From: a virus
Strand: one strand, 5' to 3'
DNA: 62,594 nt
IMG/VR virus record: IMGVR_UViG_3300027217_000003
Coordinates: 1 to 62,594 of that record
Shown here: positions 1 through 62,594 of the stretch, in pieces
Position numbering within the stretch: position 1 is the stretch's first letter
Layout of the letters: the number at the start of each line of letters is the position of its first letter
Position numbers and translations under genes: made by a program
Notes under the pieces: generated by a model
What the model was told of the DNA's origin: nothing
What the model saw: only the letters and a program-made list of their open reading frames with translations
Databases searched by the model: none

Positions 1-15
1 TTCTTAAGCTTTTTT

Positions 16-23
16 TATATATC
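16..23 (-). promoter_or_regulatory. Late-promoter-like box GATATATA
   Basis: GATATATA on the minus strand just after the sheath stop codon, so it would serve a gene beyond the left edge of the window. It has the same sequence as the boxes before other virion genes here. T4 gp55 recognises TATAAATA, a close relative. Confidence 0.45.
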
Positions 24-26
24 TAA

Positions 27-2321
27 TTAGCTGAAGTTACCAGTTGAGATTTCTCCAGTGTTTAGGATCGTAGTTCTGTGAACAACAATCTCTAGACCTT
101 TAACTGGTTCAACATAAGTATCGACGATACCCATATTTGCATCAATCACATCATTGGTATTGTTTGTAGTGTCCATTACGTTTTTGTAATCGTAAACACC
201 AAAGTCAGCTTTAACTGATTCCATAAATGAGTCAGCTAGAGTTTTAATTTCAAGTCTTGTTTGAGCAGTGTTGAACTCAAATACGTAATCCTTAAGAATG
301 TTGGCAATACCTTCCTGTATGAAGATCAACACCTCCCTTACGTGAGCCGATGACAGCGCTGATTGAACAGACTGCTGTGCAGTCTTGTTACCGAGAATTG
401 TTAGACCAACGCCTCTTTGGAAGACGATTGGGTTGTAACCGAATGGCTCAAGAACATCTCTGTCCGCCTTGTCGAATGCGTATTCTGCGCCTGATACACC
501 AGAACCAGAAACTACACCTCTTCTTGGACCAGCAACGATTGCCCATGGTAGAGAATCAGTGTACTTGTCAATGAAGTTGTTAGAAACGTAAGATGCTGGA
601 GGAACGATTAGATCTTTATTGTTCTCTCTAACAACTAGACCTGGACCGTAGTAGAATGCAAAGTTAGCACCTTCGTTGATTGAAGGTAGAGAATACAATG
701 AAGTTGGGTTCTTGTCTAGGTTACCGCCATTCGCAACGTAATTTACATTGAATGCACCATTATCATCGATGAAAGATGGGTTTGTAGATGCTTTGAATTC
801 AAAGATCATTGGCGCGTTTAGGATGGCAGAAGCATTCTGTCTAGTCTTAGCTAGGTTTGAAAGCTGTGACTTATTTAGAATACCGTTCGCAGATTCATAA
901 GAACCAAATGTATCAACAATGTATCTGTACGTGATGTTATCTTTGTCTGCTAGAGTGTTACCTAGGTTTGTACCAGTGTTTACTGCGTCTAGGCAATCTA
1001 GGATAGACTGTGTACCAATCTTCGCTCCATCTAGAACGAATGGGTAATAGACAGCAGTTGCTTCTTCGTATGAAGAATAAGCTCCTGCAAATACTGCAGC
1101 TGGTGTCGTATGTACGTAAACTGTGTAAGTTGTAATTGGATCTGCCGGAGGTGCTGGTGCTGTAGTAGCTGGAATAACGTTTTTAATGATTCTAGTTACC
1201 TTAGCAAGTCTATTGGTAGCGTCAGCATGAATGTAGTGACCAACCTTTAGATCAAACGTTGGTGGAGTAAGTATACCCTGGTATGTGAATGTTGCGGTGT
1301 TTGAACCAGCAGCATATACCCATGCAGCATCAATCATAACATCTCTATCACCTGTAGTTAAAGAATACGATAGAGCGTCTAGAGAATCACCAGTGTGACC
1401 GATTAAATCAACTGCAGTACCGTTTGCTTCGTCAAGAACTGCATCTTCTAGAACAGCGCAGAACAAACCTGTTCTTCTTGCTTCAGAATTGATCATTGTC
1501 TCAACGTACATTTGGTTGCCTTCTAGATCTGTGAAACCTGGAAGAATAGAACCAGTGTATTGTGCAATTAGAGATACTTGTCTTAGGTTAGCAAATTCAG
1601 CAAGCTTAGTCTTATCTAGACCATCAGCTGTAAAGAATTCGCCATAAATAGGATCTGTGTCCATTACAAGTGCATCAAAGCCTCCTTTGAATACGAATAC
1701 GTCAACCATGAAGTCTGACATATAATCAAAGTCATTTAGGTATGCAGGAACGTTACCTTCTCCGTACCACTCTCTTGCAGTGATATTGAAAGGTTTAACG
1801 TCTTGTGCTTGTCTAACAATAACAGTGATAGGATCTTGCTTAATGTTAGCAAATCTTAGAACGTTACCTTTAATAGCATTACCGACTACATTGTTAACTG
1901 CGTCGTCAGAAGGAGTCCAGAATTTTTCAATGTTGAAAAACTTTGAGTACTCATTTTCATTCTCAATTGCAGTTGAAAGTGCATCTGAAGCATCAGTTAC
2001 AGGTGCTGCATAAGAAATTTTGTCATTGCTATCAAATTTAGCTAGGTTAAGAGCTAGGATAGGACCTCTTGTTAGAGCTGTAAGAGCTGATCTGTGGAAG
2101 AACATGCCTTTTTTCTCCAAGTTGCGATCAATGCTACCAAAAACATTGATGAACTGTTCAACTGAGTCGATCAAAACAGGAGAATTGTATGGTCCTTTCT
2201 TAGAGTGACCAACAATCAATCTGATTGTTTCGGCTGGAATGTTGACAGTCTGCGACTTATCGAATTCAAGTCTGTATACACCAGAGCTCTTGAATTGTAG
2301 AAGTTGTGGACTTAGTGCCAT
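27..2321 (-). CDS. gp18: Contractile tail sheath protein (T4 gp18-like)
   Basis: A 764-residue protein that should form the contractile sheath around the tail tube. The N-terminal part (PAETIRLIVGHSKKGPYN, then a block ending VFGSI) matches the typical myovirus sheath start, and the last 200 residues (YGPGLVVRE, VAGPRRGVVS, then RGVGLTILGNKT and a region with LIFIQEGI) look like the conserved C-terminal sheath domain. It is longer than T4 gp18 (659 residues), with the extra length in the middle, as expected for the surface-exposed insertion domains. It is the last gene of the gp16-gp17-gp18 block, the same order as in T4. A late-promoter-like box lies 31 bases upstream. Confidence 0.92.
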   Translation of the reverse strand: MALSPQLLQFKSSGVYRLEFDKSQTVNIPAETIRLIVGHSKKGPYNSPVLIDSVEQFINVFGSIDRNLEKKGMFFHRSALTALTRGPILALNLAKFDSNDKISYAAPVTDASDALSTAIENENEYSKFFNIEKFWTPSDDAVNNVVGNAIKGNVLRFANIKQDPITVIVRQAQDVKPFNITAREWYGEGNVPAYLNDFDYMSDFMVDVFVFKGGFDALVMDTDPIYGEFFTADGLDKTKLAEFANLRQVSLIAQYTGSILPGFTDLEGNQMYVETMINSEARRTGLFCAVLEDAVLDEANGTAVDLIGHTGDSLDALSYSLTTGDRDVMIDAAWVYAAGSNTATFTYQGILTPPTFDLKVGHYIHADATNRLAKVTRIIKNVIPATTAPAPPADPITTYTVYVHTTPAAVFAGAYSSYEEATAVYYPFVLDGAKIGTQSILDCLDAVNTGTNLGNTLADKDNITYRYIVDTFGSYESANGILNKSQLSNLAKTRQNASAILNAPMIFEFKASTNPSFIDDNGAFNVNYVANGGNLDKNPTSLYSLPSINEGANFAFYYGPGLVVRENNKDLIVPPASYVSNNFIDKYTDSLPWAIVAGPRRGVVSGSGVSGAEYAFDKADRDVLEPFGYNPIVFQRGVGLTILGNKTAQQSVQSALSSAHVREVLIFIQEGIANILKDYVFEFNTAQTRLEIKTLADSFMESVKADFGVYDYKNVMDTTNNTNDVIDANMGIVDTYVEPVKGLEIVVHRTTILNTGEISTGNFS

Positions 2322-2352
2322 AATTTTATATTGGACTTTTTTTTGCTTTAAC

Positions 2353-2360
2353 TATATATC
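2353..2360 (-). promoter_or_regulatory. Late-promoter-like box before gp18
   Basis: GATATATA on the minus strand, 31 bases before the sheath start codon, in the short gap after the terminase gene. Confidence 0.55.
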
Positions 2361-2380
2361 AAGGAAACTACGACAATTTA

Positions 2381-4210
2381 TCAATTCAACAGATCATAAA
2401 TGTCATATTGTAGATCTCCGTCAGTGTTTTGATCTTTATAAAGAATTTTCTCCATGTAGTTGTGAAGTTCTTCATCAATGTGATCAAGAACCTCTTCAAT
2501 GAAGTCAGCGTAATCAACTGTTAAGAAGAATTCAGTGATCGTGACACACGTCATTAGAGTATCGTCATTACCATGTTGAGCACCATAAGAACCATTTACA
2601 AGAGTACCGAACATTGATGCTTCTGTTACTGTTTGATGTTCAGTGAAATCAATTCTATTACCCTCAACTAGCTTTTTAAGGTTCTGACACATCACAGGTT
2701 TATTGTCGGATTTGACTCTAATGCCTGGTTTCAAAACCCTTGCATCGTGGCGGTGTCTGAATCTAACAATCATCTCTTCATCAAACTCGTTTCTCTGTGG
2801 GAATAGAGTTGTCAAATACTTAATTAGAATAGAACCATAGGTATTGTATTCAATGATCAATTTAACGTTCTCAGGCTCAAAGATTTCAACTGATAGGGTA
2901 TAAAGTACTTTAGCAAAGTCTTCAATTACGTGCTCATTAGACCTAAATAGACCAATCTGCTTTAACGTGAAGAAATCGTACATTGCCCCTGGGTTTTGAA
3001 CGTACTTCATTTGCTTCTTTTTCATTGGCACTATCTCGAATAGGTTGATTACAGAATAGTCGCCACCGTTACCTTCGGCAATGTCAACTGAGAACACATA
3101 ATATCTACCTTCTTCCTTTGCGTATTCAACATCAAAATCCGGAGCAAACCCAAGGTATCCCTTCAAATCCATGTGAATGTTTTCAAACTCTTCAAGATCT
3201 TCGTATTCGTATTTAGCCATTCCCTTGCGAAGTTTCTTCATCGTTACGGGGTCAAATAGTAGGTTTGATGATGATACGAATTCATTACCGTATTGGCGGT
3301 TAAAGGCTTCTTCAGAGCCCAGGTTACCTAATTCACGTTCATACCATTCATCGTCTCTGTCGGGGTGTTGCCACCAGTCAATACGAGTGGCTTTATAGGC
3401 ATTTAGCCCCTTCTCTGCAGCTGAATAGATTTCATAGAACTTATTGAAACCGTTAGGTGTAGAAGTGATGATGATACGTGATACCTTTGACGCCGACAGG
3501 GTAGGATATACGTTTTCATAGAACGTATCTACAATTGAACCGTGAATGTGTGCAAACTCGTCCAAGAATAGAGTGTGAATCGTAAAACCGATACCTGCTT
3601 TAGCAGTGGTAGATTGACCTACAAGACGACAACCGTTATCAGCTTTAACGTTCATAACGTCATACTTAATAATGCCCGGTTTCATAAAGAAGGGTAGGTT
3701 CTCAATTACGGTTTTGGCCTTATCGATAATTTCTTTAGTTGTATCTGACTTGTTCGCAAGAAGTAGAGTGTTCTTGTCAACTTGGAAAGTTAGGTACCAT
3801 GCGTTAAAGATTGAAGCTGTAACGGTTTTACCCATTTGGCGAGAAGCTAGAACTACATTAAATCTTTCATTTTGAAAGTTACGTAACATGTCCTTTTGAT
3901 AGTCTCTAAGCTTAACTTTACGAATACCTTCGTCAGTCATAACCACTGCATACTTTTCAGCAAAGTATACAATATCACTTGCACATTTTGCAAGTTCTTG
4001 AATTTCTTCGTCAGTGTATTCAAATACAATGTTACCCTTTCGTAGAAATTGTTTACCCTCATAGAAGGGCAAAGAAATCTTTGGACGATAACCCTGGTCC
4101 ATCGCAACTACTAGATCAGATACCTTTTTAGATGACCATACTAGTTTTGCTGCGGTGGAATCATCGTTATCCTTTGGGATCCAAACGTTATCTCCTACGT
4201 AATCGCTCAT
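2381..4210 (-). CDS. gp17: Terminase large subunit (T4 gp17-like)
   Basis: A 609-residue packaging motor and nuclease, almost the same length as T4 gp17 (610). The N-terminal ATPase has Walker A SRQMGKT at residues 123-129, Walker B LFLDEFA at 214-220 and the coupling motif TSTPNG near 249-254. The C-terminal RNase H-like nuclease has SVDIAEG (Asp near 376), a second acidic site in LIIEYN and a third in HGNDDTL near 550. The reading frame overlaps gp16 by four bases (ATGA), so the two subunits are translationally coupled. The products act at the portal to cut concatemers and fill the head. Confidence 0.96.
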   Translation of the reverse strand: MSDYVGDNVWIPKDNDDSTAAKLVWSSKKVSDLVVAMDQGYRPKISLPFYEGKQFLRKGNIVFEYTDEEIQELAKCASDIVYFAEKYAVVMTDEGIRKVKLRDYQKDMLRNFQNERFNVVLASRQMGKTVTASIFNAWYLTFQVDKNTLLLANKSDTTKEIIDKAKTVIENLPFFMKPGIIKYDVMNVKADNGCRLVGQSTTAKAGIGFTIHTLFLDEFAHIHGSIVDTFYENVYPTLSASKVSRIIITSTPNGFNKFYEIYSAAEKGLNAYKATRIDWWQHPDRDDEWYERELGNLGSEEAFNRQYGNEFVSSSNLLFDPVTMKKLRKGMAKYEYEDLEEFENIHMDLKGYLGFAPDFDVEYAKEEGRYYVFSVDIAEGNGGDYSVINLFEIVPMKKKQMKYVQNPGAMYDFFTLKQIGLFRSNEHVIEDFAKVLYTLSVEIFEPENVKLIIEYNTYGSILIKYLTTLFPQRNEFDEEMIVRFRHRHDARVLKPGIRVKSDNKPVMCQNLKKLVEGNRIDFTEHQTVTEASMFGTLVNGSYGAQHGNDDTLMTCVTITEFFLTVDYADFIEEVLDHIDEELHNYMEKILYKDQNTDGDLQYDIYDLLN

Positions 4211-4860
4211 TCTTCAGTGTTATCTGTTGTATCTTCTTCAATTTCAGCGTCTTCGACGTTACCTGCGATTGAAGCCTGAATCTTTGACATCAGATCTTTG
4301 GTTCCACGCTGAACGTTAGATGAACCCTTTTCATTGTTAAAGTCCTCAGAGATTTGACGATTTGTCTTTTCCTGATATAATTCAGAATCTCTAGCGATAC
4401 GCTTCATTGATTCTTCAGTTGCCATCAAATACATCGTTTGTGATTTGATGATGTCCAACATTGACTTTTGTAGGGTTGCAAGAACCTCGAACATCCTAGG
4501 AGCCATGTCGCCATCCTCGATGGTCTCTAATAAACGAGTTAGTGCTCTTTCACCCGCTTGGAGTTGATACACTAGAGATGACATCGTCATCTCGTCCATC
4601 TTTCTCTTGGCTTTAACGTATTCATTATGTTCAATGATGTCGGAATCTAGATAGAACCTCATCAAGGCATCAATGGTCTTTTTAGCCTGTTTATCTGCAC
4701 CAGTTTTAACCTCTAAGAAGTTAAATGTTGGTCTATGGTGTGCTGGAAGCTGTGGATCTACGTCAATGATTCCTTCAAGGGATTCATTGTCTCCGATCAA
4801 ACTATCCAATTCATTTCTAATCTCGTCCGCTTGGGAACGAAGAGTTTTCTTATCCGACAT
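4207..4860 (-). CDS. gp16: Terminase small subunit (T4 gp16-like)
   Basis: A 217-residue, mostly helical protein directly upstream of gp17 with a four-base overlap. The central helical pair, containing PRMFEVLATLQKSM followed by a KSQTMYLMATEE helix, resembles the oligomerisation core of T4 gp16 (PRHMEVFATLM-type sequence, as I recall it). The tail is acidic. It is larger than T4 gp16 (164 residues), mainly through an N-terminal extension. Expected role: forms rings that load viral DNA onto gp17 and regulate its ATPase. The call rests on position plus the helical core. Confidence 0.85.
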   Translation of the reverse strand: MSDKKTLRSQADEIRNELDSLIGDNESLEGIIDVDPQLPAHHRPTFNFLEVKTGADKQAKKTIDALMRFYLDSDIIEHNEYVKAKRKMDEMTMSSLVYQLQAGERALTRLLETIEDGDMAPRMFEVLATLQKSMLDIIKSQTMYLMATEESMKRIARDSELYQEKTNRQISEDFNNEKGSSNVQRGTKDLMSKIQASIAGNVEDAEIEEDTTDNTEE

Positions 4861-4884
4861 AATGGTAATAAGTTATTCTGGTAG

Positions 4885-4892
4885 TATATATC
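4885..4892 (-). promoter_or_regulatory. Late-promoter-like box before gp16
   Basis: GATATATA on the minus strand, 24 bases before the gp16 start and touching the stop codon of the upstream gene. Confidence 0.55.
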
Positions 4893-5574
4893 AGAACTTC
4901 GGAATACCGCCGATCTTTTCGGCTCTGAATCTCCAGTGGTTGATCACCTCTTCTCTGGTTTCAGGGGTTAGGTAATCCTGTGTGTCTAAGTATTGATTGA
5001 CAGTATCAATCATTGACATCTTTCTTTTCTTGGCTTCGTATCTTAAACCTTGAAGATTTGCATCAACCTCCTTTGGTAGCAATAGATACATGTGTTGTGG
5101 TAGAATTCCAGACTTAATTAACAGTCTCATCTGTTGATCGTCTTCATTCGGTTTACCACCCCTATAATTGCCAATGTTTGGACCGTCTTGTGTGATGTGT
5201 TCAATTTCATGTCTAATAACATCTGCAAGGTGCATATAAATTTCAGACCAATACCCTGGTAACCACTTTGGGTTAACGTCAAAGTCAATAATGATGTAAG
5301 GTGTTTGATCTTCGTCATCGTCATCGATGTCTCGACCGTCTGCTCCGGTTGTATTGTGAATGTCAAATCCCTTTGACTTGAAATGAATGTTTGCGTCAAA
5401 ATCAAACTCCAATCCTGGAAGTTCTATTTGCTGATAGAAGCTACCTTGACTTTTACCAGATTTATGGTCAGTGACCCACTTCTTAAAACAATCTTTTAGA
5501 AGTTGACTTGCAACTCCGTCAAGTTTAGCTCCCTTTTCATATAGGGCTTGAAATTCAGAGTATCGTATGATCAT
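4891..5574 (-). CDS. Putative zinc metallopeptidase-like protein (HExxH)
   Basis: A 227-residue protein with HEIEH near residues 127-131, the zinc-binding and catalytic pattern of gluzincin-type metallopeptidases. A KEVDANLQGLRYEA segment about 45 residues later resembles the downstream E(I/V)DA element that supplies the third zinc ligand in many such families. The N-terminal half contains an acidic stretch (DGRDIDDDDEDQ). There is no signal peptide, so it would act in the cytoplasm or in the virion. It overlaps the next gene upstream by four bases and lies inside the packaging and neck operon. I do not recognise a named T4 counterpart; peptidase activity is inferred from the motif. Confidence 0.6.
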   Translation of the reverse strand: MIIRYSEFQALYEKGAKLDGVASQLLKDCFKKWVTDHKSGKSQGSFYQQIELPGLEFDFDANIHFKSKGFDIHNTTGADGRDIDDDDEDQTPYIIIDFDVNPKWLPGYWSEIYMHLADVIRHEIEHITQDGPNIGNYRGGKPNEDDQQMRLLIKSGILPQHMYLLLPKEVDANLQGLRYEAKKRKMSMIDTVNQYLDTQDYLTPETREEVINHWRFRAEKIGGIPKF

Positions 5575-7508
5575 CTTGCGTTTCTATATCGTTGGTACGA
5601 AAGAGATGGAATGGCGTTATCTATCACCAATGCGTATTGTGCGTCTCTAACTAGAGATTGGTTTAACACATTGGAATGTTGTTCTTCCTCAATGGTCTTT
5701 TTCCAAATTCTAATGTTTGTCATCTTTAATTTACCACCTCTTAATTGATAACCTCTATCCACATCCCAAATAAATGATTGTGTTGTAGGTCTAATTTCTC
5801 TAAATTGAAGTTCAAGGTTGTTATTACCATCTTGTGGTCTAACGTAATTGAGTTGTTCATTTAGATAGTACATATACACTCCAATTTCTCTAAAGTCGTT
5901 TGATAGATTGATAACAATCGCATACCATTCGTCAGTTGACATGATCATACCGTGCATGAAAGTGTATGGTTGATTATTAATCATCAACTCTAATTTTGAT
6001 GATGAAAGTCTTGCCGTTAAACCAACGCCAAACTGTTCGCCTTGGATCAAAACATATTTGGTTGTATCTAAGTTATCAAAGGTCGGTTGAACCCAGAATG
6101 TAAATGCTAAGTTTTCTTCTTGCGTTTGTTTTGCAGGTTGAATATATTCAACTGCAGTCTGATCATTTGGAACAGTACTTAGATTATAGTGATGCTTAGA
6201 TACAATTGTCCATCTGTTTTTCAAATCATAGTCAACTATTTTAACTAGGGCATTTGCACCAGTTCTAACGCCATCTTCCCAAATATGAGATACTCCTTGA
6301 AGTTGTTGCGGCTTTGTAACCTTTTTGCTCTCGTCCTGAATTTCAGCTCCAAAAATGTCATCCATTCCAACTACTAGGTCTTGCAATTCTGCTTCTGCCT
6401 CTGGAGACTTGATAACCGCCGAACGATCTTGATATTTCGCTAGCATCACTCTCCAGTATGTATGGTTAACATTGAACTCATCTGCCAGTGACACAGATTT
6501 GACCTCGTACATCCTGTTTAGTTTTGGGAAGTACAAGTAATCTTTAACTCTTGGTCTCTTAAATGGTCCGAAAGTCTTTTCAAATTGATAGTCAGCAATG
6601 TGAATTTCAAAATCTTCAAAGCCCATGCCGAAGATGTCGTAATTGATTTGTTGTGTTGGCATTTCATTATCTGGAACCGAAACTTTAACGTCTCCTTGGG
6701 CAACTACGTTAAACAAAGAATACTCCATGAAAGTAACGTCTCTGGTTCTTTCATCGGGTTCAGTTCTGTAATATCTTACTGGCCATCCAAAGATGTCAGT
6801 TGAAATTTCTACAAGCTGTCTGTACAGATTATCGCTCTTATTTAATTCGTATGGCTTAAAGATATTTTCATCAGTCGTACATGGTTTAATGTTGGCGCAA
6901 CCAATATATGAATATGGATCATCGCATCCTAAGCAATACTGTGGACAAGCTATGATTTCTCCTTCAGTGGTTTCAAGTGTGAACGTAATACTGATCATCG
7001 TTAATGACGCACCTAGCGTTAAACGATCAACAGTACCTTTAACGTCAATCCAAAGTGGTCTCGTTCCATCCCATGCGATAAACATCAGATCACCAGGATT
7101 CATATCTTTGGTCAATAATTTGAATTCACTGAATTCTTCATTAGTGTGAGACCATCGGTATTCGTAAATAAACTCATTGTTTGCATCTGGCAAAATCATG
7201 AAAGTTGCCATCGATGCAGTGAAAGGTGCTGGATCAGCAAGTTCAATGTGAAGTGGAGTAACTTGAAGTGCAACTTCAAGTACGTGATTACCTACGATGA
7301 TAGAATCACCAGGACTTAGATTAAAATTAGTACCGTACCCTGAAACGGTCGTAGACCCTTCAGTAAAACTAATTTTACCTACCGTATAATCGTTACTTAG
7401 ACCGGCCAAAATAGACCAATCTGTCACACGAATTACGTTTTCATACGGATCGACAAGTTTTCCAATGATGAAATCTCCGATCTCATTTGCTGTTGAGCCA
7501 GTTACCAT
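5571..7508 (-). CDS. gp14: Neck protein (T4 gp14-like core) with C-terminal LamG-like domain
   Basis: A 645-residue virion protein. Residues from about 225 to 400 resemble T4 gp14: FGMGFEDFEIHIADY, then PRVKDYLYFPKLNRMYEV, then an Ala/Glu-rich linker, in the gp14 order. The remaining C-terminal part looks like a concanavalin A/LamG fold (FTFWVQPTFDNL, LSSSKLELMINNQ, WYAIVINL, LKMTNIRIWKKTIEEE). A four-cysteine segment (CPQYCLGCDDPYSYIGC) near residue 190 may bind metal. Its place just upstream of gp16-gp17 fits the T4 order 13-14-15-16-17. T4 gp14 has only 256 residues, so this is an enlarged fusion. TATAAATA lies four bases before the ATG. Confidence 0.65.
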   Translation of the reverse strand: MVTGSTANEIGDFIIGKLVDPYENVIRVTDWSILAGLSNDYTVGKISFTEGSTTVSGYGTNFNLSPGDSIIVGNHVLEVALQVTPLHIELADPAPFTASMATFMILPDANNEFIYEYRWSHTNEEFSEFKLLTKDMNPGDLMFIAWDGTRPLWIDVKGTVDRLTLGASLTMISITFTLETTEGEIIACPQYCLGCDDPYSYIGCANIKPCTTDENIFKPYELNKSDNLYRQLVEISTDIFGWPVRYYRTEPDERTRDVTFMEYSLFNVVAQGDVKVSVPDNEMPTQQINYDIFGMGFEDFEIHIADYQFEKTFGPFKRPRVKDYLYFPKLNRMYEVKSVSLADEFNVNHTYWRVMLAKYQDRSAVIKSPEAEAELQDLVVGMDDIFGAEIQDESKKVTKPQQLQGVSHIWEDGVRTGANALVKIVDYDLKNRWTIVSKHHYNLSTVPNDQTAVEYIQPAKQTQEENLAFTFWVQPTFDNLDTTKYVLIQGEQFGVGLTARLSSSKLELMINNQPYTFMHGMIMSTDEWYAIVINLSNDFREIGVYMYYLNEQLNYVRPQDGNNNLELQFREIRPTTQSFIWDVDRGYQLRGGKLKMTNIRIWKKTIEEEQHSNVLNQSLVRDAQYALVIDNAIPSLSYQRYRNAR

Positions 7509-7512
7509 AAAC

Positions 7513-7520
7513 TATTTATA
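7513..7520 (-). promoter_or_regulatory. Late-promoter-like box TATAAATA, 4 bases before ATG
   Basis: TATAAATA on the minus strand is identical to the T4 late promoter core. Only four bases (GTTT) separate it from the start codon of the gp14-like gene, so a transcript started from it would be almost leaderless. Confidence 0.5.
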
Positions 7521-8016
7521 CTTCAATGTTTTTGGCCTCGTCGGAAGGTTCTTCACCAATGATCTTTGGAACCGATGGTTTCTGACTGAAAGTTGGCTTT
7601 GAAACCGGTTTAGATTTGACAATATCCTGAGGTTTGTAAACTTCACCCGCAATCCAAGATGCAATGAAACCCGTAAGTGATACGAAGTAAACTGCTAGAT
7701 CGCTCAAATTAGCCTTAAACCATATTGCAAATCCACCAACAATGGTCCATAGAGCAACGATAATGTATATCATTACTTCTCGTCTAGAGTTTGGACCCTC
7801 TTTCATTAAACCAGTCTTTTCACTTGGCCTACGAGACTCTCCCCAGATATAAGTTGCAACGTATGCTGTTAGTGAACCAAAGTAGGCTGCAAGTTGAGTG
7901 AAATCAGTATCTTTATAAGCTCCAAGAACTCCCATTGTAATCCATAACAGAACAACAATGTAAACCAACTCCTCACGCTTACCAAAATCCTTTAGTAATT
8001 CGCGTAGTTTTTTCAT
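7516..8016 (-). CDS. Membrane protein with duplicated two-helix unit
   Basis: A 166-residue integral membrane protein made of two similar halves. The first (roughly residues 15-66) carries ELVYIVVLLWITMGV and YFGSLTAYVATYIWGES; the second (about 78-130) carries VMIYIIVALWTIVGG and YFVSLTGFIASWIAGE. Each half has two hydrophobic helices followed by a basic loop, giving four membrane spans, then a Pro/Lys-rich soluble tail. It lies among virion genes with a late-type box upstream. Possible roles are holin, infection-associated membrane protein or virion membrane anchor; nothing in the sequence decides between them. Confidence 0.6.
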   Translation of the reverse strand: MKKLRELLKDFGKREELVYIVVLLWITMGVLGAYKDTDFTQLAAYFGSLTAYVATYIWGESRRPSEKTGLMKEGPNSRREVMIYIIVALWTIVGGFAIWFKANLSDLAVYFVSLTGFIASWIAGEVYKPQDIVKSKPVSKPTFSQKPSVPKIIGEEPSDEAKNIEV

Positions 8017-8037
8017 TCAGAAAGTGAGACTTTCTTT

Positions 8038-8045
8038 TATATATC
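8038..8045 (-). promoter_or_regulatory. Late-promoter-like box before membrane gene
   Basis: GATATATA on the minus strand, 21 bases before the start codon of the four-helix membrane protein. Confidence 0.5.
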
Positions 8046-8693
8046 TCACCAATCCGTGACTAAAAGTACTTCAGGATTATCACCTTCCAGTTTATGGTCA
8101 ATGATGTCTAAAATCATTGCAAGGGATTCGGCCGTTTGATCAGACATGTCTTCTGAACCTAAAATACTTTCAACTCCCATAGTCAATCGCTTAATAGGCA
8201 TTGAGTTGTATGGCTTTTCACCAATCAAACCAGCAGATCTCAACAGTGGATTGATCTTTTTAATTTCATGAACATCAATAAATTCGCTCAATCTAACGGT
8301 CGCTCTAAGAATCTTATAAGAATACTTTATTTGTCGAGTTGTATTTTCAAAATCTTCAATTACTCTACTAAAGTTTCTACGCTTGGAAAGTGTTAATTTG
8401 ATCCATTTTAATCTGCCAAAATCTTCAACAATCTTGTGAAGAAAGAATAGAGATGAAGCATCCTTGTGAATCAACTCAAAGGTGATGGCCTTAATACGTC
8501 TAATTTCTTTCTCAAAGTTATATTCAAACATCGTCTCCAATTGATATGGAGTAACTAAAATAGATTCATCGTCAACCCTCATGTAGTCCAACTGATTCAG
8601 ACATTTAGTCCAAATCAAATTATCATAGTGATTATACTTGAACAGCGTCACGTCAATCACATCTACGAAGTCGGATGAGTTGTATATTTTCAT
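8046..8693 (-). CDS. Hypothetical protein next to gp62
   Basis: A soluble, largely helical protein of about 215 residues that I do not recognise. I place the start at the ATG at 8693, where it overlaps the upstream stop as TGATG; the longer reading would begin with TTG. It contains a basic stretch (LSKRRNFSRVIEDFENTTRQIKY) near the middle and no cysteines in motif spacing. It is translationally coupled to the clamp-loader small subunit candidate, so a role in replication or its switch to late functions is possible, but this is only context. Confidence 0.6.
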   Translation of the reverse strand: MKIYNSSDFVDVIDVTLFKYNHYDNLIWTKCLNQLDYMRVDDESILVTPYQLETMFEYNFEKEIRRIKAITFELIHKDASSLFFLHKIVEDFGRLKWIKLTLSKRRNFSRVIEDFENTTRQIKYSYKILRATVRLSEFIDVHEIKKINPLLRSAGLIGEKPYNSMPIKRLTMGVESILGSEDMSDQTAESLAMILDIIDHKLEGDNPEVLLVTDW

Positions 8694-9124
8694 CAATAAA
8701 CTTTGATTGATTTTTCAATCATTTGAAGGTCTTTGTACAATTCAAATTGCGCAAACTTTTTCAGTTCTTCAAATTCTCTTTTGCCAATTTCATTTTTGGT
8801 CATATAGAATTTAACTGCTTCGTCTGAAGGTATATATTGATCTTTTACTTTGGCTGCAGACGGTGAAGCTTTTTTGGTCTTGGTGTAAATCCAACCTGGA
8901 ACGCCTTTAAATCTACCTGCGACCATTCTCCAACTATCAACCACGTGAGAACCTTCAATACCGTTAAGATTGAACGCGTTTGCATTATCAGGAAACTTAA
9001 TCGAAAAGAAACGATTGATCATAAAGAAATGACGCTTCTTATTATGCTGTTTAATAGCATCGTACTCTTTGGGTTTTTCGAACATCATTTTAATGAAGTC
9101 GAACAATTTAGTTTCGTCCAGCAT
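8693..9124 (-). CDS. gp62: Probable clamp loader small subunit (gp62-like)
   Basis: A 143-residue protein. The pattern LFDFIKMMFEKPKEYD, then FFMINRFFSIKFPDNANAFN, then VVDSWRMVAGRFKGVP resembles the gp62 of marine T4-like phages (FMINR, a hydrophobic FPD segment, an aromatic-basic stretch). It is shorter than T4 gp62 (187). Context supports the call: RNase H and the clamp loader large subunit gp44 follow upstream on the same strand. gp62 with gp44 would open the gp45 clamp. A middle-type promoter candidate ends three bases before the ATG. The alternative is an unrelated small replication protein. Confidence 0.6.
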   Translation of the reverse strand: MLDETKLFDFIKMMFEKPKEYDAIKQHNKKRHFFMINRFFSIKFPDNANAFNLNGIEGSHVVDSWRMVAGRFKGVPGWIYTKTKKASPSAAKVKDQYIPSDEAVKFYMTKNEIGKREFEELKKFAQFELYKDLQMIEKSIKVY

Positions 9125-9127
9125 ATT

Positions 9128-9155
9128 AATTATACCCCGTAAATATGTTAAGTTT
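9128..9155 (-). promoter_or_regulatory. Middle-type promoter candidate (AAACTTA-N14-TATAATT)
   Basis: Minus strand: AAACTTA at 9155-9149, then 14 bases, then TATAATT at 9134-9128. The -10-like box ends three bases before the gp62 ATG. The upstream box overlaps the RNase H stop codon. Confidence 0.6.
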
Positions 9156-10386
9156 AGAACAATTCGTTCAGCTTCTTAGTCTTAGGTTGATCTTCCTTCT
9201 TTGGCTTTTCATCAACTAATTTTAGACCGCTAAAGGGATCCATTCCTTTGGGTACGACTTGTTTATCGCGATCAGTAAAGCCCGTTCCTTCAAGGATGCG
9301 TTCCATCTGTGATAGATTATGGAAATTAGGACTATCATAAGGCTTAGAGATTTCCTTATAGATTGCTTTTAGAATAGGTTCTGGTATGATGCGAACGTGA
9401 AGAAACATTAGTTGAATGTTTTGCATCAAATTAGAAGCAATCTGTTCTACGTTTGAGTTACCAACCGACCTATAGATTACATCGCACATGTGCTGACGAT
9501 TTTCTTTGATGAACAAATGTTCTACCTGAAAACTACCATAGTCTTTTTCATATTGTGCAAGAATCTTTTCAGATTGCTTTTCTGTGATTGAAAAGGTACG
9601 ATGCTTGCCATTATTCATTTGCTTATCGTAAGTGACAACTGAAGGTATGTTATCTGATTTATCACCGATAAGAATCTTTTTGAACAGAAATTCACGTGAA
9701 TCTATTTCTTCAATACTAACGCGATTACGTTTAACCCAATCATTAATATCATCTTTAAGACTACCTGCGATGTCAGAACCTGATAGGTTAAATAGTAAGT
9801 CATCATCAGACTTGGTATCATTAGACTCACCCTCTAATAGAGCGGTGAAACCGTTAAATGCAATAAGATTACGTTTAGTGTTGTAGTACCAAAGAGTATA
9901 ACCATCAGTGGCTTGGGTGTAATCAACCAATTGAATAAGATCACGGTCGCCTGTCCATACGATGCAATTGCGGCCCTGATTGTTTAATTCAGTTGCCCAT
10001 GCAAACAGAATATCGTCAGCTTCGGCACCATTAGTTTGTTGAACAATAACACCCTGTTTTTGAAGAACCGTACGAAAGCTATCGTATACACTATACACTG
10101 CATCCCAATCGACTGAGTCATCGGCTACACGAGTACCCTTGTATTCAGCTTCAGGAAACAGATCTTTACGCCAAGACTTAGAATCAACAGCAACAACAAC
10201 CTGATCAATGAAAGGTCGCATTTTACGAATTTCGCTGGCAATATCGATACACAGCTTGCGCATGAACTGTGCTTTTTCCTTTTCATCTCCTAACAGTTTA
10301 CCGGACTTGCTACGAGGCATGACATATAGACGGCTGTATACAAAGTAGTTGCCATCGATCATTAACGTGTGTTTGCCTAATTTCAT
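9154..10386 (-). CDS. rnh: 5'-3' exonuclease / RNase H (T4 Rnh, FEN-type)
   Basis: A 410-residue flap-type nuclease that should remove RNA primers. Metal-binding acidic motifs appear in the family order: LMIDGNYF at the N-terminus, AVDSKSWRKDLF with YKGTR, GAEADDILFAW, TGDRDLIQLV, then LIGDKSDNIP, which begins the H3TH DNA-binding element. It is longer than T4 RNase H (305) because of a C-terminal extension with a Lys/Pro-rich linker ending KKLNELF. T4 RNase H contacts the gp32 and gp45 machinery; the Leu-Phe tail here resembles those of the polymerase C-half and the gp33 candidate and may bind the clamp. Confidence 0.9.
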   Translation of the reverse strand: MKLGKHTLMIDGNYFVYSRLYVMPRSKSGKLLGDEKEKAQFMRKLCIDIASEIRKMRPFIDQVVVAVDSKSWRKDLFPEAEYKGTRVADDSVDWDAVYSVYDSFRTVLQKQGVIVQQTNGAEADDILFAWATELNNQGRNCIVWTGDRDLIQLVDYTQATDGYTLWYYNTKRNLIAFNGFTALLEGESNDTKSDDDLLFNLSGSDIAGSLKDDINDWVKRNRVSIEEIDSREFLFKKILIGDKSDNIPSVVTYDKQMNNGKHRTFSITEKQSEKILAQYEKDYGSFQVEHLFIKENRQHMCDVIYRSVGNSNVEQIASNLMQNIQLMFLHVRIIPEPILKAIYKEISKPYDSPNFHNLSQMERILEGTGFTDRDKQVVPKGMDPFSGLKLVDEKPKKEDQPKTKKLNELF

Positions 10387-10401
10387 AACTTTTATCTTTA
10401 T

Positions 10402-10431
10402 AGGGCTAATATAACAAATTCCGGTGACCCG
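10402..10431 (-). promoter_or_regulatory. Promoter candidate CGGGTC-N10-GTTATATTAGCCC
   Basis: Minus strand: CGGGTC at 10431-10426, exactly ten bases, then GTTATATT at 10415-10408. The 16-base string ATAGGGCTAATATAAC on the plus strand (10400-10415) recurs before the gene at 51145-51447, and a variant occurs near 41470. It lies 21 bases upstream of the RNase H gene. Confidence 0.55.
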
Positions 10432-10437
10432 AGGAAA

Positions 10438-11394
10438 TTATTGCTTAATAATTGTTTGTATTTTGTAAATACATGACAACATTGTAATAACTGGATCAAT
10501 CACATTGATTCGTTGAGCTTGATGCTCAGCGACAACAATGATGATTTGAGGAATAAATCTTGCAGCCTGTGTTTTTTCTTGCTTGATGTATTCAATGAAG
10601 TCTTGTCCTAGTGATTGTAGAACATCATCAACACGATTAGAGTATTCACTAACGAGAAGCTTATAGTTCTTCACTGGATCCATTTCGTTAAAGATGAGTT
10701 CAAACACGTCTTTATAGACCGAGTTGAATCGTTTTACATCTTCGATACCAATTGAAGTGGTACCCTGTGACTTATAACCTTGAAGTTTGTTTAAAGTTGT
10801 GCGAAGGTCTGGGAAGTTACGACGAACAAACTCAACCAATGCATCTTTTTCAATCGTCAAGTCTTCGTCTTTACAAACTTCATGAACGCGGCGAATGTAT
10901 TTCTTAGTTAATTCAGCTTCTTCATTCTTATCAAAGTCAAAGTTAATGACTTCAAATCGGCTAAGAATTGGATCTGGTAACTTGTTAATGTAGTTACATG
11001 TTGCAATGAATCGTGAGTTGGAAGCAAATTGTTCCATCGTAGCACGAAGAGCCTTGAAGAACTGATCAGATACACCATCGACCTCATCAAGAATAACTAC
11101 CTTGAATTTATTTCGGTCATCTAGGATTGACATGGTTGAACAGAAGTCAGTGATACGAGTTCTGATAACATCAACTGATGTATCTGTTGAAGCGTTAATA
11201 TATAGGTAAGGTAACTCAAACTGATTGACAATTGCCTTAGCAGTTGATGTTTTACCAGTCCCTGGGCTTCCAGCGAACAGCATGTTCTGTTGGATTCCAT
11301 CTTTGAACTTGTTCATCACTCGTTCGGGTAGAATCAAATGGTCCAAGTTCTTTGGACGGTACTTTTCAGTAAAGAGTTGCGTCAATGATTGCAT
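10438..11394 (-). CDS. gp44: Clamp loader large subunit (T4 gp44-like)
   Basis: A 318-residue AAA+ ATPase, the same size as T4 gp44 (319). It starts LTQLFTEKYRPKNLDHL, typical of RFC-type loaders, followed by Walker A GSPGTGKTS at 42-50, Walker B ILDEVD at 101-106, sensor 1 FIATCNY, and the SRF arginine-finger motif at 145-147. With gp62 it should load the gp45 clamp at primer ends. A candidate middle promoter precedes it and overlaps the upstream edge of the divergent plus-strand gene. Confidence 0.93.
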   Translation of the reverse strand: MQSLTQLFTEKYRPKNLDHLILPERVMNKFKDGIQQNMLFAGSPGTGKTSTAKAIVNQFELPYLYINASTDTSVDVIRTRITDFCSTMSILDDRNKFKVVILDEVDGVSDQFFKALRATMEQFASNSRFIATCNYINKLPDPILSRFEVINFDFDKNEEAELTKKYIRRVHEVCKDEDLTIEKDALVEFVRRNFPDLRTTLNKLQGYKSQGTTSIGIEDVKRFNSVYKDVFELIFNEMDPVKNYKLLVSEYSNRVDDVLQSLGQDFIEYIKQEKTQAARFIPQIIIVVAEHQAQRINVIDPVITMLSCIYKIQTIIKQ

Positions 11395-11412
11395 AATTTA
11401 CACGTTTACAGA

Positions 11413-11441
11413 GGTTATACCTCACAGCTTACAGTTAGTTT
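11413..11441 (-). promoter_or_regulatory. Middle-type promoter candidate for gp44 (AAACTAA-N15-TATAACC)
   Basis: Minus strand: AAACTAA at 11441-11435, 15 bases, TATAACC at 11419-11413, then 18 bases to the gp44 ATG. The upstream box ends two bases before the ATG of the divergent plus-strand gene, so the two genes share this 49-base control region. Confidence 0.55.
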
Positions 11442-11443
11442 CA

Positions 11444-11950
11444 ATGGCATACGCTAAGAAATATCCGCACATCAAATATAAAGACGGGGTCAGGGGCAAA
11501 CATGGAGTTGCGTTTGAAACCCTGTCCAAGTTACATAAGCGTTTTCTACTAGAACATCCAAACATCAAAGACTTTGTAAAGGATGAGCAGAAACTGAAGG
11601 CTGTATTAGGATTATTCAGAGGTTCAAATGATCGTCACAAGACCAAGCTGTTCTATGACTGGATTGAAGGTGATCTTAAAAAGATCGACGATGTATACGA
11701 TTCTTATAGATCGATCGATTGGGCTTGCGCAATCTCTGGACGTCCGATCAAATCTAAGATGGGTGACTTTAGCGCTCGAAACTTTGTACACCCAGAGTAT
11801 TGGGATGCCCTTGAGGTTGGCATTAACCAGAGTGTACTGAAATCTTCACTTGAGTTTCGCCAAAAATGTCAACAGCTCCTCCTGAATGAACAGAAGGAGC
11901 TGATGAAAGTGTTCAAAAAGAATGCTAATCCTCGAAAGAGATTAGATTAG
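11444..11950 (+). CDS. Hypothetical basic protein on the opposite strand
   Basis: A 168-residue protein, one of only two plus-strand genes in the window. It starts MAYAKKYPHIKYKDG and is rich in Lys, Arg and aromatic residues (KLHKRFLLEH, LFRGSNDRHKTKLFYDWIEGDLKKIDD) and ends in a basic KKNANPRKRLD tail, suggesting nucleic-acid binding. I see no homing-endonuclease motif (no LAGLIDADG, GIY-YIG or HNH pattern). It diverges from gp44 and converges on the coiled-coil gene downstream, overlapping it tail to tail by nine bases. I do not recognise the family. Its isolated orientation suggests separate regulation or late acquisition. Confidence 0.7.
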   Translation: MAYAKKYPHIKYKDGVRGKHGVAFETLSKLHKRFLLEHPNIKDFVKDEQKLKAVLGLFRGSNDRHKTKLFYDWIEGDLKKIDDVYDSYRSIDWACAISGRPIKSKMGDFSARNFVHPEYWDALEVGINQSVLKSSLEFRQKCQQLLLNEQKELMKVFKKNANPRKRLD

Positions 11951-13156
11951 TTTTGCAAATCTATCTTTAACTGTGTTAATAGTGTAACGTGATTCGTTTA
12001 AAGAATTAGAGTATTCTACCTTTTTAATTTTAGCATCGTACTTGGAATATAAAGGTGTTCCGTTTAGTTGCCATTCTTCTTTTTCTGAAATTTCAGAAGC
12101 AAGTTCATTTAAACCCAATTCTTCAGCCCTTAGAATCAATGATTCTTTTGTAGCAGTCTTTTTAACCAGTGCAGATTTAGCATCTTTCATCTGTTTAATA
12201 TCTTGTTTAGACTTATCGATTTCGGCTTTAATATTGATGATCTTTTCGTCGAAAGATTCGGGATCGGTTGACTTTGCCTTTTCGTCTTCAACTGATTTTA
12301 GCTTCTTCTTAAGATCAGCTTCTCTTGCCATTTCATCTTTGATATTCTGATCATATTGAGCAATATCTGCCTCCATGTTATCGTCTTTTCTAGGTTCTTC
12401 CTGTTGAGGTTCCTGTTGAGGTTCCTGTTCAGGTTCCTGTTGAGGTTCATTATTGGATGTTTTTTTAGCTTTCGCCGCCGCAGCTGCTTCTTGATCCTTT
12501 TTATCTTGCGCAGATTTCGCAGCTGTTTTTTTATCTTCTTCAGAAGGTTCAAGCTCTTTTAGAGCAGCTTCATTTTCTTTGTATCTTTTTTGAAGATCGG
12601 CCATTCTTTGCTTTAAATCACCAGCTTCTTTTTTATCAATACCTGCACCTGAGTGAGCTTTGATAACTGCTAGCTCTCCTTCAATTTTAGCGTTTGATAA
12701 TTTCTTATCTACTAAACCTCCTTTGTTAGCAAATCTATCATTGACAGCATCTTGTAGAGATTTGATTTGACTGGTAAGAAGGGTTTCCCTGTCTTTGATC
12801 TTGTTCTTTTGCTCTGTGTTTGGAGCTTCATCCCTTGCAATCTCAAGAGCAACTTTATTAACCTTAATGTTATTAACCTTCTTTTGAGCTTTAACGGCTT
12901 TCATTGAAGTAATCCATTGAACGATAATGTTGTCGTCGCCGGCTTCTTCAATTTTTTCAGGAGTATTGAATTCTTCTTCTAGCTCCTCAGATACTTGAGA
13001 AACTAGAGTTTCTAGTGATGTGATGATAGTATCGACATCTTTAATAACCGCCTCTCTTGAAGTAGCGGACGTTGTTTCTGCCGCGGCAGGGGCTTCAGCA
13101 CCTTCCTTTAAGAAAGATTCATAAAGCTTGATCGCAGATTTCATCTTTAATTTCAT
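11942..13156 (-). CDS. Coiled-coil virion or core protein with capsid-targeting-like N-terminus
   Basis: A 404-residue, highly charged, low-complexity protein dominated by coiled-coil heptads, with an Ala-rich block and a Gln/Glu/Pro repeat near the middle (PQQEPEQEPQQEPQQEEP). The start is at 13156 or, more in line with related N-termini, at the ATG at 13144, giving MKSAIKLYESFLKEGAEAP. That peptide resembles the T4 internal-protein capsid-targeting sequence (MKTYQEFIAEA). It is immediately downstream of gp23 in transcription order. Likely a head core or internal protein cut by the prohead protease; no enzymatic motif seen. Confidence 0.6.
   Translation of the reverse strand: MKLKMKSAIKLYESFLKEGAEAPAAAETTSATSREAVIKDVDTIITSLETLVSQVSEELEEEFNTPEKIEEAGDDNIIVQWITSMKAVKAQKKVNNIKVNKVALEIARDEAPNTEQKNKIKDRETLLTSQIKSLQDAVNDRFANKGGLVDKKLSNAKIEGELAVIKAHSGAGIDKKEAGDLKQRMADLQKRYKENEAALKELEPSEEDKKTAAKSAQDKKDQEAAAAAKAKKTSNNEPQQEPEQEPQQEPQQEEPRKDDNMEADIAQYDQNIKDEMAREADLKKKLKSVEDEKAKSTDPESFDEKIINIKAEIDKSKQDIKQMKDAKSALVKKTATKESLILRAEELGLNELASEISEKEEWQLNGTPLYSKYDAKIKKVEYSNSLNESRYTINTVKDRFAKLI
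12396..12447 (-). repeat. Short in-frame repeat coding Gln/Glu/Pro
   Basis: Near-identical 12-base units (variants of TTCCTGTTGAGG on the plus strand) are repeated in tandem about four to five times within the coiled-coil gene, coding for the QQEP repeats. They could vary in copy number by slippage. Confidence 0.6.
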
Positions 13157-13184
13157 AGTTGTAGATGTATTTTTATCTATAACC

Positions 13185-13192
13185 TATATATC
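13185..13192 (-). promoter_or_regulatory. Late-promoter-like box
   Basis: GATATATA on the minus strand, 28 bases before the first ATG of the coiled-coil core protein and just after the gp23 terminator. Confidence 0.55.
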
Positions 13193-13196
13193 CTAT

Positions 13197-13229
13197 AAAA
13201 AAAGAAGGGCTCCATTTCTGGAGCCCTTC
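13197..13229 (-). terminator. Rho-independent terminator after gp23
   Basis: On the minus strand an 11-base-pair stem (GAAGGGCTCCA / TGGAGCCCTTC, loop of four) is followed by seven T residues. It lies 27 bases past the capsid stop codon. Confidence 0.85.
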
Positions 13230-13255
13230 AAGAAGGATTATACTAAATCTAAAGA

Positions 13256-14749
13256 TTAAGCTAGGTTTAGTAGGTTAGACCAAGTAGCACCAGCTGCGTC
13301 ATTCGTAACTTCGAATGATACGTACTGAGTCTCTGGGTGGAAACCTGCTTCAACTAGAGCGAATCTAGACTTAACAGCAATCTTAGGAGCCATAGTACCC
13401 TCTGCGATAGTCTGAACTGATTCAGCCATTAGGTATGGCATGAATACTAGACCTGGAGAGTTACCATCACCTTTTCTACCAACTACTACAGTGTAATCGT
13501 CCCATGCTTTTCTTGGATCAGTGTAAACATTGATACCAGCAACAGAACCTACAGGGTAGATAGCACCAGCAGCTTGAGAGATAGTGTTAGCCATTGGGTT
13601 TGCAACGAAACCAGCTACAGCTTGAAGAACAGTTGCAGTCTGTGGACCAACAACTGCGAAGTTACCAGCACCTCTTCTACCTCTGTTAGCGATCAAGTTA
13701 GCAGCAGCTAGAATCTGTGAAAGAAGTCTTCTGTGAACTGAAGCAACAGTCTCGCCACCAGCTAGATCAGCAGCAGCAGGAAGTTTTAGGTCGAAACCAG
13801 TTGAATTACCAAGTACATTAAGAGGAGCTGCTGGGAATACAGACTTAACGTTTCTGTAACCTAGAACCTTCATTTCTCTTAGGATTAGGTTGTTGATTGA
13901 CTGAGTTAGTTCGTTAGTTAGAACTGCCTCAACTTGAGCTACAGCGTCAACACCGAATTGCTTAAGATCTTGAACTTGCTCTCTAGTAACTGCAGCAGCA
14001 ACTTGGAAAGTTTCAGCAGCAACTGACTTAGAGAATAGAGATAGACCCATGATGTTCTCAGCCTTTCTCTCACCGTCTTCTCTCTTGAAAGGATCGCCAG
14101 CAGCGTTAGATGCAGAGAAACCAGGAATGTGGTCTTCTAGAGCCTTAACTAGTTCAACTGTTGCAGCTGGAACAGCTACAGCCAATCTGAAGTCAGCTTG
14201 TACGTTAGCATCGATTAGTGCAGTACCGATCACCTTGTAGATGTCGTTACCGTCGATTCTTGAAGTACCAACGAACTCGTATGCAGCGTGAGTAGCACCA
14301 CCAGCGATATCAGCACCAGTACCTGAATCAGTTGAGAAGTAGTATACGTTAGCTAGTTTAGCGTCATCTCTCTTCGCGCCACCGTCGTATACGAAGTCTA
14401 GGTAAGAAAGTAGACCCATTGGACCAGCCATAGGAACTACAGGAACTAGATCTAGACCTACAGTTTGTGCAGCAACTTGCATTGCTAGAGGAAGTAGTGA
14501 TGGAGACTTGTCACCAGAACCGTCACCTGCAGAACCTGCAGTGTTGAATGCTGATGGGAAAGAAACTGCACCCATACCTTTTACCATAGATGGTAGAACT
14601 GAAGAAAGTGTAGCTTCTTCATAAAGCTTGTGATTGTGGCAGTATTCTGACATCCAAGCTAGTTTGTTTGAATCGTTGATACCAGTAGCAGACTCGATGA
14701 TAGGAGCCCATGTTGCTCTGATTTCAGCTTCATTGATTAAATTTGCCAT
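13256..14749 (-). CDS. gp23: Major capsid protein (T4 gp23-like)
   Basis: A 497-residue capsid subunit, close in length to T4 gp23 (521). It has the family hallmarks: WAPIIESATGI near the N-terminus, VSFPSAFNTAGS, a long Gly/Ala-rich core, INNLILREM, RGAGNFAVVGP, GINVYTDPRKAWDDYTVVVGRKG and a C-terminal LVEAGFHPETQYVSFEV. The N-terminal 40-60 residues contain Glu-rich sites that may be cleaved by the prohead protease, as in T4 (after Glu65), but the exact site is not obvious. It has a strong terminator downstream and an unusually long AT-rich upstream region. Confidence 0.95.
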   Translation of the reverse strand: MANLINEAEIRATWAPIIESATGINDSNKLAWMSEYCHNHKLYEEATLSSVLPSMVKGMGAVSFPSAFNTAGSAGDGSGDKSPSLLPLAMQVAAQTVGLDLVPVVPMAGPMGLLSYLDFVYDGGAKRDDAKLANVYYFSTDSGTGADIAGGATHAAYEFVGTSRIDGNDIYKVIGTALIDANVQADFRLAVAVPAATVELVKALEDHIPGFSASNAAGDPFKREDGERKAENIMGLSLFSKSVAAETFQVAAAVTREQVQDLKQFGVDAVAQVEAVLTNELTQSINNLILREMKVLGYRNVKSVFPAAPLNVLGNSTGFDLKLPAAADLAGGETVASVHRRLLSQILAAANLIANRGRRGAGNFAVVGPQTATVLQAVAGFVANPMANTISQAAGAIYPVGSVAGINVYTDPRKAWDDYTVVVGRKGDGNSPGLVFMPYLMAESVQTIAEGTMAPKIAVKSRFALVEAGFHPETQYVSFEVTNDAAGATWSNLLNLA

Positions 14750-14830
14750 TGTAATTTATAATTTTTTTTGGCGTTTGGTTTTGATTCGACATGCTTGAAC
14801 GTTTTGCTTCTTCGTTCTTGTCGATTAGGG

Positions 14831-14838
14831 TATATATT
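14831..14838 (-). promoter_or_regulatory. Late-promoter-like box AATATATA upstream of gp23
   Basis: AATATATA on the minus strand, 81 bases before the gp23 ATG in a 207-base intergenic region. A second AT box (TATAAATT) ends three bases before the ATG. Either could drive gp23. Confidence 0.4.
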
Positions 14839-14914
14839 CAGTTAATTTGATAACCTTTTCAGATTTTTTTGAAAAAAATGAAAAATATGATTTTTTATTT
14901 ACCTGATTATGTTT

Positions 14915-14949
14915 TATAAGAAGAGCCCAGACCCAATGGATCTGGGCTC
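14915..14949 (-). terminator. Probable terminator after the gp21-scaffold gene
   Basis: A nine-base-pair stem (GAGCCCAGA / TCTGGGCTC) with a nine-base loop eight bases past the stop codon. On the minus strand it is followed by TTCTTATAAAA, a weak T tract. The rest of the 14750-14956 gap is AT-rich and holds only the gp23 promoter elements. Confidence 0.6.
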
Positions 14950-14956
14950 GTTAGTA

Positions 14957-17092
14957 TTACTTCTTAAATCTCTTAGCGATTTCTTCGCCAATACCAGTTA
15001 CATCGTAACCGATAGATTTCTTAGGAGCTTCTTCTTTCTTAGCTTCTGTGATCATAGTTAGCTTTTCCATAACTGGAGCAACTTCTCTTAGATCTCTTGT
15101 TTGCCAGAAGTTAGCAACTTGGTAAGGAGTAGAAAGCTTCACCATCTTAGCTTGAGCAGATAATTGATTTCTCTTAGCTTCAGATAGGTTATTCCAGATC
15201 TCTTTGTATTCAGCTGGAGCAGCTTCCACAAAGTAAGGAGTAGTTTGACCTGCAACTTCAACTAGAGCACCTTCCATTAGAGTAACAATTTGTGACTCTG
15301 TTAGGTAACCTCTACCTTCAACTGCTGAAAGAACTTTAGTTCTGTCTTCAACTTCTAGTTCGTTGAATCTTGTCTTAGTAGATTCAGATACAAACTTGAA
15401 GAAGTGAGGATCGTTAGTCTTCTTTTCAGTAGCTTTGTTGATTAGAGAAGAAAGCTTCTCAGAGATTTCTCTTTTGTAAGACTCTAGAGCGTCATCGGTG
15501 ATTGCATCTTCTTCAGATGGAATTTCCTGATCAGCTTGCTTAGTGATTTTCTTATCGTCTTCAGAAGAAACTTCGTCCATATCAGCTTCTAGGTCTTCAG
15601 CGTCGATAGCACCTTCAGCAGATTCTTCAACTTCTTCACCTTCTTTAACTGTTACAGGGTATGTCTTACCGTCGAATTCAAATTCTTTCTCACCTTTATC
15701 TTTAGCTTCTTTAGCTGCAGCAGCGAAAGCTCTTCCTTCTTCGACTTCTTCAGTCTCTTCAGTCTCTTCTGACTCTTCAGCTTCAACAACTTCTTTAGCA
15801 GCTTCTTCACCTTCATCTTCTGGTGCGTCTTGATCAGCTGCGTCAAGTTCTTTCTTGTCATCTTCAGAGTAAACCTCTTTAGTGTCAGCCTCTAGGTCTT
15901 CAGCTTCAACACCAGCTTCTTCACCAGCTGCATCAACTGAACCTTCAGCTGAATTGTCACCAACGTTTTCTAGCTCGTTCTTGTCTGCTGCTTCTTCGTG
16001 ATCTTTTGCTGCTCCTTCACCTTCTTCTTCAACGATTAGGTTAGAATTAATAGTTTCAGCAATGTAATCAGCGTATTCAGAGATTGACTCGATGTTTTCT
16101 TTTAGGTAGTTTAGATACTTTTGAACATTCTCACCTGTAGTAACACCTTCGTTGTAAGATTCTGCCAAATAATTAGCGTAATCCTTAACGTTATTTACTG
16201 ACTCAGCGATGTGCTCAGAGTATTCAATTCCTTGGTCCAACTTTTCTGCCAAGTAGTTAGAGTATTCGATGTTACCATCTAATTTTTCTGCAACGTACTC
16301 AGAGTACTGAATACCTTTGTCAGCTCTTTCAGCAACGTATTCTACGTACTCTGTAAGAGCTTTCATCTTCTCTTCAATAGTCTCAGTAGAAACGGCGGCT
16401 AGAGCTTCTTTAAGCGATTTGATCTCTTCAGCAAGGTAGGCAGAGTACTTGTTGAAATCTTCAACCGCTATAAATCTAGCTTTGTTTTCCATGATGTTTG
16501 TATCGTTATTTTCGATTTTAGTTTCTGTTTCAAGTAGAGTAGCAACTCCTCCAATTTCATAGATTTGAATTAGATCGTCGTTAGCTAGTCCGTAAGATTC
16601 ATTTACTCTTGCAAGTTCAGCGTTCTCGAAACCTGGATCAGCAACTAGATCGTAAGTGAAAAGTTGCTTGATTTTAACTTTACCGTCTGATTCAACAACA
16701 CCAGCAGCTCTTGAAGAGATGTGCAATGGAATGCCAGAATCAACTAGAGCTTTAGCTTGCTTTCCAGCATCTGTGTCTAGTAGTCTGATTCTACCTCTGA
16801 TTTGCTTAGAATCTTGATCGTAGTGAAGTTCCTCGATTACGTGTGAAACGTTTCTTAGAGAAATGTCAAATTTTTGTGGGTGATCAAGCTCACCTAATAG
16901 CTTAGATGACTTGATTTTCTCCTGTAGAGATTCGATTTGTGGTAAGTATTCTTCAGCTGTATAGATACGATTGTTTCTATTCTTTTTGTCCAGCTCTCCG
17001 AAAATACCTTCGAGTACGTATGAACCTCCTTCTGATTTGAAGTCCAGTGTATTCGATGATCTCTCAAGGATCAATAGATTATGTTGATTCAT
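14957..17092 (-). CDS. gp21: Prohead protease fused to scaffold (gp21-gp22-like)
   Basis: A 711-residue protein. Residues 1-165 are a T4 gp21-type serine protease: GSYVLEGIFGELDKKNRNNR, the GELDHP histidine motif near 67-72, and HISSRAAGV near 124 with the nucleophile serine. From about 205 to 345 there are tandem 14-15-residue units of the type YxxYxAEKxDxxI. An acidic linker rich in Glu/Ala follows, then a domain ending KSIGYDVTGIGEEIAKRFKK. T4 gp21 has only 212 residues; the extra length looks like a fused scaffold (gp22 role). The protease should cut itself, the core and gp23 during head maturation. Late box 22 bases upstream. Confidence 0.85.
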   Translation of the reverse strand: MNQHNLLILERSSNTLDFKSEGGSYVLEGIFGELDKKNRNNRIYTAEEYLPQIESLQEKIKSSKLLGELDHPQKFDISLRNVSHVIEELHYDQDSKQIRGRIRLLDTDAGKQAKALVDSGIPLHISSRAAGVVESDGKVKIKQLFTYDLVADPGFENAELARVNESYGLANDDLIQIYEIGGVATLLETETKIENNDTNIMENKARFIAVEDFNKYSAYLAEEIKSLKEALAAVSTETIEEKMKALTEYVEYVAERADKGIQYSEYVAEKLDGNIEYSNYLAEKLDQGIEYSEHIAESVNNVKDYANYLAESYNEGVTTGENVQKYLNYLKENIESISEYADYIAETINSNLIVEEEGEGAAKDHEEAADKNELENVGDNSAEGSVDAAGEEAGVEAEDLEADTKEVYSEDDKKELDAADQDAPEDEGEEAAKEVVEAEESEETEETEEVEEGRAFAAAAKEAKDKGEKEFEFDGKTYPVTVKEGEEVEESAEGAIDAEDLEADMDEVSSEDDKKITKQADQEIPSEEDAITDDALESYKREISEKLSSLINKATEKKTNDPHFFKFVSESTKTRFNELEVEDRTKVLSAVEGRGYLTESQIVTLMEGALVEVAGQTTPYFVEAAPAEYKEIWNNLSEAKRNQLSAQAKMVKLSTPYQVANFWQTRDLREVAPVMEKLTMITEAKKEEAPKKSIGYDVTGIGEEIAKRFKK
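15650..15745 (-). repeat. Copy 1 of the EGxAF..AK..G..EFEFDGKxYPV protein module
   Basis: Encodes EEGRAFAAAAKEAKDKGEKE followed by FEFDGKTYPVTVKE. Two further copies occur in the gene at 51501-53345, so the module is shared between the scaffold and a putative internal protein. Confidence 0.75.
16055..16460 (-). repeat. Tandem YxxYxAE repeats in the scaffold part
   Basis: About seven to eight diverged units of 14-15 residues (YVEYVAERADKGI, YSEYVAEKLDGNI, YSNYLAEKLDQGI, YSEHIAESVNNV, YANYLAESYNEG, YADYIAETI). The spacing fits an extended helix with two tyrosines per unit. Boundaries are approximate. Confidence 0.8.
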
Positions 17093-17114
17093 GAACCTTA
17101 TAGTATATTTGGTT

Positions 17115-17122
17115 TATATATC
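17115..17122 (-). promoter_or_regulatory. Late-promoter-like box before gp21-scaffold
   Basis: GATATATA on the minus strand, 22 bases before the start codon. Confidence 0.55.
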
Positions 17123-17149
17123 CTGATGAAAAAAGAGAAAAATGATTTT

Positions 17150-17494
17150 TTATAGATCTGCTAGAGGATCTTCCTCTCCATCTCCACCATCAGCTTCTTT
17201 CTCAGCTTCTTTTTCTTTCTCTTTCACTTCTGCTTGATAATCATTGAAATACTTTTTGATCTTTTCAATGTCTTCAGTAGAAAATGATAATTGACCAAAC
17301 TTATCGTACATTTTATCTACTGTTTCTTCCTCTGTTTCAGAAGATATTACAATGCCTAAGATCTCTTCTGAAGAGATTTCAGTTCCATCGGTTGTAATCA
17401 TATCGTCGATCACAACTTCTGATTCTTCTCCGGCTTTAATAGCATCTTCAGTAATTGAAGACCAGTATTGTTCAAATGTCTTTAGATTTTTCAT
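17150..17494 (-). CDS. Small acidic prohead core protein (gp67/gp68 position)
   Basis: A 114-residue acidic protein between portal and protease genes, the place of the small core proteins gp67 and gp68 in T4. It begins MKNLKTFEQYWSSITED, a variant of the capsid-targeting-like peptide shared by many proteins here, and ends in a Lys/Glu-rich helix and an Asp/Gly-rich tail (DGGDGEEDPLADL). Sequence similarity to a specific T4 core protein is not visible, so the role is inferred from position, charge and the N-terminus. GATAAATA lies four bases before the ATG. Confidence 0.6.
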   Translation of the reverse strand: MKNLKTFEQYWSSITEDAIKAGEESEVVIDDMITTDGTEISSEEILGIVISSETEEETVDKMYDKFGQLSFSTEDIEKIKKYFNDYQAEVKEKEKEAEKEADGGDGEEDPLADL

Positions 17495-17498
17495 AGTC

Positions 17499-17506
17499 TA
17501 TTTATC
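17499..17506 (-). promoter_or_regulatory. Late-promoter-like box GATAAATA, 4 bases before ATG
   Basis: GATAAATA on the minus strand, separated by GACT from the start codon of the small core protein: the same four-base spacing as at 7513, 22290 and 58972. Confidence 0.45.
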
Positions 17507-17512
17507 TGTGTG

Positions 17513-19120
17513 TTACATTCCTCCGCCCATCGCTGCCATTGGGTCTGGATCATCTTCACCAGCTTGTTTAGCTTCTTTACGAGCTTTATATGCATCGTTA
17601 GCTGCTTTATCGTCTGGAGTTAGTTTTAAGTATCTGTCAACTAAGAAGTCCATATCAAAGTAGTGTTCTTCTTCCATCGTTGCAGGATCAGTAATAACTA
17701 GGTTATCTTTCAATGAACCGATGAAGTCAATTCTACGTTCCATGATTTCCATGTTCTTCAGTTCAGCAAACATGTTCTCTTCATTAAATCTTAGAGCGAT
17801 TTGAGTTCTAAATGCAGCATCATCTGCAAACTCTGGGAATTTAATAGACAACTGGATGAACAGTGGCTTTACAAGAACTTCTTGGAAAGCTGATCTCAAA
17901 CGTCTAACAAATTTAGAGAACTTGATTTCGTCTCTAATCATACCGTCAGCTGCAAGGTTGAATTCACCACCGCCATCTTCATACATGAAACGGTTGAATG
18001 GAATCTTAGATACATGCTTCAACTTATCAGAGAAGTACTTAAGAGCTTCCGTGTCTGATAGATCTGGACCATCACCTCCTAGGGTTTCAATCTCTGGTGA
18101 TTCACCTTCTTTTGAAGGCAACCAGTATTCTTTGTTGAACTGCATCATTGGCTTACCGTCGGTTGTCAGTGTACCTGATTCCCAATCAAAGTCAACGACT
18201 TCTTTATAGTTATTCATCAATTGTGCTAGAGATTGCTTAGCACGTGTTTTTGATTTACCACCCATTGGAATCACAAACTTCATTCTGAATGAAGCGTTAG
18301 TCACTGCCCAAATAACTCGGGTGTGTTCCATGATTCTCATTAGGTTAAATGCTCTAACCAATCTTTCTACATAAGAAACTCTTGATGCAGTTGTAATTGA
18401 AGAGTATGAGATGTAAATGATCTGTGCATCATAAAGAACTCTTTCCTTAATAGGATCATCCTTATATTGAATCCAAACCTTTTTACCGTCTTCTTTATTA
18501 TAACCTGGCATTAGGGTTACAGGATCTAGTTCTTTAAAACCAATGATCTGCTTTTGGTCAGGTGAATAAATGATTTCAAACGCTAGGTAACCATCAATCA
18601 GGAACTTTCTAAAATAGTACCATGCAGATTGATCTTGGTTAAAACCAAAGTATTGATAGATTTCTCTAAATGCTCTCTTAAAATAAGCATCTACTTCATC
18701 TGATACATCAAATCCGATGATGTCAGGATAACAGAAAAAGTTCTTTTCATCATAGACAACTGTCTCATCACAAAGAATGTCAAGAATGTCTTCAATTTCA
18801 TCATGAAGTGAGAATCTTCTAAGCTCATCTCTTTTAGCAGGATAGTTTTTATCAAAGAAAGGAATTTGCTTTCTCATGTTGGTGTCGGTCATCGACAACG
18901 CTGCAAACGCAGCATAGATGTCGTCATTGTCAACACCCATCGGGTTGATCTGACCGTAACCGAATTGCGCTTCCATTGGTCCGATTGCTTGAGATTGGCG
19001 CAATACCAAATCATCATAATACATACCGAACGACGAAAGTCGCTTCAGACCATCACTAAGAGTGAATGGTCTTCTGCCCGTCGATAGGGGACCGTTTCTA
19101 TTTTCTACAAAACCTGCCAT
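17513..19120 (-). CDS. gp20: Portal protein (T4 gp20-like)
   Basis: A 535-residue portal subunit, near T4 gp20 (524). It carries the family pattern: DEIEDILDILCDETVVYDE, a DQSAWYYFRKFLIDGYLAFE segment, FKELDPVTLMPGY, then IIYISYSSI, SYVERLVRAFNLMRIMEHTRVIW and PIGG-like VIPMGGKSKTRA. The dodecameric portal sits at the head vertex, starts head assembly and is the docking site for terminase. The tail is Gly/Met-rich (DPMAAMGGGM). It precedes the core protein and the protease in the operon, as in T4. Confidence 0.94.
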   Translation of the reverse strand: MAGFVENRNGPLSTGRRPFTLSDGLKRLSSFGMYYDDLVLRQSQAIGPMEAQFGYGQINPMGVDNDDIYAAFAALSMTDTNMRKQIPFFDKNYPAKRDELRRFSLHDEIEDILDILCDETVVYDEKNFFCYPDIIGFDVSDEVDAYFKRAFREIYQYFGFNQDQSAWYYFRKFLIDGYLAFEIIYSPDQKQIIGFKELDPVTLMPGYNKEDGKKVWIQYKDDPIKERVLYDAQIIYISYSSITTASRVSYVERLVRAFNLMRIMEHTRVIWAVTNASFRMKFVIPMGGKSKTRAKQSLAQLMNNYKEVVDFDWESGTLTTDGKPMMQFNKEYWLPSKEGESPEIETLGGDGPDLSDTEALKYFSDKLKHVSKIPFNRFMYEDGGGEFNLAADGMIRDEIKFSKFVRRLRSAFQEVLVKPLFIQLSIKFPEFADDAAFRTQIALRFNEENMFAELKNMEIMERRIDFIGSLKDNLVITDPATMEEEHYFDMDFLVDRYLKLTPDDKAANDAYKARKEAKQAGEDDPDPMAAMGGGM

Positions 19121-19142
19121 GTGTTAAAAACTAGTTTCTCGT

Positions 19143-19150
19143 TATATATT
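19143..19150 (-). promoter_or_regulatory. Late-promoter-like box AATATATA before portal
   Basis: AATATATA on the minus strand, 22 bases before the portal ATG. Confidence 0.5.
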
Positions 19151-19152
19151 CT

Positions 19153-19755
19153 TCATTTTTTGTTGTAATCTCTGAACTGTCTCTGAATGCTAGCTAATGA
19201 AGCTCCTTCTAGTTCTATGAAATCGCACAACGCAATTAGGTGCCAGTTCTCATAACTAACAACCGCTTGCTTTCTTTTCAACATCGGGATGTACTGCCTA
19301 ACAGCAAATCCAAACCCGTATCTGTCTAAATAACTTTTTGCACCTGCATAAGTCATTTGTAATCGACCCTGAGCATTGGCATCATCCTTTGCTCTTGTCG
19401 TTAGTGTCTTAATAGAACCACTGAGACGTGTGTAAATATCGTCTAACAGTTTTTCTTTAATTTCAACCGGTAATAGATTTAGATTGATTCCGCAATCATT
19501 TCCTGCTACTGGATCGAGCGCTAACACAACGGGATTTCTGTCCCACCATGCAAGATATTGTTCTGTTTTCGGGTTATCATACCTGAAAACATATATTTTA
19601 CCGGGAATAAAGGGTAAAGTTTTCGATTTAGCAACACTTTTATCTCTAAAAGAGTTTAAAGCTTTGTTATACCATACCTCGGCCGCCTTTCGAGCAGCCG
19701 TCTTACCTCCATTATCCTTAGAATACTTTGCTATTTTAGATTTGATTTCTCCCAT
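19153..19755 (-). CDS. Conserved phage virion-assembly protein, function unknown
   Basis: A 200-residue protein. I take the ATG at 19755, which overlaps the upstream stop as TGATG; the longer form would start with GTG. The segment PGKIYVFRYDNPKTEQYLAWW followed by DRNPVVLALD, then GINLNLLPVEIKEKLLDD, is a pattern I associate with a widespread phage family of unknown role (a RYxxPKT...D..P.VL signature). It lies between head completion gp4 and the portal, which points to head assembly or DNA-end handling. It is not recognisably gp2. Confidence 0.6.
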   Translation of the reverse strand: MGEIKSKIAKYSKDNGGKTAARKAAEVWYNKALNSFRDKSVAKSKTLPFIPGKIYVFRYDNPKTEQYLAWWDRNPVVLALDPVAGNDCGINLNLLPVEIKEKLLDDIYTRLSGSIKTLTTRAKDDANAQGRLQMTYAGAKSYLDRYGFGFAVRQYIPMLKRKQAVVSYENWHLIALCDFIELEGASLASIQRQFRDYNKK

Positions 19756-20231
19756 CACTTAAGCGAGTTTTCTGTCATAACAACAAACCTACAACCTCGG
19801 TCTTCAGCATACTTTTTAGCTGAAATATATTTATCACGATTCGTAACGTACTGTTCGGCTAAGAATTTATAACCGTCAATTGCCTTTTTCGAATTTGTCT
19901 TCGGTGGTTCAGGCTTAGTGATTTGAGCTTCGGGTTTGATTTCAACAATCAATTGCTCTTGGGAACCATCTTCCTTTAGGATCTTAATGTAAAAATCGGG
20001 GTGGTAGGTTCTTTCTTTTTTGTAAAGAGTTGACCAATACTTGATTTCAATCGGTTCACTAGACCACATTAGAACTCTTTCATTGGTGTCGCACCAAATC
20101 ATGAACTTACGTTCCCATGAACTTCTGAAAATAACGGGTTGCGGACCCACATACTTTTCTAAGTTGTGAGGCTTATAGTAACCTTGGATGAATCCAGATT
20201 TCTTAGTAGGTTTAACCCGTTTAATTGACAT
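19755..20231 (-). CDS. gp4: Head completion protein (T4 gp4/gp50-like)
   Basis: A 158-residue protein close to T4 gp4 in length (150). It has FRSSWERKFMIWCD, then VLMWSSEPIEIKYW, then YHPDFYIKIL and LIVEIKPEAQ, the head completion pattern, which is also a PD-(D/E)XK-like arrangement (Asp in HPDFY, Glu and Lys in VEIKP). In T4, gp4 acts after packaging to make the head competent for tail joining. The reading frame is coupled to gp55 upstream by a TAATG overlap and to the next gene by TGATG. Confidence 0.85.
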   Translation of the reverse strand: MSIKRVKPTKKSGFIQGYYKPHNLEKYVGPQPVIFRSSWERKFMIWCDTNERVLMWSSEPIEIKYWSTLYKKERTYHPDFYIKILKEDGSQEQLIVEIKPEAQITKPEPPKTNSKKAIDGYKFLAEQYVTNRDKYISAKKYAEDRGCRFVVMTENSLK

Positions 20232-20638
20232 TAAATTGTGTAAATTCCACCTTCTCCATCTTCGGTTCTATAACCTGCACGATCGATTGAAAGTGTGCCC
20301 TTATACTTTTGTGGATGAATCTTATTCCAACCCTTTGCATAACCTCGCTTTGCAATCTCTGTAAAATATGCAAATGCATTAGGGTATTGTGGATTGAAGT
20401 TTCTCCAATACTTCAACATATCTAGTAGCGCAAACTGAAGACAGTCCTCTCGATCTTCATCGTAGACGTATTTCATTTTACGAATGGCTCGATCCGCCAA
20501 AAGCATCAGCATTTTTTCAGCATCAGAAGTTAATTTGTCCTGATCTTTTGACTTAACGATCTCGTTGTAAAGATCCTTGTTATTAAGATAATTTCTAGCC
20601 ACTGTTGTGTTGTGTATTATTTGATACCTTTTATACAC
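20231..20638 (-). CDS. gp55: Late transcription sigma factor (T4 gp55-like)
   Basis: A 135-residue protein related to T4 gp55 (185). The pattern YLNNKDLYNEIVKSKDQDKLT, then RAIRKMKYVYDEDREDCLQF, then MLKYWRNFNPQYPNAFAYFT with IAKRGYAKGWNK resembles sigma region 2, with the core-binding and -10-recognition helix, as in gp55. It would replace the host sigma on RNA polymerase and recognise the GATATATA/TATAAATA boxes. The only available start is GTG at 20638. It sits right after a terminator, next to head completion gp4. The C-terminus (GEGGIYTI) is short compared with T4, where it touches the clamp. Confidence 0.8.
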   Translation of the reverse strand: MYKRYQIIHNTTVARNYLNNKDLYNEIVKSKDQDKLTSDAEKMLMLLADRAIRKMKYVYDEDREDCLQFALLDMLKYWRNFNPQYPNAFAYFTEIAKRGYAKGWNKIHPQKYKGTLSIDRAGYRTEDGEGGIYTI

Positions 20639-20640
20639 CT

Positions 20641-20671
20641 AAAAGGCCAGAAAGTTTATTCCTGGCCTTTT
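20641..20671. terminator. Terminator upstream of gp55
   Basis: A perfect ten-base inverted repeat (AAAAGGCCAG / CTGGCCTTTT) with an eleven-base loop, with T residues at the 3' side of the stem on either strand. It should stop transcripts of the gene ending at 20691 before they enter gp55. Confidence 0.75.
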
Positions 20672-20690
20672 CGTGTAGGGTTAAAGTAAA

Positions 20691-21458
20691 TTAAAGTGCA
20701 GATTTGACTTCGGCAATATCTGCCTCAATCTTCTTGATCTCACCTTCAATCAGAGCATCAGCTGCTTTGATTTCATCGATAGATCTGTCTGCGTCAGCTA
20801 GAAGATTTCTCTGATCCTTTAAGAAGTGAATCATTTCTTCTAGATTTTCGATCTTCTTAAGAGTTACAACTCTATCAGCTGCTTCACCTTCTAATAGATT
20901 AGATAGGAACATTGAAGCGTCAAGACCAGTCTTTTCAGTTACGTACTCAATCGCTGTATTTGCAGTGTTAACTCTTGTGAACTTCTGCATTCTTGTAGAT
21001 TTGTTGAACGTAGATGTGTAAACGTTTTCTTCTAGTTTGAATAGATCTACAACGTTATTAGCATTTTCAAATGTCTGAACGAAATCTAGAGCGATGTACT
21101 TATCAACGTTAGAAGCTGCTTCAACGAATAGCTCAGCGGTCTCTTTATGTTCGTATCTAATGACACCGGCTGCCAAAACGTGATTAACGAAAGATTCAGA
21201 TAAAATCTCGCTATTACCCAAGAAGAACTTGCCTTCTTCGATCGAGTATCTCATTCTGTTAACTCCATGAAACCATCTGATTTCATTGTTTTCAAATCTG
21301 AATGCTGAAAGAGCTTCAACAAGTCTTGTAAATTCTGAAGGGATTTGACCTTCTGCTTCTGAGATCTCGTTAGTTTCAGTGTTAACTACATAAGGTAGGT
21401 TTCTTACTGCAACTAGAACTTGATTCTCGCTTAGTTGGAAAAATGGTGAAATAATCAT
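20691..21458 (-). CDS. Hypothetical virion protein with C-terminal coiled coil
   Basis: A 255-residue protein that I do not recognise. The N-terminal half has mixed alpha/beta character (NQVLVAVRNLPYVVN, IRWFHGVNRMRYSI); the last 60 residues form a charged coiled coil (ENLEEMIHFLKDQRNLLADA and a Glu/Lys-rich end). It lies between tail terminator gp15 and gp55, has a GATATATA box 28 bases upstream and is followed by a strong terminator, so it is probably expressed late on its own transcript. A structural or core role is likely from context only. Confidence 0.55.
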   Translation of the reverse strand: MIISPFFQLSENQVLVAVRNLPYVVNTETNEISEAEGQIPSEFTRLVEALSAFRFENNEIRWFHGVNRMRYSIEEGKFFLGNSEILSESFVNHVLAAGVIRYEHKETAELFVEAASNVDKYIALDFVQTFENANNVVDLFKLEENVYTSTFNKSTRMQKFTRVNTANTAIEYVTEKTGLDASMFLSNLLEGEAADRVVTLKKIENLEEMIHFLKDQRNLLADADRSIDEIKAADALIEGEIKKIEADIAEVKSAL

Positions 21459-21486
21459 CTTTGAGTGATTTATTTTAATCTTTAAC

Positions 21487-21494
21487 TATATATC
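21487..21494 (-). promoter_or_regulatory. Late-promoter-like box
   Basis: GATATATA on the minus strand, 28 bases before the hypothetical virion gene and directly after the gp15 coding region. Confidence 0.5.
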
Positions 21495-21496
21495 AG

Positions 21497-22285
21497 TTAA
21501 TCTACGATGCCCGGGGGATTGGATACATTAGTTCTATCGAACCTGTCGGGCGCAGTTTCAGTGGTGTAAGAATGAATTTCAAACATTCTGTTACCAATGT
21601 GCATTTCAGTTTCAAATTCAAACGATGGAATGAATGAACTAACTTCAACTGAGAAAGTAATTTTGTAACCTTCTTTAGAGTCGAATGTAAATTCAATTGG
21701 TCTCTCGGTTGTGTAGTCCTCGGGCATTGCATAGTATGAAGAGATTCTATATGTGCCTTCATCTAAGTGGCCAACCTCGACGTTAAAGTAGTTTGACTTA
21801 TACAACCTTTTAATGATCATCTCAGTGATCTTAAAGTTATCTAGTTGTGAGGAAGTAATAATCTCAATATCAAATGAAAGATTGACCGGAATCATCTCAA
21901 ACTCCGCTGTGTAACCTTCCATAGCACCTTGATCGTTCATCTTAGCGTATTCACCCCTGGTTCTCTTGTTAACCAGTTTAGAAGAATCAATTGACATTGA
22001 AGTTAGGTTTGCAACACCTCTTGGAACAATGTCATAATTGCCATCCGCTCTAACATCTCCTGGAGCACAGTTCAAACCGTCCTTGGTTAAGAACAGAAAC
22101 TGATCCTTTAAAAAGTCTTCATCTCCAGAAATAGAGTAATAGAATGGCACGTCAACCTCAACTCGAGTATCTGCATCCATCTGACGATAGAAGTAAACTT
22201 TGTTGTTAAGGTCTGCAAGAAGTCCGATGATCAAGTGTCTAATAACACTGTCATCCTTGTTGTACTTTACGTTGTATGTTGCCAT
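21497..22285 (-). CDS. gp15: Tail terminator protein (T4 gp15-like)
   Basis: A 262-residue protein similar in length to T4 gp15 (272). It follows the gp15 layout: an N-terminal IRHLIIGLLADLNNKVYFYR strand-helix, VDVPFYYSI, a VPRGVANLTSMSIDSSKLVN segment, then PVNLSFDIEIITSSQLDNFK leading into a TEMIIKRLY helix, and IEFTFDSKEGYKITFSVEV. gp15 caps the finished tail tube and sheath and joins it to the neck. It is separated here from its usual neighbours gp14 and gp16. Its late box ends four bases before the ATG. Confidence 0.75.
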   Translation of the reverse strand: MATYNVKYNKDDSVIRHLIIGLLADLNNKVYFYRQMDADTRVEVDVPFYYSISGDEDFLKDQFLFLTKDGLNCAPGDVRADGNYDIVPRGVANLTSMSIDSSKLVNKRTRGEYAKMNDQGAMEGYTAEFEMIPVNLSFDIEIITSSQLDNFKITEMIIKRLYKSNYFNVEVGHLDEGTYRISSYYAMPEDYTTERPIEFTFDSKEGYKITFSVEVSSFIPSFEFETEMHIGNRMFEIHSYTTETAPDRFDRTNVSNPPGIVD

Positions 22286-22289
22286 ACAC

Positions 22290-22297
22290 TATATATC
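22290..22297 (-). promoter_or_regulatory. Late-promoter-like box, 4 bases before gp15 ATG
   Basis: GATATATA then GTGT then ATG on the minus strand. A start point six to seven bases after the box would fall on or inside the start codon, so the transcript would be leaderless. The next in-frame Met is near residue 57. Confidence 0.5.
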
Positions 22298-23971
22298 TTA
22301 TTCGATGGACTCTATCTCGAACTTCGAGAACCCGTTATCACGATAGATCTGTAACTTTTTGTCAAAGATTTCGTGAGGTAGAACGGTGTGATTGATAACA
22401 AAGGTGTTGATCTGGTTTTCTTTGATCACCTGTGATAGAATCTTCAAGATGTTGTAAACACCATCCTGGTCAACAGAACTCAACAATTCGTCAAGGAATA
22501 GAAGGTTCAATTGTGGGAATCTGAGTTTTAGGATCTTGATGATGGCAATGATGATAATGAAATCCGCCTTCTTACGTTCACCGGTTGATAGGGTCATTGG
22601 GTTAACCTCTTCACCGTGATTGGTAATGATACAATCAAACTTGTCATTGAATCGAATGTGGAACGGAAGGTGCATTGTGTTCGCCATTGCAGCGATGTTG
22701 GTGTTCAATCCAGGTAGAATAGTCTTAACCGCTAGATTCTTCACACCGTCTTCACCTAGGATTGATTCAATCAACTCTAAGAACTGATAATCATTAGAGT
22801 GTTTAGACTTATCCTGACTCTTTTGAACCTCTTGGTCTTCAAACTCACGAATTAGGGAGTTCAAGGATTCAAACTGTTCTGATGCCCCAACCGTTTCTTT
22901 GATCTTAATCAACTCATTCTTGATTGAACGAATGTTGGTATTCAGGGTTGAAACCTTATCTAAGACCGCACGTTCTTTAACACGAGTATCATTAATCTTT
23001 TGTTTGATTAATTGAACCTCTTGTTCCGCCTTTTGAAGTTGTTCTGGAGTTTCATTAACTCGGTCTTTGTACTCCTTTTTCTTGTGAACGTGAAATTCAG
23101 AATCTAAAGGTGCTTCACAAGTTGGACAGGTGTTGTTCTCGTATAGGGACAGTTTTCTCTTCGCAGATTCAAGTTCGTACTTTAGTTTGGTGTAACTTGA
23201 GGTCTTGGTTTCAAGATCAGTTTCAAACGTGCCAATCCTGTCAGTGATCTGATCTCTTGCCTCTTCAAGTTTCTTACGATTGTCATCAAACTTTACCAGT
23301 TGTGACTTTAATTTTTCAATCTGACCCTTGGACTTTTCATCACTCTCCGCTTGTAATTGATTCAACTTCATTTTAACCTGAACGATTGATTCTTCAATCT
23401 GTCGCAGTTCAGTGTCATACGAATCAATATCCGTCTTTAGGTTCTTACGTTCCTCCTTAACGGTTCGTTGCATGTCGTTCAGGATTGAGAACCCAAACAT
23501 ACGGTCAATGATCTGTTTCTTGTCCATTGGGGACATGGTCAAGAAGGATTTAAAGTCGTTGATTGATAGGATAATAATGTTCTTGAATACGTGATATGGA
23601 ATTCCATACACCTCTTCTTCAAGATACTCTTGAACTGATCTCTTACCCGCTTTGTCAAACTCAACCCCATTAACTAGGACTGAGAACCTAGAGGGTGCAA
23701 GACCACGTTCAATCTCAATGTCCATCGTACCACACTGAAGTTTGATACGAACCCATAATTCACGGTTAATACGGTTTGGAAGATCTGACATTCGAACACC
23801 TTCAACCTTACCATACAGGGCAAAGATGATTGCATTCGCAATGGTGGTCTTACCGTCACCGTTTTTACCCAGGGTCAAATACAACTCCGCCTTATCGTCA
23901 GAGAATTCAATCTTTTGAACCTTGTTTCCGTAAGATGCGATGTTCTTAAACTCTATCGACTTAATCTTCAT
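22298..23971 (-). CDS. gp46: Recombination endonuclease subunit (gp46, Rad50-like)
   Basis: A 557-residue SMC-type ATPase, near T4 gp46 (560). Walker A GKNGDGKTT lies at 35-43, the zinc-hook CPTC at 282-285 between two coiled coils, the ABC signature LSTGER at 461-466 and Walker B LLFLDE at 490-495 followed by the D-loop SSVD. With gp47 it resects DNA ends for recombination-dependent replication and degrades host DNA. It overlaps gp47 by four bases (ATGA). The gene pair is preceded by the gp33 candidate and helicase gp41. Confidence 0.94.
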   Translation of the reverse strand: MKIKSIEFKNIASYGNKVQKIEFSDDKAELYLTLGKNGDGKTTIANAIIFALYGKVEGVRMSDLPNRINRELWVRIKLQCGTMDIEIERGLAPSRFSVLVNGVEFDKAGKRSVQEYLEEEVYGIPYHVFKNIIILSINDFKSFLTMSPMDKKQIIDRMFGFSILNDMQRTVKEERKNLKTDIDSYDTELRQIEESIVQVKMKLNQLQAESDEKSKGQIEKLKSQLVKFDDNRKKLEEARDQITDRIGTFETDLETKTSSYTKLKYELESAKRKLSLYENNTCPTCEAPLDSEFHVHKKKEYKDRVNETPEQLQKAEQEVQLIKQKINDTRVKERAVLDKVSTLNTNIRSIKNELIKIKETVGASEQFESLNSLIREFEDQEVQKSQDKSKHSNDYQFLELIESILGEDGVKNLAVKTILPGLNTNIAAMANTMHLPFHIRFNDKFDCIITNHGEEVNPMTLSTGERKKADFIIIIAIIKILKLRFPQLNLLFLDELLSSVDQDGVYNILKILSQVIKENQINTFVINHTVLPHEIFDKKLQIYRDNGFSKFEIESIE

Positions 23972-25092
23972 CCTTCCTCAGTGTTTACCTCGTAGTTATA
24001 GACACATCTGTCATGTAGATCTTTTAGAGTCTGATGTATCTTTTGTTTCATTTCATCGTCATGAGGTAACCCATCTACGTAGGTTCTGAATAGGTGTTGG
24101 ATGTTATAATTTTTGTACTGTCCTTCAATCTCATCCATATCATACAGATCCTTGTCGATGATGTCTTGTTCCTGATAGATGTTGGGTTCGATTCGTCGAG
24201 CGGACTTTTGAATCTTCTGAATTAGGGTGCCAAGGGATGCAGTCTGTGCAATCGAACTTGGAATGTACAGATCAACAAAGTTATTGTCAATGTGTTTCTT
24301 AAAGTCACCTAGAGTGGTATTGTACAGTGTAGTAATGTTGTACTTTACAAACTTGGGTGAATACTTGTTCTCAAAGAAGGTTTCTTCCATTGTTGACAAG
24401 TCAACCAGGTCAAATCCTTTAGGGTTTCCAGAATCTGAACGGGTTAGTTGGTACGGAGTACCAACCATTCGGAGTTGTCCTTTCTTTTGACGGTAGTGAA
24501 TGTGACCTGAATACACTGCGTCATAACGATCAAAGTTTTGAGAGTCAGACCCGTGTTCATTCTTAACCTTTGAATTCAATGCAACGCCACGTACTTCTGA
24601 GTGACAGAAAACGATGTTAGAGTTAGGAAACTCAGCGAGGGTTTCAGACTCATGATCAACGTCTCTTCTCCATGGCATCAGTAAGATCTTCTTGTCTAAC
24701 CACTTATATTCGATCGGGTCTTTATAAACCTGTACACCTGGGATCCACTTGATTGAATCAATCGCAGACACGTCATTAGATTTCTTGGCCCAAATGTCGT
24801 GGTTACCAACAATAACATGTGTAGGTAGAATCTTACCCAGTCTTTCGAACAGGTTGATTGCATAGTGGAGAACCTTTAGGTTGATGGACTGACGATTGTC
24901 AAATGCATCACCAACCTGAACCAACACATCACCAGGTTGAACGTTCTTTTCAAGGGTTGGAATAAACACCTTATCGTAAAAGTCCTGTTGAATTTCCAAC
25001 CACTCCTGAGAATTGGCACGAACCCCTAAGTGCATATCACCTAGGATCCACACCCTTTTAACGGGTTGTTGAAGTGTTTTCTGATCGATCAT
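23968..25092 (-). CDS. gp47: Recombination endonuclease subunit (gp47, Mre11-like)
   Basis: A 374-residue calcineurin-type phosphoesterase, near T4 gp47 (339). All metal motifs are present: GDMHLG (18-23), GDAFDNR (61-67), GNHD (96-99), FCHSE (His near 164) and SGHIHY (195-200). It is the nuclease partner of gp46. The C-terminal third is helical with acidic segments (PSSIAQTASLG, YDMDEIEG) and probably binds the base of the gp46 coiled coil. The start codon overlaps the stop of the gp33 candidate as TAATG, indicating coupled translation. Confidence 0.94.
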   Translation of the reverse strand: MIDQKTLQQPVKRVWILGDMHLGVRANSQEWLEIQQDFYDKVFIPTLEKNVQPGDVLVQVGDAFDNRQSINLKVLHYAINLFERLGKILPTHVIVGNHDIWAKKSNDVSAIDSIKWIPGVQVYKDPIEYKWLDKKILLMPWRRDVDHESETLAEFPNSNIVFCHSEVRGVALNSKVKNEHGSDSQNFDRYDAVYSGHIHYRQKKGQLRMVGTPYQLTRSDSGNPKGFDLVDLSTMEETFFENKYSPKFVKYNITTLYNTTLGDFKKHIDNNFVDLYIPSSIAQTASLGTLIQKIQKSARRIEPNIYQEQDIIDKDLYDMDEIEGQYKNYNIQHLFRTYVDGLPHDDEMKQKIHQTLKDLHDRCVYNYEVNTEEG

Positions 25093-25538
25093 TAGAATAA
25101 TCGGTTAATGTTCTTCTTCTTAAGAATTCCTGTTTTGTTGTCAAGTTCTTCAATCAAACCCTCCTTAAAGGTGTTTGATAGGGAATTATAGAACTTGGTT
25201 GGGTGAACGTTAAAGTAATCGCATAACTCAGAAAAGATTTCAATTCTAGAGTGGTTACGTACAAGTTCTCCTTCAATGTAATCATAAACGCTATTGATGT
25301 CGTTCTTCTTCAACTTACGTGAATCTGAGAACTCGTCTAGATCATTAAAGGTTTTGAATCGTGAAGATTCAATTAGAGCGTGAATCTTTTCCTGTAGGAT
25401 TCGCTGTTGAATCTTTTCTTCTTCAGGTCGATCATCAGTCCATTGTGGACTGAGGTTAAAGGTCATGGAGCCATCCAATTCGAATTCAGTTGATTCGAAG
25501 TTGTTGTCAAATATTTTATCGTGTCTTTCGCGTGACAT
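25092..25538 (-). CDS. gp33: Candidate late-transcription coactivator (gp33-like)
   Basis: A 148-residue helical protein between helicase gp41 and gp47. Its C-terminal half (YDYIEGELVRNHSRIEIFSE, then LCDYFNVHPTKFYNSLS, then FKEGLIEELDNKTG) has the helix pattern and spacing of T4 gp33 (EEFGMSYLEA..., then FIPSGIIEKIQ... as I recall). The protein ends KKKNINRLF, which could be the clamp-binding tail, as the hydrophobic end of gp33 is in T4. gp33 links RNA polymerase to gp45 for late transcription. Similarity is weak and helical proteins mislead easily; it could be an unrelated recombination or replication factor. Confidence 0.45.
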   Translation of the reverse strand: MSRERHDKIFDNNFESTEFELDGSMTFNLSPQWTDDRPEEEKIQQRILQEKIHALIESSRFKTFNDLDEFSDSRKLKKNDINSVYDYIEGELVRNHSRIEIFSELCDYFNVHPTKFYNSLSNTFKEGLIEELDNKTGILKKKNINRLF

Positions 25539-25541
25539 ATC

Positions 25542-26855
25542 TTATAGTGTATGTATGTTTGAACCGGTGATGTCCTCGGTTTCGTTTAGTCTCATCATAT
25601 TATAGTTGATTATCAACCTACATTTTGTACCCTTACCTTCACCATCTCTGATCTTTAGGATTTTCAACCAGTACTCAAAGTTCGCTCGCATCAAATCATC
25701 TTGAATAATACCCAACATTACATCTGCAGTGTGTGATAGACCTGCAGATTCCGCAACGTCAGACATTGAGATGTCAGATGCATTATATCCTGAACGCGTG
25801 ATCTGTGTCGCTGTAACAATTAGCCAATTGTTACGAACTCCCATTGCACGAAGATCTTCAGCGATCTGTTTGATTTTCAGATAGGTGTTCTCCGAGTTTG
25901 GATTTCTGTAATTTGAAAGAATGTTAATGTAGTCAATTACGATTACATTTAGTTTTACTTTCTTTTCTTCTTCAACTTGTTTGAGGTACGATTCAATATC
26001 GAGAACCGTCGCCTGTGAAGTTGGAAACTGTTTAACGAATAGATTTCCAGGAGGAGTTAGACCATTACCAACAGTTTCCAATCTACGTTGAATGTAGTCC
26101 TTATTCTTTGACTTTTCCTGGTACTCGTTGATTGGAATTGATAGAAGGTTTGAACCAATACGTTTTACAAACTTATGGTCCGCCATTTCTGCAGTAATGA
26201 CCGCAGTGTTGTGACCCATTTTAACAGCGGTTGCAGCATCATTCGCTAGAAAGATTGACTTACCGATGTTTTGTTCACCAACGTAAACAATTAAGTTACC
26301 ACCTCTATCATATCCACCGCCAAGAAGACGGTCAATAAAGTTGTAACCCGAACTTACCTTTTCAGTTTCTTTTTGATCGTGGGCATTAGGGTCAAAGAAG
26401 TCTAGACCCAGGTTAGAATCAAAGTTAATTGAGTTACGGTCATTGATTAGACCTTTAAACTTATTGACTAAAGCATCAACGTTTTCAGGTGTAACTGTAG
26501 TGGTCTTAATGAACTCGATTGAATCTGCGAGAGATTCATTGAAGTTGCGCCATTTGATCCAAGACTCTGCGGTTGAGGTCAACCATTCGTCATCGTATTC
26601 ATGTAGATTGACATCATAGATGAGGTCAATCATTTCATCACTTACCTTTTCTTTTTGCTTTGAACTCTTAACGAGTAGCTTCATCTGATCCTTAGAAGGA
26701 GTCTCGTGAAACCGCTCGTAGAACTTGTGAGCTAATTTAGATAAGTGATCAATCTCTTCAGAAGTGTAGAAACCACCCTTGATGGTATCTAAATACTTTA
26801 CCCTCTGTAGAGATAGCTTAAAGAATATCTTTTCAAAATCTTGACCGAACTGCAT
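25542..26855 (-). CDS. gp41: Replicative DNA helicase (T4 gp41-like, DnaB family)
   Basis: A 437-residue hexameric helicase with an N-terminal helical domain (to about residue 150) and a RecA-like C-terminal domain. Walker A GEQNIGKS is at 193-200, VITAEMADH follows, Walker B VIVIDYI at about 304-310 and WLIVTATQI (motif H3) near 343. T4 gp41 has 475 residues. It unwinds the fork and works with primase gp61, encoded far away at 55.6-56.7 kb. It sits downstream of UvsX and a 2OG oxygenase gene. Confidence 0.92.
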   Translation of the reverse strand: MQFGQDFEKIFFKLSLQRVKYLDTIKGGFYTSEEIDHLSKLAHKFYERFHETPSKDQMKLLVKSSKQKEKVSDEMIDLIYDVNLHEYDDEWLTSTAESWIKWRNFNESLADSIEFIKTTTVTPENVDALVNKFKGLINDRNSINFDSNLGLDFFDPNAHDQKETEKVSSGYNFIDRLLGGGYDRGGNLIVYVGEQNIGKSIFLANDAATAVKMGHNTAVITAEMADHKFVKRIGSNLLSIPINEYQEKSKNKDYIQRRLETVGNGLTPPGNLFVKQFPTSQATVLDIESYLKQVEEEKKVKLNVIVIDYINILSNYRNPNSENTYLKIKQIAEDLRAMGVRNNWLIVTATQITRSGYNASDISMSDVAESAGLSHTADVMLGIIQDDLMRANFEYWLKILKIRDGEGKGTKCRLIINYNMMRLNETEDITGSNIHTL

Positions 26856-26868
26856 TATTGAGTATATT

Positions 26869-27444
26869 TTAGGCTTCTATACGAAATTGACCAACTTGTT
26901 TACTATATGGTTCATTTTCCCATAGATTAATTGCAATTGCATGTCGAGTTCCACTCGTTACTGGTTTAACTTCATGAACATAATTGCCTGCTCCAAAGAT
27001 AATTAATCGATTAGGTTTAGCCTTTACGATCTCAGGTGGAGAGTTCACTCCGTCTGTGTAAATTGCTAATTCTCCACCTTCAAATTCTTGACCTGCTGGA
27101 TAATATACTGTTCCTATTAATGGAATCACAATAGCACCAGTTTTTTCAAACCAAGCTTCATCTTTATCGTAATGATTTCCAAGAATATTTTTGAATCCTT
27201 TTTCTGGATTAGCAGTTTGAATTCCAGTCCAATATTCAAATCCATTGATATTAAAGCTCTCATTGATTGGACAATTATGTCCCCAAATATATTCAATCAA
27301 TCTTTTCTTAATTGTATTAGCTGATGAATCCCACCATCCTCCCCAGTAATAATAAACACCGGGATCGGCAAAAAAAGTTTGATCAGCTGCAATATCTTTA
27401 AGCAACATTTCATCTTTTACGAAGTTATCAATTACTACAATCAT
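26869..27444 (-). CDS. 2-oxoglutarate/Fe(II)-dependent oxygenase (prolyl hydroxylase type)
   Basis: A 191-residue double-stranded beta-helix oxygenase. The iron triad is visible as HYDKDEAW (His-x-Asp) near residue 90 and VHEVKPVTSGTRHAI, giving the distal His and the Arg that binds 2-oxoglutarate. IVIPLIGTVYYPAG and FEGGELAIYTDG are the usual connecting strands. It most resembles the prolyl-4-hydroxylase/PiuC type found in many marine phages, not the TET/JBP type. Its DNA is visibly more AT-rich than the flanking helicase and UvsX genes, suggesting later acquisition. Substrate unknown: protein, small molecule or DNA base. It overlaps the upstream gene by four bases. Confidence 0.85.
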   Translation of the reverse strand: MIVVIDNFVKDEMLLKDIAADQTFFADPGVYYYWGGWWDSSANTIKKRLIEYIWGHNCPINESFNINGFEYWTGIQTANPEKGFKNILGNHYDKDEAWFEKTGAIVIPLIGTVYYPAGQEFEGGELAIYTDGVNSPPEIVKAKPNRLIIFGAGNYVHEVKPVTSGTRHAIAINLWENEPYSKQVGQFRIEA

Positions 27445-27746
27445 TCGAATGGATTTATTATAATTTTGTAGGCTTCTTTGCCCGGTTGATCTTTAGTCTG
27501 TTCTAAATAACCTTCTTCTAATAGTTTATTTAGAGATGCATCGATCACTTCTGGTGAAAAGTCTTTGAAGTGATATTGGACTACAGCATGTTTGGTAAAA
27601 CTATCCTTATAACGATCTGGATTACGATAGGCCAGATTGATATAGAAATGTAAGATGTCAAAAGGATCTGGATAACTTTCCAGATCCTTTTCAATCCCTA
27701 GGATAAATTTAATTGGGAGACGATCTTCGTTAATCGTTAGCAACAT
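27441..27746 (-). CDS. Small winged-helix-like protein
   Basis: A 101-residue protein between UvsX and the oxygenase. The order of helices and a terminal hairpin (FTKHAVVQYHF, SPEVIDASLNKLLEEGYLEQ, then KEAYKIIINPFE) matches a winged helix-turn-helix domain of the type found in DNA-binding regulators. It overlaps UvsX by 17 bases and the oxygenase gene by four, so all three are co-translated. A regulator of the replication operon or an accessory recombination factor is possible; no family assigned. Confidence 0.6.
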   Translation of the reverse strand: MLLTINEDRLPIKFILGIEKDLESYPDPFDILHFYINLAYRNPDRYKDSFTKHAVVQYHFKDFSPEVIDASLNKLLEEGYLEQTKDQPGKEAYKIIINPFE

Positions 27747-28854
27747 CTTCTAAGATCTCATCAATGTTTATATCTTCGATCTCTTCCATATTGTAGTTGA
27801 AGATCGGTTGAATGTGTGCATCGATTCTCTTTAGAACCTCAGTCGTGAATACCTTATCAGTGAAGAAGTCTTTGTTATCGACTGCTTCGTCAAGGTGTTC
27901 ACAAACCCAAGTGCGTGCAGTTTTCTTTAAGATCTTCTCACCGGTCTTAGGATCGATAGTTCCTCGATCGACACCGCAAATATCCCATGATACGTAGTTT
28001 TCAAGACCAACGTAACGGTTCATGCCTTTAGAGAAGTGCAAGTGAAACTTGATCTTTGAAGGTTTAGCGAAACGGTTCTTGTTAGGTGACGCAGTAACGA
28101 TAATACCTGCTTTCTGATCTCCTTCTTTCAATTGTGCCTTGTTCAAGAATAAAACGATTGACGCTGCATATTCAGGACCTGTACCTCCACCTGCAATTTG
28201 AGTTGGGATAAAGGATTGTGATTGATATGTGTGGTTGGTGAACAAGAAAGGAATCTTTAGATCTGCCATCGGAGTCATGATAATTCTAAAGATTGACTTT
28301 AGAACCTTTGAACGTGTCATATCCGACTTATCAGACCCCGATGCAGCATCGTCAATTTCCTTTGCGGTTGCAAGGTTACCGGCAGAATCAAGAATAATTA
28401 GGATCTTAGGCAATTCTGCGCCTGATGCTTTTGCATCTTGCATTTTCTTGGTGATGCGGGTGACTGAAGTACGGAAATCTTGAACCGTATTAACGGGTTG
28501 ATAGTTAACTTTGTTTGTATCAATGCCAAACTTCTTCATTTGATCTCGATCCACCGCAGCTTCAGAATCATAATAGATGATACTGTAGCCCATGTCAATT
28601 GCCCTCTTCACCGTGTTCAACATCAAATATGTCTTACCCGTTCCTGAAGGACCAGCAACCGAACATGCTCTATTATTTGGCCATCCGCCAAACACAGACC
28701 CTGAGATACATGCGTTCAGGTTATAGTTGCCGGTGTCGATCCACTCTGTAACTTCACTAAAAGAAGAGTGTTCCATGATAGAACCTAACGGATTGATGTC
28801 CTTCAACTCTGCGTTAAGATCTTCAAATGTGAATTCAGTTAATTTCTTCGCCAT
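27730..28854 (-). CDS. uvsX: Recombinase UvsX (RecA family)
   Basis: A 374-residue strand-exchange protein, close to T4 UvsX (391). Walker A GPSGTGKT is at 68-75, followed by YDSEAAVDR with the catalytic glutamate, then LIILDSAGNL (Walker B) and the TNHTYQSQS segment. The C-terminus is acidic (EEIEDINIDEILEDV), as in UvsX. It forms filaments on single-stranded DNA, loaded by UvsY and displacing gp32. It lies upstream of helicase gp41 in the same transcription unit. Confidence 0.93.
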   Translation of the reverse strand: MAKKLTEFTFEDLNAELKDINPLGSIMEHSSFSEVTEWIDTGNYNLNACISGSVFGGWPNNRACSVAGPSGTGKTYLMLNTVKRAIDMGYSIIYYDSEAAVDRDQMKKFGIDTNKVNYQPVNTVQDFRTSVTRITKKMQDAKASGAELPKILIILDSAGNLATAKEIDDAASGSDKSDMTRSKVLKSIFRIIMTPMADLKIPFLFTNHTYQSQSFIPTQIAGGGTGPEYAASIVLFLNKAQLKEGDQKAGIIVTASPNKNRFAKPSKIKFHLHFSKGMNRYVGLENYVSWDICGVDRGTIDPKTGEKILKKTARTWVCEHLDEAVDNKDFFTDKVFTTEVLKRIDAHIQPIFNYNMEEIEDINIDEILEDVAND

Positions 28855-29044
28855 TGTTTTCTAGGGTTTGTTGTTCTTTTTCTCGAAGAGCTTGAAGCTC
28901 TGTTAATAGTTTACCTGTCTCGATTTCAATCTTTGACATGTTATCCTGTAGACGATTCAACTCACGGTAAATGAAATCATATCGTTCAACAAAGAATATT
29001 TCGTTTTGTGATAGACCTTCAAGGTCTCTTGGTCTGAGTGCCAT
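28835..29044 (-). CDS. Small coiled-coil protein upstream of UvsX
   Basis: A 69-residue, highly charged protein predicted to be a single long coiled coil (LNRLQDNMSKIEIETGKLL, then a Glu/Gln-rich end). It overlaps UvsX by 20 bases, so it is translated in the same unit. I do not recognise it. A helper of UvsX is conceivable from context. Confidence 0.6.
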   Translation of the reverse strand: MALRPRDLEGLSQNEIFFVERYDFIYRELNRLQDNMSKIEIETGKLLTELQALREKEQQTLENNGEEIN

Positions 29045-29048
29045 ATTT

Positions 29049-29177
29049 TTAGTAAGCTGGACTGTTTTGCTGGATGTAATCCCATACTAGTTTGCGAACA
29101 GATGCTCCAAATTCCATGTCGTTTGGATTTTCAGTGTGAAGTTCAACTAATTGGGTCATGAGTTTATTATCTTCCAT
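29049..29177 (-). CDS. Very small hypothetical protein (42 residues)
   Basis: An ATG-started frame of 42 residues (MEDNKLMTQLVELHTENPND... ending IQQNSPAY) that fills the gap between the polymerase C-half and the coiled-coil gene. It has a candidate middle promoter 15 bases upstream and would be first in the UvsX operon. No motif. Coding is supported by neat packing between neighbours and the promoter, not by homology. Confidence 0.5.
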   Translation of the reverse strand: MEDNKLMTQLVELHTENPNDMEFGASVRKLVWDYIQQNSPAY

Positions 29178-29192
29178 GATTAGTGTATTTTA

Positions 29193-29220
29193 ATTTATAC
29201 TACGTGAATGTGTTTTGTTT
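29193..29220 (-). promoter_or_regulatory. Middle-type promoter candidate for the UvsX operon (AAACAAA-N14-TATAAAT)
   Basis: Minus strand: AAACAAA at 29220-29214 (overlapping the polymerase C-half stop), 14 bases, TATAAAT at 29199-29193. Confidence 0.6.
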
Positions 29221-30427
29221 AGAACAAAGAAGTTGAGTAAATTAGATTACGATTAATGGACTGTAATCCAACTGACGTTAACAATCGATTCAAGGGATCA
29301 ATGATTGATTTTTCAAACTGTGTTTCGTAATCAACCTGTGGCGCAAATTCATAAGGATGATCTCCTGGAAGGTATGCAAATACGTCTGAAATTCCACCTG
29401 GATCAATTGCGTGATAGATCTTCAACTTCTCACCATTACCAATCAGTCGATACTTTGATTTGAATTTTTGGTTGTTGTTCAACAAGAAGTTGTAATATCC
29501 TGCAGCCTTTACGTTGGGCGGACACTTTAGACCAAACTGAAATTCAATATGATCATCAACAATATATCTTTCAATGTTATTTGTTCTCTTATTGAACGCA
29601 ATTTCATCGAGCTTGGCCATCTTGAACTGCTTCTTGGCTTCGCTTAAGAATGATGTAAGTTTTTGAAGGGTGTCTGCTGTAGGGCCAGCCTCTTCATTAA
29701 ACATAATCTTAAGGGCCTCTGTTAATTTAGCCCTAGCAAACGTAGGAGTAGAGGATTGAATGGTATCAAATCCAATGGTCTTTACTTTACTCAGTGGCTT
29801 ATGGCGTTCAGTCGTAGGAATCTTATCATCCCACGCAATATCCTGAATGTACTTTTTCTTACTCATCCAAATGCCAGAGTAGGCCACTGTTTCTAGCTCA
29901 AAAACTAAGAAGTTATCGGTGTTGGCTGCTACTGCATACTTTTCCATTGCTTTAACAATATACTCTTTAATTCTAAAATTGTATACTGCTAGGATGAATG
30001 TATCAATGGTCATCGGTTCTCCTGTCCATTCACATGTTTTATACATCTCATCGAACTGTACGTAGCACGAATCAGTATCAATGTAAATTACAGATGGGCG
30101 GTGGCATTGTCCTTTAACTGTTACGCCGATGTGTTCGTGTAACTTAGTGTCTTTATGCCAAAAATCATGAAAGTACTTATTTAATACTTGTTCAGAATAC
30201 AGGATAGCGTTTTGACCCTGTAAGGTAATTGATTCGGCAATATCTAGATTAAAGAAGTGAAACCACTTATTACCAAATGCACCGTAAACTGAGTTTAGCG
30301 TTACCTTAACCGCTTGCTCATAAGCCGTAAACTTGGCGGACTCTTTTTGATAATAGTCCACCAAGCTTTGTAGCTCGTCTTTTCCTAGTCGATCTAGGGA
30401 AGTATTCTTTAGTTCTTCTAAAGTCAT
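29219..30427 (-). CDS. gp43B: DNA polymerase, C-terminal half (gp43B)
   Basis: A 402-residue polypeptide holding the fingers, second catalytic aspartates and thumb of a family B polymerase. Motif B, KVTLNSVYGAFGN, is at 41-53 and motif C, YIDTDS, at 115-120, with a basic thumb and a C-terminus IYSTSLF that looks like a clamp-binding tail. It lacks the exonuclease and motif A, which are in the separate gene at 34265-35668. The ATG overlaps the clamp gene stop (TAATG). Both halves have intact conserved motifs, so they probably assemble into one active enzyme. Confidence 0.92.
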   Translation of the reverse strand: MTLEELKNTSLDRLGKDELQSLVDYYQKESAKFTAYEQAVKVTLNSVYGAFGNKWFHFFNLDIAESITLQGQNAILYSEQVLNKYFHDFWHKDTKLHEHIGVTVKGQCHRPSVIYIDTDSCYVQFDEMYKTCEWTGEPMTIDTFILAVYNFRIKEYIVKAMEKYAVAANTDNFLVFELETVAYSGIWMSKKKYIQDIAWDDKIPTTERHKPLSKVKTIGFDTIQSSTPTFARAKLTEALKIMFNEEAGPTADTLQKLTSFLSEAKKQFKMAKLDEIAFNKRTNNIERYIVDDHIEFQFGLKCPPNVKAAGYYNFLLNNNQKFKSKYRLIGNGEKLKIYHAIDPGGISDVFAYLPGDHPYEFAPQVDYETQFEKSIIDPLNRLLTSVGLQSINRNLIYSTSLF

Positions 30428-31176
30428 TATTCAGCCGTTTGACAAGTAGCAATCGTCAACAATGTGTTAGAGTCATTAGACTTCATAACAACCTTATTTG
30501 CTGATACGTAAACTGCGTACTCTTCACGGTCTAGAAGATTCAAATACTTTTTGTAAAGGGTTGCAGAAGCTGATTGACCATTGTACTCTGAACCTGCTTG
30601 ATAGTTATAAGTCTTACCTTTAACTCGAACACCTTCGCCATTCGCTTTAATTTCAAACGTTTCATCTTTATCAAGATTAAACAGTGACTTGATTTTACCA
30701 AGTGTGAAAGTGTCAAGCGTAAAATCAAATGCCGACCCTTCACGTGAAAAGATGCCTTCAATTTGAGAATCTGTAAGATCTTTGAAACCAAGAGAAGGTT
30801 CAGAACAAACTAGTGTGATTTCAAGTTCATTATTGAAAATCTTCATTGTAGATGATACATAGTCTTCTTCGTTCTCGATCAATTCGATCTCTGCTGAGAT
30901 TTGATCTGAACCAAACATCTTAATTGCTTCAAGAACTTTGTTAGCGTCAAAGAAAGCAACTTTGATTTCCTTACCTTCAGGAAGATCACCATCGACAGTG
31001 AACAACTCTGAAATTGGCTGTGAATGCATTTTAACTGCATCACGTTGTGGTAGATAAACCGCAGATTGAATGTTACCGTTACGCAACTTGAAGTACAGGA
31101 ATGAATCGATTGACTTCAGGCGATTAACGAACTCTACGAATTGGTTCTGATCTACGCGATTGATTTGAATTTTCAT
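30427..31176 (-). CDS. gp45: Sliding clamp (T4 gp45-like)
   Basis: A 249-residue protein of the size of gp45 (228), made mostly of alternating strands as in clamp folds (FLYFKLRNGNIQSAVYL, LEITLVCSEPSLGF, TLDTFTLGKIKSLFNL, EYAVYVSANKVVMKS). Direct identity to T4 gp45 is weak, but the position between the two polymerase halves, the size and the fold-like pattern support the call. As a ring it would tether polymerase and, with gp33 and gp55, activate late promoters. Translation is coupled to the polymerase C-half. Confidence 0.75.
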   Translation of the reverse strand: MKIQINRVDQNQFVEFVNRLKSIDSFLYFKLRNGNIQSAVYLPQRDAVKMHSQPISELFTVDGDLPEGKEIKVAFFDANKVLEAIKMFGSDQISAEIELIENEEDYVSSTMKIFNNELEITLVCSEPSLGFKDLTDSQIEGIFSREGSAFDFTLDTFTLGKIKSLFNLDKDETFEIKANGEGVRVKGKTYNYQAGSEYNGQSASATLYKKYLNLLDREEYAVYVSANKVVMKSNDSNTLLTIATCQTAE

Positions 31177-31198
31177 GCTTAATTATTTTCGTTTAGTT

Positions 31199-31226
31199 AT
31201 TGTATAGTAAAATTGGTAATTTGTTT
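31199..31226 (-). promoter_or_regulatory. Middle-type promoter candidate for the clamp gene (AAACAAA-N13-TATACAAT)
   Basis: Minus strand: AAACAAA at 31226-31220, 13 bases, TATACAAT at 31206-31199, then 22 bases to the gp45 ATG. It directly follows the NrdA terminator. Confidence 0.6.
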
Positions 31227-31231
31227 CACAT

Positions 31232-31255
31232 AAAAAAACCCGCTCAAAGCGGGTT
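31232..31255 (-). terminator. Rho-independent terminator after nrdA
   Basis: Minus strand: AACCCGC / GCGGGTT stem of seven base pairs with a five-base loop, followed by a run of T residues. It lies 11 bases past the nrdA stop codon. Confidence 0.85.
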
Positions 31256-31266
31256 CTTAAATAATG

Positions 31267-33066
31267 CTATCCATCACAACTTAAGCAGTCAATCATTGCT
31301 CGTTGAGCAATATCTCCTCTTAGCACTGATTCTGTTCGCATGTAGTATAATGTCTTAACGCCTTGCTTATATGCCTCTAGGTGAACTTGATTGATGTACT
31401 TGGGTTCAGCCTCGTTAGGGAAGGCAAGGTTAAGTGAAACCGCTTGGTCAATGTATTGTTGACGAATACCAGCTTGACGAACTAATTCCATTTGATTGAT
31501 TTCCTTAAAGGTCAAAAATACATCTTTGAATGGAACCCACTTGTCTTTTTCAATTTCAGAAAGTTTATCATATTCCTTTTGATTGATGTATGTGAATTTC
31601 TCACCTTCTTTGGCGTACCACTTGTCAAGAGATTCTACTCCTTGAACCGATCCACCATCTATCAAAATTTGATCCCAAACTTCTTTAGAGTTTAGTTTGA
31701 TCATGTTCAGTGCCGTGTCAAGGGTTGGGTTCTTGCGAATGAATGTACCTTTTGCAGTTTGCTCGGTGAAAACGTTGGCAGCCCATGGCTCAATACCCGC
31801 TGATACGTTTCCTGACAGTTTTGAATTTGAAACTGTTGGGGCAATGGCACGAAGGTGTGTATTTCTCATACCTGTTCCAACACACCACAGTGGCTCGCCA
31901 TACACTTTTGCCATGTCTCGTGAAGCTCGTTCCGATTCAATCTTAATTTGAGAGAAGATCTTACGTGTTTCAAATTGTGCGCCCATTGCGTCAAATGCAA
32001 TACCTCTTTCTTGTAGGTACGTATGCCATCCAAGAACTCCAAGACCCAGTGCTCGACCTTTTTCAGCTGAACGAACAGAGTTCTCGAAGCCACGCATGTA
32101 TTTTGCACGTGTGATAAACTCTTCTAGGACGCCGTCTAGGAACCATGTTGCAGTGTAAACCAGATCAGTGTCCTTCCACTCGTCGTATTTTGCAAGGTTG
32201 ATTGAAGACAAACAACAAACGAATGAGTGGTTCTCGTCAGTATGAAGAGTAATCTCAGAACAAATGTTGGTCATAAAAACCTTTAACTGATTGTTCTTGT
32301 AAGCATCTGGATTTTGACGGTTAACGTTACCTTTAAACATGATGTAAGGCTCGCCGGTCGTTCTACGCTTACGAAGAACTGCAGCCCATCGTTTACGGGC
32401 TTCCTTGTCTCCTTGTTCAAGCTTCATCATAAATGAATCTGAGACAACAACACATTGGTGCATATTTAGAGATTGACGATTAACGTCTCCTTTGGGTTCT
32501 CTAATTTCTAGCCACTCCCAAAAGTCACCGTGCTCGATATCGATATTAACTGATGCTGCACCTCGACGAACTGAACCCTGATTTGTCGCTAGAATCGATG
32601 AATCGTAGATCTTAATAAAAGGAACTACGCCATCTGACGTACCGTTCTGTGAAATGTTCGAACCTGCAGGACGAATCATATTAACTCCAATTCCAACTCC
32701 GCCACCGTGTTTTGCAAGTAGCATCATTTCAAGATTCTTGTTACCAATCTCTTGAATTGAATCGCCTACATCAATACCAAAACATGAAATTGGTAGACCT
32801 CTTTCGGTTCCAGTGTTTGAGAAAACTGGAGTTGCTAGGTTCAACCAACCCTTCCACATGTAATCAAAGAATTTACTAGCCAAATCAGGCTTACGTAATC
32901 TCTTTGCTACAGTGGTAGCAACTCTCCAATATGCATCCTTTGGTGTTTCACCTTCTAAAAGATAACCTTTAGATACTGTTTTAACGTAAACTTCAGTGTT
33001 GGCCCATATTGGAAAGTCAACTCCAACTTCCCATCCTAAAAATTCACCATGATTAATTTCTTCCAT
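31267..33066 (-). CDS. nrdA: Ribonucleotide reductase class I, alpha subunit (NrdA)
   Basis: A 599-residue catalytic subunit that converts ribonucleotides to deoxyribonucleotides. It has the radical-site motifs: LPISCFG (first redox Cys), the NICSEI loop with Asn, Cys and Glu of the active site, VCCLSSINL (second redox Cys), and a C-terminal CLSCDG shuttle pair. The N-terminal ATP-cone is missing (T4 NrdA has 754 residues), so dATP feedback inhibition at the overall-activity site should be absent. It follows nrdB with a small gap holding a middle-type promoter. Confidence 0.94.
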   Translation of the reverse strand: MEEINHGEFLGWEVGVDFPIWANTEVYVKTVSKGYLLEGETPKDAYWRVATTVAKRLRKPDLASKFFDYMWKGWLNLATPVFSNTGTERGLPISCFGIDVGDSIQEIGNKNLEMMLLAKHGGGVGIGVNMIRPAGSNISQNGTSDGVVPFIKIYDSSILATNQGSVRRGAASVNIDIEHGDFWEWLEIREPKGDVNRQSLNMHQCVVVSDSFMMKLEQGDKEARKRWAAVLRKRRTTGEPYIMFKGNVNRQNPDAYKNNQLKVFMTNICSEITLHTDENHSFVCCLSSINLAKYDEWKDTDLVYTATWFLDGVLEEFITRAKYMRGFENSVRSAEKGRALGLGVLGWHTYLQERGIAFDAMGAQFETRKIFSQIKIESERASRDMAKVYGEPLWCVGTGMRNTHLRAIAPTVSNSKLSGNVSAGIEPWAANVFTEQTAKGTFIRKNPTLDTALNMIKLNSKEVWDQILIDGGSVQGVESLDKWYAKEGEKFTYINQKEYDKLSEIEKDKWVPFKDVFLTFKEINQMELVRQAGIRQQYIDQAVSLNLAFPNEAEPKYINQVHLEAYKQGVKTLYYMRTESVLRGDIAQRAMIDCLSCDG

Positions 33067-33083
33067 TCTATAATTCTTATGTA

Positions 33084-33111
33084 CTTTATACCGCTAGATT
33101 CAAATCTGTTT
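33084..33111 (-). promoter_or_regulatory. Middle-type promoter candidate for nrdA (AAACAGA-N14-TATAAAG)
   Basis: Minus strand: AAACAGA at 33111-33105 (overlapping the nrdB stop), 14 bases, TATAAAG at 33090-33084, 17 bases to the nrdA ATG. Confidence 0.6.
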
Positions 33112-34120
33112 AAGAAAACAAATCGTCTTCATCCCAGTTTTCATCTTCACCAGCCTTTGAGTAATCCGTAGGGCGTACTGCGAAGAAGTCTGTATGCGTA
33201 TGCCCGCCTGTTAAGTGATAGAACCAATCAAGTTCTGCGGCTGCTGATTCATCAAACTTAAAGATAGATTCATAACCAATTTCATTGAGCTTTTCATTGG
33301 CTCTTTTCTTGATGAACTCTTTTAAGTCTGATGCATTTAGATTTTCTAGATCGCCAGCTTCAAAAATCTTATCGATGTAATTCATTTCCATTTCGACCAT
33401 AAGATGTGCAGCTTCTTCAACCTGTGATTGTACTGCATTTCTTAGGTCTGGATACTCTTCACACATTTGACGGAACAATTGACATCCCATTTTTGAGTGA
33501 AGAGATTCATCTCTAACTGACCATTTCATTTGCTGACCAATACCCTTTAAAAGGTTTCTCATTTGAAACGAGTATAGAACCGCAAATGAAGAATATAGAG
33601 CTACTCCTTCGGCAAAGGCTGAAAAAATAGCCAATGAACGAGCAACGTCTTTTCGAGCTTCCGCTGACCTAGCCAAATCTTCATGGGTGTAATCCGCTGT
33701 AGTACCCATCAAGAACTCAAAACGTGCAGCTGTTGAAGGCTCATGTAAGAATGCCTTAAAATCCTCAAGGCCTAATGTTTCGTTTAGATATGAATACGCT
33801 GTTGCATGGATGGTTTCTTGCGAACCAAACATCATTGCCATTTGCTTAATTTCATGTTTAGGGAACCAATTGGTTACCATGCCGGTCCAATAATCAGAAA
33901 CTGCACATTCAGTCTGTGCAAACCCCAATAAAATGTTACCGACCAAATTCTTTTCAGATGCTGAAAGATTTTCATTCCAATCTTTCACGTCGCCTTGCAT
34001 CGAAATCTCCGTATGAAGCCAAAAGGCCTGTGCTTGTTTTAGCCATCCCTCTGTGTAATAAATTGGATATTCAAAGGGCTTAAATTCTATTCTTTCTTTA
34101 AATAATTGAGATTTTGACAT
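33110..34120 (-). CDS. nrdB: Ribonucleotide reductase class I, beta subunit (NrdB)
   Basis: A 336-residue di-iron radical subunit. SQETIHATAYSYL carries the iron ligands Glu and His and the radical tyrosine in the E-x2-H-x3-Y spacing of E. coli Glu115-His118-Tyr122. The first ligand lies in FAQTECAVSDYW as Glu where E. coli has Asp84. Later ligands are in FAEGVALYSSF and RDESLHSKMG. It ends EDENWDEDDLFS, the acidic tail that docks on NrdA. A GATATATA box sits 100 bases upstream in a 144-base gap. Confidence 0.93.
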   Translation of the reverse strand: MSKSQLFKERIEFKPFEYPIYYTEGWLKQAQAFWLHTEISMQGDVKDWNENLSASEKNLVGNILLGFAQTECAVSDYWTGMVTNWFPKHEIKQMAMMFGSQETIHATAYSYLNETLGLEDFKAFLHEPSTAARFEFLMGTTADYTHEDLARSAEARKDVARSLAIFSAFAEGVALYSSFAVLYSFQMRNLLKGIGQQMKWSVRDESLHSKMGCQLFRQMCEEYPDLRNAVQSQVEEAAHLMVEMEMNYIDKIFEAGDLENLNASDLKEFIKKRANEKLNEIGYESIFKFDESAAAELDWFYHLTGGHTHTDFFAVRPTDYSKAGEDENWDEDDLFS

Positions 34121-34220
34121 TTTTTAAAAAACGTATTTTTTTACTATTTGCTATTAGACGACAAAGGGTCCTTAATTCATTAGAACTGATGGACCCGGGG
34201 TGTAACTTTACGATACATTG

Positions 34221-34228
34221 TATATATC
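34221..34228 (-). promoter_or_regulatory. GATATATA box in the nrdB upstream region
   Basis: GATATATA on the minus strand, 100 bases before the nrdB ATG. The 34121-34264 gap also holds a GGGTCC/GGACCC inverted repeat without a T tract. Because nrdB is not a virion gene this box may be fortuitous. Confidence 0.25.
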
Positions 34229-34264
34229 ATGGCTGTTACGAGGGGCTCTAAATATAATAACTGA

Positions 34265-35668
34265 TTAAAATCCTTTTAGTACCTTTTTAGCTTCTTCAGC
34301 TTTAGTGAAATACTCGTAAGATTTTGCCTTATATTCTTTACGCTGTGTGTAAAGATCTGAAAGAATTTGCTTCAATATTGAATCTTTCTTATCGTACACA
34401 ACTCCGTTAACACAGACGATTTCATCTTCATTCTTTCGTCTTTCAGGAATCTCAGACTTTGGAATGATTTCTTTATATGAGTCAGGTGAGATGTTAAACT
34501 GTCGCATGATTGAGGGGTACAGTGAAGCAAAGTCAAATGCAGATACACCTTGATAGAAACCAACAACCGGTTCTTTAACATAAGCACCAGCATATTGGCC
34601 ATCCTTTGAACCTTCATCTCTTTGTTCTGATCCAATTCTCTTATTAAGGGCTGACATCTTACGTGCAATCAGAGCTTCCGTTACAGCAACTGGTGATGCA
34701 GCTTTATAGAGAGGCATCTTGGTGATTGAAGCCAGGGTCAATAGAACTTCCATTGACTTAAGCTGTTGATCTATATAATAGACTAGACATGAGTCAACTA
34801 CGTTATAGAATACGTATTTTGTAAAGTCATTCTCGTAAAGGTCCTGTAAGGATCCATTATACTTGATCTTATTTGTCTTCAGTACTTGACCAGATACATA
34901 ATCCAAAGCATTAGATTCTTTTACCTTGACCGTGCGATCGTACTTATCATACAATTGCATGTAATCTAAGATGCCGATGTGCAGCGGTCTAGAATCATTC
35001 TTATCAAGTGATTGAGTCATTGAGGCTTCTTTGATGTCAATCTGGAGACGCTTACATCGGTTAACGATATATTGCCAGTCATAGTTGATAAAGTTCCAGC
35101 CCGTCATCATCGGAAACTTAGGTAAGAACCGATAAATGAATGTTGCCACCATGTCATGTTCATTCTTAAACTGACGGTATTCAAAGGTCCAATCCTGATC
35201 GAATTGTTTGAAGTATTCATTAGTGTCAGCTTCGATTTTCTTAACTTTTTCAAGAGAAAGTTCTTCTAATCCAAGAACAATGGCCTTACGTTCTGGCGTA
35301 ATGATTGAGAATGTTAGGATTCGTGATTTGGCTTCTTCAGCTTTAGGGAAACCATCTACGATCTCGGTTTCAATATCGACAAAGTATGTACGAGGAAGAT
35401 TGTATGCAAAGATTTCTTCTTTGTCTCGTTCGGGTAAATTGTCTAAGTAATAGATCAAAGAGAACTTATTGAACTGGCGAGCAGGACCCAACTTGATAGG
35501 ACGACCGTCCCAGTTTGTCAAGGTCTCATGTTTATAACGATCCATTGGATCGGTGATGTACCAGTTCTTAAATTGCTCAACAGGGTAGCGCTTGAAATTA
35601 ACCTTGCCTTCCTTGTCGTAATATGAAATAATGACTTCTTTGTCTCTTTGTTCTACGTCTAATAACAT
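34265..35668 (-). CDS. gp43A: DNA polymerase, N-terminal half (gp43A)
   Basis: A 467-residue polypeptide with the N-terminal and 3'-5' exonuclease domains and the first part of the palm of a family B polymerase. Exo I is YFVDIETE (Asp98, Glu100), exo II GWNFINYDWQYI, and motif A is FDFASLYPS at 378-386. It ends at KKVLKGF, before motif B, so it cannot polymerise alone; motifs B and C are encoded at 29219-30427. The split falls in the region that links the palm to the fingers. No intein or intron feature is visible at either edge. It is coupled to gp56 upstream. Confidence 0.92.
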   Translation of the reverse strand: MLLDVEQRDKEVIISYYDKEGKVNFKRYPVEQFKNWYITDPMDRYKHETLTNWDGRPIKLGPARQFNKFSLIYYLDNLPERDKEEIFAYNLPRTYFVDIETEIVDGFPKAEEAKSRILTFSIITPERKAIVLGLEELSLEKVKKIEADTNEYFKQFDQDWTFEYRQFKNEHDMVATFIYRFLPKFPMMTGWNFINYDWQYIVNRCKRLQIDIKEASMTQSLDKNDSRPLHIGILDYMQLYDKYDRTVKVKESNALDYVSGQVLKTNKIKYNGSLQDLYENDFTKYVFYNVVDSCLVYYIDQQLKSMEVLLTLASITKMPLYKAASPVAVTEALIARKMSALNKRIGSEQRDEGSKDGQYAGAYVKEPVVGFYQGVSAFDFASLYPSIMRQFNISPDSYKEIIPKSEIPERRKNEDEIVCVNGVVYDKKDSILKQILSDLYTQRKEYKAKSYEYFTKAEEAKKVLKGF

Positions 35669-36132
35669 TAGTATCCTCGGTTTTGACGATCGTGATTCTC
35701 TGCGTTCTTGGCCATGTAAAGGTTGACTACATCTTTTGAAGTCATACCGATTGAAATTGCGAAATTCATGAAGAAGTGCAAGCCATCAACCCACTCATAG
35801 TAGAGTTCCAATCGATCTGCTTCACTAAGATCTTCAACTTTCATGTCAACTGCCTTAGCGTTATCCTTCTTCCAGTACTTCCATGCAGCTGAACCAATTC
35901 CATCGTTAACACCTCCTAGTGAATCGAACATTTCGTTTAGTTCATCACTTAGAGCGTGCTTGTTGACCATCCAAAAGTCTGCAATCTGCTTAAGGGTCCA
36001 ACCTGTGAAGTCAAATCCAAGGCGAGCTTGTAATTCTTTTTGCTTGTTGTAGATTAGACCAAAGGTGTCTTCAACGCCTGTGTAGAAATCTTCTACGTTA
36101 AGGTCTGAGCATTTATTATCTGTGTTTGCCAT
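35668..36132 (-). CDS. gp56: dCTPase/dUTPase (T4 gp56-like all-alpha NTP pyrophosphatase)
   Basis: A 154-residue enzyme of the dimeric dUTPase/MazG superfamily. LSDELNEMFDSLGG supplies the first metal-binding helix, LYYEWVDGLHFFMNFAISIG the E-x2-D helix, and the ending YMAKNAENHDRQNRGY is almost the family signature seen in T4 gp56. gp56 hydrolyses dCTP and dUTP; in T4 this keeps unmodified cytosine out of phage DNA and supplies dCMP/dUMP. It lies directly between the glucosyltransferase and the polymerase genes, which supports a role in base modification. It could also act only as a dUTPase feeding ThyA. Confidence 0.87.
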   Translation of the reverse strand: MANTDNKCSDLNVEDFYTGVEDTFGLIYNKQKELQARLGFDFTGWTLKQIADFWMVNKHALSDELNEMFDSLGGVNDGIGSAAWKYWKKDNAKAVDMKVEDLSEADRLELYYEWVDGLHFFMNFAISIGMTSKDVVNLYMAKNAENHDRQNRGY

Positions 36133-36134
36133 AT

Positions 36135-36163
36135 ATCTTGTACTTAGAAAAGTGAATTTGTTT
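36135..36163 (-). promoter_or_regulatory. Middle-type promoter candidate for gp56 (AAACAAA-N14-ATACAAGAT-like)
   Basis: Minus strand: AAACAAA at 36163-36157, 14 bases, TACAAGAT at 36142-36135. The -10-like box is weaker than at the other sites and ends two bases before the ATG. Confidence 0.45.
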
Positions 36164-37364
36164 GTAAAGTAATTGGCTTTTCTGTTTGTCTTTTATTAAC
36201 ACTTGCGATAGCATTGAACAAATCAGTGTTAACAACTTCAGGTGCATTGTGCAATTTAGCTAGACGGAATGAATTCTGTCTGAATTCATCTCGACGCTTG
36301 TGATCAGCTGCCAATTCTAGAATCTGAGGAATTGAAGCTTCAACGTTATTCTTATCAACGAAGATTGCAAAATCTTTTAGTTGACTGAAAGGAACCCCTT
36401 CAGTACGGTGAATAACGTGATCTCCCCAGTGTTTATCAAACAAAGGAATGGTACCTGCTGCAATTACCTCGCACATTGCATACTCAATCATTGAGCCGTA
36501 AAGGCGTTCGGGTAGGTTAAAGAATTCTGCACCAAACATTGAGTTTGACAACTCACCCATACCTTCAGCTAGATTATAAGGACCGTAAATGTAGACCTTA
36601 TCAGTGAGTTGAGGATATGTGACTGGATTCTTCGTGTCATGGACTTCAAATACATCTTGACGTGGAGTGCGATCATCGTTCAAGAACATTGGTAGGGCAC
36701 CAATAGAACGTTCAACGCCTCGAGCTTCAGTTACCACGTCTTCATTTTTCAAAAGGTTCATCAAATCAAACATTCTGAATGGATCCTTAAATCCAGCGAA
36801 ACGACCAAAGTAAGTGATTCTTCGAGTCTGCTTTTCAGCTGATTTCCAAACAGGCTTCCAAGCATCGTAATCGTAAGGATTGAGATTCATCTCAATCAAT
36901 GGAGTGTTTGGAGCGTGCTCACGCATTTTGTTTGCGAAGTTAGATGTCAACGAGTAATTGAACATTGCATCCATTTGACTCATGATCTCCCAATAGCGAT
37001 GGTTCTTATTAAGATTCGCCATGTTGTGGTCAAGGCAGTTACCAACCTTTACTGGTTTGGTTAGACCATATACACAATGTTCGATAAAGTCTTCGTTAAA
37101 TTCATCACCTACTGATTTGTGAGGGAATGAAGTGTAATAGACCACATCACATTCGTTCAATTCTTTAGCGACCTTAGGAATGTCTTTGCGCTTAAAGTTA
37201 GTTGCAATAATGTCAGTTGACTTGTGACGAGGCCACATCTTTTCTGTTGCTGCGTAAATGGTTGCTTCGTGACCTTCTTTAATCAACCAGTTGTAAAATT
37301 CAATGGTGTGGCGAGTCAATCCACATCCTTCTACTCCTTTAGCTAGTACTAATGCTATCTTCAT
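36144..37364 (-). CDS. agt: DNA alpha-glucosyltransferase homologue (T4 Agt-like)
   Basis: A 406-residue GT-B glycosyltransferase, close to T4 Agt (400). The N-terminus MKIALVLAKGVEGCGLTRHT, then FYNWLIKEGHEATIYAA, runs parallel to T4 Agt (MRICIFMARGLEGCGVTKFS, then WFIKNGHEVTLVYAK, from memory). VERSIGALP and IEYAMCEVIAAGTIPLFDKH align with LERSPAF and LEYTHLELGACGTIPVFWKS. T4 Agt adds glucose to 5-hydroxymethylcytosine in DNA. The C-terminus TLQTNSLF resembles the clamp-binding tails of other proteins here; T4 Agt has been reported to interact with gp45. The sugar donor and target base are not known. Confidence 0.85.
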   Translation of the reverse strand: MKIALVLAKGVEGCGLTRHTIEFYNWLIKEGHEATIYAATEKMWPRHKSTDIIATNFKRKDIPKVAKELNECDVVYYTSFPHKSVGDEFNEDFIEHCVYGLTKPVKVGNCLDHNMANLNKNHRYWEIMSQMDAMFNYSLTSNFANKMREHAPNTPLIEMNLNPYDYDAWKPVWKSAEKQTRRITYFGRFAGFKDPFRMFDLMNLLKNEDVVTEARGVERSIGALPMFLNDDRTPRQDVFEVHDTKNPVTYPQLTDKVYIYGPYNLAEGMGELSNSMFGAEFFNLPERLYGSMIEYAMCEVIAAGTIPLFDKHWGDHVIHRTEGVPFSQLKDFAIFVDKNNVEASIPQILELAADHKRRDEFRQNSFRLAKLHNAPEVVNTDLFNAIASVNKRQTEKPITLQTNSLF

Positions 37365-37382
37365 TTTAAGAAACGTTTAGTT

Positions 37383-37409
37383 ATTTTATACACGAAGTGG
37401 GATTTGTTT
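37383..37409 (-). promoter_or_regulatory. Middle-type promoter candidate for agt (AAACAAA-N12-TATAAAAT)
   Basis: Minus strand: AAACAAA at 37409-37403, 12 bases, TATAAAAT at 37390-37383, 18 bases to the ATG. Confidence 0.55.
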
Positions 37410-37890
37410 AATCCCACCAGTATCTTATGTTATGTTCAATCATTCTCCACAGGATGTCATGGGCTCGTTTGGTTTTATATGCAGTTATTTTCATCTGCTC
37501 TGACCAAATTTGCATGATCTCTTCGTTGTGTTGATCATCAACTGCCTTTTCCCATCTAATGTCAAGAGAATACATGCCAGTTGCTTTGTTTTCAATAAAC
37601 TCAAACTTTTGCTCGCCGTATATCTTTTCCATCATGACTGCCATTTCGTCATTATACTTTTCATCATATACAATGTCCATTAGTTTGATGACAGTTCTAA
37701 TTCTAGAAGCTTGATGAAGAGAATCACGACGATAAGATTTAGAAGATTCAAAGAACTTGGCCTGACGTTCAAGTTGGTGCTTGAATAATTCTACTGAGTA
37801 ACGGAAATCAAAGTCATAACCCTTCCAAATCATGGGTAGAAAGTCGATGACACGTTGTATTCTTCTAAAAATATCTTTAATCATTTTCAT
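37408..37890 (-). CDS. Conserved phage hypothetical protein
   Basis: A 160-residue helical protein of a type often seen in phage genomes: a basic start (DIFRRIQRVIDFLPMIWKGYD), a FDFRYSVELFKHQLERQAKF helix and a C-terminal RAHDILWRMIEHNIRYWW. The role of this family is unknown to me. The start at 37890 overlaps the gene upstream by 14 bases; a second ATG lies two codons later. It closes a run of small coupled genes from 39055. Confidence 0.65.
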   Translation of the reverse strand: MKMIKDIFRRIQRVIDFLPMIWKGYDFDFRYSVELFKHQLERQAKFFESSKSYRRDSLHQASRIRTVIKLMDIVYDEKYNDEMAVMMEKIYGEQKFEFIENKATGMYSLDIRWEKAVDDQHNEEIMQIWSEQMKITAYKTKRAHDILWRMIEHNIRYWWD

Positions 37891-38089
37891 ATTTTATTTC
37901 AAGATTTCCAGCTATTTGATACGCTTCGGCCAGTTTGTCGTTAGCCTCGTCAATTAGCGTTTGAATGTCTTTATTCAACTTAGCAACTGGATGCTGAGTC
38001 AAATTGTTTTCAATCACCATCATAATGACGCTCAATCGATCTGTCATTTCATGATAGTGAAACTCATCAAGTTTAGGCATTCTAGCCAT
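37877..38089 (-). CDS. Small hypothetical helical protein
   Basis: A 70-residue protein (FHYHEMTDRLSVIMMVIENN, then KDIQTLIDEANDKLAEA) predicted to be two helices. It is translationally coupled at both ends (TAATG at 38089). No recognised family. Confidence 0.55.
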   Translation of the reverse strand: MARMPKLDEFHYHEMTDRLSVIMMVIENNLTQHPVAKLNKDIQTLIDEANDKLAEAYQIAGNLEIKYEND

Positions 38090-38448
38090 TACATTGCAGG
38101 GCCTACAGGTGATGTACGAGGCTTTGGAGTGGTATTGATTTTGATCAATACTTCAAACACGTCTTCTCCGCACTCGAATTTGACATACTCTCTTGAGTTT
38201 TCAACCACACTTGTAATCAATGGGCTTGTATATGCAGCTGAGTTTTTTACCTGTGCTTTTTTCAAGTTTGCTAGATCTAATGAATTAATATCTGCAACCT
38301 CGAGTTCGAGCGCCATTGCATAATTTAGGGCTGGATTGGTTTCAATTCTCTTACCAACTTTGTCTTTAGCCGTGTAAGAAATCCAGTTTAATTTGTCTGC
38401 GGTCATAAATTCTTGACCGTTCTTTTTGATTGTGAAGTTAGCTTCCAT
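38089..38448 (-). CDS. Hypothetical protein
   Basis: A 119-residue soluble protein with an N-terminal segment of strands (ANFTIKKNGQEFMTADKLNW) and a central helix (NALNYAMALELEVADIN in outline), then YVKFECGEDVFEVLIKI. Not recognised. It overlaps the stop of the 58-residue gene upstream. Confidence 0.55.
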   Translation of the reverse strand: MEANFTIKKNGQEFMTADKLNWISYTAKDKVGKRIETNPALNYAMALELEVADINSLDLANLKKAQVKNSAAYTSPLITSVVENSREYVKFECGEDVFEVLIKINTTPKPRTSPVGPAM

Positions 38449-38614
38449 GTCCTTTGATATGTGATAGTTTTTCGACCATTGAATTTATTCTTCGTTTATA
38501 CGCTTCAGCCTTTTCAGTGTAACCGTTTTCGATGGCTCGATTGTAGCGCTTTTGAAGTTGGTGTAGTTTGTGACCTAACCTTTTAGATTCAAAATGTTCG
38601 ATAATTCTTTTCAT
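38438..38614 (-). CDS. Small basic hypothetical protein (58 residues)
   Basis: An ATG frame of 58 residues, strongly basic (MKRIIEHFESKRLGHKLHQL, then KRYNRAIENGYTEKAEAYKR), a single helical hairpin in appearance. The ATG overlaps the upstream stop as TAATG and the stop overlaps the next start, so it fits a chain of coupled genes. No family recognised. Confidence 0.6.
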   Translation of the reverse strand: MKRIIEHFESKRLGHKLHQLQKRYNRAIENGYTEKAEAYKRRINSMVEKLSHIKGHGS

Positions 38615-38784
38615 TACTCCGTTTTTAAGTCGTCTAATTTAACATAGACTGGTTCATTTCCATGGTTTTCAAATACCACATCAACGAATATAACGTTATA
38701 AAACTCGTAGAAATCCTTGATGGATCCACGTCCAAATTTTGGATGGTGGACTTGGGTTCCTTTACTCAGTAATTGGGTACTCAT
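38614..38784 (-). CDS. Mini protein resembling the UvrD/PcrA C-terminal Tudor-like domain
   Basis: A 56-residue frame. The pattern KGTQVHHPKFGRGSIKDFYE, followed by strands VIFVDVVFENHG and PVYVKLDDL, is that of the small SH3/Tudor-like domain at the C-terminus of UvrD/PcrA helicases (GxxVxHxxFGxGxV...VxFxxxG), which contacts RNA polymerase. Here it stands alone. It overlaps the DUF6378-like gene by 23 bases and couples to the next gene by TAATG. Function unknown; binding to RNA polymerase or to nucleic acid is an inference. Confidence 0.6.
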   Translation of the reverse strand: MSTQLLSKGTQVHHPKFGRGSIKDFYEFYNVIFVDVVFENHGNEPVYVKLDDLKTE

Positions 38785-39055
38785 TCTTCTCGTTGATGTA
38801 GTTTTCTAAACCTTGAATATAACCAACCGCATCTAAGAGATTATCGCGCTTGTGATTGTAGCTTTCACGTGAAAACTTAAGAGCGATTAGAGCCATGTAC
38901 ATTTCACGACCGGTAACATTTAAACCTGTCATACCGTTGAAGACCATCGCTGCACGATCCATGCCTTCAGAGAAGGGGCCATACATACGATCTTTTTCTT
39001 CTGAACGATTATTAATAAGCTCGTGAGCTTCTAGTGCAATTGATTTGTTTTCCAT
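38762..39055 (-). CDS. DUF6378-like small protein
   Basis: A 97-residue helical protein: EAHELINNRSEEKDRMYGPF, then MYMALIALKFSRESYNHKRD, then LLDAVGYIQGLENYI. The order (R...YG..., then ALK.R....D...D..GY) matches the DUF6378 type common in phages, which looks distantly like all-alpha NTP pyrophosphatases but whose role is unknown. First gene of a coupled run of six or more, with a candidate middle promoter ending three bases before its ATG. Confidence 0.65.
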   Translation of the reverse strand: MENKSIALEAHELINNRSEEKDRMYGPFSEGMDRAAMVFNGMTGLNVTGREMYMALIALKFSRESYNHKRDNLLDAVGYIQGLENYINEKNEYPITE

Positions 39056-39058
39056 ATA

Positions 39059-39087
39059 GATTATACGTAATTAAAGGTGTTTAGTTT
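39059..39087 (-). promoter_or_regulatory. Middle-type promoter candidate (AAACTAA-N15-TATAATC)
   Basis: Minus strand: AAACTAA at 39087-39081, 15 bases, TATAATC at 39065-39059, then three bases to the ATG at 39055. Confidence 0.55.
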
Positions 39088-39760
39088 CATTGACCCACTC
39101 GGGTTTTCCATTGGCGAGACCCATGATCTTGATGTGCTTGCCGCCTGCAATTCTCTTGGTCTTTTCAATTGCCTCTCTGTGAGTTCGAGCCCACACGCAA
39201 CAAACGAAATCTTGTCTTTTACTCCACGCTGATTGCATTTCACGCTCATCTTCGTAGTGTAAGTAATAGACCACAGTTGCTTTGGGTTCGTTTTGCTCTC
39301 GTTCAATCTTTTCAACCTCTTGACGAGCCCAATCGATGTACCAGTTCAAAACGTGATCTTCCGGATCAACTGAATAATCATACAGCTGGAAGATCTTCCA
39401 TGAATCGAGGGCGTACTTACCAACTCCTGTTAAATCTCCCAACCGATCCACAGGGATGGTGACAGGATCTTTGAAAGTGTCTGTTAATTCGAGCCACTCG
39501 CGGCTAAATTGTTTCCATTGTTTAGCTCGTCGATTATAGAATCCAAGAGATCGAATGATTTCAATGATCTCTTCATCTGATGCAAACATCAATTCCTCAG
39601 GCGTTGGAAATCGATCAAAGAAGTTATACCGTACTTTTTCTACCTGTTTGTAGTTGGTTTGATTCAACATCATACAGACGATCATCATCTGCCATGGGTT
39701 GTCTCTAAGTTGTTCTTGGCGGGTGTTCCAGGGTGATGTCTCAAGCCTGATTCTCAGCAT
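39071..39760 (-). CDS. HhH-GPD DNA glycosylase, MBD4-like
   Basis: A 229-residue base-excision enzyme. The first 150 residues follow the glycosylase domain of MBD4: DNPWQMMIVCMMLNQTNYK, SLGFYNRRAKQWKQFSREWL, the helix-hairpin-helix LTGVGKYALDSW at 110-121, and DPEDHVLNWYIDW with the catalytic aspartate near 135. MBD4 removes T or U opposite G, including from deaminated methylcytosine. There is no iron-sulfur cluster Cys motif. The last 60 residues (CCVWARTHREAIEKTKRIAG) form an extra basic domain of unknown role. It overlaps the membrane protein gene upstream by 20 bases. Confidence 0.8.
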   Translation of the reverse strand: MLRIRLETSPWNTRQEQLRDNPWQMMIVCMMLNQTNYKQVEKVRYNFFDRFPTPEELMFASDEEIIEIIRSLGFYNRRAKQWKQFSREWLELTDTFKDPVTIPVDRLGDLTGVGKYALDSWKIFQLYDYSVDPEDHVLNWYIDWARQEVEKIEREQNEPKATVVYYLHYEDEREMQSAWSKRQDFVCCVWARTHREAIEKTKRIAGGKHIKIMGLANGKPEWVNETKHL

Positions 39761-40037
39761 CGTCTTCCTTTTTAAGATCTTCTAACTTCTTTTTCTCGGC
39801 TTCAACTTTATTTTCTAAGTCTTCAACTGTTGTTCCATTAAAAAGGGTTAGAATGACTGAATAGATTACCAATGGCCAAACCAAAATCATGTATAGTCTT
39901 TCAGCCGTAGTGTATCGATTCTTTTCGTAGGTTTCTTCATCAACTACATTGCGAATGTTGTAATGCATTAGATCCATCAATAGTGAAAAGAAGATGCCTA
40001 GGCCAAGGTAGATTTGTGCGTATGTTAGAATACTCAT
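39741..40037 (-). CDS. Small two-helix membrane protein
   Basis: A 98-residue protein with two likely membrane spans (IYLGLGIFFSLLMDLMHY and MILVWPLVIYSVILTLF), separated by a charged loop, and a cytoplasmic coiled-coil tail (VEAEKKKLEDLKKEDD). This layout is compatible with a holin or another inner-membrane phage protein, but there is no lysis gene next to it. It ends inside the glycosylase gene. Confidence 0.55.
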   Translation of the reverse strand: MSILTYAQIYLGLGIFFSLLMDLMHYNIRNVVDEETYEKNRYTTAERLYMILVWPLVIYSVILTLFNGTTVEDLENKVEAEKKKLEDLKKEDDAENQA

Positions 40038-40050
40038 AGAATAGAGATAA

Positions 40051-40075
40051 GAAGAGCGGCACTAGGCCGCTCTTC
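40051..40075 (-). terminator. Probable terminator after the DUF932 gene
   Basis: A perfect ten-base-pair stem (GAAGAGCGGC / GCCGCTCTTC) with a five-base loop, eight bases past the stop codon at 40084. The T tract on the minus strand is short (TTATCTCTATT), so efficiency is uncertain. Confidence 0.6.
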
Positions 40076-40083
40076 AATTAGAA

Positions 40084-41217
40084 TTAGTTGAGCAATTCTC
40101 CAACTTGGGTTCCAAAACCGGAGAAGGGAGATCGAACCTGATTGCCAAGGTTCCAATCTTTACCAAGAATGTTACCGGCTTGAACCATCAAGCGAGTACC
40201 ATCATGTGCTTGTACACCTTCAACGATGTCTTGACCGTGTGTTGCAAAGTGAGTGACTCCGTTAACGATAGACCAGATAGATTGGTCAGTTGTTGCGTTA
40301 GCAAGTTCTTTAGAGTTCAACTCGCTAGTTGAAACTCCAGCACGAGAGTAAGCTAATTCATTTTGTGCCAAAGGAATCCAGTTGTCTGCACGATCACCTG
40401 CACCTGCATCTTTAATCAACTTGTGAGCCCATTGCATTTCCTTCAAAGAAGCTGCAGTGTTCTTGGCCTTCTTAACCAATGAGTCAAACTCAGTTGGCAT
40501 GAATTGGCGCTTAGCAAGATCACGAAGGTACTCGTTGAACTTTTCCATTGAATCAGCTGTCAATGAAGTCAAGTTGTAAGTGTCAGCTGCCATTGAGGTG
40601 GTCAAGCCATTAGTACACCACATACGATTTACGTAAGGAGATACTTGAAAACCCGTGATAGGTGAGTTCTTAAGAGTGATACCCGCTTGGAACACTTCTG
40701 TTTCATCACCAGGAACAGCCCATGAAGCATTAGGATTGAATGCATTGATGGTAATGATACCAGTTCCAGGATCAGTTGTCCAGTTTACTACTCCAAACTT
40801 ACCGCGATCAATGATCTCTTCTGCATTCTCAATGAACTGAGAGTTTGAGATCAACTCGTTAGAATGTTTGGTAAAGTTGACAATCAACTTAGAAACTGGA
40901 TTCAAAACCAAAGTGATTTGGCTTAAGTTACCGCGGTTAGAAGCCATAGCGTTCTTAACCGTGTTGATGAATTGAGCTTTAGCTTCAGCATTGAACAGTC
41001 GTTCAAAGCGATCAGCAAATTGCTTGCTCATTCCAATGATTTTCATCAAGGACTTGAAAGCACCATTAGTGATTCCAATGCGGTGACCTTGATACTCGAT
41101 CGTCTTTTCGTCGATCAATTTGATGTCTCGAACTGGCACAGTCTTACGAAGAGCTTGTGCATTCAGTGATTCCTCTTTCCGCGTGAGGATTGCGTCGTTA
41201 GATAGTGTTGCTACCAT
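40084..41217 (-). CDS. DUF932 family protein
   Basis: A 377-residue protein of the DUF932 type, common in large phages and plasmids. VFQAGITLKNSPITGFQVSP followed by RMWCTNGLTT is the diagnostic centre of the family (N-S-x-T-G, then R-x-x-C-x-N-G-L). The N-terminal 100 residues contain PVRDIKLIDEKTIEYQGHRI. The molecular function of DUF932 is unknown. The gene is transcribed alone, between a candidate middle promoter and a terminator hairpin, which suggests strong separate expression. Confidence 0.8.
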   Translation of the reverse strand: MVATLSNDAILTRKEESLNAQALRKTVPVRDIKLIDEKTIEYQGHRIGITNGAFKSLMKIIGMSKQFADRFERLFNAEAKAQFINTVKNAMASNRGNLSQITLVLNPVSKLIVNFTKHSNELISNSQFIENAEEIIDRGKFGVVNWTTDPGTGIITINAFNPNASWAVPGDETEVFQAGITLKNSPITGFQVSPYVNRMWCTNGLTTSMAADTYNLTSLTADSMEKFNEYLRDLAKRQFMPTEFDSLVKKAKNTAASLKEMQWAHKLIKDAGAGDRADNWIPLAQNELAYSRAGVSTSELNSKELANATTDQSIWSIVNGVTHFATHGQDIVEGVQAHDGTRLMVQAGNILGKDWNLGNQVRSPFSGFGTQVGELLN

Positions 41218-41240
41218 GGTTTTAATTTATTTTAGGTTTA

Positions 41241-41268
41241 GATTATATTTATTTACTTGATTTTGTTT
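41241..41268 (-). promoter_or_regulatory. Middle-type promoter candidate for the DUF932 gene (AAACAAA-N14-TATAATC)
   Basis: Minus strand: AAACAAA at 41268-41262, 14 bases, TATAATC at 41247-41241, 23 bases to the ATG. The upstream box lies inside the end of the small membrane gene. Confidence 0.65.
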
Positions 41269-41440
41269 CAAAAGACATTGTGAGAGACGCGATACCGACC
41301 ATTCCAAGAAGGGCGGCGGTAAAGAGTTCGTTAATGGGGTCAGCGAAGTGAATGAATTCCTGAACGGAACCTTTCATTAAGCCAGCTACGATCAGAAAAC
41401 TGAGAGCTGAAACGGCGAGAGATTTGAGATTTACTTTCAT
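41249..41440 (-). CDS. Small membrane protein (63 residues)
   Basis: Two hydrophobic segments (LAVSALSFLIVAGLM and LFTAALLGMVGIASLTMSF) connected by an acidic loop. I use the ATG at 41440; a longer reading from 41455 would start with TTG. It resembles class II holins in layout but lies next to no lysis gene. A CGGGTC-N10-GTTATATT promoter candidate sits 27 bases upstream. Confidence 0.6.
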   Translation of the reverse strand: MKVNLKSLAVSALSFLIVAGLMKGSVQEFIHFADPINELFTAALLGMVGIASLTMSFETKSSK

Positions 41441-41467
41441 AGTGTCTATTACCAATTGTTATAAGTA

Positions 41468-41491
41468 AATATAACCAATAAATCTGACCCG
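41468..41491 (-). promoter_or_regulatory. Promoter candidate CGGGTC-N10-GTTATATTTAC
   Basis: Minus strand: CGGGTC at 41491-41486, exactly ten bases, GTTATATT at 41475-41468. Same arrangement as at 10402-10431 and 51454-51477. The 41441-41569 gap also has an ACTTTTT-GTG-AAAAAAGT hairpin (41497-41514). Confidence 0.5.
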
Positions 41492-41569
41492 AAAAAACTT
41501 TTTGTGAAAAAAGTGCAACTTTTTTTCGAATAGATAGCTCATAAACCCAAATAACACACTTATGTAGAA

Positions 41570-41713
41570 ATGGCAAAAGCAAGTGCATCAGTAATGTCTC
41601 TTGACAAACCTAAAAGAAAGAGACCGGGCGTTCACGCTAAAAAGAAGAACTCTGTTCACAAGACGGGTAAAAACTACAAGAAGAAGAACAGAGGCCAAGG
41701 TGGTCGTCGCTAA
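41570..41713 (+). CDS. Small Lys/Arg-rich protein (47 residues)
   Basis: A 47-residue plus-strand protein with about 19 Lys/Arg: MAKASASVMSLDKPKRKRPG, then VHAKKKNSVHKTGKNYKKKN, then RGQGGRR. The KKxGVHAKxK...KNYKKxxRGQG pattern is one I associate with tiny proteins common in Bacteroidota phages, of unknown role. The composition suggests RNA or DNA binding and it resembles small ribosomal proteins in character. It is the second of only two plus-strand genes and ends in a bidirectional terminator facing thyA. Confidence 0.75.
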   Translation: MAKASASVMSLDKPKRKRPGVHAKKKNSVHKTGKNYKKKNRGQGGRR

Positions 41714-41717
41714 GCCC

Positions 41718-41742
41718 TAAAAAAGCCTGATCTCTCAGGCTT
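41718..41742. terminator. Bidirectional terminator between thyA and the basic protein
   Basis: An eight-base-pair stem (AAGCCTGA / TCAGGCTT) with a four-base loop. On the minus strand it is followed by six T residues, giving a good terminator for thyA; on the plus strand it follows the small basic gene with a weaker T tract. Confidence 0.85.
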
Positions 41743-41758
41743 ATTCTAGTGTGTTAAG

Positions 41759-42802
41759 TTAATTACTTAACGGTGCTTTGATTTGCTCATGACATTGATA
41801 TTCGAACAATCGAATATGGTCATGTGTCAAATCCTCTATTTTGCCAGAGATTGGCATGTCAACTGTGACGTATGGTAAGTCAAATGGCTCACGTCTAATT
41901 TGCTGACTTGCCTGTGAAAGGTGATTGAGATACAAATGAGTATCTCCCAAACTTCCAATCAATTCATCTGGGATCATGTTAACGGCCTTACCAAGGATGG
42001 TAAGTAGAAGTCCGTACGACGCGATATTAAATGGTAGACCCAAGAACGTGTCAACTGAGCGTTGATTCCACATCAATGAAATCTTACGGCGAGGAAAATC
42101 TCTTTCATCAAGATCTTCATGTTCTAGGTTAACTGCATAATAATCATTGTGCCCGATTGATTCAGCCCAGCGCGATCTACGCTCTTTAATACTCATTTCG
42201 GTGGTGTAAACTTGAAACCCATAGTGACACGGTGGAAGAACCATATTAGGCAACTGCTCAACGTTCCATGCATTAACCATCAATCTGCGAGAATCTGGAT
42301 TAGTCTTCAAGTCGTCAATCAACTGTTGGATCTGATCTATGCCTGGTTTTCTTTTGGTTTGAGTGCCTAAAATGTAATTGGTTTCATATTGACTGCCCCA
42401 TTCACGCCACTGATTACCATAGATTGGTCCTAACTCACCGTTTATTTCAGCAAATTGTTCATTGGTTTTGATAAGTTCAATGAACTCATCCATAGACATT
42501 TGATTATTAGTCCTACTTTTGTATGCTTTATATGCATCACCGTTCCAAATGTTGCACCCATTTTCAACGAGGAACTTGATGTTAGTATCTCCCCGAAGGA
42601 ACCATAGCAGTTCAGTCACCATTGTTTTCCACGCCATCTTTTTAGTGGTCAACAATGGAAATCCAGTTCGCATGTCGTGGCGAACCTGCCTTCCAAACAA
42701 GCTCTTTGTTCCAGTGCCGGTTCTGTCTTCTTTGATCTTACCGTTTTGAACGATATCGCTCAACAGTTTTTGATAGTCTAAATCTAACCAATTTGTCATC
42801 AT
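41759..42802 (-). CDS. thyA: Thymidylate synthase (ThyA)
   Basis: A folate-dependent enzyme that makes dTMP from dUMP. Motifs: GFPLLTTKKMAWKTMVTELLWF, DPSRR-type NPDSRRLMVNAWN, the catalytic cysteine in PPCHYGFQVY (near residue 192), and LGLPFNIASYGLLL, whose Asn selects dUMP over dCMP; deoxycytidylate hydroxymethylases have Asp there. Two insertions make it longer than the E. coli enzyme (264). I start at the ATG at 42802, which overlaps the upstream stop (ATGATGA); the frame extends to a TTG at 42811. Length is then 347 residues. It does not look like T4 gp42. Confidence 0.93.
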   Translation of the reverse strand: MMTNWLDLDYQKLLSDIVQNGKIKEDRTGTGTKSLFGRQVRHDMRTGFPLLTTKKMAWKTMVTELLWFLRGDTNIKFLVENGCNIWNGDAYKAYKSRTNNQMSMDEFIELIKTNEQFAEINGELGPIYGNQWREWGSQYETNYILGTQTKRKPGIDQIQQLIDDLKTNPDSRRLMVNAWNVEQLPNMVLPPCHYGFQVYTTEMSIKERRSRWAESIGHNDYYAVNLEHEDLDERDFPRRKISLMWNQRSVDTFLGLPFNIASYGLLLTILGKAVNMIPDELIGSLGDTHLYLNHLSQASQQIRREPFDLPYVTVDMPISGKIEDLTHDHIRLFEYQCHEQIKAPLSN

Positions 42803-42951
42803 TTTACCCAATCTTGAAATGCTAGTTCGTACGATTCAACTCTTTCGATTCCTTCTTCCATGAATTTTTTAGCGGTTTCAATCACCTCTAGACGAAGGCC
42901 GTATGCATCAGCCTCCATTAGAATTTCTTCAATTTGATTTTCAGCACCCAT
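42799..42951 (-). CDS. Small hypothetical acidic protein (50 residues)
   Basis: An ATG frame of 50 residues, helical and acidic (MGAENQIEEILMEADAYGLR, then IETAKKFMEEGIERVESY). It is coupled on both sides: TAATG with the gene upstream and ATGATGA with thyA. No family recognised; a short helical hairpin protein. Confidence 0.6.
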   Translation of the reverse strand: MGAENQIEEILMEADAYGLRLEVIETAKKFMEEGIERVESYELAFQDWVK

Positions 42952-43163
42952 TAACTTAAAAGTTTTTTTGCGGTTGAAAGTTCAGCCATCAACGTATACA
43001 TGTGCCATTCATGGTCATAGTTTTCGTCTTCTTTAACAAAAGATAATTCCATGTCAATATATTGTTGCATCACGGACTCTGCAACCGCCAATTGAGTCAT
43101 GTTTTCACATGACCGAATAGTGTTCAGGGCCTTTAAAAAATAGAGTTGTTGATTGACTGCCAT
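42951..43163 (-). CDS. Small hypothetical protein
   Basis: A 70-residue helical protein (NQQLYFLKALNTIRSCENMT, then HEWHMYTLMAELSTAKKLL). First gene of the thyA transcription unit, with a candidate middle promoter ending three bases before the ATG. No family recognised. Confidence 0.6.
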   Translation of the reverse strand: MAVNQQLYFLKALNTIRSCENMTQLAVAESVMQQYIDMELSFVKEDENYDHEWHMYTLMAELSTAKKLLS

Positions 43164-43166
43164 GTA

Positions 43167-43194
43167 ATTTATATCGCAGTCGTGAGGAAAGTTT
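43167..43194 (-). promoter_or_regulatory. Middle-type promoter candidate for the thyA operon (AAACTTT-N14-TATAAAT)
   Basis: Minus strand: AAACTTT at 43194-43188, 14 bases, TATAAAT at 43173-43167, three bases before the ATG at 43163. Confidence 0.55.
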
Positions 43195-43198
43195 CAGA

Positions 43199-43759
43199 TT
43201 AATTGTTAGCAATGCCAATAATTTGACGAACCTTGCTAAGCATATTTCCTTTTTCGATCATTTCTTGATCTGGAATGGGAACTGAGCCCTTTTCATAATC
43301 TCCACCGCCAACAGATTCTTCTTCTGGTTGATCAGGTGAAAATGCCTTTAATTGTTTTTCAACAATGAATTCCTCCATTGTCATTAAGAGTTTACGTCTC
43401 TTTTTCTTTTTCTTACGATACTCTTCCTTAGCATCGCCTTGGCCGGCAGGTACATCTCCTGAACCATCGGAGCCGGCATCGGGTAAAACAGGGTCTCCCA
43501 TCCCACCCAACATACCTGGACCAAGATTCGATAAAGACGCTCCACCCAACGTGCTGAACATCGTATCTTCCTTAACCTCTGGAAGACCTTCATGGCTTGT
43601 TTCTGCAAAATCTTTAAGTTGTTTAAGTGTCATACTGTCTACTAGATCTGACACCTTATTTCTGTAAGTCGCGTCAACGTCTGAAAGTTGCATATCGCCC
43701 TTCTTGACGGCGTATGCAACTCCCATTAAACGTTGTTGTGATTTACTAGTGCTTGGCAT
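43199..43759 (-). CDS. DUF3008-like protein with internal targeting-like peptide
   Basis: A 186-residue protein. Residues 1-60 (MPSTSKSQQRLMGVAYAVKK, then VSDLVDSMTLKQLKDFAETS followed by HEGLPE) match the DUF3008 pattern (S-K-x-Q-Q-R...K...LxxFAxTxHxGLP). A Gly/Pro-rich linker follows, then a very basic block (EEYRKKKKKRRKLLM) and TMEEFIVEKQ, which resembles the targeting peptides at the N-termini of its neighbours. The rest is acidic and flexible. Last gene of the putative internal-protein cluster; a head core or DNA-condensing role is possible. Confidence 0.65.
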   Translation of the reverse strand: MPSTSKSQQRLMGVAYAVKKGDMQLSDVDATYRNKVSDLVDSMTLKQLKDFAETSHEGLPEVKEDTMFSTLGGASLSNLGPGMLGGMGDPVLPDAGSDGSGDVPAGQGDAKEEYRKKKKKRRKLLMTMEEFIVEKQLKAFSPDQPEEESVGGGDYEKGSVPIPDQEMIEKGNMLSKVRQIIGIANN

Positions 43760-43785
43760 TTTAATAGCTCTATATTGTTTAGAGA

Positions 43786-44478
43786 TTAGACTCTAACGCC
43801 AGCAACTTTTGCCAATTCTCTTAACTTAGCTTGAGCTTGTTGAAATTTAGAAAATACTTCGTCGTATGTCTTTTTACGAGCTGCAACTTCATCGCAACCC
43901 TTTTTAAGATCTTTACAAGTCTCTTTTACACCTTGTAATGCTGATCCTGCTTTCATAAAAGCTTTTCTTGATGATTTATATTCACCTTTAGCAAAAGAAT
44001 ATAGCGCTAACATATCCGATGACATTTTATCCTCTAACTTATCGCATTTAGCAATCACCTTTTCTGCAACTGCATCTGCTTTCGTCTCCTCTGCTTCGTC
44101 TCTCTCTTTCAAAGATTTCATCAAATTTTTCTTATCTGATGGAACGTGTTGCAACATTGCAGACCATTTAGAAGATTGATAACTCAATTCTCCAATAATT
44201 TGAATTGTTTTTGCAACAACTGGTCTAACTTTCTCTTGATCTTTGTCTTTATCACCACCTTTAAGCTTTTCTAATTCAGCTTCTAGATCTAGTTTGTTAC
44301 CGTCTAGATCATTTAGGCGAAGTTCAGCCTCATCTTCATCAAAGTCGCCATTGTCCATAGCGTCTTGAACATCTTCCATTTCTTTTTCGATGTCCTGCAA
44401 TTCTGCTTGAATCTCTTTAATTCTCTTCTCGTTAGAAGCTTCGAAGATGAATTGTTCAAATAGTTTTACGTGTTTCAT
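43786..44478 (-). CDS. Putative internal head protein, coiled coil
   Basis: A 230-residue coiled-coil protein. It begins MKHVKLFEQFIFEASNEKR, a close match to the shared targeting-like peptide and to T4 MKTYQEFIAEA; cleavage would be expected after the Glu of FIFE. The body is charged heptads (IKEIQAELQDIEKEMEDVQD and so on) with two cysteines near the C-terminus. TATAAATA ends directly at the ATG. I infer a core or packaged role from the N-terminus; no enzyme motif seen. Confidence 0.6.
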   Translation of the reverse strand: MKHVKLFEQFIFEASNEKRIKEIQAELQDIEKEMEDVQDAMDNGDFDEDEAELRLNDLDGNKLDLEAELEKLKGGDKDKDQEKVRPVVAKTIQIIGELSYQSSKWSAMLQHVPSDKKNLMKSLKERDEAEETKADAVAEKVIAKCDKLEDKMSSDMLALYSFAKGEYKSSRKAFMKAGSALQGVKETCKDLKKGCDEVAARKKTYDEVFSKFQQAQAKLRELAKVAGVRV

Positions 44479-44516
44479 TATTTATAGATATGTTTAATCT
44501 TTAGTTGGTTTAATGA

Positions 44517-45524
44517 TTACCAAGCGTAATCCATGTCATTTACTTTTTTAACCTTGTCTTTAATGCTCTTAGCGTAGGTAGAAGCTTCTCTTGTGTAGTA
44601 TTTACTACCTTCAGGATTTTTAGCATCGTTAGTGTATCTAACATAACTTTGATACATGTCAAGTATATTAGAAATAACGTTAGCGGCATCTCTCATAGAG
44701 ATTTCGCGACCTTTCTTGTCGGTGCCAATGATCATTGACTCGTATCTACCCGCAGTCTTATTCTTAAGAGCGCTTTGAATATGTCCAGTTACAGTTTCAA
44801 TTGCCTTTTCAACCATACCGTCAATATCATCGCTGGCTGCTCTAGTTGCAAGAATCATTTTGTATCTGTTCATGTTCTCCTGTTTGAATTCCTTATCTGT
44901 CATGAATGCTGTTGCGCCTGCTTTAGCAGCTGATCTGCTAGCTTTTTGATCTGCAGCGCTTGGAAGAATAGATGGATCAAACATTAGAACTCTATCTGAA
45001 ACCTCAGAAATTCTCTTGATGTTTGATAGACCTGAAGCACCATAACCAGAATGTTGCTTGTCAATGCCTATAGATGAAGCTTCTTTACCGTATTTACCGG
45101 CATTCTTTAGTTTTGGTTCGTAAGGAGCTGATCTATTCCATCCTCTAGTGTAATCCATTGCAAACATTTCATTTTTACCATTTGCAATGGCCAAAAGAGT
45201 GTTACCTGGAATAGTACCGTAACCGGTGTATTTAGATTGACTGTGATCAGCGTATGGGTTTCCTTTCTCATTATCGGAGATATAGAAAAAGATAGCGTTA
45301 GGGTGAGCTTTGGTCTTATAAGCCTCAGCTGGGTGTAGTTCAACCACTTGATCGTCAGTAATTTCATCTAGCTTAACCTTAGTGAAATTATAAACTGCTT
45401 TCATTATGTCCTTCCTAGCCGAAGATAGGCCAAGAATAGAAGCCAACTTTGAAGACTTGAATGCTTCGTTAACCTCTAATGACTCATTAACAAAGCTTTC
45501 GAATGTTGTGTGAATCTTATTCAT
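44517..45524 (-). CDS. Putative internal protein, unknown fold
   Basis: A 335-residue protein beginning MNKIHTTFESFVNESLEVNE, again a targeting-like peptide with a cleavage-type FVNE. The middle has a globular region rich in Gly/Tyr (PYADHSQSKYTGYGTIPGNT, YTRGWNRSAPYEP) and FFYISDNEKG. A basic helical C-terminal half follows. I do not recognise the fold; the pattern could be an ADP-ribosyltransferase-like or unknown effector, but no catalytic motif can be assigned. It overlaps the next gene upstream by eight bases. Confidence 0.55.
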   Translation of the reverse strand: MNKIHTTFESFVNESLEVNEAFKSSKLASILGLSSARKDIMKAVYNFTKVKLDEITDDQVVELHPAEAYKTKAHPNAIFFYISDNEKGNPYADHSQSKYTGYGTIPGNTLLAIANGKNEMFAMDYTRGWNRSAPYEPKLKNAGKYGKEASSIGIDKQHSGYGASGLSNIKRISEVSDRVLMFDPSILPSAADQKASRSAAKAGATAFMTDKEFKQENMNRYKMILATRAASDDIDGMVEKAIETVTGHIQSALKNKTAGRYESMIIGTDKKGREISMRDAANVISNILDMYQSYVRYTNDAKNPEGSKYYTREASTYAKSIKDKVKKVNDMDYAW

Positions 45525-46536
45525 TTTCGTTTACTGTTTTAATTTTAGATAGGATTCTCTGGCCGTACTTCGACAGTGAGATACCATCTTCTGAAACGTT
45601 GAAGTAGTGACGATTTGATTTCGCCCATCTTCTAGAAGCAGTAGAGAATTCCTTAATGATTGTTTCAAATTCTTCAGTCGTTACTTTACCGTCTGCAATT
45701 GCTTCGATGATCTTGTCTCTGACTGGACCAAACTTAGATACTGTGATCTGTGGATAGTTGTCAGTGTAACGTCTTTTTAGAGTGATTTTACCTTCGGTGA
45801 TTTGTTCACCTTCTAGGATTACGATAGATGTAAGGCCACCCTTTGTGAATGAATCAACGTCCATTTTGAACTCGTGACCCATGATTTCGCTAAACATCTT
45901 AATCATGCCATAACCTTCAAGGGAAGATGGAGACATGTACGATGACATGTTCATTTGGAAACCACCTTTAACTTTAGAGATTCTTTTCAGAGCTTTATCA
46001 AAGCCAACCTCACTGAACACTTGTTGCATCGCATATCTGATGTCTTCCATGTTGTAACCTTTAGCTTCGTCAATTTCGCCTTCAATCTCAACTTCGTTTT
46101 CTAGAGATTCTGGTACGCCCATTGCAAATTTGCTTAGATCTGGTTCGTAGTCCATACCAAAGCCGTATCTTACGTAATTAGCGCCTTGAGTATCAACGAA
46201 AACACATTGACCGTAGTAGTCCTTAAGTTCACCTTGTTCGTGATTCAACCAAAGAATAAAGATCGTTTCAGTAGGTGTGTTTGCAAAATTAGCATAGATT
46301 CCTTTTGGTGCCATTTTACCCCAAACATCCTTAGATGTATAAACTGGAATGTGGGTTAGGTCTAGTTCTTTTTGCTGTGCGTCTTTCAGCTGAACAGCGT
46401 TTGAACCAAAAAGATCAGATGTGTAAGCTGGCTTTCTCTCAATGTTTCTACCACCATAAGTTTTGAACAGGGTATAAGCCTGATCTTCGTTGTAGAATTC
46501 ATTTAAGAATGTTCCAAATGACTCAAATACTCTCAT
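45517..46536 (-). CDS. Putative internal protein, unknown
   Basis: A 339-residue protein starting MRVFESFGTFLNEFYNED, a targeting-like peptide with FLNE. It has a beta-rich part (GIYANFANTPTETIFILWLN, GQCVFVDTQGANYVRYGFG) and the acidic linker NEVEIEGEIDEAK, followed by a second domain with EGYGMIKMFSEIMGHEFKMD. No family recognised. It shares the cluster, the N-terminal peptide and the late-type box (32 bases upstream) with its neighbours. Confidence 0.55.
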   Translation of the reverse strand: MRVFESFGTFLNEFYNEDQAYTLFKTYGGRNIERKPAYTSDLFGSNAVQLKDAQQKELDLTHIPVYTSKDVWGKMAPKGIYANFANTPTETIFILWLNHEQGELKDYYGQCVFVDTQGANYVRYGFGMDYEPDLSKFAMGVPESLENEVEIEGEIDEAKGYNMEDIRYAMQQVFSEVGFDKALKRISKVKGGFQMNMSSYMSPSSLEGYGMIKMFSEIMGHEFKMDVDSFTKGGLTSIVILEGEQITEGKITLKRRYTDNYPQITVSKFGPVRDKIIEAIADGKVTTEEFETIIKEFSTASRRWAKSNRHYFNVSEDGISLSKYGQRILSKIKTVNENE

Positions 46537-46568
46537 TTTTAAGTGTTGTCTTTTTTAATATCTTATTT

Positions 46569-46576
46569 TATATATT
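46569..46576 (-). promoter_or_regulatory. Late-promoter-like box AATATATA
   Basis: AATATATA on the minus strand, 32 bases before the gene at 45517-46536 and overlapping the stop codon of the nuclease-like gene. Confidence 0.45.
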
Positions 46577-47726
46577 ACGCATCTTCTCTTACTCTTAGTA
46601 GGGCTCCTGACATACCAAAGATGGCTTCTTTACCAGCTCCGTATTGTGATGCAATATCGGTTCCTTGAACCTTCTTCAACCCTGAAGTAATGTTCATTGC
46701 CTCTTTTCTAAAGACAACGAATTTCATTTTAGCGTATTTCTTTTCAACATTTGCAAGACCATCATTGATGTCTTTAACTAGCGATTCAACGCCTGCTCTA
46801 ACATATTCGTTCTTTGCAAGCATTCTGTATAGTGCTTCTTCGTTTGAAACGTCAGCCATATTAACTTGCTTAATGATCTTAAATTTACCTGCTTTAATAT
46901 CTGCTTCCTTTGCGGGTTCGATAATAAAAGACATGTTTGGATTACCGGGTGAAGTTGATTTCACCTCAATGATATCGTATCCTGTAGACCTATTCGCTAA
47001 TTGCTCTTTTGCAATCTTAATGAAATCAATCACAGAGCTAATAAGTTCTTTTGATACTTCACCTCTAGAAAAATCAGAAGCTGCTGATTTACCTTCACCT
47101 CTTGAATTTACGGTCGCAGCTGCATTGAAGATTTCAGGGTGCATATCTTTTAGACCTGGAATTGCAACAATCTCTTCTGTGATTTCGGCAACGTGTCTCA
47201 TTTTTCTCAACCATACGAATTGAGAAGCTGCACCTGCATTACCCAATCTGAATGGAGAATGAGAGTCAGCGTATGACTTAACTTCGTATTGTCCTTTTTC
47301 ATTGTGTGTTACGTCAAAGGATTCTCCGCCGCCTGAGATTCTAACACCATCAACCACCCAAGCCAACCACAATTCACCAGGACCAATACCCTTTGATTGC
47401 GTATTGAATAGACCATTTGAGAACGAAGATGAATTAACTTCTTTAAGATAGTTAGGCTGTAGGGCCTCAAGGCTCGAATACTTTCCAAGTCCTTCAACGA
47501 AGATTGCAAGATCCTTACCTGACAGGGAATTAAGTGTCTTAATCATGTCGGCAAAAGGTGAACCTCCTGTCCTTTGTAGGTTTTGAAGGTACTTATCAAA
47601 TTGTGCCTTCTTAGAAGAAACCGCTTTAGTAAGAGCAGGGTTCTTAATTCCGTATGCTGTGTATTCTTCAGTCTCGTTGATCAGCTGAAGTTCTCTTGCA
47701 AAATTAGATCTAATTAAATTACTCAT
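46575..47726 (-). CDS. Putative PD-(D/E)XK nuclease
   Basis: A 383-residue protein. I use the ATG at 47726, which overlaps the upstream stop (ATGAGTAA); the frame reaches a TTG at 47753. The nuclease core is visible as GIGPGELWLAWVV (Glu118), GGGESFDVTHNEKGQYEVKS (Asp138, then Glu148-Val-Lys150) and SPFRLG, in the E...D-x9-E-x-K spacing of restriction-type nucleases. The rest is helical. It lies within the putative internal-protein cluster between the ligase/adenylyltransferase gene and unknown cargo genes, so it could be packaged and injected, or be an ordinary phage endonuclease. Confidence 0.65.
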   Translation of the reverse strand: MSNLIRSNFARELQLINETEEYTAYGIKNPALTKAVSSKKAQFDKYLQNLQRTGGSPFADMIKTLNSLSGKDLAIFVEGLGKYSSLEALQPNYLKEVNSSSFSNGLFNTQSKGIGPGELWLAWVVDGVRISGGGESFDVTHNEKGQYEVKSYADSHSPFRLGNAGAASQFVWLRKMRHVAEITEEIVAIPGLKDMHPEIFNAAATVNSRGEGKSAASDFSRGEVSKELISSVIDFIKIAKEQLANRSTGYDIIEVKSTSPGNPNMSFIIEPAKEADIKAGKFKIIKQVNMADVSNEEALYRMLAKNEYVRAGVESLVKDINDGLANVEKKYAKMKFVVFRKEAMNITSGLKKVQGTDIASQYGAGKEAIFGMSGALLRVREDA

Positions 47727-49584
47727 TGCTAAACTTGTTGATGAACTGTTCAAAGGTCATCAATTCTTCATTTACTTTTGACTCCGCAGCTGTCATAGCT
47801 TTTAAAAGCTCAGACTGTAGAACTGGGTACATTCCGTGAAGTGACTTTGGTGTCATTCTTTGAAACTCTGTCTTATTATCGGACATCATTGCGTTTCTAA
47901 CCGCAGTTGCTGAGATGTCATCATCTGTTCTGTGAATTTCATGCATACCAAACTCAGGTAGAACGTTCAATTGTTCTCTGTACGTTTCTTTGTATGCCTG
48001 TGAAGAGTAAGCTGCCATTCTATCTGTACCTGTACCCCATAAGACTGGTTCGTACTTAGGTCTTAACTCATTGAATAGGGCGTCAATTGCAGCGAATGGA
48101 ACAACAATAATATCTTTTAGGAACTTGTATTCCCTTTGAACTGCCTTAAACATTTTCATTTGCATTGCCTCGTCATAAGGTCTTTTGAATGCATCTTCCT
48201 TTTTAGCCGTCTTTGACTTAACTAGGAATACTACAACTGGTAGGCCGTTCTGATCATGTAGAGACTGAAGAACTTTAGCGTGACCTAGAGTAAAAGGTTG
48301 GAATCTGCCAACAAACATATTTACTTTTTGTTTACCATGTTCTAGGGTCTTAACCTTTAGGGCTTCATTAACTTCTCCTTCTGGAGCATCTTCCTGAATT
48401 GAAGACCACTTCTTAAATGATGTAAAGTCCATTACGTCGTTCTCTTCTAATTTTGCGTCAATCTGCTCGTAAATCTTATCGATGATCTCGTTTAGCTGTG
48501 CAACCATGTCCTCGGTTAGAATATCACTTGCCTTCTCTCTTTTATTTCTAAAAGAAGATAAAACAATTTTGAAAAGCTCAGATAGGATTGGGTTGTTGAC
48601 GTATTTTAAGGTTTGTTCGTTTTTCAAAAACGCGGTGTTTAGATTAAAGGCTTCATTCTTTGCGAAATCAGCTGTCTCAAACTTAACACCAATATATTTT
48701 GCGGCATTAGCCTTAATGTAATCGTTAAATGATTCAGACATGATTTCTATAAATCTTCTGTCTTTCTTTTCTTCAACTAGTTTGTATTGTGAAAAATCAT
48801 GGTTTGTGAAGTATTCAATAACGTCTACCATTGTGATTTGATAAACATCAGAAGACTTTCTTTCTGTTTCTTCATTCTTTCTTCTATAATCTTCTAGCTT
48901 GAAAGACTTCATTGATTTGCCATCAACAAACGAAACAACTAAACCATCAATTTCTTCATTAACTGATTCATTCAGCGCAGTTCTAGACATGCCTGAATTA
49001 AAAATGTTATAGATGTCTCTGGTGAATGAACGATTTTCGTATACTTTTTCAAATTCATTATCGTTCATTTCTAGAATTTTGATCAATTGCTCCTTCTGGA
49101 ACATCGTCAGCATGCCTTCGAAGATCACAGGTGGCTTTTGAACATCAAGTTTCTTTGCCCACTTGTTTAGGACCTCAGTGTCTCTAATCACCTTAGAAAC
49201 CCTGCCTGATTCGTTAAGAACCTGGATATGCGTTAGAATTAAATTATTCTTAGGAAGAAGAGCGTACTTAAAATTTGGAGTTTCATTTTCAATCAGATAA
49301 TCAAAACCAAACTTCCAATCCTTCGGCATGTCGCTCTTCATTTCATCACCTAAACCTTGAAAGTGACGAATAGCATTTTCATAAAATCTAACGATAGTAC
49401 GATCTACAATATCCATAGCTCTTTCAGAACCTGATTTGTAGTACTTGTTGGTTAGATCATCTCTTCTGACGTGAAATGATGAAGCAGCGATCTTCTCAAC
49501 AGCGTGAACCTTTTGGGTTAACATTGCCATGAAGTTTTCGCGATTCGTATCGTTGAAGTGATCTCTAAGTTTAGGTAGTGCCAT
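47719..49584 (-). CDS. Fusion: ligase-like N-terminal region and NMNAT-like nucleotidyltransferase
   Basis: A 621-residue protein. The C-terminal 200 residues are a HxGH-type nucleotidyltransferase: MFVGRFQPFTLGHAKVLQSL (426-435 for GRFQPFTLGH) and ISATAVRNAMM (ISATAVR at 557-563), the pair seen in NMN adenylyltransferases of the NadM type and in other cytidylyltransferase-like enzymes. The N-terminal part has ligase-like elements (WKFGFDYLIEN near 90-100, and EIDGLVVSF with SFKLED at 211-232, resembling motifs III, IV and V), but I see no KxDG, so it may be degenerate. A targeting-like sequence, LMTFEQFINKFSNE, lies at the very C-terminus. Confidence 0.7.
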   Translation of the reverse strand: MALPKLRDHFNDTNRENFMAMLTQKVHAVEKIAASSFHVRRDDLTNKYYKSGSERAMDIVDRTIVRFYENAIRHFQGLGDEMKSDMPKDWKFGFDYLIENETPNFKYALLPKNNLILTHIQVLNESGRVSKVIRDTEVLNKWAKKLDVQKPPVIFEGMLTMFQKEQLIKILEMNDNEFEKVYENRSFTRDIYNIFNSGMSRTALNESVNEEIDGLVVSFVDGKSMKSFKLEDYRRKNEETERKSSDVYQITMVDVIEYFTNHDFSQYKLVEEKKDRRFIEIMSESFNDYIKANAAKYIGVKFETADFAKNEAFNLNTAFLKNEQTLKYVNNPILSELFKIVLSSFRNKREKASDILTEDMVAQLNEIIDKIYEQIDAKLEENDVMDFTSFKKWSSIQEDAPEGEVNEALKVKTLEHGKQKVNMFVGRFQPFTLGHAKVLQSLHDQNGLPVVVFLVKSKTAKKEDAFKRPYDEAMQMKMFKAVQREYKFLKDIIVVPFAAIDALFNELRPKYEPVLWGTGTDRMAAYSSQAYKETYREQLNVLPEFGMHEIHRTDDDISATAVRNAMMSDNKTEFQRMTPKSLHGMYPVLQSELLKAMTAAESKVNEELMTFEQFINKFSNE

Positions 49585-49586
49585 TT

Positions 49587-50876
49587 TTATCTTCCGTATT
49601 TAATAATACCCATTAGCTGGTTGATTGCAGCAAAGGTGCCAGTTAGCTTATATATTTTACCCTTATACTTGAACACTAGACCTTCAGAAGGAATGATTGA
49701 ATCAATTCCACCAATTCTTGAAAGTCTGTCAAGTTCAGCTTCAACCTTTTGAATTTGCTTAACGTCTCCGCCTTTCTTAATCTTACCCGCCTCTGTTCTA
49801 ATCTGATTGTGAAGTCTTTGCATTTCCTGATCAGGTGAAGCAGCCAAGAAGTTTGAAGCATTCTTTAGAACCTCAGAACCAAACTCTAGGAAAAGATCTT
49901 CAAATGGTCTAATGTTTTCTTTGTATTTCTTACCAGCATCCATCTTATCGTATTGCTTGATCTTATCCATACCTGCAGCGTCAACGAGTTTGGCCATGGC
50001 TCTAAAGTCCATGCCTTGTTTGTTGTTATAGGCCCATCTCTGAAGAAGACCTTCTTTTACGTCTTGTGTAAGGTTAGGGAATGAAGCATCGATCTCTTCT
50101 CTCCACCACATTTCATGATAACGTGAAACCTCGTCTGAATCAGAAAGCTTGTAACGATTCTTAAGGTCTTCAATCTTCTTCATGAAATAAGGTAGCTTGG
50201 CAGAAAAGTCTTGGTGCTTTCTCAGAACAAGAACCTGTGGAGGAATGATCGTGAATGTTTTACCAATGTGAGCATTAACGTCTTGTAGAATCTTTGTAAG
50301 CTCTTTAGCTGCTCCAGGACCAGACTCACCAGTAATGTTTCCGTTACCGTCAGTGTATTTAATTCCGTGGAACTGAATTACATCTTTATCGTAATTGATG
50401 ACATTAGAGTTACCCGAAAAGATTAACTCCATATTCATGAAGTTCTTACCGCCGTCAAAGTATTTTTCTTGTGAATCTGACTTCAATTTGCCTAGGGCTG
50501 AAGCTAAATCATTAGCTGCCATAGTAAATGTCTTACGAACTCCCTCTGAAGGGTGATCAGCAAACATTGAAGTAACTCCACTAAGGTCCAATGGGTTTTT
50601 CAACTGACCTGCATTTCTTGCAAACATTGTAACGCCATCTTTAACTGTTGCAAAGATGTTTTGACCATCTGTTTTTTCAGTTGGATCTTCTTCGAAGTTC
50701 AATTCTCCCTTTAGACCTGCTTCAATCATGGCTTTAAAGTCGCCAAACGTTAGATCTTTGTCATCAAACGGATGTGACATGTGACCAGCAGCACCACCCT
50801 CTAAAACGAGGTCAGAGCCGGCCAAGCTTTGACCTGCTCTTTCAACGATGAATTGGTTATAAGTTAATAATTTCAT
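49587..50876 (-). CDS. Nucleic-acid ligase-like protein (ATP-dependent, RNA/DNA ligase superfamily)
   Basis: A 429-residue covalent nucleotidyltransferase. Motif I is EKTDGQNIF (KTDG at 68-71, Lys68 the likely AMP-linked residue), MFARNAGQ follows (86-91), motif III is NMELIFSG (148-155), and motifs IV and V are EGLVFKY and IYKLTG at about 398-413. A 200-residue helical insertion separates motifs III and IV. It starts MKLLTYNQFIVERAG, the targeting-like peptide. Whether the substrate is RNA, DNA or a protein is unknown. It directly follows the small genes at 50876-51447 and precedes the fusion protein with the adenylyltransferase domain. Confidence 0.75.
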   Translation of the reverse strand: MKLLTYNQFIVERAGQSLAGSDLVLEGGAAGHMSHPFDDKDLTFGDFKAMIEAGLKGELNFEEDPTEKTDGQNIFATVKDGVTMFARNAGQLKNPLDLSGVTSMFADHPSEGVRKTFTMAANDLASALGKLKSDSQEKYFDGGKNFMNMELIFSGNSNVINYDKDVIQFHGIKYTDGNGNITGESGPGAAKELTKILQDVNAHIGKTFTIIPPQVLVLRKHQDFSAKLPYFMKKIEDLKNRYKLSDSDEVSRYHEMWWREEIDASFPNLTQDVKEGLLQRWAYNNKQGMDFRAMAKLVDAAGMDKIKQYDKMDAGKKYKENIRPFEDLFLEFGSEVLKNASNFLAASPDQEMQRLHNQIRTEAGKIKKGGDVKQIQKVEAELDRLSRIGGIDSIIPSEGLVFKYKGKIYKLTGTFAAINQLMGIIKYGR

Positions 50877-51148
50877 TAGATTTTATCTTGAAATACTATT
50901 TTACCGGTAGCATCTTCAAGTGTGAAATGATAACCGGACGTTGGGTAACGCTTTTTAAGAGTTGTCCAGTTCGCTGGAACGGCGTCGGGAATGTTAATTA
51001 CTTCCTGATGAATGACTGCTCCAACCTGGGCGCCTTTAGCGTGAACTACTAGTGTCACTGGGAAGGCAGCATCTTTCAATGATTTCTTAATCTTTGAGAA
51101 AGATACTTCTTCATTAACAAATGCTTCGTACAATTTTACGCGTTTCAT
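50876..51148 (-). CDS. Small putative internal protein
   Basis: A 90-residue protein. I choose the ATG at 51148 (ATGA overlap with the upstream stop) because it gives MKRVKLYEAFVNEEVSFSK, matching its neighbours; another ATG is three codons upstream. After the peptide the body has strands (FPVTLVVHAKGAQVGAVIHQ, GYHFTLEDATGKIVFQD) suggesting a small beta-rich domain. No family recognised; likely cleaved after FVNE and packaged. Confidence 0.6.
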   Translation of the reverse strand: MKRVKLYEAFVNEEVSFSKIKKSLKDAAFPVTLVVHAKGAQVGAVIHQEVINIPDAVPANWTTLKKRYPTSGYHFTLEDATGKIVFQDKI

Positions 51149-51447
51149 AGTGACCATGGGTGATTTTTAGCAACAAACTTTTTACCGTGAATAAGGCCTA
51201 GAACATCTCTGTCCTTTTCACTGTGTTGTAATTTGAATGTATCGTGATCATATTTCCAATGAGCCTCTTTAGAACCTTTACGAAAACCGTATGTCATATC
51301 CTGCTTCTTGTCATAAGATACCATGTTATCAGGGTGAAGCTCCTTGTATGATTCAACAAATTTGTTGTACTCATAAGGAGTCATCTGATTATAGGTCATG
51401 AAAATACCTTCAGAGATGAACTGTTCATATAGTTTAACGTGTTTCAT
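51145..51447 (-). CDS. Small putative internal protein
   Basis: A 100-residue protein beginning MKHVKLYEQFISEGIFMTYN, the clearest copy of the targeting-like peptide; cleavage would fall after FISE. The rest is basic and aromatic (EYNKFVESYKELHPDNMVSY, HWKYDHDTFKL). It is the first gene of a unit with its own CGGGTC-type promoter candidate just after a terminator. No family recognised. Confidence 0.6.
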   Translation of the reverse strand: MKHVKLYEQFISEGIFMTYNQMTPYEYNKFVESYKELHPDNMVSYDKKQDMTYGFRKGSKEAHWKYDHDTFKLQHSEKDRDVLGLIHGKKFVAKNHPWSL

Positions 51448-51453
51448 AGGGCT

Positions 51454-51477
51454 AATATAACCAAAAAAACCGACCCG
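51454..51477 (-). promoter_or_regulatory. Promoter candidate CGGGTC-N10-GTTATATTAGCCC
   Basis: Minus strand: CGGGTC at 51477-51472 (part of the terminator stem), ten bases, GTTATATT at 51461-51454, then six bases to the ATG at 51447. Identical over 16 bases with the site before the RNase H gene. Confidence 0.5.
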
Positions 51478-51491
51478 GAAAAATCCGGGTC
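51463..51491 (-). terminator. Rho-independent terminator after the 51501 gene
   Basis: Minus strand: GACCCGGA / TCCGGGTC stem of eight base pairs, four-base loop, then a run of T residues. It overlaps the start of the next promoter candidate. Confidence 0.85.
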
Positions 51492-51500
51492 AGATTATTT

Positions 51501-53345
51501 TTATCCTTTAGCGATCTTTGCAAGCTCTTTAGCAACGTTCTTTGCTTCAGCGCCTTTTAGACCACCTTCTGTTTGAACAAGATTGAATAGCTCGTCTTCT
51601 GACATTGATTGAAGTTCAGACTCAGAGTGCTTACCTTTCTTTAGATCAACTAGAGACACATAAAGTTCCATTGCCTTTTGCTCGTCCTTAGCTGCCTCTT
51701 CGACCTTGTAAGTCTTACCATCGAATTCAAACTCTTCTTCGCCAGCTTCTTTAGCCTTTCTTACTGCGTCACCGAAAGCATTGCCTTCTTCAACTTCATC
51801 AGACTCGCGAACTGGAACAATACCTAGTTTGCTAGATGCTTTGCCAAGGTTGTTTTCAACTGCTTCAACGTTTTTAATGATATTCTGAATGGCCTTTCTC
51901 CAAGCTGCGTCGGTTGTTTCTTCAGCTAGATCATTTAGCTTTGCGTATAGATCTTCAATTAGACCGCCGACTTCGTCGTAAATATCTACTTCAGCTTCAT
52001 ATACTTTTGATTCTTTAATGTATTCTGCTAAGTCTTCGTCACACCATCCATAATCACAATCTGCTAATACAGTTTCAAGGTCTTTTCTCTTACCTTGCAT
52101 TAAGATAACTGGGTGACCACCTGCTGGACCGTCCATTTGCTTGTTAATAATTTTAACATTATTCTTCTTTAAGAATTTTAAGAAGTCTTTATTGTCTGGA
52201 TCCATTGCGTCCATTTCAACCTCAGCTTCAGAGATAAACATATTCTCTTCATTGACTACTGCTTCAAAAGCTGGAACAAGATCTCTATCTCCATAAAGGT
52301 CGATCATGTACCACTTGCCGTCTCTTTCGTCATAAAGGTATGCATATTCTGCACCATTAGCGTCAGCGTCGTTGATATACTTCTTCAAATTCTTAACTGA
52401 ACCCTTAAGAGGTGTCATAGAGTTTTTATCGTTATAGAACTTAATCTTATTGATGTCAGCCTCTAGACCTGAATTATCTCCCTTTGTGATAACTGCATCA
52501 ACATCAGAACCAGATTTGTAACCTTTCTTAATAACTGGCAACATGTGTTCTGGGTAAGAATCGTAGTGAGTGTATACTGATGCAATCTCGCCTGACTTAT
52601 AAATCTTACCGAATTGGCCTCTTGTACCTTCTTCAATGATTTGCTCTAGAGAGTTTAGGTTAACTGACTCGTTAAGATTGAATTTTGTGATAGCGTTAAG
52701 AAGCTTATCAGCCGCGTCATTTTCACCAATTTCTTTTAGGTAATCTACTGTGCCGTTAGCGATTGCATAACCGTCCCACTTAGCAGCGTTAGCGATGTCT
52801 GAATAAACTTGACCTTGGCCCTTTGCTCTCGATGCAGAACCGATTGCCTTTGACGTAACGATTTCTTGGTGAAAGTTAGCATCTTCCATTGCATCAGCGT
52901 AAACCCTAGCGATTGCATTTAGTTCTTTAACGCCTGACTTTTTCCAAGCATTGACTACTGAACTACGCTCTCTTTTGCCTTCGTTAACTTCTTCGGTTTC
53001 CTTTGCTTCCTCTGTCTCAGATTCTTTCAAAGTGATTGGGTATTTCTTACCGTTCCATTCGAACTCTTTTTTACCCTCTCTTTTTGCCTTTGAAGCAGCG
53101 AAAATGAAAGCTCTACCTTCAGCAATTCCAGCCTCTTCTTCGTTTAGATCGAATAGTTCGGCGGTGAAAGCCTCTAACTGATCTTCTGTAAGTTCAGAAG
53201 CTCTAGTTACGTTATATTTCTTCAGAAGCCCATTAAATGAAGCGGCCGCTTCACCTCTTGAAACTTCTTTTTGTTGGTTCTCGGCCTCTTCTCTAAGCTG
53301 TGTTTTTAGCGTAGAAAATGACTTGAAATTTTGAATACGTTCCAT
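51501..53345 (-). CDS. Large putative internal or scaffold-related protein with two EGxAF modules
   Basis: A 614-residue acidic protein. I use the ATG at 53345 (MERIQNFKSFSTLKTQLREE); the frame extends to a TTG at 53351. It carries two copies of the module EGxAF..A..AK..G..EFE(F/W)xGKxYxV (near residues 80 and 525), also found in the gp21-scaffold fusion. Between them lie several charged domains, one (VDAVITKGDNSGLEADINKI) near a NTase-like fold in appearance but without clear motifs. The sharing of modules suggests that it enters the prohead with the scaffold. Late-type box 42 bases upstream. Confidence 0.6.
   Translation of the reverse strand: MERIQNFKSFSTLKTQLREEAENQQKEVSRGEAAASFNGLLKKYNVTRASELTEDQLEAFTAELFDLNEEEAGIAEGRAFIFAASKAKREGKKEFEWNGKKYPITLKESETEEAKETEEVNEGKRERSSVVNAWKKSGVKELNAIARVYADAMEDANFHQEIVTSKAIGSASRAKGQGQVYSDIANAAKWDGYAIANGTVDYLKEIGENDAADKLLNAITKFNLNESVNLNSLEQIIEEGTRGQFGKIYKSGEIASVYTHYDSYPEHMLPVIKKGYKSGSDVDAVITKGDNSGLEADINKIKFYNDKNSMTPLKGSVKNLKKYINDADANGAEYAYLYDERDGKWYMIDLYGDRDLVPAFEAVVNEENMFISEAEVEMDAMDPDNKDFLKFLKKNNVKIINKQMDGPAGGHPVILMQGKRKDLETVLADCDYGWCDEDLAEYIKESKVYEAEVDIYDEVGGLIEDLYAKLNDLAEETTDAAWRKAIQNIIKNVEAVENNLGKASSKLGIVPVRESDEVEEGNAFGDAVRKAKEAGEEEFEFDGKTYKVEEAAKDEQKAMELYVSLVDLKKGKHSESELQSMSEDELFNLVQTEGGLKGAEAKNVAKELAKIAKG
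51705..51795 (-). repeat. Copy 3 of the EGxAF module
   Basis: Encodes EEGNAFGDAVRKAKEAGEEE followed by FEFDGKTYKVEE, similar to the copies at 15650-15745 and 53030-53135. Confidence 0.75.
53030..53135 (-). repeat. Copy 2 of the EGxAF module
   Basis: Encodes AEGRAFIFAASKAKREGKKE followed by FEWNGKKYPITLKES. Confidence 0.75.
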
Positions 53346-53386
53346 TTGCAAATGATTATGTATTTTTGTAGTATGTTATCTTAAGA

Positions 53387-54895
53387 CTATATATCACCCT
53401 CAAAGGTTACCCTTTTAATTTCATATCTAAACTTTTCTTGTCTATAGATCTTTTGGCGGGCAATACCGTGTTTATATAGGTAGTTGTGATGGCCTTCGTA
53501 TGTAATATCGTCAACGAAGTCAATGATATTTACAGCATCCTTTGATTCATGTTGTCTAAGGCCACGACCAATTGACTGTCTAATAATGATCTCGGATTTG
53601 AAAGACTCGGTGAAAAAGATGTTGTGAATCTTTTTAATTGAGATACCTGTCGAGAACGTTCCATAAGACGCGACGATGATAATGTCATCACCTTGTTCCA
53701 TCTTCTTTTTATATTCTTCTCTAATATCCTTATCAGTTCCTCCATCAACATAGTAGACTGCCTTGTTACTTCTTCTACGAAGTTCTTCGTATAGTCTTTT
53801 ACCGTGTTCAATTCTATGGAATAGCACAAGTGAGTTGTTTGGAATCTTAGCGATTACTTTACTAATAAAGTTTAATCTTCCAGGTGATTGTATAATGTAG
53901 TTTTGTTCAAGCTGAAATACGTCTTTATTTTCGTATCTGTTTGTTGACAATTCCATAAACGCCTTACGTGCTGTTTCTGGTGCGTAATTCATTTCAATTA
54001 CTTTCACATTACACTTTGCAATATGACCTTCATCTTGTAAAAAAGCGGCCTTAACCTCAGTGATAAGAGGTCCAGTATGTGACATTAAGGTTAAACGATC
54101 TAGTGTGTTATCCTTTGGAATAGTACCTGATAAACCAAACCTATAGGTCGCGTTTTCACACTTCTGTAGAATGGTTTTGATTGAGGCTGATTTGGCCTTG
54201 TGCGTTTCATCGACAATCACACAATCAAACTGTTCAAAGAAGTCTTTTCCCTTTTTAACTAGCGATTGATATGTTCCTATAACAATGTTTCTAGAGTCTT
54301 TAATCTTTTGACCAGCATAAACTTGCTGAATCATCATTTGAATTCTATTCTCGTAATTGTATTCTCCAAAGTCCTCAGTTGCTTGAACAACCAGGGATAC
54401 GTTAGGTACGATAAACAAAATCTTTTTTGCCTTTTGTTTCTCTAGCATATATGCAACTGCCATGAAAGAAATCATTGTCTTACCGGCTGATGTAGCAAGC
54501 TCAGATAGAGAGCGTCTGAATTTTAGAATGTTAAATGCGGCTTCTATTTGATAGTCCCTTGGAGTCATTTCTGATCTTTCAAAAAACTCAAGAGACCATT
54601 CTTCGAATCCTTCTGATGTTATGTCTCTGTCAAACAGCCGAGTAATGCCATTGATCTTAAGCTCATAGTTGTAGCTCTTACAGATCTTCATCACTTCTTG
54701 CCATAAACCGGAAGGAATCCACTTATCGTCTTTTACATACGAGATGTAACCGTCCCAAACACCCCTTTTAACTAGGGGGTTGAAACGCCAACCCTCGATT
54801 CGACGAGTCATCGATATGTTCAACTGCTCAAGTTCAAGATCAGTTGCCTGATCAATTCTTAAGAACTGAGCGTTGTCAGTTAAAGTTAGCTCCAC
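53387..54895 (-). CDS. uvsW: Recombination helicase UvsW (SF2)
   Basis: A 502-residue SF2 helicase, the same size as T4 UvsW (503). Motif I TSAGKT is at 135-140, the DExH motif DETH at 229-232, motif III in FGLSGTIP, and the C-terminal domain has VASYGTFSTGISIKK and IIRQSIGRGLRQHE (motifs V and VI with the arginine finger). The N-terminal 95 residues form the small DNA-binding domain seen in UvsW. It remodels R-loops and recombination intermediates. The apparent start is GTG at 54895. It lies directly downstream of the UvsY candidate, as in T4. Confidence 0.92.
   Translation of the reverse strand: MELTLTDNAQFLRIDQATDLELEQLNISMTRRIEGWRFNPLVKRGVWDGYISYVKDDKWIPSGLWQEVMKICKSYNYELKINGITRLFDRDITSEGFEEWSLEFFERSEMTPRDYQIEAAFNILKFRRSLSELATSAGKTMISFMAVAYMLEKQKAKKILFIVPNVSLVVQATEDFGEYNYENRIQMMIQQVYAGQKIKDSRNIVIGTYQSLVKKGKDFFEQFDCVIVDETHKAKSASIKTILQKCENATYRFGLSGTIPKDNTLDRLTLMSHTGPLITEVKAAFLQDEGHIAKCNVKVIEMNYAPETARKAFMELSTNRYENKDVFQLEQNYIIQSPGRLNFISKVIAKIPNNSLVLFHRIEHGKRLYEELRRRSNKAVYYVDGGTDKDIREEYKKKMEQGDDIIIVASYGTFSTGISIKKIHNIFFTESFKSEIIIRQSIGRGLRQHESKDAVNIIDFVDDITYEGHHNYLYKHGIARQKIYRQEKFRYEIKRVTFEGDI
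53388..53395 (-). promoter_or_regulatory. Late-promoter-like box
   Basis: GATATATA on the minus strand, 42 bases before the ATG at 53345, directly after the UvsW stop. Confidence 0.5.
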
Positions 54896-54924
54896 TCATT
54901 GGTTGAGCATTTTTATTCTCGCAA

Positions 54925-55353
54925 TTACAGACCGTTCAACTGTAATTTATTGCGAACGGCCCAACTCATATTGTCTAGAGTCTTAACCGATTCACGCATG
55001 AAATCCATCTGTGTTTCTAATAGGGATAGAATCATGCTCTCATCTGACATATCGGCTTTTAAGAACGATTCCCTTTGTTTGTCAGTGAGTTTATAATCAT
55101 ATTCGTAATACTTGATGAAAGACTCTTTATAAGTCTTTGACAGTTTACGTTCCTGTTCCTTGATCTTGATGTTCAGTTGTGCTATCTGTTCAATGATGAT
55201 TTGGCGATAAGATGGAATTGTCACCATTGCATCATTTAAGTCATCAACATTCTTAAAGGCCTTTGCAAGCTCTCTAATCTTTGAAGTCCATTCTGATCGC
55301 TGATTTCCAAGGTACTGATCAACTTGTACTATTTTGTTTTTCTCTACTTGCAT
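54925..55353 (-). CDS. uvsY: Recombination mediator candidate (UvsY-like)
   Basis: A 142-residue helical, basic protein with the layout of T4 UvsY (137): an N-terminal helix, a long RQIIIEQIAQLNIKIKEQER helix, then KYYEYDYKLTDKQRESFLKA, and a C-terminal helix MDFMRESVKTLDNMSWAVRN. The (Y)xxKLTxxxRxxxLxAD segment parallels MDRYEKSEMKTVLSADKD of T4 UvsY, as I recall it. It is upstream of UvsW, the T4 gene order. UvsY loads UvsX onto gp32-coated DNA. Length, order and helix pattern support it; sequence identity is low. Confidence 0.65.
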   Translation of the reverse strand: MQVEKNKIVQVDQYLGNQRSEWTSKIRELAKAFKNVDDLNDAMVTIPSYRQIIIEQIAQLNIKIKEQERKLSKTYKESFIKYYEYDYKLTDKQRESFLKADMSDESMILSLLETQMDFMRESVKTLDNMSWAVRNKLQLNGL

Positions 55354-55362
55354 TGGTTACAT

Positions 55363-55572
55363 TTAAAAAAGTTGACCTTTGTTGTTTTTCAACGGGGTCC
55401 ATGGATTTGCAGTTAACTTCTTTTTCATCTTTGGCGTGCTAAATTCTAATCCTACCTCGCTAAATGAAATATCGATTTGATCGAAATCAATCAACGCTTT
55501 CATGTTTTTGCGACCATCGTGGTCTTCGTGAAACTGGTCAAGTTCCTTTTCCATCCAATCAAAACTAATCAT
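55363..55572 (-). CDS. Small hypothetical protein with Leu-Phe tail
   Basis: A 69-residue protein between primase gp61 and the UvsY candidate. It starts MISFDWMEKELDQFHEDHD, has a central IDFDQIDISFSEVGLEFSTP and ends PLKNNKGQLF. The basic-to-hydrophobic end resembles the clamp-binding tails of replication proteins here. It overlaps the primase gene by four bases. No family recognised; an adaptor of the recombination or replication machinery is conceivable. Confidence 0.6.
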   Translation of the reverse strand: MISFDWMEKELDQFHEDHDGRKNMKALIDFDQIDISFSEVGLEFSTPKMKKKLTANPWTPLKNNKGQLF

Positions 55573-56651
55573 ACGTACAAGGCATCTAAACGTGAATCTG
55601 TAAAATACTGATTGATTTTGCTTAGAGGTGAGGTGTTCTTAATTTCAAAACACTTCTTAACCAGATCGTTTAAATCCTTTATACTATCTGAATATATATT
55701 CATTTTCGTATCGTCTAGGAATTTAGACCACATGAAAACCTGTTTACCCTTCTTTAGTTTCTCTAACATCTTCTTTTTACCCGTTTCGTCATTATCAAAC
55801 ATGTAACGGATTGTTGGAATCTCGTCTAGCTCGGTAGTTGAACGACCAGCCGTTGCAAGAGCAATCGAATTGCTCATAAACTTTGCGTCAAGAGGTCCTT
55901 CAAACACTGTTACTGGACGACCCATATCAGCGTACATTAGACCAAACAGAGTTGATAGTTTATTAACGGCAATGACATCATCTCCTTCAACTGGAAATGG
56001 ACGATTCATTTCTTCATACAATTTTTCAAGATCATACGTCAAATACTTTGATCGTGCATTCTTGCCTAATTGACGACTTTGACAACTTAAGATTTTGCCG
56101 TCAGGTGTCTTGTTTAGAATCCACAATCTTTTGCCCATATCTGAAAAAAGAAAGTCATCGATGTGACGATGTAACAATCTTCCTCTTAGATAGAACCATG
56201 CAAAATCGCCAGGTTGAATAGATTTGGCCTTAAAGAAGGCCTTGAAATCCTGTACGGGTATTGCAAGTTTTATTGCATTATTATAAACCGAATGCTGAAG
56301 AGTTTGAATGTCTTTAACGTCAATCTTCTTTTCCCTAATGTATTCGATGATTTGAACTGTTTCATCAGTTGAACCTGCTCGTAAACCATGATCCTTTAAG
56401 AATGTATTCAGATCAGTGTGATGACTACAATTATAACAGTGAAACTGAAGAGTATCCCAAAAAAGATTACCTCTCTTTTTGGTATGATCCTCTGTGGAAT
56501 CCCCACAATAAGGACATGCCAGGTTCAAACGACCTGACATTTCCTTAATCATTTGTTTGGGAGAGGCAGAGTGGTTTTCTACAACCACCTGCTTCACCAA
56601 ACTTCTGATTTTTTGCTTTAAATCTTCTGATAAATTAGATGTCGAGGTCAT
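55569..56651 (-). CDS. gp61: DNA primase (T4 gp61-like)
   Basis: A 360-residue primase, close to T4 gp61 (342). The zinc finger is CPYC at 46-49 and HCYNCSHH at 71-78, with RGNLFWDTLQF between them. The TOPRIM catalytic core is VFEGPLDAKFMSN, IALATAGRS and YMFDNDETGKKKMLEK. It makes RNA primers together with helicase gp41. It overlaps gp32 by 17 bases and the small Leu-Phe tail gene by four, so these are one translation unit. Confidence 0.92.
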   Translation of the reverse strand: MTSTSNLSEDLKQKIRSLVKQVVVENHSASPKQMIKEMSGRLNLACPYCGDSTEDHTKKRGNLFWDTLQFHCYNCSHHTDLNTFLKDHGLRAGSTDETVQIIEYIREKKIDVKDIQTLQHSVYNNAIKLAIPVQDFKAFFKAKSIQPGDFAWFYLRGRLLHRHIDDFLFSDMGKRLWILNKTPDGKILSCQSRQLGKNARSKYLTYDLEKLYEEMNRPFPVEGDDVIAVNKLSTLFGLMYADMGRPVTVFEGPLDAKFMSNSIALATAGRSTTELDEIPTIRYMFDNDETGKKKMLEKLKKGKQVFMWSKFLDDTKMNIYSDSIKDLNDLVKKCFEIKNTSPLSKINQYFTDSRLDALYV

Positions 56652-57558
56652 TCAAGAATGATTCCAAGTCATCATCATCGCTCACCTTAGCAGTGCTTCC
56701 TGCTGGTTCTGAAGATACATTATCCAAGTCGAACGCAGCTTCTACTTCAGGAGTATATGCTTTCTTTGCAACGGGAGCTGATTTTGAAGTCACAGCTGTC
56801 ATTGCTTCGCTTGGGTTAACGTATTGACCAAGTACTGAATTTACAAAGTCACGTGTTTGATCGTCCCATACTTTGTATTCATATACTTCTAGCTTTGGAG
56901 CCTTATCCAATTCAGTCTTGATGGATGCCATCGCTTCCTTGGTACGTTCAGCTGCTTTACCATCTACGATAACTGCAGATCGAGAAGAAGAGAACTTAGA
57001 CTTATCATAGTTGTTGTACTCGCCTTGGCGTGTAATAATCAACTCGAAGTTCTTACCTTCAAACAAGTCAAATACTTGAGTTGACTCGCCGAATGAAGGC
57101 TTCAATTCCTCATCAATCTTTTCTTTGATCTTGTAACCAAATTTGAAGATCATGTATTGACCTTCTAGCTCAGGACGTTGTGGATCCTTGATGATTTTAA
57201 TGAGCGAATAGTACTGCTCACGGCGCTTTAGCTTTTCAGACATCTTGCGATCAACGGCTGAGTCTGATTTGCGAAGGCGAAAGAATGCATCCTGAATTGG
57301 ACACTTTTCACCGACTGATGCAGGTGAATCGATCAAACGACCAGTGCCAGAGGCGTCAGTCATCCAATGGACATACTTGCGAACCAGTGATTTACGTGGG
57401 TTTTCAGGGTTTGGTACGAAGCGAATAAGTGCTTTGTAAGTACCGTCTTTACCGTCATCTGCGGTAGGTTTGTAGATAACCTCTTCTCGTGTGTTTGAGG
57501 CTGTCTCGTGTGTGTCTACGTCTGAGACACTCAGATTAAAAATGTCAAAATCTGCCAT
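56635..57558 (-). CDS. gp32: Single-stranded DNA-binding protein (T4 gp32-like)
   Basis: A 307-residue protein, near T4 gp32 (301). The core has YKALIRFVPNPENPRKSLVR, YVHWMTDASG, DSPASVGEKCPIQDAFFRLR, RREQYYSLIKIIKDPQRPEL and GKNFELIITRQGEYNNYD, followed by a flexible Ser/Ala/Pro linker and an acidic C-terminus (DDDDLESFLNDLDI) that recruits partners. Of the zinc-site cysteines of T4 gp32 only one remains in KCPIQ, so the zinc is probably lost. It covers single-stranded DNA during replication and recombination. Confidence 0.9.
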   Translation of the reverse strand: MADFDIFNLSVSDVDTHETASNTREEVIYKPTADDGKDGTYKALIRFVPNPENPRKSLVRKYVHWMTDASGTGRLIDSPASVGEKCPIQDAFFRLRKSDSAVDRKMSEKLKRREQYYSLIKIIKDPQRPELEGQYMIFKFGYKIKEKIDEELKPSFGESTQVFDLFEGKNFELIITRQGEYNNYDKSKFSSSRSAVIVDGKAAERTKEAMASIKTELDKAPKLEVYEYKVWDDQTRDFVNSVLGQYVNPSEAMTAVTSKSAPVAKKAYTPEVEAAFDLDNVSSEPAGSTAKVSDDDDLESFLNDLDI

Positions 57559-57625
57559 GTTTCCTTTAAAAATTGTTAAACTTAAATTATCCCGTTAATG
57601 TGTCTTTTAGAGAAACTTTAACAAT

Positions 57626-57653
57626 ACTTATATCTACAAACCTAAGTTTGTTT
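57626..57653 (-). promoter_or_regulatory. Middle-type promoter candidate for gp32 (AAACAAA-N14-TATAAGT)
   Basis: Minus strand: AAACAAA at 57653-57647, 14 bases, TATAAGT at 57632-57626, then a 67-base leader. An ACAAAC-CTAA-GTTTGT inverted repeat (57636-57651) lies in the spacer and could bind a regulator. Confidence 0.6.
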
Positions 57654-57667
57654 CATAAGCATAGAAA

Positions 57668-57853
57668 TTACTTACTCCCGTTTGTCTCGTGTACCGTACC
57701 GTCAGGTGCATGATATCCCGTGTCGCTAATCTTGACATAACCTGTCTTAGCTATGAAGGCTTCTGCTTCATCTTGTGTGATTAGCTTATAATTGAGCATG
57801 CTGTCGACTATGTATAGCAGACGAAAGAACTCTACGGAAGTTAGTGTTTTCAT
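57668..57853 (-). CDS. Small hypothetical protein
   Basis: A 61-residue protein (MKTLTSVEFFRLLYIVDSML, then ITQDEAEAFIAKTGYVKISD, ending THETNGSK-like). First gene of the gp32 block, with a promoter box four bases before its ATG. No family recognised. Confidence 0.55.
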   Translation of the reverse strand: MKTLTSVEFFRLLYIVDSMLNYKLITQDEAEAFIAKTGYVKISDTGYHAPDGTVHETNGSK

Positions 57854-57857
57854 ATTC

Positions 57858-57885
57858 TATATATCCCGCCCGTAGAGATTTGTTT
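57858..57885 (-). promoter_or_regulatory. Middle-type promoter candidate (AAACAAA-N14-ATATATA)
   Basis: Minus strand: AAACAAA at 57885-57879, 14 bases, ATATATA at 57864-57858, four bases before the ATG. A GATATATA late-type reading overlaps it, so the site could be used by both systems. TAAGTTTG, the Bacteroidota -7 consensus, occurs just upstream (57889-57896 region). Confidence 0.5.
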
Positions 57886-57960
57886 ACACCAAACTTATTA
57901 TCTGATTATATTTAATGGTCTCTGAAACAATCGGGCCCAGGAAGCATAGAAGGATTGGTT

Positions 57961-58596
57961 CTAATCCTGGGTTGAAGGTTGCAACGACAGTAAATACATT
58001 AAGAGGAAGGCAGCGTCAACCAAGTCATCTAAAGGTTTCACTAGTTTTTTCTCATCACGAAAGGGTTGACAAAAAGAATGAAATTCAGAGGACTGAAAGG
58101 AGTCACTGTCAACAAATGCTTTCCACATCGCTTCTTTGTTCATGTTACCTTTGCCAGCAAACTTCTTGATTGCGGTTGGAGCAATAACGTCAAGGTCTTC
58201 AACGATTAAGGTTTCAATCAATTTACATTTAAGGATTGATGCAGCTGCTTGAAGATCCAGTAGTGAATTGGTACCAAATCTAGAAGTACCATAAGAAGCA
58301 CCCTCAAAATAAATCCTGTAAGGTTTAGATGGATCAGTGTGCTCAATGATCATTGCCATTAGATTTTCGGCAATGTTAATATGTCGATTAACTCTAGTGA
58401 GTTCGTGTTTAGAAATATCAGGTTCGTCTTGAAAAACAAGACTAACGTCCGATAGCTTGGCCATCTCTTGTTGAGCGGCTTTATCCTTCTTTGTAGATTT
58501 TGTAGAATTTAGGTATGAAATCCAATGAGGTTTCCCATCCTTTAAAACACAAACACCTGGAGAATTAATAGAAAAGTCGATTCCGACGTAGTTCAT
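57961..58596 (-). CDS. RuvC-like Holliday junction resolvase (RNase H fold)
   Basis: A 211-residue nuclease. The acidic active site is present: GIDFS at the N-terminus (Asp7), YFEGASYG (Glu98), and DDLVDAAFLL near the C-terminus (Asp190, 191 and 194). SRFGTNSLLDLQAAASILK and IAPTAIKKFAGKGNMNKEAM (Lys-rich DNA-contact region) follow the RuvC layout. It probably resolves junctions before packaging and replaces gp49 (endonuclease VII) of T4, which I do not see in this window. Start overlaps the stop of the gene upstream (TAATG). Confidence 0.85.
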   Translation of the reverse strand: MNYVGIDFSINSPGVCVLKDGKPHWISYLNSTKSTKKDKAAQQEMAKLSDVSLVFQDEPDISKHELTRVNRHINIAENLMAMIIEHTDPSKPYRIYFEGASYGTSRFGTNSLLDLQAAASILKCKLIETLIVEDLDVIAPTAIKKFAGKGNMNKEAMWKAFVDSDSFQSSEFHSFCQPFRDEKKLVKPLDDLVDAAFLLMYLLSLQPSTQD

Positions 58597-58967
58597 TAGA
58601 ACATGTTTTTACCAAGACTTGCACCTAGAGCGGCGCCGACAAGTCTTGAAGTTAATAGATCGTACATCAAGCCCTTTTCAATACCAAGCGTCTTAGCCAG
58701 AAGTTTACCAACAGATTTACCAAGTGCAAAACCAGTTAGACCTCCTAAAATAGAACCCAGAACACCTTCATTCGTAAGTTCAACGTTAAACTTATCGATA
58801 TCGTACGTACCGTCTTCGTTTTTATATTCAGCAAGAAATGCGTCAACAGCTGCGTCAACTCTTTCTTCGAGTTCGTCAGTCCATTCAGATTGCAATGACT
58901 CGTTAAGGGCATTCAATTCTGCCTCTGTAACGTTCTGTGCTTCAAGATATTCGATAAAAGTTCTCAT
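58596..58967 (-). CDS. Small glycine-zipper protein with targeting-like N-terminus
   Basis: A 123-residue protein. The start MRTFIEYLEAQNVTEAELN resembles the capsid-targeting-like peptides. The acidic middle is followed by two Gly-rich amphipathic or membrane-inserting segments (GVLGSILGGLTGFALGKSVG, and LVGAALGASLGKNMF), a glycine-zipper pattern seen in membrane-active peptides. If packaged, it could act on the host membrane during DNA entry; this is inference. Late-type box four bases before the ATG. Confidence 0.6.
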   Translation of the reverse strand: MRTFIEYLEAQNVTEAELNALNESLQSEWTDELEERVDAAVDAFLAEYKNEDGTYDIDKFNVELTNEGVLGSILGGLTGFALGKSVGKLLAKTLGIEKGLMYDLLTSRLVGAALGASLGKNMF

Positions 58968-58971
58968 ACTC

Positions 58972-58979
58972 TATATATT
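58972..58979 (-). promoter_or_regulatory. Late-promoter-like box AATATATA, 4 bases before ATG
   Basis: AATATATA then GAGT then ATG on the minus strand, before the glycine-zipper gene. Confidence 0.45.
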
Positions 58980-59529
58980 AGTCTAATTCGTTAATCAAAT
59001 TAAATTTGTTATAATAGAACCCACAATCAAACGTAGTGAATTCAGCAACATTCTGACTCATGTTTAATGATAGCTCATTGATACTGTTGTAAATTGGCTT
59101 CTCAAAAACGGCGCTCATCACATGAAGACCCTCCGAATCTAGGATCTGAAGTTTCAAATCGTCAGTATAAGATTCTTTATTGTCACGGTTATAATAGTAC
59201 AATAGAGTGTCCGTCATAATCCAATAATTAATGAAACCATCAAGGAGTTGCATAGTTACAGTGAACTGCCTTGTGACTAGATTTTGAATTGGAATCAAAC
59301 CACGCTTATAAGTAACGGTACCATCGTTAGGTGATTGTTCAACTGGATCGAAGGTTACACCTGGAATTGATATGCCTTGAATTGCATAGTTAATGTAATC
59401 AATAGGTTCAGTGATCAAGTTACCTGGCATCCTATTCAAATAAGGACGGTACTTATCAGCCACCTCCTTAGGAATGAAGTTTCTTGGAAACTTAAAGTTG
59501 TATAAATTACTACGTGAATTTAAGATCAT
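58978..59529 (-). CDS. gp19: Tail tube-like protein (gp19-like)
   Basis: A 183-residue protein near T4 gp19 (163). It follows the tube-fold order: YAIQGISIPGVTFDPVEQ, RQFTVTMQLLDGFINYWIM, LLYYYNRDNKES, a strand LKLQILDSEGL, then NELSLNMSQNVAEFTTFD and FYYNKF. The order SIPG..., R-x-FTVTM, ...EL...-F-T-F matches the gp19 and gp48/gp54 family of tube and tube-initiator proteins. It lies by a structural gene of 673 residues, so either the tube or a baseplate tube-initiator is possible. Confidence 0.55.
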   Translation of the reverse strand: MILNSRSNLYNFKFPRNFIPKEVADKYRPYLNRMPGNLITEPIDYINYAIQGISIPGVTFDPVEQSPNDGTVTYKRGLIPIQNLVTRQFTVTMQLLDGFINYWIMTDTLLYYYNRDNKESYTDDLKLQILDSEGLHVMSAVFEKPIYNSINELSLNMSQNVAEFTTFDCGFYYNKFNLINELD

Positions 59530-61547
59530 ATCACACTGTAAGTTCCGTGGTGAACTAATGTTTTAGTGCTACCATTCATAATAGAAATGGTGTATGTTAC
59601 CGGGGCAGTTGATGCATTCTGCAACGACTTAGCAGTGGTAGCCTGATCTTGAGTTACTTTAAACATTACTTCTCCTTGGCTCAAATCAACATCATCATAA
59701 TTCATTTGATTTTCTATAGTTGCTCCAGAAATATCTAGAATAACTTTATCAGCACCTTCAAGCGAGATTGCAATCAAACTATCTCCATCCTTCTTAGCAA
59801 TTTTGAATTTGATGAAGTTATCGTATGGACTAAGCATGAGATTTGATTGACCATCTGCGAAATAAGTTATTTCTGAAGAGTCAATAACTTCATTATCTAT
59901 TATAGTGACGTTAGTTGAACCCGTAACGATGTTCATTCTTTCAATAAATGTTGGAACGAATCTAACTTGTGTTTGAGGAAGAGCGTTTAAATTAGATGAA
60001 ATCTCTCTACTTTCCAATACGTTTGGTAGAGTATTATAAATCTTGAACAATCTATTTGAGGAAGGTAGGTTAACCTTTCTTAGTGATTTGCCATACTTTC
60101 CAATCTCATAAGATGTGAATGAAGCTCTCTTAACAATTTGAGAATTATTCTTTTCATTATAAATTCTCAAAGTGTAGTCAATATTATATGCTACAGCATT
60201 AGAAGAGTTCTGAATTACTGGTCTAAATGGAATTGACTGATCAAAGTTTTCTGCTTGAACAATTGACATCTCATACGTCTTATCAAAGAAAGATGCAATC
60301 TGCTCATAAACTGAAATGTCATGGAAAACAGTGATGTCATCTCCTTGAGTTTGAATTCTACCATTAATGTAATTATCAAACTCAACAATTGAACCGTTAA
60401 TTGCACCGTACATTTCAAAGTAATCTCCATCAGAAGCTGGTTGTAGTACTGCCGTTATATTAGCATACTCATCTTCTCTAGAAAGAGTTAGAGTTACTTC
60501 TTCGCCCGTGTTAATGTAATCGAATCCTGTTGAAGTTTCAAATGAATCGATTAACTTATATGTAATCTCATAGTTAGCTGTAGGATCTACTGCATCAGCC
60601 CCAGTTCCAAAGAACCAATTCGCAAAACCAGGATCCATATTAACTAGTGATGGAATCTTAACCTCAATGAACTTTGAGTAAAGTGTTTCACCAATAATAA
60701 ATGGCTTTGGGTTTTGAATCTCAAATGAAGATGAATTCAAATAAACGATTGAAGTAAAATATGATCTAACTCCAGAAACTCTAGGCGCTGCAACTTGGAA
60801 AAGGAAACCCTGGTACCCTCTGGCAGCGAATGAATAACCCGATTTAAGGTGAAGTCTTACTGTATCGTATGTAATTGTATTAGATGGAATATCTACTGCA
60901 TCTGCTTGGTCAATAGTGGTTGAATCATCACCTGTCCAATCAACGTTATTATCAATGTAATTGTTAGTTGAATCTAGTAAAGCGTATTTTGAACCAGCTG
61001 TATCTGCCGAAACTGCTTGGTATCTTTCAACTTGACCAACTCCGGTTTTAATATCATTACCTGTTTCCTCATCGGCCGTTGCGTACAAAGGATTTGCGGT
61101 ATTTTGAACAGTGATTTTACCACCGATGAAATCATCGTATGTGTATTGATAGATTCCATTCACAGTTGGCGTGAATGTTAGAACTGAACCTAAAAGAATG
61201 GCTGAACCGCCACCTGAAATAGTGAATAGCGTAGGATCTGCTAATGTTGCTAGGTTAAACTTATACGTCTTACCATTTTCGAGCGTTAATGGTCTAGCTG
61301 CGAAGTTTTCAACTAATACATAAGCACCTGATGTCGTAATATCAAAGTTAACAACATTAGAACCTAACTCGTGAATCAAATGACGAGTACCTGATATAGA
61401 AGTAGTAGTATTTAATGCCTTAACATGAGAACCATTATCATCAATTTCAATCTGATAGTTCGCAATAGTGGCGACAGTTTGATCGTGATAAATGAACTCT
61501 AATAGAACATCCTGATCTAATCTAGCGTATTTTGATGATTGTGCCAT
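59526..61547 (-). CDS. Large virion structural protein, unknown
   Basis: A 673-residue beta-rich protein (Thr/Ser/Asn rich; for example GTRHLIHELGSNVVNFDITT, IYQYTYDDFIGGKITVQN, YTLRIYNEKNNSQIVKRASF). It has no signal peptide or cysteine motif. Composition and position between the tube-like gene and a tail-fibre end point to a baseplate, tail or fibre component. It overlaps the tube-like gene by four bases. No T4 counterpart recognised. Confidence 0.65.
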   Translation of the reverse strand: MAQSSKYARLDQDVLLEFIYHDQTVATIANYQIEIDDNGSHVKALNTTTSISGTRHLIHELGSNVVNFDITTSGAYVLVENFAARPLTLENGKTYKFNLATLADPTLFTISGGGSAILLGSVLTFTPTVNGIYQYTYDDFIGGKITVQNTANPLYATADEETGNDIKTGVGQVERYQAVSADTAGSKYALLDSTNNYIDNNVDWTGDDSTTIDQADAVDIPSNTITYDTVRLHLKSGYSFAARGYQGFLFQVAAPRVSGVRSYFTSIVYLNSSSFEIQNPKPFIIGETLYSKFIEVKIPSLVNMDPGFANWFFGTGADAVDPTANYEITYKLIDSFETSTGFDYINTGEEVTLTLSREDEYANITAVLQPASDGDYFEMYGAINGSIVEFDNYINGRIQTQGDDITVFHDISVYEQIASFFDKTYEMSIVQAENFDQSIPFRPVIQNSSNAVAYNIDYTLRIYNEKNNSQIVKRASFTSYEIGKYGKSLRKVNLPSSNRLFKIYNTLPNVLESREISSNLNALPQTQVRFVPTFIERMNIVTGSTNVTIIDNEVIDSSEITYFADGQSNLMLSPYDNFIKFKIAKKDGDSLIAISLEGADKVILDISGATIENQMNYDDVDLSQGEVMFKVTQDQATTAKSLQNASTAPVTYTISIMNGSTKTLVHHGTYSVI

Positions 61548-61563
61548 TTACTTTTTAATTTCT

Positions 61564-62325
61564 TTAGAACTGTAGCCATTTAGGTGACCAGCCCAACATA
61601 ATACCAACGGTTGGAGTTACTGCAAGTCCAGTGGTACCGTTAGGAACAATTCCTAATCCGATTCCTGCACTTATGTTCCATCTACTTTTCTTTTGGTATG
61701 TATTCAAATCTTTATTTACAAGTTCAATTCCTTGAATATCGAAATTGTCAAATGGATATTTTGTAGCAAGCTTTAGAGACTTAACGCCTTTAATATCTTC
61801 AACGGCCATCCATAATCTGATGCTTTGGTCAAGTGTGATAGTACCATTGACGGTTGAATCTTGAATCTTTCCAGTTACTTTTATATTTCTATAACTTCCA
61901 TCTCCATAGTCCTGATTATCAGATAAGATAAATGTTGAATCTGGCATTAGAGTTCCGTTAGCTAAAATACTATCTTTATCTCTTAATTCAGCTCTCAATA
62001 AAGAGTTAACATTCTTAAGATTTCTATTAAGGCTTAAAGATGAAACATAATCCTTGGTTAGCTTTGCATTAGCATTCTTTAATCCTTCAGCTGAGATTTG
62101 ATAAGTTTTGATTTCAGCCTCCAAGAATCCTTTTCTATTCTTATAAACTTCAACAGTATCGTTAGCTGCTGCAATGTTAGCGTTAGACGCGTTTAATTCA
62201 ACTGTGATTTCATCAATCTTTTGATTAAGCGTAGCGTTGCGGCTGCATTGTCCAAGCAGAAGAAGAACAACAATCACCAATCCGATGAAAGTTAAATTGT
62301 CTCTATTAAAGTCAAACTTAATCAT
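61564..62325 (-). CDS. Membrane-anchored coiled-coil protein, spanin-like
   Basis: A 253-residue protein with one N-terminal membrane span (FIGLVIVVLLLLGQC), a coiled-coil region of about 80 residues (RKGFLEAEIKTYQISAEGLK and beyond), and a C-terminal beta-rich domain (WNISAGIGLGIVPNGTTGLA, then TPTVGIMLGWSPKW). This layout matches the DUF6808 type common in Bacteroidota phages, which is thought to be spanin-like, bridging inner membrane and cell wall for lysis. The assignment to a family is from memory; the topology is clear. Confidence 0.55.
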   Translation of the reverse strand: MIKFDFNRDNLTFIGLVIVVLLLLGQCSRNATLNQKIDEITVELNASNANIAAANDTVEVYKNRKGFLEAEIKTYQISAEGLKNANAKLTKDYVSSLSLNRNLKNVNSLLRAELRDKDSILANGTLMPDSTFILSDNQDYGDGSYRNIKVTGKIQDSTVNGTITLDQSIRLWMAVEDIKGVKSLKLATKYPFDNFDIQGIELVNKDLNTYQKKSRWNISAGIGLGIVPNGTTGLAVTPTVGIMLGWSPKWLQF

Positions 62326-62330
62326 CTTAA

Positions 62331-62594
62331 TTATCCTCCTACTGGTCCTCCGCCTAAAGAACCTGTGTAATATTGTAGGTTTGCGTTTCCAAGATAGATC
62401 ATGAAACCCACTACTGCAGATCTCGGTGAAATGTCGTTATTTGCTGCCACTGAAGTTCCAGAAGTACTTGTCTGTAATTGCCCATCTGATGAAGAAACAT
62501 AAGGAACATATTTACTAGTTGTACCGGTTGCTACTTGAGCGTATTGATAACCGGATCCATTGGCAACGTTATTAATGCTGTGATTGTGTTGACC
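62331..62594 (-). CDS. Tail fibre/collar protein, C-terminal end (partial)
   Basis: The last 87 residues of a gene that runs off the right edge. It begins GQHNHSINNVANGSGY, with the HxH arrangement of phage tail-collar and fibre-tip domains, and ends ISPRSAVVGFMIYLG with a Gly-rich GGGPVGG tail. Such C-termini normally form the receptor-binding or trimerising tip. The stop codon sits five bases before the spanin-like start. Confidence 0.7.
   Translation of the reverse strand, partial: GQHNHSINNVANGSGYQYAQVATGTTSKYVPYVSSSDGQLQTSTSGTSVAANNDISPRSAVVGFMIYLGNANLQYYTGSLGGGPVGG

What the first reader, a model, noticed from the sequence alone, without database searches (positions are those of the whole stretch)
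43199..53345. Cluster of proteins with a capsid-targeting-like peptide: a possible injected cargo set
Many neighbouring proteins start with M-(K/R)-x(2-4)-(L/F)-(Y/F)-(E/N)-x-F-(I/V/L)-x-E: MKHVKLFEQFIFEAS (43786 gene), MNKIHTTFESFVNES, MRVFESFGTFLNEF, MKLLTYNQFIVERAG (ligase), MKRVKLYEAFVNEE, MKHVKLYEQFISEG; also 17150, 11942 and 58596 elsewhere. T4 internal proteins carry MKTYQEFIAEA, which sends them into the prohead before the peptide is removed by gp21 at an I/L-x-E site. The resemblance, including the terminal (I/V/L)-x-E, suggests that this whole cluster is packaged and may enter the host with the DNA. The bodies of the proteins are diverse, as expected of cargo.
Basis: partly seen in the sequence, partly recalled or inferred. 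Interest (0 to 1): 0.9.

Follow-up and report, generated by a model that had tools for sequence, protein, structure and literature searches.

The report
Phage proteins tagged for head packaging
A large T4-like phage and its relatives carry many unrelated proteins, including likely RNA-repair enzymes, that bear a short T4-style 'pack me into the virus head' tag at the front or the back, which suggests that they are carried in the virus particle and perhaps delivered with its DNA.

Summary
Six of ten genes in 43199-53351 start with a T4-type tag, [Y/F]xx[F/Y][I/L/V]xE, the residues shown in T4 to direct packaging and gp21 cleavage. Window-wide it is 7 of 73 genes (238 permuted motifs average 0.37).

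In relatives fetched without using the tag, it marks cargo families (51 of 59 ligases) and is absent from 354 homologues of 11 other families. Tagged ORFs form 69 body clusters, a few probably chance.

New: the 47719 protein (Rnl2-like ligase plus NMNAT-like domain) carries the tag at its C-terminus in 38 of 38 aligned members, always without the cleavage glutamate; 29 of 38 have an (I/L/V/M)xE upstream instead. Such sites also precede three reshuffled modules (28 of 29, 14 of 14, 46 of 52) and a kinase body behind 38 leaders (46 of 46).

The same phage's longer contig adds a tagged PNK-type kinase, HAD/PNK-type phosphatase and ATP-grasp enzyme.

Best reading: removable capsid-targeting propeptides load an effector and RNA-repair set into the head. 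Loading is well supported by comparison only; injection is inferred. No virion proteome was available.

The parts
50841..50876 (-). N-terminal tag MKLLTYNQFIVE of the 49587 protein
   Evidence: 36 of 36 aligned family members keep [YF]xx[FWY][ILVM]x[E/D] (E in 32, D in 4)
49587..50876 (-). ligase-fold protein, 429 aa; invariant K68-T-D-G; second conserved Glu directly before the body at GGAAGHM (LxLE-like)
   Evidence: A1 alignment; AlphaFold model, pLDDT 77.8; Foldseek PDB best E 8.3e-3, T4 Rnl1; VIA-align Z 8.0, first 41 of the 50 rows shown all RNA/DNA ligases, best other 4.8
47722..47757 (-). C-terminal tag TFEQFINKFSNE of the 47719 protein; VNE site at residues 604-606 just upstream
   Evidence: 38 of 38 aligned members have TFxx[FY][ILVM] at the C-end, +6 residue K18 N15 S4 R1, never E; (I/L/V/M)xE upstream in 29 of 38; 51 of 56 distinct homologues by a fixed-window scan
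47719..49584 (-). T4 Rnl2-like RNA ligase domain fused to NMNAT-like adenylyltransferase domain, 621 aa
   Evidence: Foldseek rank 1 T4 RNA ligase 2, E 5.1e-9; NMNAT Z 14.1 over residues 420-597; profile hits to MJ0541 and 2qjo; PF01467
44440..44478 (-). N-terminal tag MKHVKLFEQFIFE
43786..44478 (-). tagged 230-aa protein of unknown function
   Evidence: one distinct N-terminus among 5 loci, 100% identical
45483..45524 (-). N-terminal tag MNKIHTTFESFVNE
44517..45524 (-). tagged 335-aa protein; its body is fused behind other modules in relatives
   Evidence: N-tag in 30 of 49 homologues, partly the same fused ORFs as for 45517
46498..46536 (-). N-terminal tag MRVFESFGTFLNE
45517..46536 (-). tagged 339-aa protein with internal junction ITE|GKITLKRRYT
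   Evidence: module preceded by (I/L/V/M)xE in 28 of 29 contexts, random 4.1; N-tag in 28 of 51 homologues
51110..51148 (-). N-terminal tag MKRVKLYEAFVNE
50876..51148 (-). tagged 90-aa protein (ORF listed as 50876-51157)
   Evidence: N-tag in 6 of 8 homologues
51409..51447 (-). N-terminal tag MKHVKLYEQFISE
51145..51447 (-). tagged 100-aa protein
   Evidence: N-tag in 11 of 11 homologues
51501..53351 (-). 616-aa multi-module protein; start keeps the two aromatics only (FKSF); modules preceded by (I/L/V/M)xE
   Evidence: [YF]xx[FY] start in 49 of 52 homologues, full tag in 4 of 51; MDAMDP module 14 of 14 and NAF module 46 of 52 contexts
46575..47753 (-). 392-aa protein inside the cluster, no canonical tag (likely start at 47726)
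43199..43759 (-). DUF3008 protein; no N-tag (0 of 29 homologues), degenerate internal MTMEEFIVE; some relatives have TFEQFxNE-like tags inside or near the C-end
   Evidence: PF11450; 13 of 30 homologues by a loose pattern, background 0.146 per protein
14957..17092 (-). gp21-family head maturation protease with long acidic scaffold-like extension, 711 aa
   Evidence: phrog_207 E 1.9e-36
13256..14749 (-). major capsid protein, gp23 family
   Evidence: phrog_138 E 5.6e-42
17513..19120 (-). portal protein, gp20 family
   Evidence: phrog_213 E 5.6e-70
11942..13156 (-). 404-aa protein beside the capsid gene with tag MKSAIKLYESFLKE (start at 13144)
17150..17494 (-). 114-aa acidic protein between portal and protease (the gp67/68 position in T4), degenerate tag FEQYWSSITE
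   Evidence: gene order in T4
58596..58967 (-). 123-aa protein starting MRTFIEYLEA; homologues MKTFxxYLxE
   Evidence: N-tag in 41 of 45 homologues

Best explanation
The peptides are capsid-targeting propeptides of the T4 type. A short peptide with two aromatics (Y/F, then F/Y three residues on) binds the prohead core and brings the protein into the head before DNA packaging. The phage's gp21-family protease then cuts after the following (I/L/V)xE and removes it. The tag is modular. It sits in front of some 69 mutually dissimilar bodies. In the 47719 family it sits at the C-terminus, where the cleavage glutamate inside the tag is lost and in most members a cleavage-type site lies upstream instead. 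Several cargo proteins are strings of reshuffled modules with such sites before the modules, so they are probably cut apart in the head. The cargo includes two RNA-ligase-fold proteins, an NMNAT-like domain and, on the same phage's longer contig, a PNK-type kinase, an HAD/PNK-type phosphatase, an acetyltransferase (degenerate tag) and an ATP-grasp enzyme. The likely use is that these enter the host with the DNA, repair RNA cut by host defences and modify host targets in the first minutes. Shown by comparison: the tag, its residue pattern, its restriction to certain families, its C-terminal form, the sites before certain modules, the protease gene and the predicted enzyme folds. Inferred: head loading, cleavage, injection and purpose.
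For: Residue match to T4: residues 4 and 7 target and 8 and 10 process (PMC9026906 passages); T4 peptides read from the record.

Excess over chance: 7 of 73 window genes against a null mean of 0.37; 11 of 219, 8 of 298, 28 of 291 and 5 of 221 genes on four longer contigs against null means 0.82, 0.81, 0.91 and 0.50. Tagged genes sit together in the window, G001 and G003. The 462-kb relative LR756500.1 has four tagged ORFs in the 90 kb held, the ligase homologue among them.

Specificity: in relatives fetched by sequence patterns outside the tag, N-tags in 51/59, 30/49, 28/51, 6/8, 11/11 and 41/45 homologues of six tagged families, and in 0 of 354 homologues of 11 other families. The 30/49 and 28/51 partly count the same fused ORFs.

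Mobility: 270 distinct tagged ORFs fall into 69 body clusters, 49 of them single.

C-terminal form: 38 of 38, +6 residue never E; upstream site in 29 of 38; the model has a low-confidence stretch 601-610, then a short helix 611-619. The ligase model likewise has a helix 6-15 and a low-confidence linker 16-32; the tag parts themselves have low pLDDT in both.

Sites before modules: 28 of 29, 14 of 14 and 46 of 52 against random 4.1, 3.1 and 10.5; kinase body 46 of 46.

Protease in the window. Enzyme folds; second cluster.
Against: No virion proteome of this phage was available, and none was found that names a tagged homologue. The general test of (I/L/V/M)xE at all mosaic joints is not specific: 286 of 586 against 195 at random, but E.[ILVM] is equally enriched (263 against 176.4). 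The site claim therefore rests on modules with a sharply defined start. There too some control motifs are enriched, up to about threefold (for the NAF module [ILVM]E 21 of 52 against 6.9), and one further module pattern gave 2 of 5. Four of 36 ligases have D in place of E, which in T4 blocks processing. Nine of 38 C-tags lack an upstream (I/L/V/M)xE. 46575 has no tag. Two permuted motifs reach the observed count in G001 and one in G002; G005 shows only 5 tagged genes, and they do not cluster; the adjacency test is weak in G002. Some single body clusters look like chance matches. The related T4-like phage PTm1 seems to lack the system in the 150 kb examined. Cultured kinase relatives have other, short leaders, and no tagged ORF was found in the 6.6, 16.6 and 10.7 kb held of Atu_ph07, HTVC008M and Melnitz. 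The ligase call for 49587 is structural and modest (no PDB Foldseek E below 0.001, Z at most 8.0).
Confidence: 0.82

Rival explanations
1. The tagged proteins are prohead core or scaffold parts, not delivered effectors: they enter the prohead by the tag, are cut up by the protease and leave or stay as packing material, as T4 gp22, gp67 and gp68 do.
For: Tag or tag-like starts also occur on 11942, 17150 and 58596 near capsid and tail genes; the NAF module is shared by the gp21 fusion and cargo 51501; many internal sites.
Against: Several bodies are enzymes with conserved signatures (invariant K68-T-D-G in 49587; Rnl2-like and NMNAT-like folds in 47719; kinase, GNAT and ATP-grasp), which a scaffold does not need. 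In the ligase, cutting after the tag leaves the conserved body whole.
Confidence: 0.2
2. The peptide is a sorting signal to another place, such as a phage compartment, the membrane or a replication site, or a binding motif for a shared partner, unrelated to the head.
For: A shared short N-terminal peptide on unrelated proteins is what any sorting signal would look like; no virion data.
Against: The exact T4 spacing and the T4 targeting and processing residues are kept. The glutamate is lost precisely where cutting after it could not release the tag. Cleavage-type sites at the body start are invariant (46 of 46) in a family with 38 leaders. A gp21-family protease is present.
Confidence: 0.08
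3. The similarity comes from DNA or RNA level: A-rich, SD-less gene starts favour Met-Lys, and near-identical 5' ends act as recombination or translation elements.
For: The window lacks Shine-Dalgarno signals (4 of 40 against 2.5 shuffled) and has A-rich starts, so 'MK' alone means little; three tags share many codons (6 of 8, 9 of 11 and 5 of 9 identical residues).
Against: The C-terminal tag is not near a start codon. Codons differ in part between tags with the same residues. Neighbouring gene families have no tag (0 of 354 homologues).
Confidence: 0.03
4. Chance or shared descent: a few paralogues and a loose motif.
For: The motif has four loose positions; many relatives share ancestry.
Against: Permuted motifs average 0.37 in the window. 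The 69 body clusters show no similarity to each other at E 1e-4. T4 and PTm1 controls behave as expected.
Confidence: 0.01

Closest known systems
Capsid targeting sequence of phage T4 internal proteins IPI, IPII, IPIII (and Alt)
   Same: Short N-terminal peptide with aromatics three residues apart, then (I/L/V)xE; unrelated bodies behind similar peptides; gp21-family protease in the genome.
   Different: Many more cargo bodies; cargo includes RNA-ligase-fold and NMNAT-like enzymes; a C-terminal form with the glutamate lost; tag-like peptides also inside DUF3008 proteins; packaging not demonstrated here.
C-terminal processing of T4 Alt and gp21 by gp21
   Same: A removable C-terminal propeptide is known in T4 (PMC9026906 passages).
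   Different: Here the C-terminal propeptide carries the same aromatic tag as the N-terminal ones. I did not see this described in the passages opened.
Polyvalent proteins: multidomain effectors packaged and injected by phages (PMC5512222, PMC9503650)
   Same: Reshuffled multi-domain proteins with host-modifying and nucleotide-handling enzymes, predicted to be carried in the head.
   Different: Here the predicted route is a terminal tag plus prohead-protease sites before modules. PMC9503650 treats RNA repair as encoded in phages; I saw no statement there that the repair enzymes are packaged (passages and section 3.7.3 only).
phiKZ and SPN3US inner-body / ejection proteins with propeptides cut by the prohead protease (PMC5694885)
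   Same: Large-phage head proteins with removable propeptides cut after a short motif ending in Glu.
   Different: Most SPN3US propeptides described are over 100 residues (gp45 is an exception, 20 residues); here they are T4-length with T4 residues.
T4 Pnkp and Rnl1/Rnl2 RNA repair
   Same: Kinase, phosphatase and ligase activities are predicted among the tagged proteins.
   Different: In T4 these enzymes are, as far as I recall (no call), made after infection; here they would arrive with the particle.

Membership tests
T4-type capsid targeting sequence | Propeptide of about 10-19 residues at the N-terminus | tested here: met
   The seven perfect tags of the window end at residues 12-14; the C-terminal form in 47719 is a departure
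T4-type capsid targeting sequence | Targeting aromatics at positions i and i+3 | tested here: met
   36 of 36 (A1) and 38 of 38 (A2, C-terminal)
T4-type capsid targeting sequence | Processing residues: hydrophobic at i+4 and Glu at i+6 | tested here: met
   E in 32 of 36, D in 4 of 36 N-tags; absent in all 38 C-tags, where an upstream site is found in 29
T4-type capsid targeting sequence | Cognate gp21-family prohead protease in the phage | tested here: met
   14957-17092, phrog_207 E 1.9e-36; matches in 10 of 10 related records, though in two of them (G004, G008) only its shared NAF-type module region matched
T4-type capsid targeting sequence | Peptide is sufficient to direct a protein into the head | not testable with these tools
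   needs reporter packaging
T4-type capsid targeting sequence | Mature protein in virions with N-terminus after the Glu | not testable with these tools
   no virion proteome; the Atu_ph07 table is in a supplement that could not be opened
Prohead-protease-cut polyvalent cargo | (I/L/V)xE directly before modules wherever they occur | tested here: met
   28 of 29, 14 of 14, 46 of 52 and 46 of 46; a fourth pattern 2 of 5
Prohead-protease-cut polyvalent cargo | Enrichment at all mosaic joints over control motifs | tested here: inconclusive
   1.47-fold, but control E.[ILVM] 1.49-fold
Rnl2-like RNA ligase (47719 N-terminal part) | Nucleotidyltransferase fold matching T4 Rnl2 | tested here: met
   Foldseek rank 1, E 5.1e-9; invariant E30-K31
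Rnl2-like RNA ligase (47719 N-terminal part) | RNA sealing activity | not testable with these tools
   needs an assay
NMN/phosphopantetheine-type adenylyltransferase (47719 C-terminal part) | Fold and GRFQPF.xGH motif | tested here: met
   Z 14.1 NMNAT, tied with PPAT and NadD rows, so the substrate is open; invariant GRFQPFTLGH
ATP-dependent RNA/DNA ligase superfamily (49587) | Ligase fold and KxDG lysine motif | tested here: met
   VIA-align Z 8.0, 41 leading rows all ligases; Foldseek PDB E only 8.3e-3; K68-T-D-G invariant in 36 of 36
ADP-ribosyltransferase (G001:160240-161439) | R-STS-E motif and family profile | tested here: inconclusive
   motif-like LYRGT, FTSFTP, TEYEIFV read by eye; no ADP-ribosyltransferase hit in Pfam and no PDB sequence hit

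The most novel reading that the evidence does not exclude
A widespread clade of large aquatic T4-like phages uses a movable, removable head-loading tag, usable at either end of a protein, to pack a large and exchangeable set of enzymes. These include a complete RNA-repair kit (end kinase, phosphatase, two ligases) with an NAD-type adenylyltransferase. Delivery with the DNA would let the phage undo tRNA or RNA cutting by host defences before any phage gene is expressed. Multi-module cargo travels as a chain that the prohead protease cuts into separate enzymes inside the head.
Probability: 0.45. Interest if true: 0.88.

Novelty: new variant of a known kind. Interest (0 to 1): 0.77.

Why it matters
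What large phages carry into the cell besides DNA is mostly unknown, and it is usually learned one phage at a time by proteomics. If the tag is a true loading code, head cargo can be read from sequence: 270 tagged ORFs in 69 body clusters came from 90 loci plus longer contigs. It would also put RNA repair and NAD-related enzymes in the particle, ahead of gene expression, and would show that the T4 loading signal works from the C-terminus. Each point can be tested by virion mass spectrometry or by reporter packaging.

Tried and rejected
Tried without result: megablast of the region against phage records, no match; PDB sequence search of the ligase alignment, no useful hit; profile comparison of the two ligase-like families, no relation found; PDB sequence search of the kinase, only weak, unrelated-looking hits, and of the HAD-like and ART-like proteins, none; relatives of the ART-like protein, only itself. 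Pfam on 30 tagged or mosaic proteins gave informative hits for few.

Rejected or limited: (a) the general joint test is not specific, so it is not used as support. (b) My first motif counts mis-set some gene starts and included an aromatic-swap pattern in the null; one search replaces them (it still uses the gene calls, but tests every ATG in the first 60 codons). (c) 'MK' at the start is not counted as evidence, since the phage has A-rich SD-less starts. (d) The pattern list for the kinase contained one tag peptide (FEDFVNEG), so tag frequency there is not used; the body-start test is. Of 60 distinct kinase ORFs, 46 contain the body start and were counted; 14 begin downstream of it and were dropped. 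(e) Only 6 of 60 kinase ORFs have the tag itself. (f) In one search, ORFs cut by a locus end, homologues 98% or more identical and families with fewer than four homologues were left out.

Literature: searched (open-licence PMC only). In what I opened I saw no paper describing such tags on RNA-repair enzymes, or at a C-terminus together with the T4 aromatics. PMC9026906 already says that T4 relatives carry other proteins with CTS-like sequences. What I saw: PMC9026906 passages and section 2.5; PMC5694885, PMC7824862, PMC5512222, PMC13282480, PMC3037559, PMC6102473, PMC7029224, PMC7247149, PMC3622015 passages; PMC9503650 passages and section 3.7.3; PMC9976891 start of abstract in a search listing only; the other papers in those listings by title and abstract start.

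Full report
What the window is. It is a 62,594-base phage record with a T4-type head module on the minus strand: portal 17513-19120, gp21-family protease 14957-17092 and gp23-family capsid protein 13256-14749. The capsid protein's best-ranked public match is the 462-kb uncultured phage LR756500.1 (51.6% identity), then Prevotella Lak phages. A longer contig, G001 (IMGVR_UViG_3300027244_000194, 170,561 bases), has a protease and a 47719 protein 100% identical to the window's, so I treat it as the same phage.

Checking the observation. All quoted peptides are real. Six of the ten minus-strand genes in 43199-53351 have the N-terminal tag, and 11942 also fits. In T4, residues 4 and 7 of MKTYQEFIAE direct packaging and residues 8 and 10 are needed for processing (PMC9026906 passages). 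The window tags keep exactly that spacing: aromatic, +3 aromatic, +4 aliphatic, +6 Glu. Against 238 permuted placements of the same residue classes the window has 7 of 73 genes, null mean 0.37. Four longer contigs have 11 of 219, 8 of 298, 28 of 291 and 5 of 221 (null means 0.82, 0.81, 0.91, 0.50); two permuted motifs reach the observed count in G001 and one in G002, probably because they overlap the tag itself. Tagged genes lie close together in the window, G001 and G003, weakly in G002 and not in G005. The same expression finds exactly ipII and ipIII in 50 kb of T4, and four ORFs in the 90 kb held of LR756500.1, the ligase homologue among them. It finds one ORF in 150 kb of the T4-like phage PTm1.

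Is the tag specific? Among distinct homologues less than 98% identical, the tag is at the start in 51 of 59 (49587), 30 of 49 (44517), 28 of 51 (45517), 6 of 8 (50876), 11 of 11 (51145) and 41 of 45 (58596); the 44517 and 45517 counts partly share fused ORFs. It is in 4 of 51 for 51501 (which keeps the aromatics in 49 of 52) and 0 of 29 for 43199. It is in 0 of 354 homologues of 11 replication, tail and other families at the same loci (families with at least four such homologues). Over the relatives held at that point (named phage records excluded), 270 distinct tagged ORFs fall into 69 clusters by body, 49 of them single; a few single ones look like chance matches. The residue after Glu is Ala, Ser or Gly in 39 of 69 cluster representatives.

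The C-terminal form. The 47719 protein has no N-terminal tag, but ends ...VNE-ELMTFEQFINKFSNE. In 38 of 38 aligned relatives the C-terminus carries TFxx[FY][ILVM]. The +6 position is K (18), N (15), S (4) or R (1), never E. In 29 of 38 an (I/L/V/M)xE lies upstream. This is what a tag cut from the other side should look like: the targeting residues stay, the processing residue inside the tag goes, and a site lies between body and tag. The model shows a low-confidence stretch 601-610, then a short helix 611-619. The ligase model shows the mirror image, helix 6-15 then a low-confidence linker. The tags themselves are modelled with low confidence in both. C-terminal processing by gp21 is known for T4 Alt (PMC9026906).

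Sites between modules. Relatives of 44517, 45517 and 51501 share modules in different orders and lengths. The KRRYTENHP module stands behind a tag in some proteins and inside long proteins in others, and has (I/L/V/M)xE just before it in 28 of 29 distinct contexts (4.1 at random positions; xD 0, xK 1). The MDAMDP module has it in 14 of 14 (3.1), and the NAF module, also present in the protease fusion, in 46 of 52 (10.5). Control motifs reach at most about threefold, against 4.4 to 6.8-fold for (I/L/V/M)xE; a fourth pattern gave 2 of 5. A general test over 586 mosaic joints showed enrichment (286 against 195), but a control motif was equally enriched, so I claim the sites only for modules with a sharp start.

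What the cargo is. 49587 is a ligase-fold protein: invariant K68-T-D-G in 36 of 36, VIA-align Z up to 8.0 with the first 41 rows all ligases and the best other row at 4.8. Foldseek against the PDB is weak (best E 8.3e-3); against viral models it finds cytidyltransferase-domain phage proteins (best E 1.4e-31) and an RNA ligase of phage RM378 (E 5.7e-4). 47719 is a T4 Rnl2-like ligase (Foldseek E 5.1e-9) fused to an NMNAT-like domain (Z 14.1 over 420-597, tied with related adenylyltransferases). On G001 a second cluster of tagged genes at 159497-163308 encodes a PNK-type kinase (PF13671 5e-10; phrog_505 7e-7), a 399-aa protein with an ART-like look by eye only (tag with D), an acetyltransferase with a degenerate tag (PF00583 9e-7), an HAD/PNK-type phosphatase (phrog_415 2e-8) and a DUF5824 protein. 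A tagged R2K ATP-grasp protein lies at 105572 (PF14243 3e-9). On another contig, a tagged stand-alone cytidylyltransferase occurs at L092:5502-6101.

An independent family. The kinase has 258 confirmed relatives, 80 fetched. Of 60 distinct ORFs, 46 contain the body start G[VLIY].D and 46 of 46 have (I/L/V/M)xE directly before it; the same call lists 38 different leaders. In the Agrobacterium phage Atu_ph07 the kinase is an inner module of gp053, again behind VTE|G. Atu_ph07 virions contain 131 proteins, and 29 encoded by CDS 31-76 were found (PMC6102473 passages). gp053 lies in that stretch if locus-tag and CDS numbers agree; whether it is one of the 29 is in a supplement that I could not open.

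Mechanism and limits. The best reading is a T4-type capsid-targeting propeptide used on a large, exchangeable set of cargo, cut off, and before some modules cut through, by the gp21-family protease. Loading is inferred from sequence; delivery to the host is inferred from T4, where IPs and Alt are ejected (PMC9026906). RNA repair as the purpose is inferred from the enzyme set. Prior work proposes that phages package multi-domain effectors (PMC5512222, PMC9503650), so the idea of injected enzyme sets is not new. New here, as far as the listed searches go, are the tag code on this scale, its C-terminal form, the sites before modules and the RNA-repair content.

Noticed in passing
window, minus-strand genes: No excess of Shine-Dalgarno signals upstream of 40 starts examined (4 of 40 against 2.5 shuffled), A-rich leaders with A at -3; this fits a Bacteroidota-type host (inference; PMC9976891, abstract start, says Bacteroidia ribosomes do not recognise such signals).
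   Followed up: partly
14957-17092 and 51501-53351: A module of about 45 residues ([NR]AFxxAxxxAK..GxxxFExxGKxYPV) is shared by the protease/scaffold fusion and cargo proteins, and recurs on related contigs; it may be a second head-association element.
   Followed up: partly
43199-43759: DUF3008 proteins of relatives carry TFEQFxNE-like tags internally or near the C-end in 13 of 30 by a loose pattern, against 0.146 per protein in the background.
   Followed up: partly
L147 (G001:157500-165500): Second tagged cluster of the same phage: kinase, ART-like, GNAT, HAD/PNK phosphatase, DUF5824.
   Followed up: partly
L150-L229: A phage kinase family with 38 different leaders, all ending (I/L/V/M)xE before an invariant body start; some leaders look like weaker head tags (MKQFKQIIQE, MKSYKQLIE).
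   Followed up: partly
L024:8709-9359: A tagged protein with a weak match to peptidase family C25 (PF01364, E 4e-5).
   Followed up: no
L119:1838-2833: Tagged ATP-grasp protein matching 'ribosomal protein S6 glutaminyl transferase' phrog_2599 (E 9e-9).
   Followed up: no
58596-58967: Small tagged protein with a glycine-rich hydrophobic C-terminal half, beside the tail tube gene; N-tag kept in 41 of 45 homologues; function unknown.
   Followed up: no
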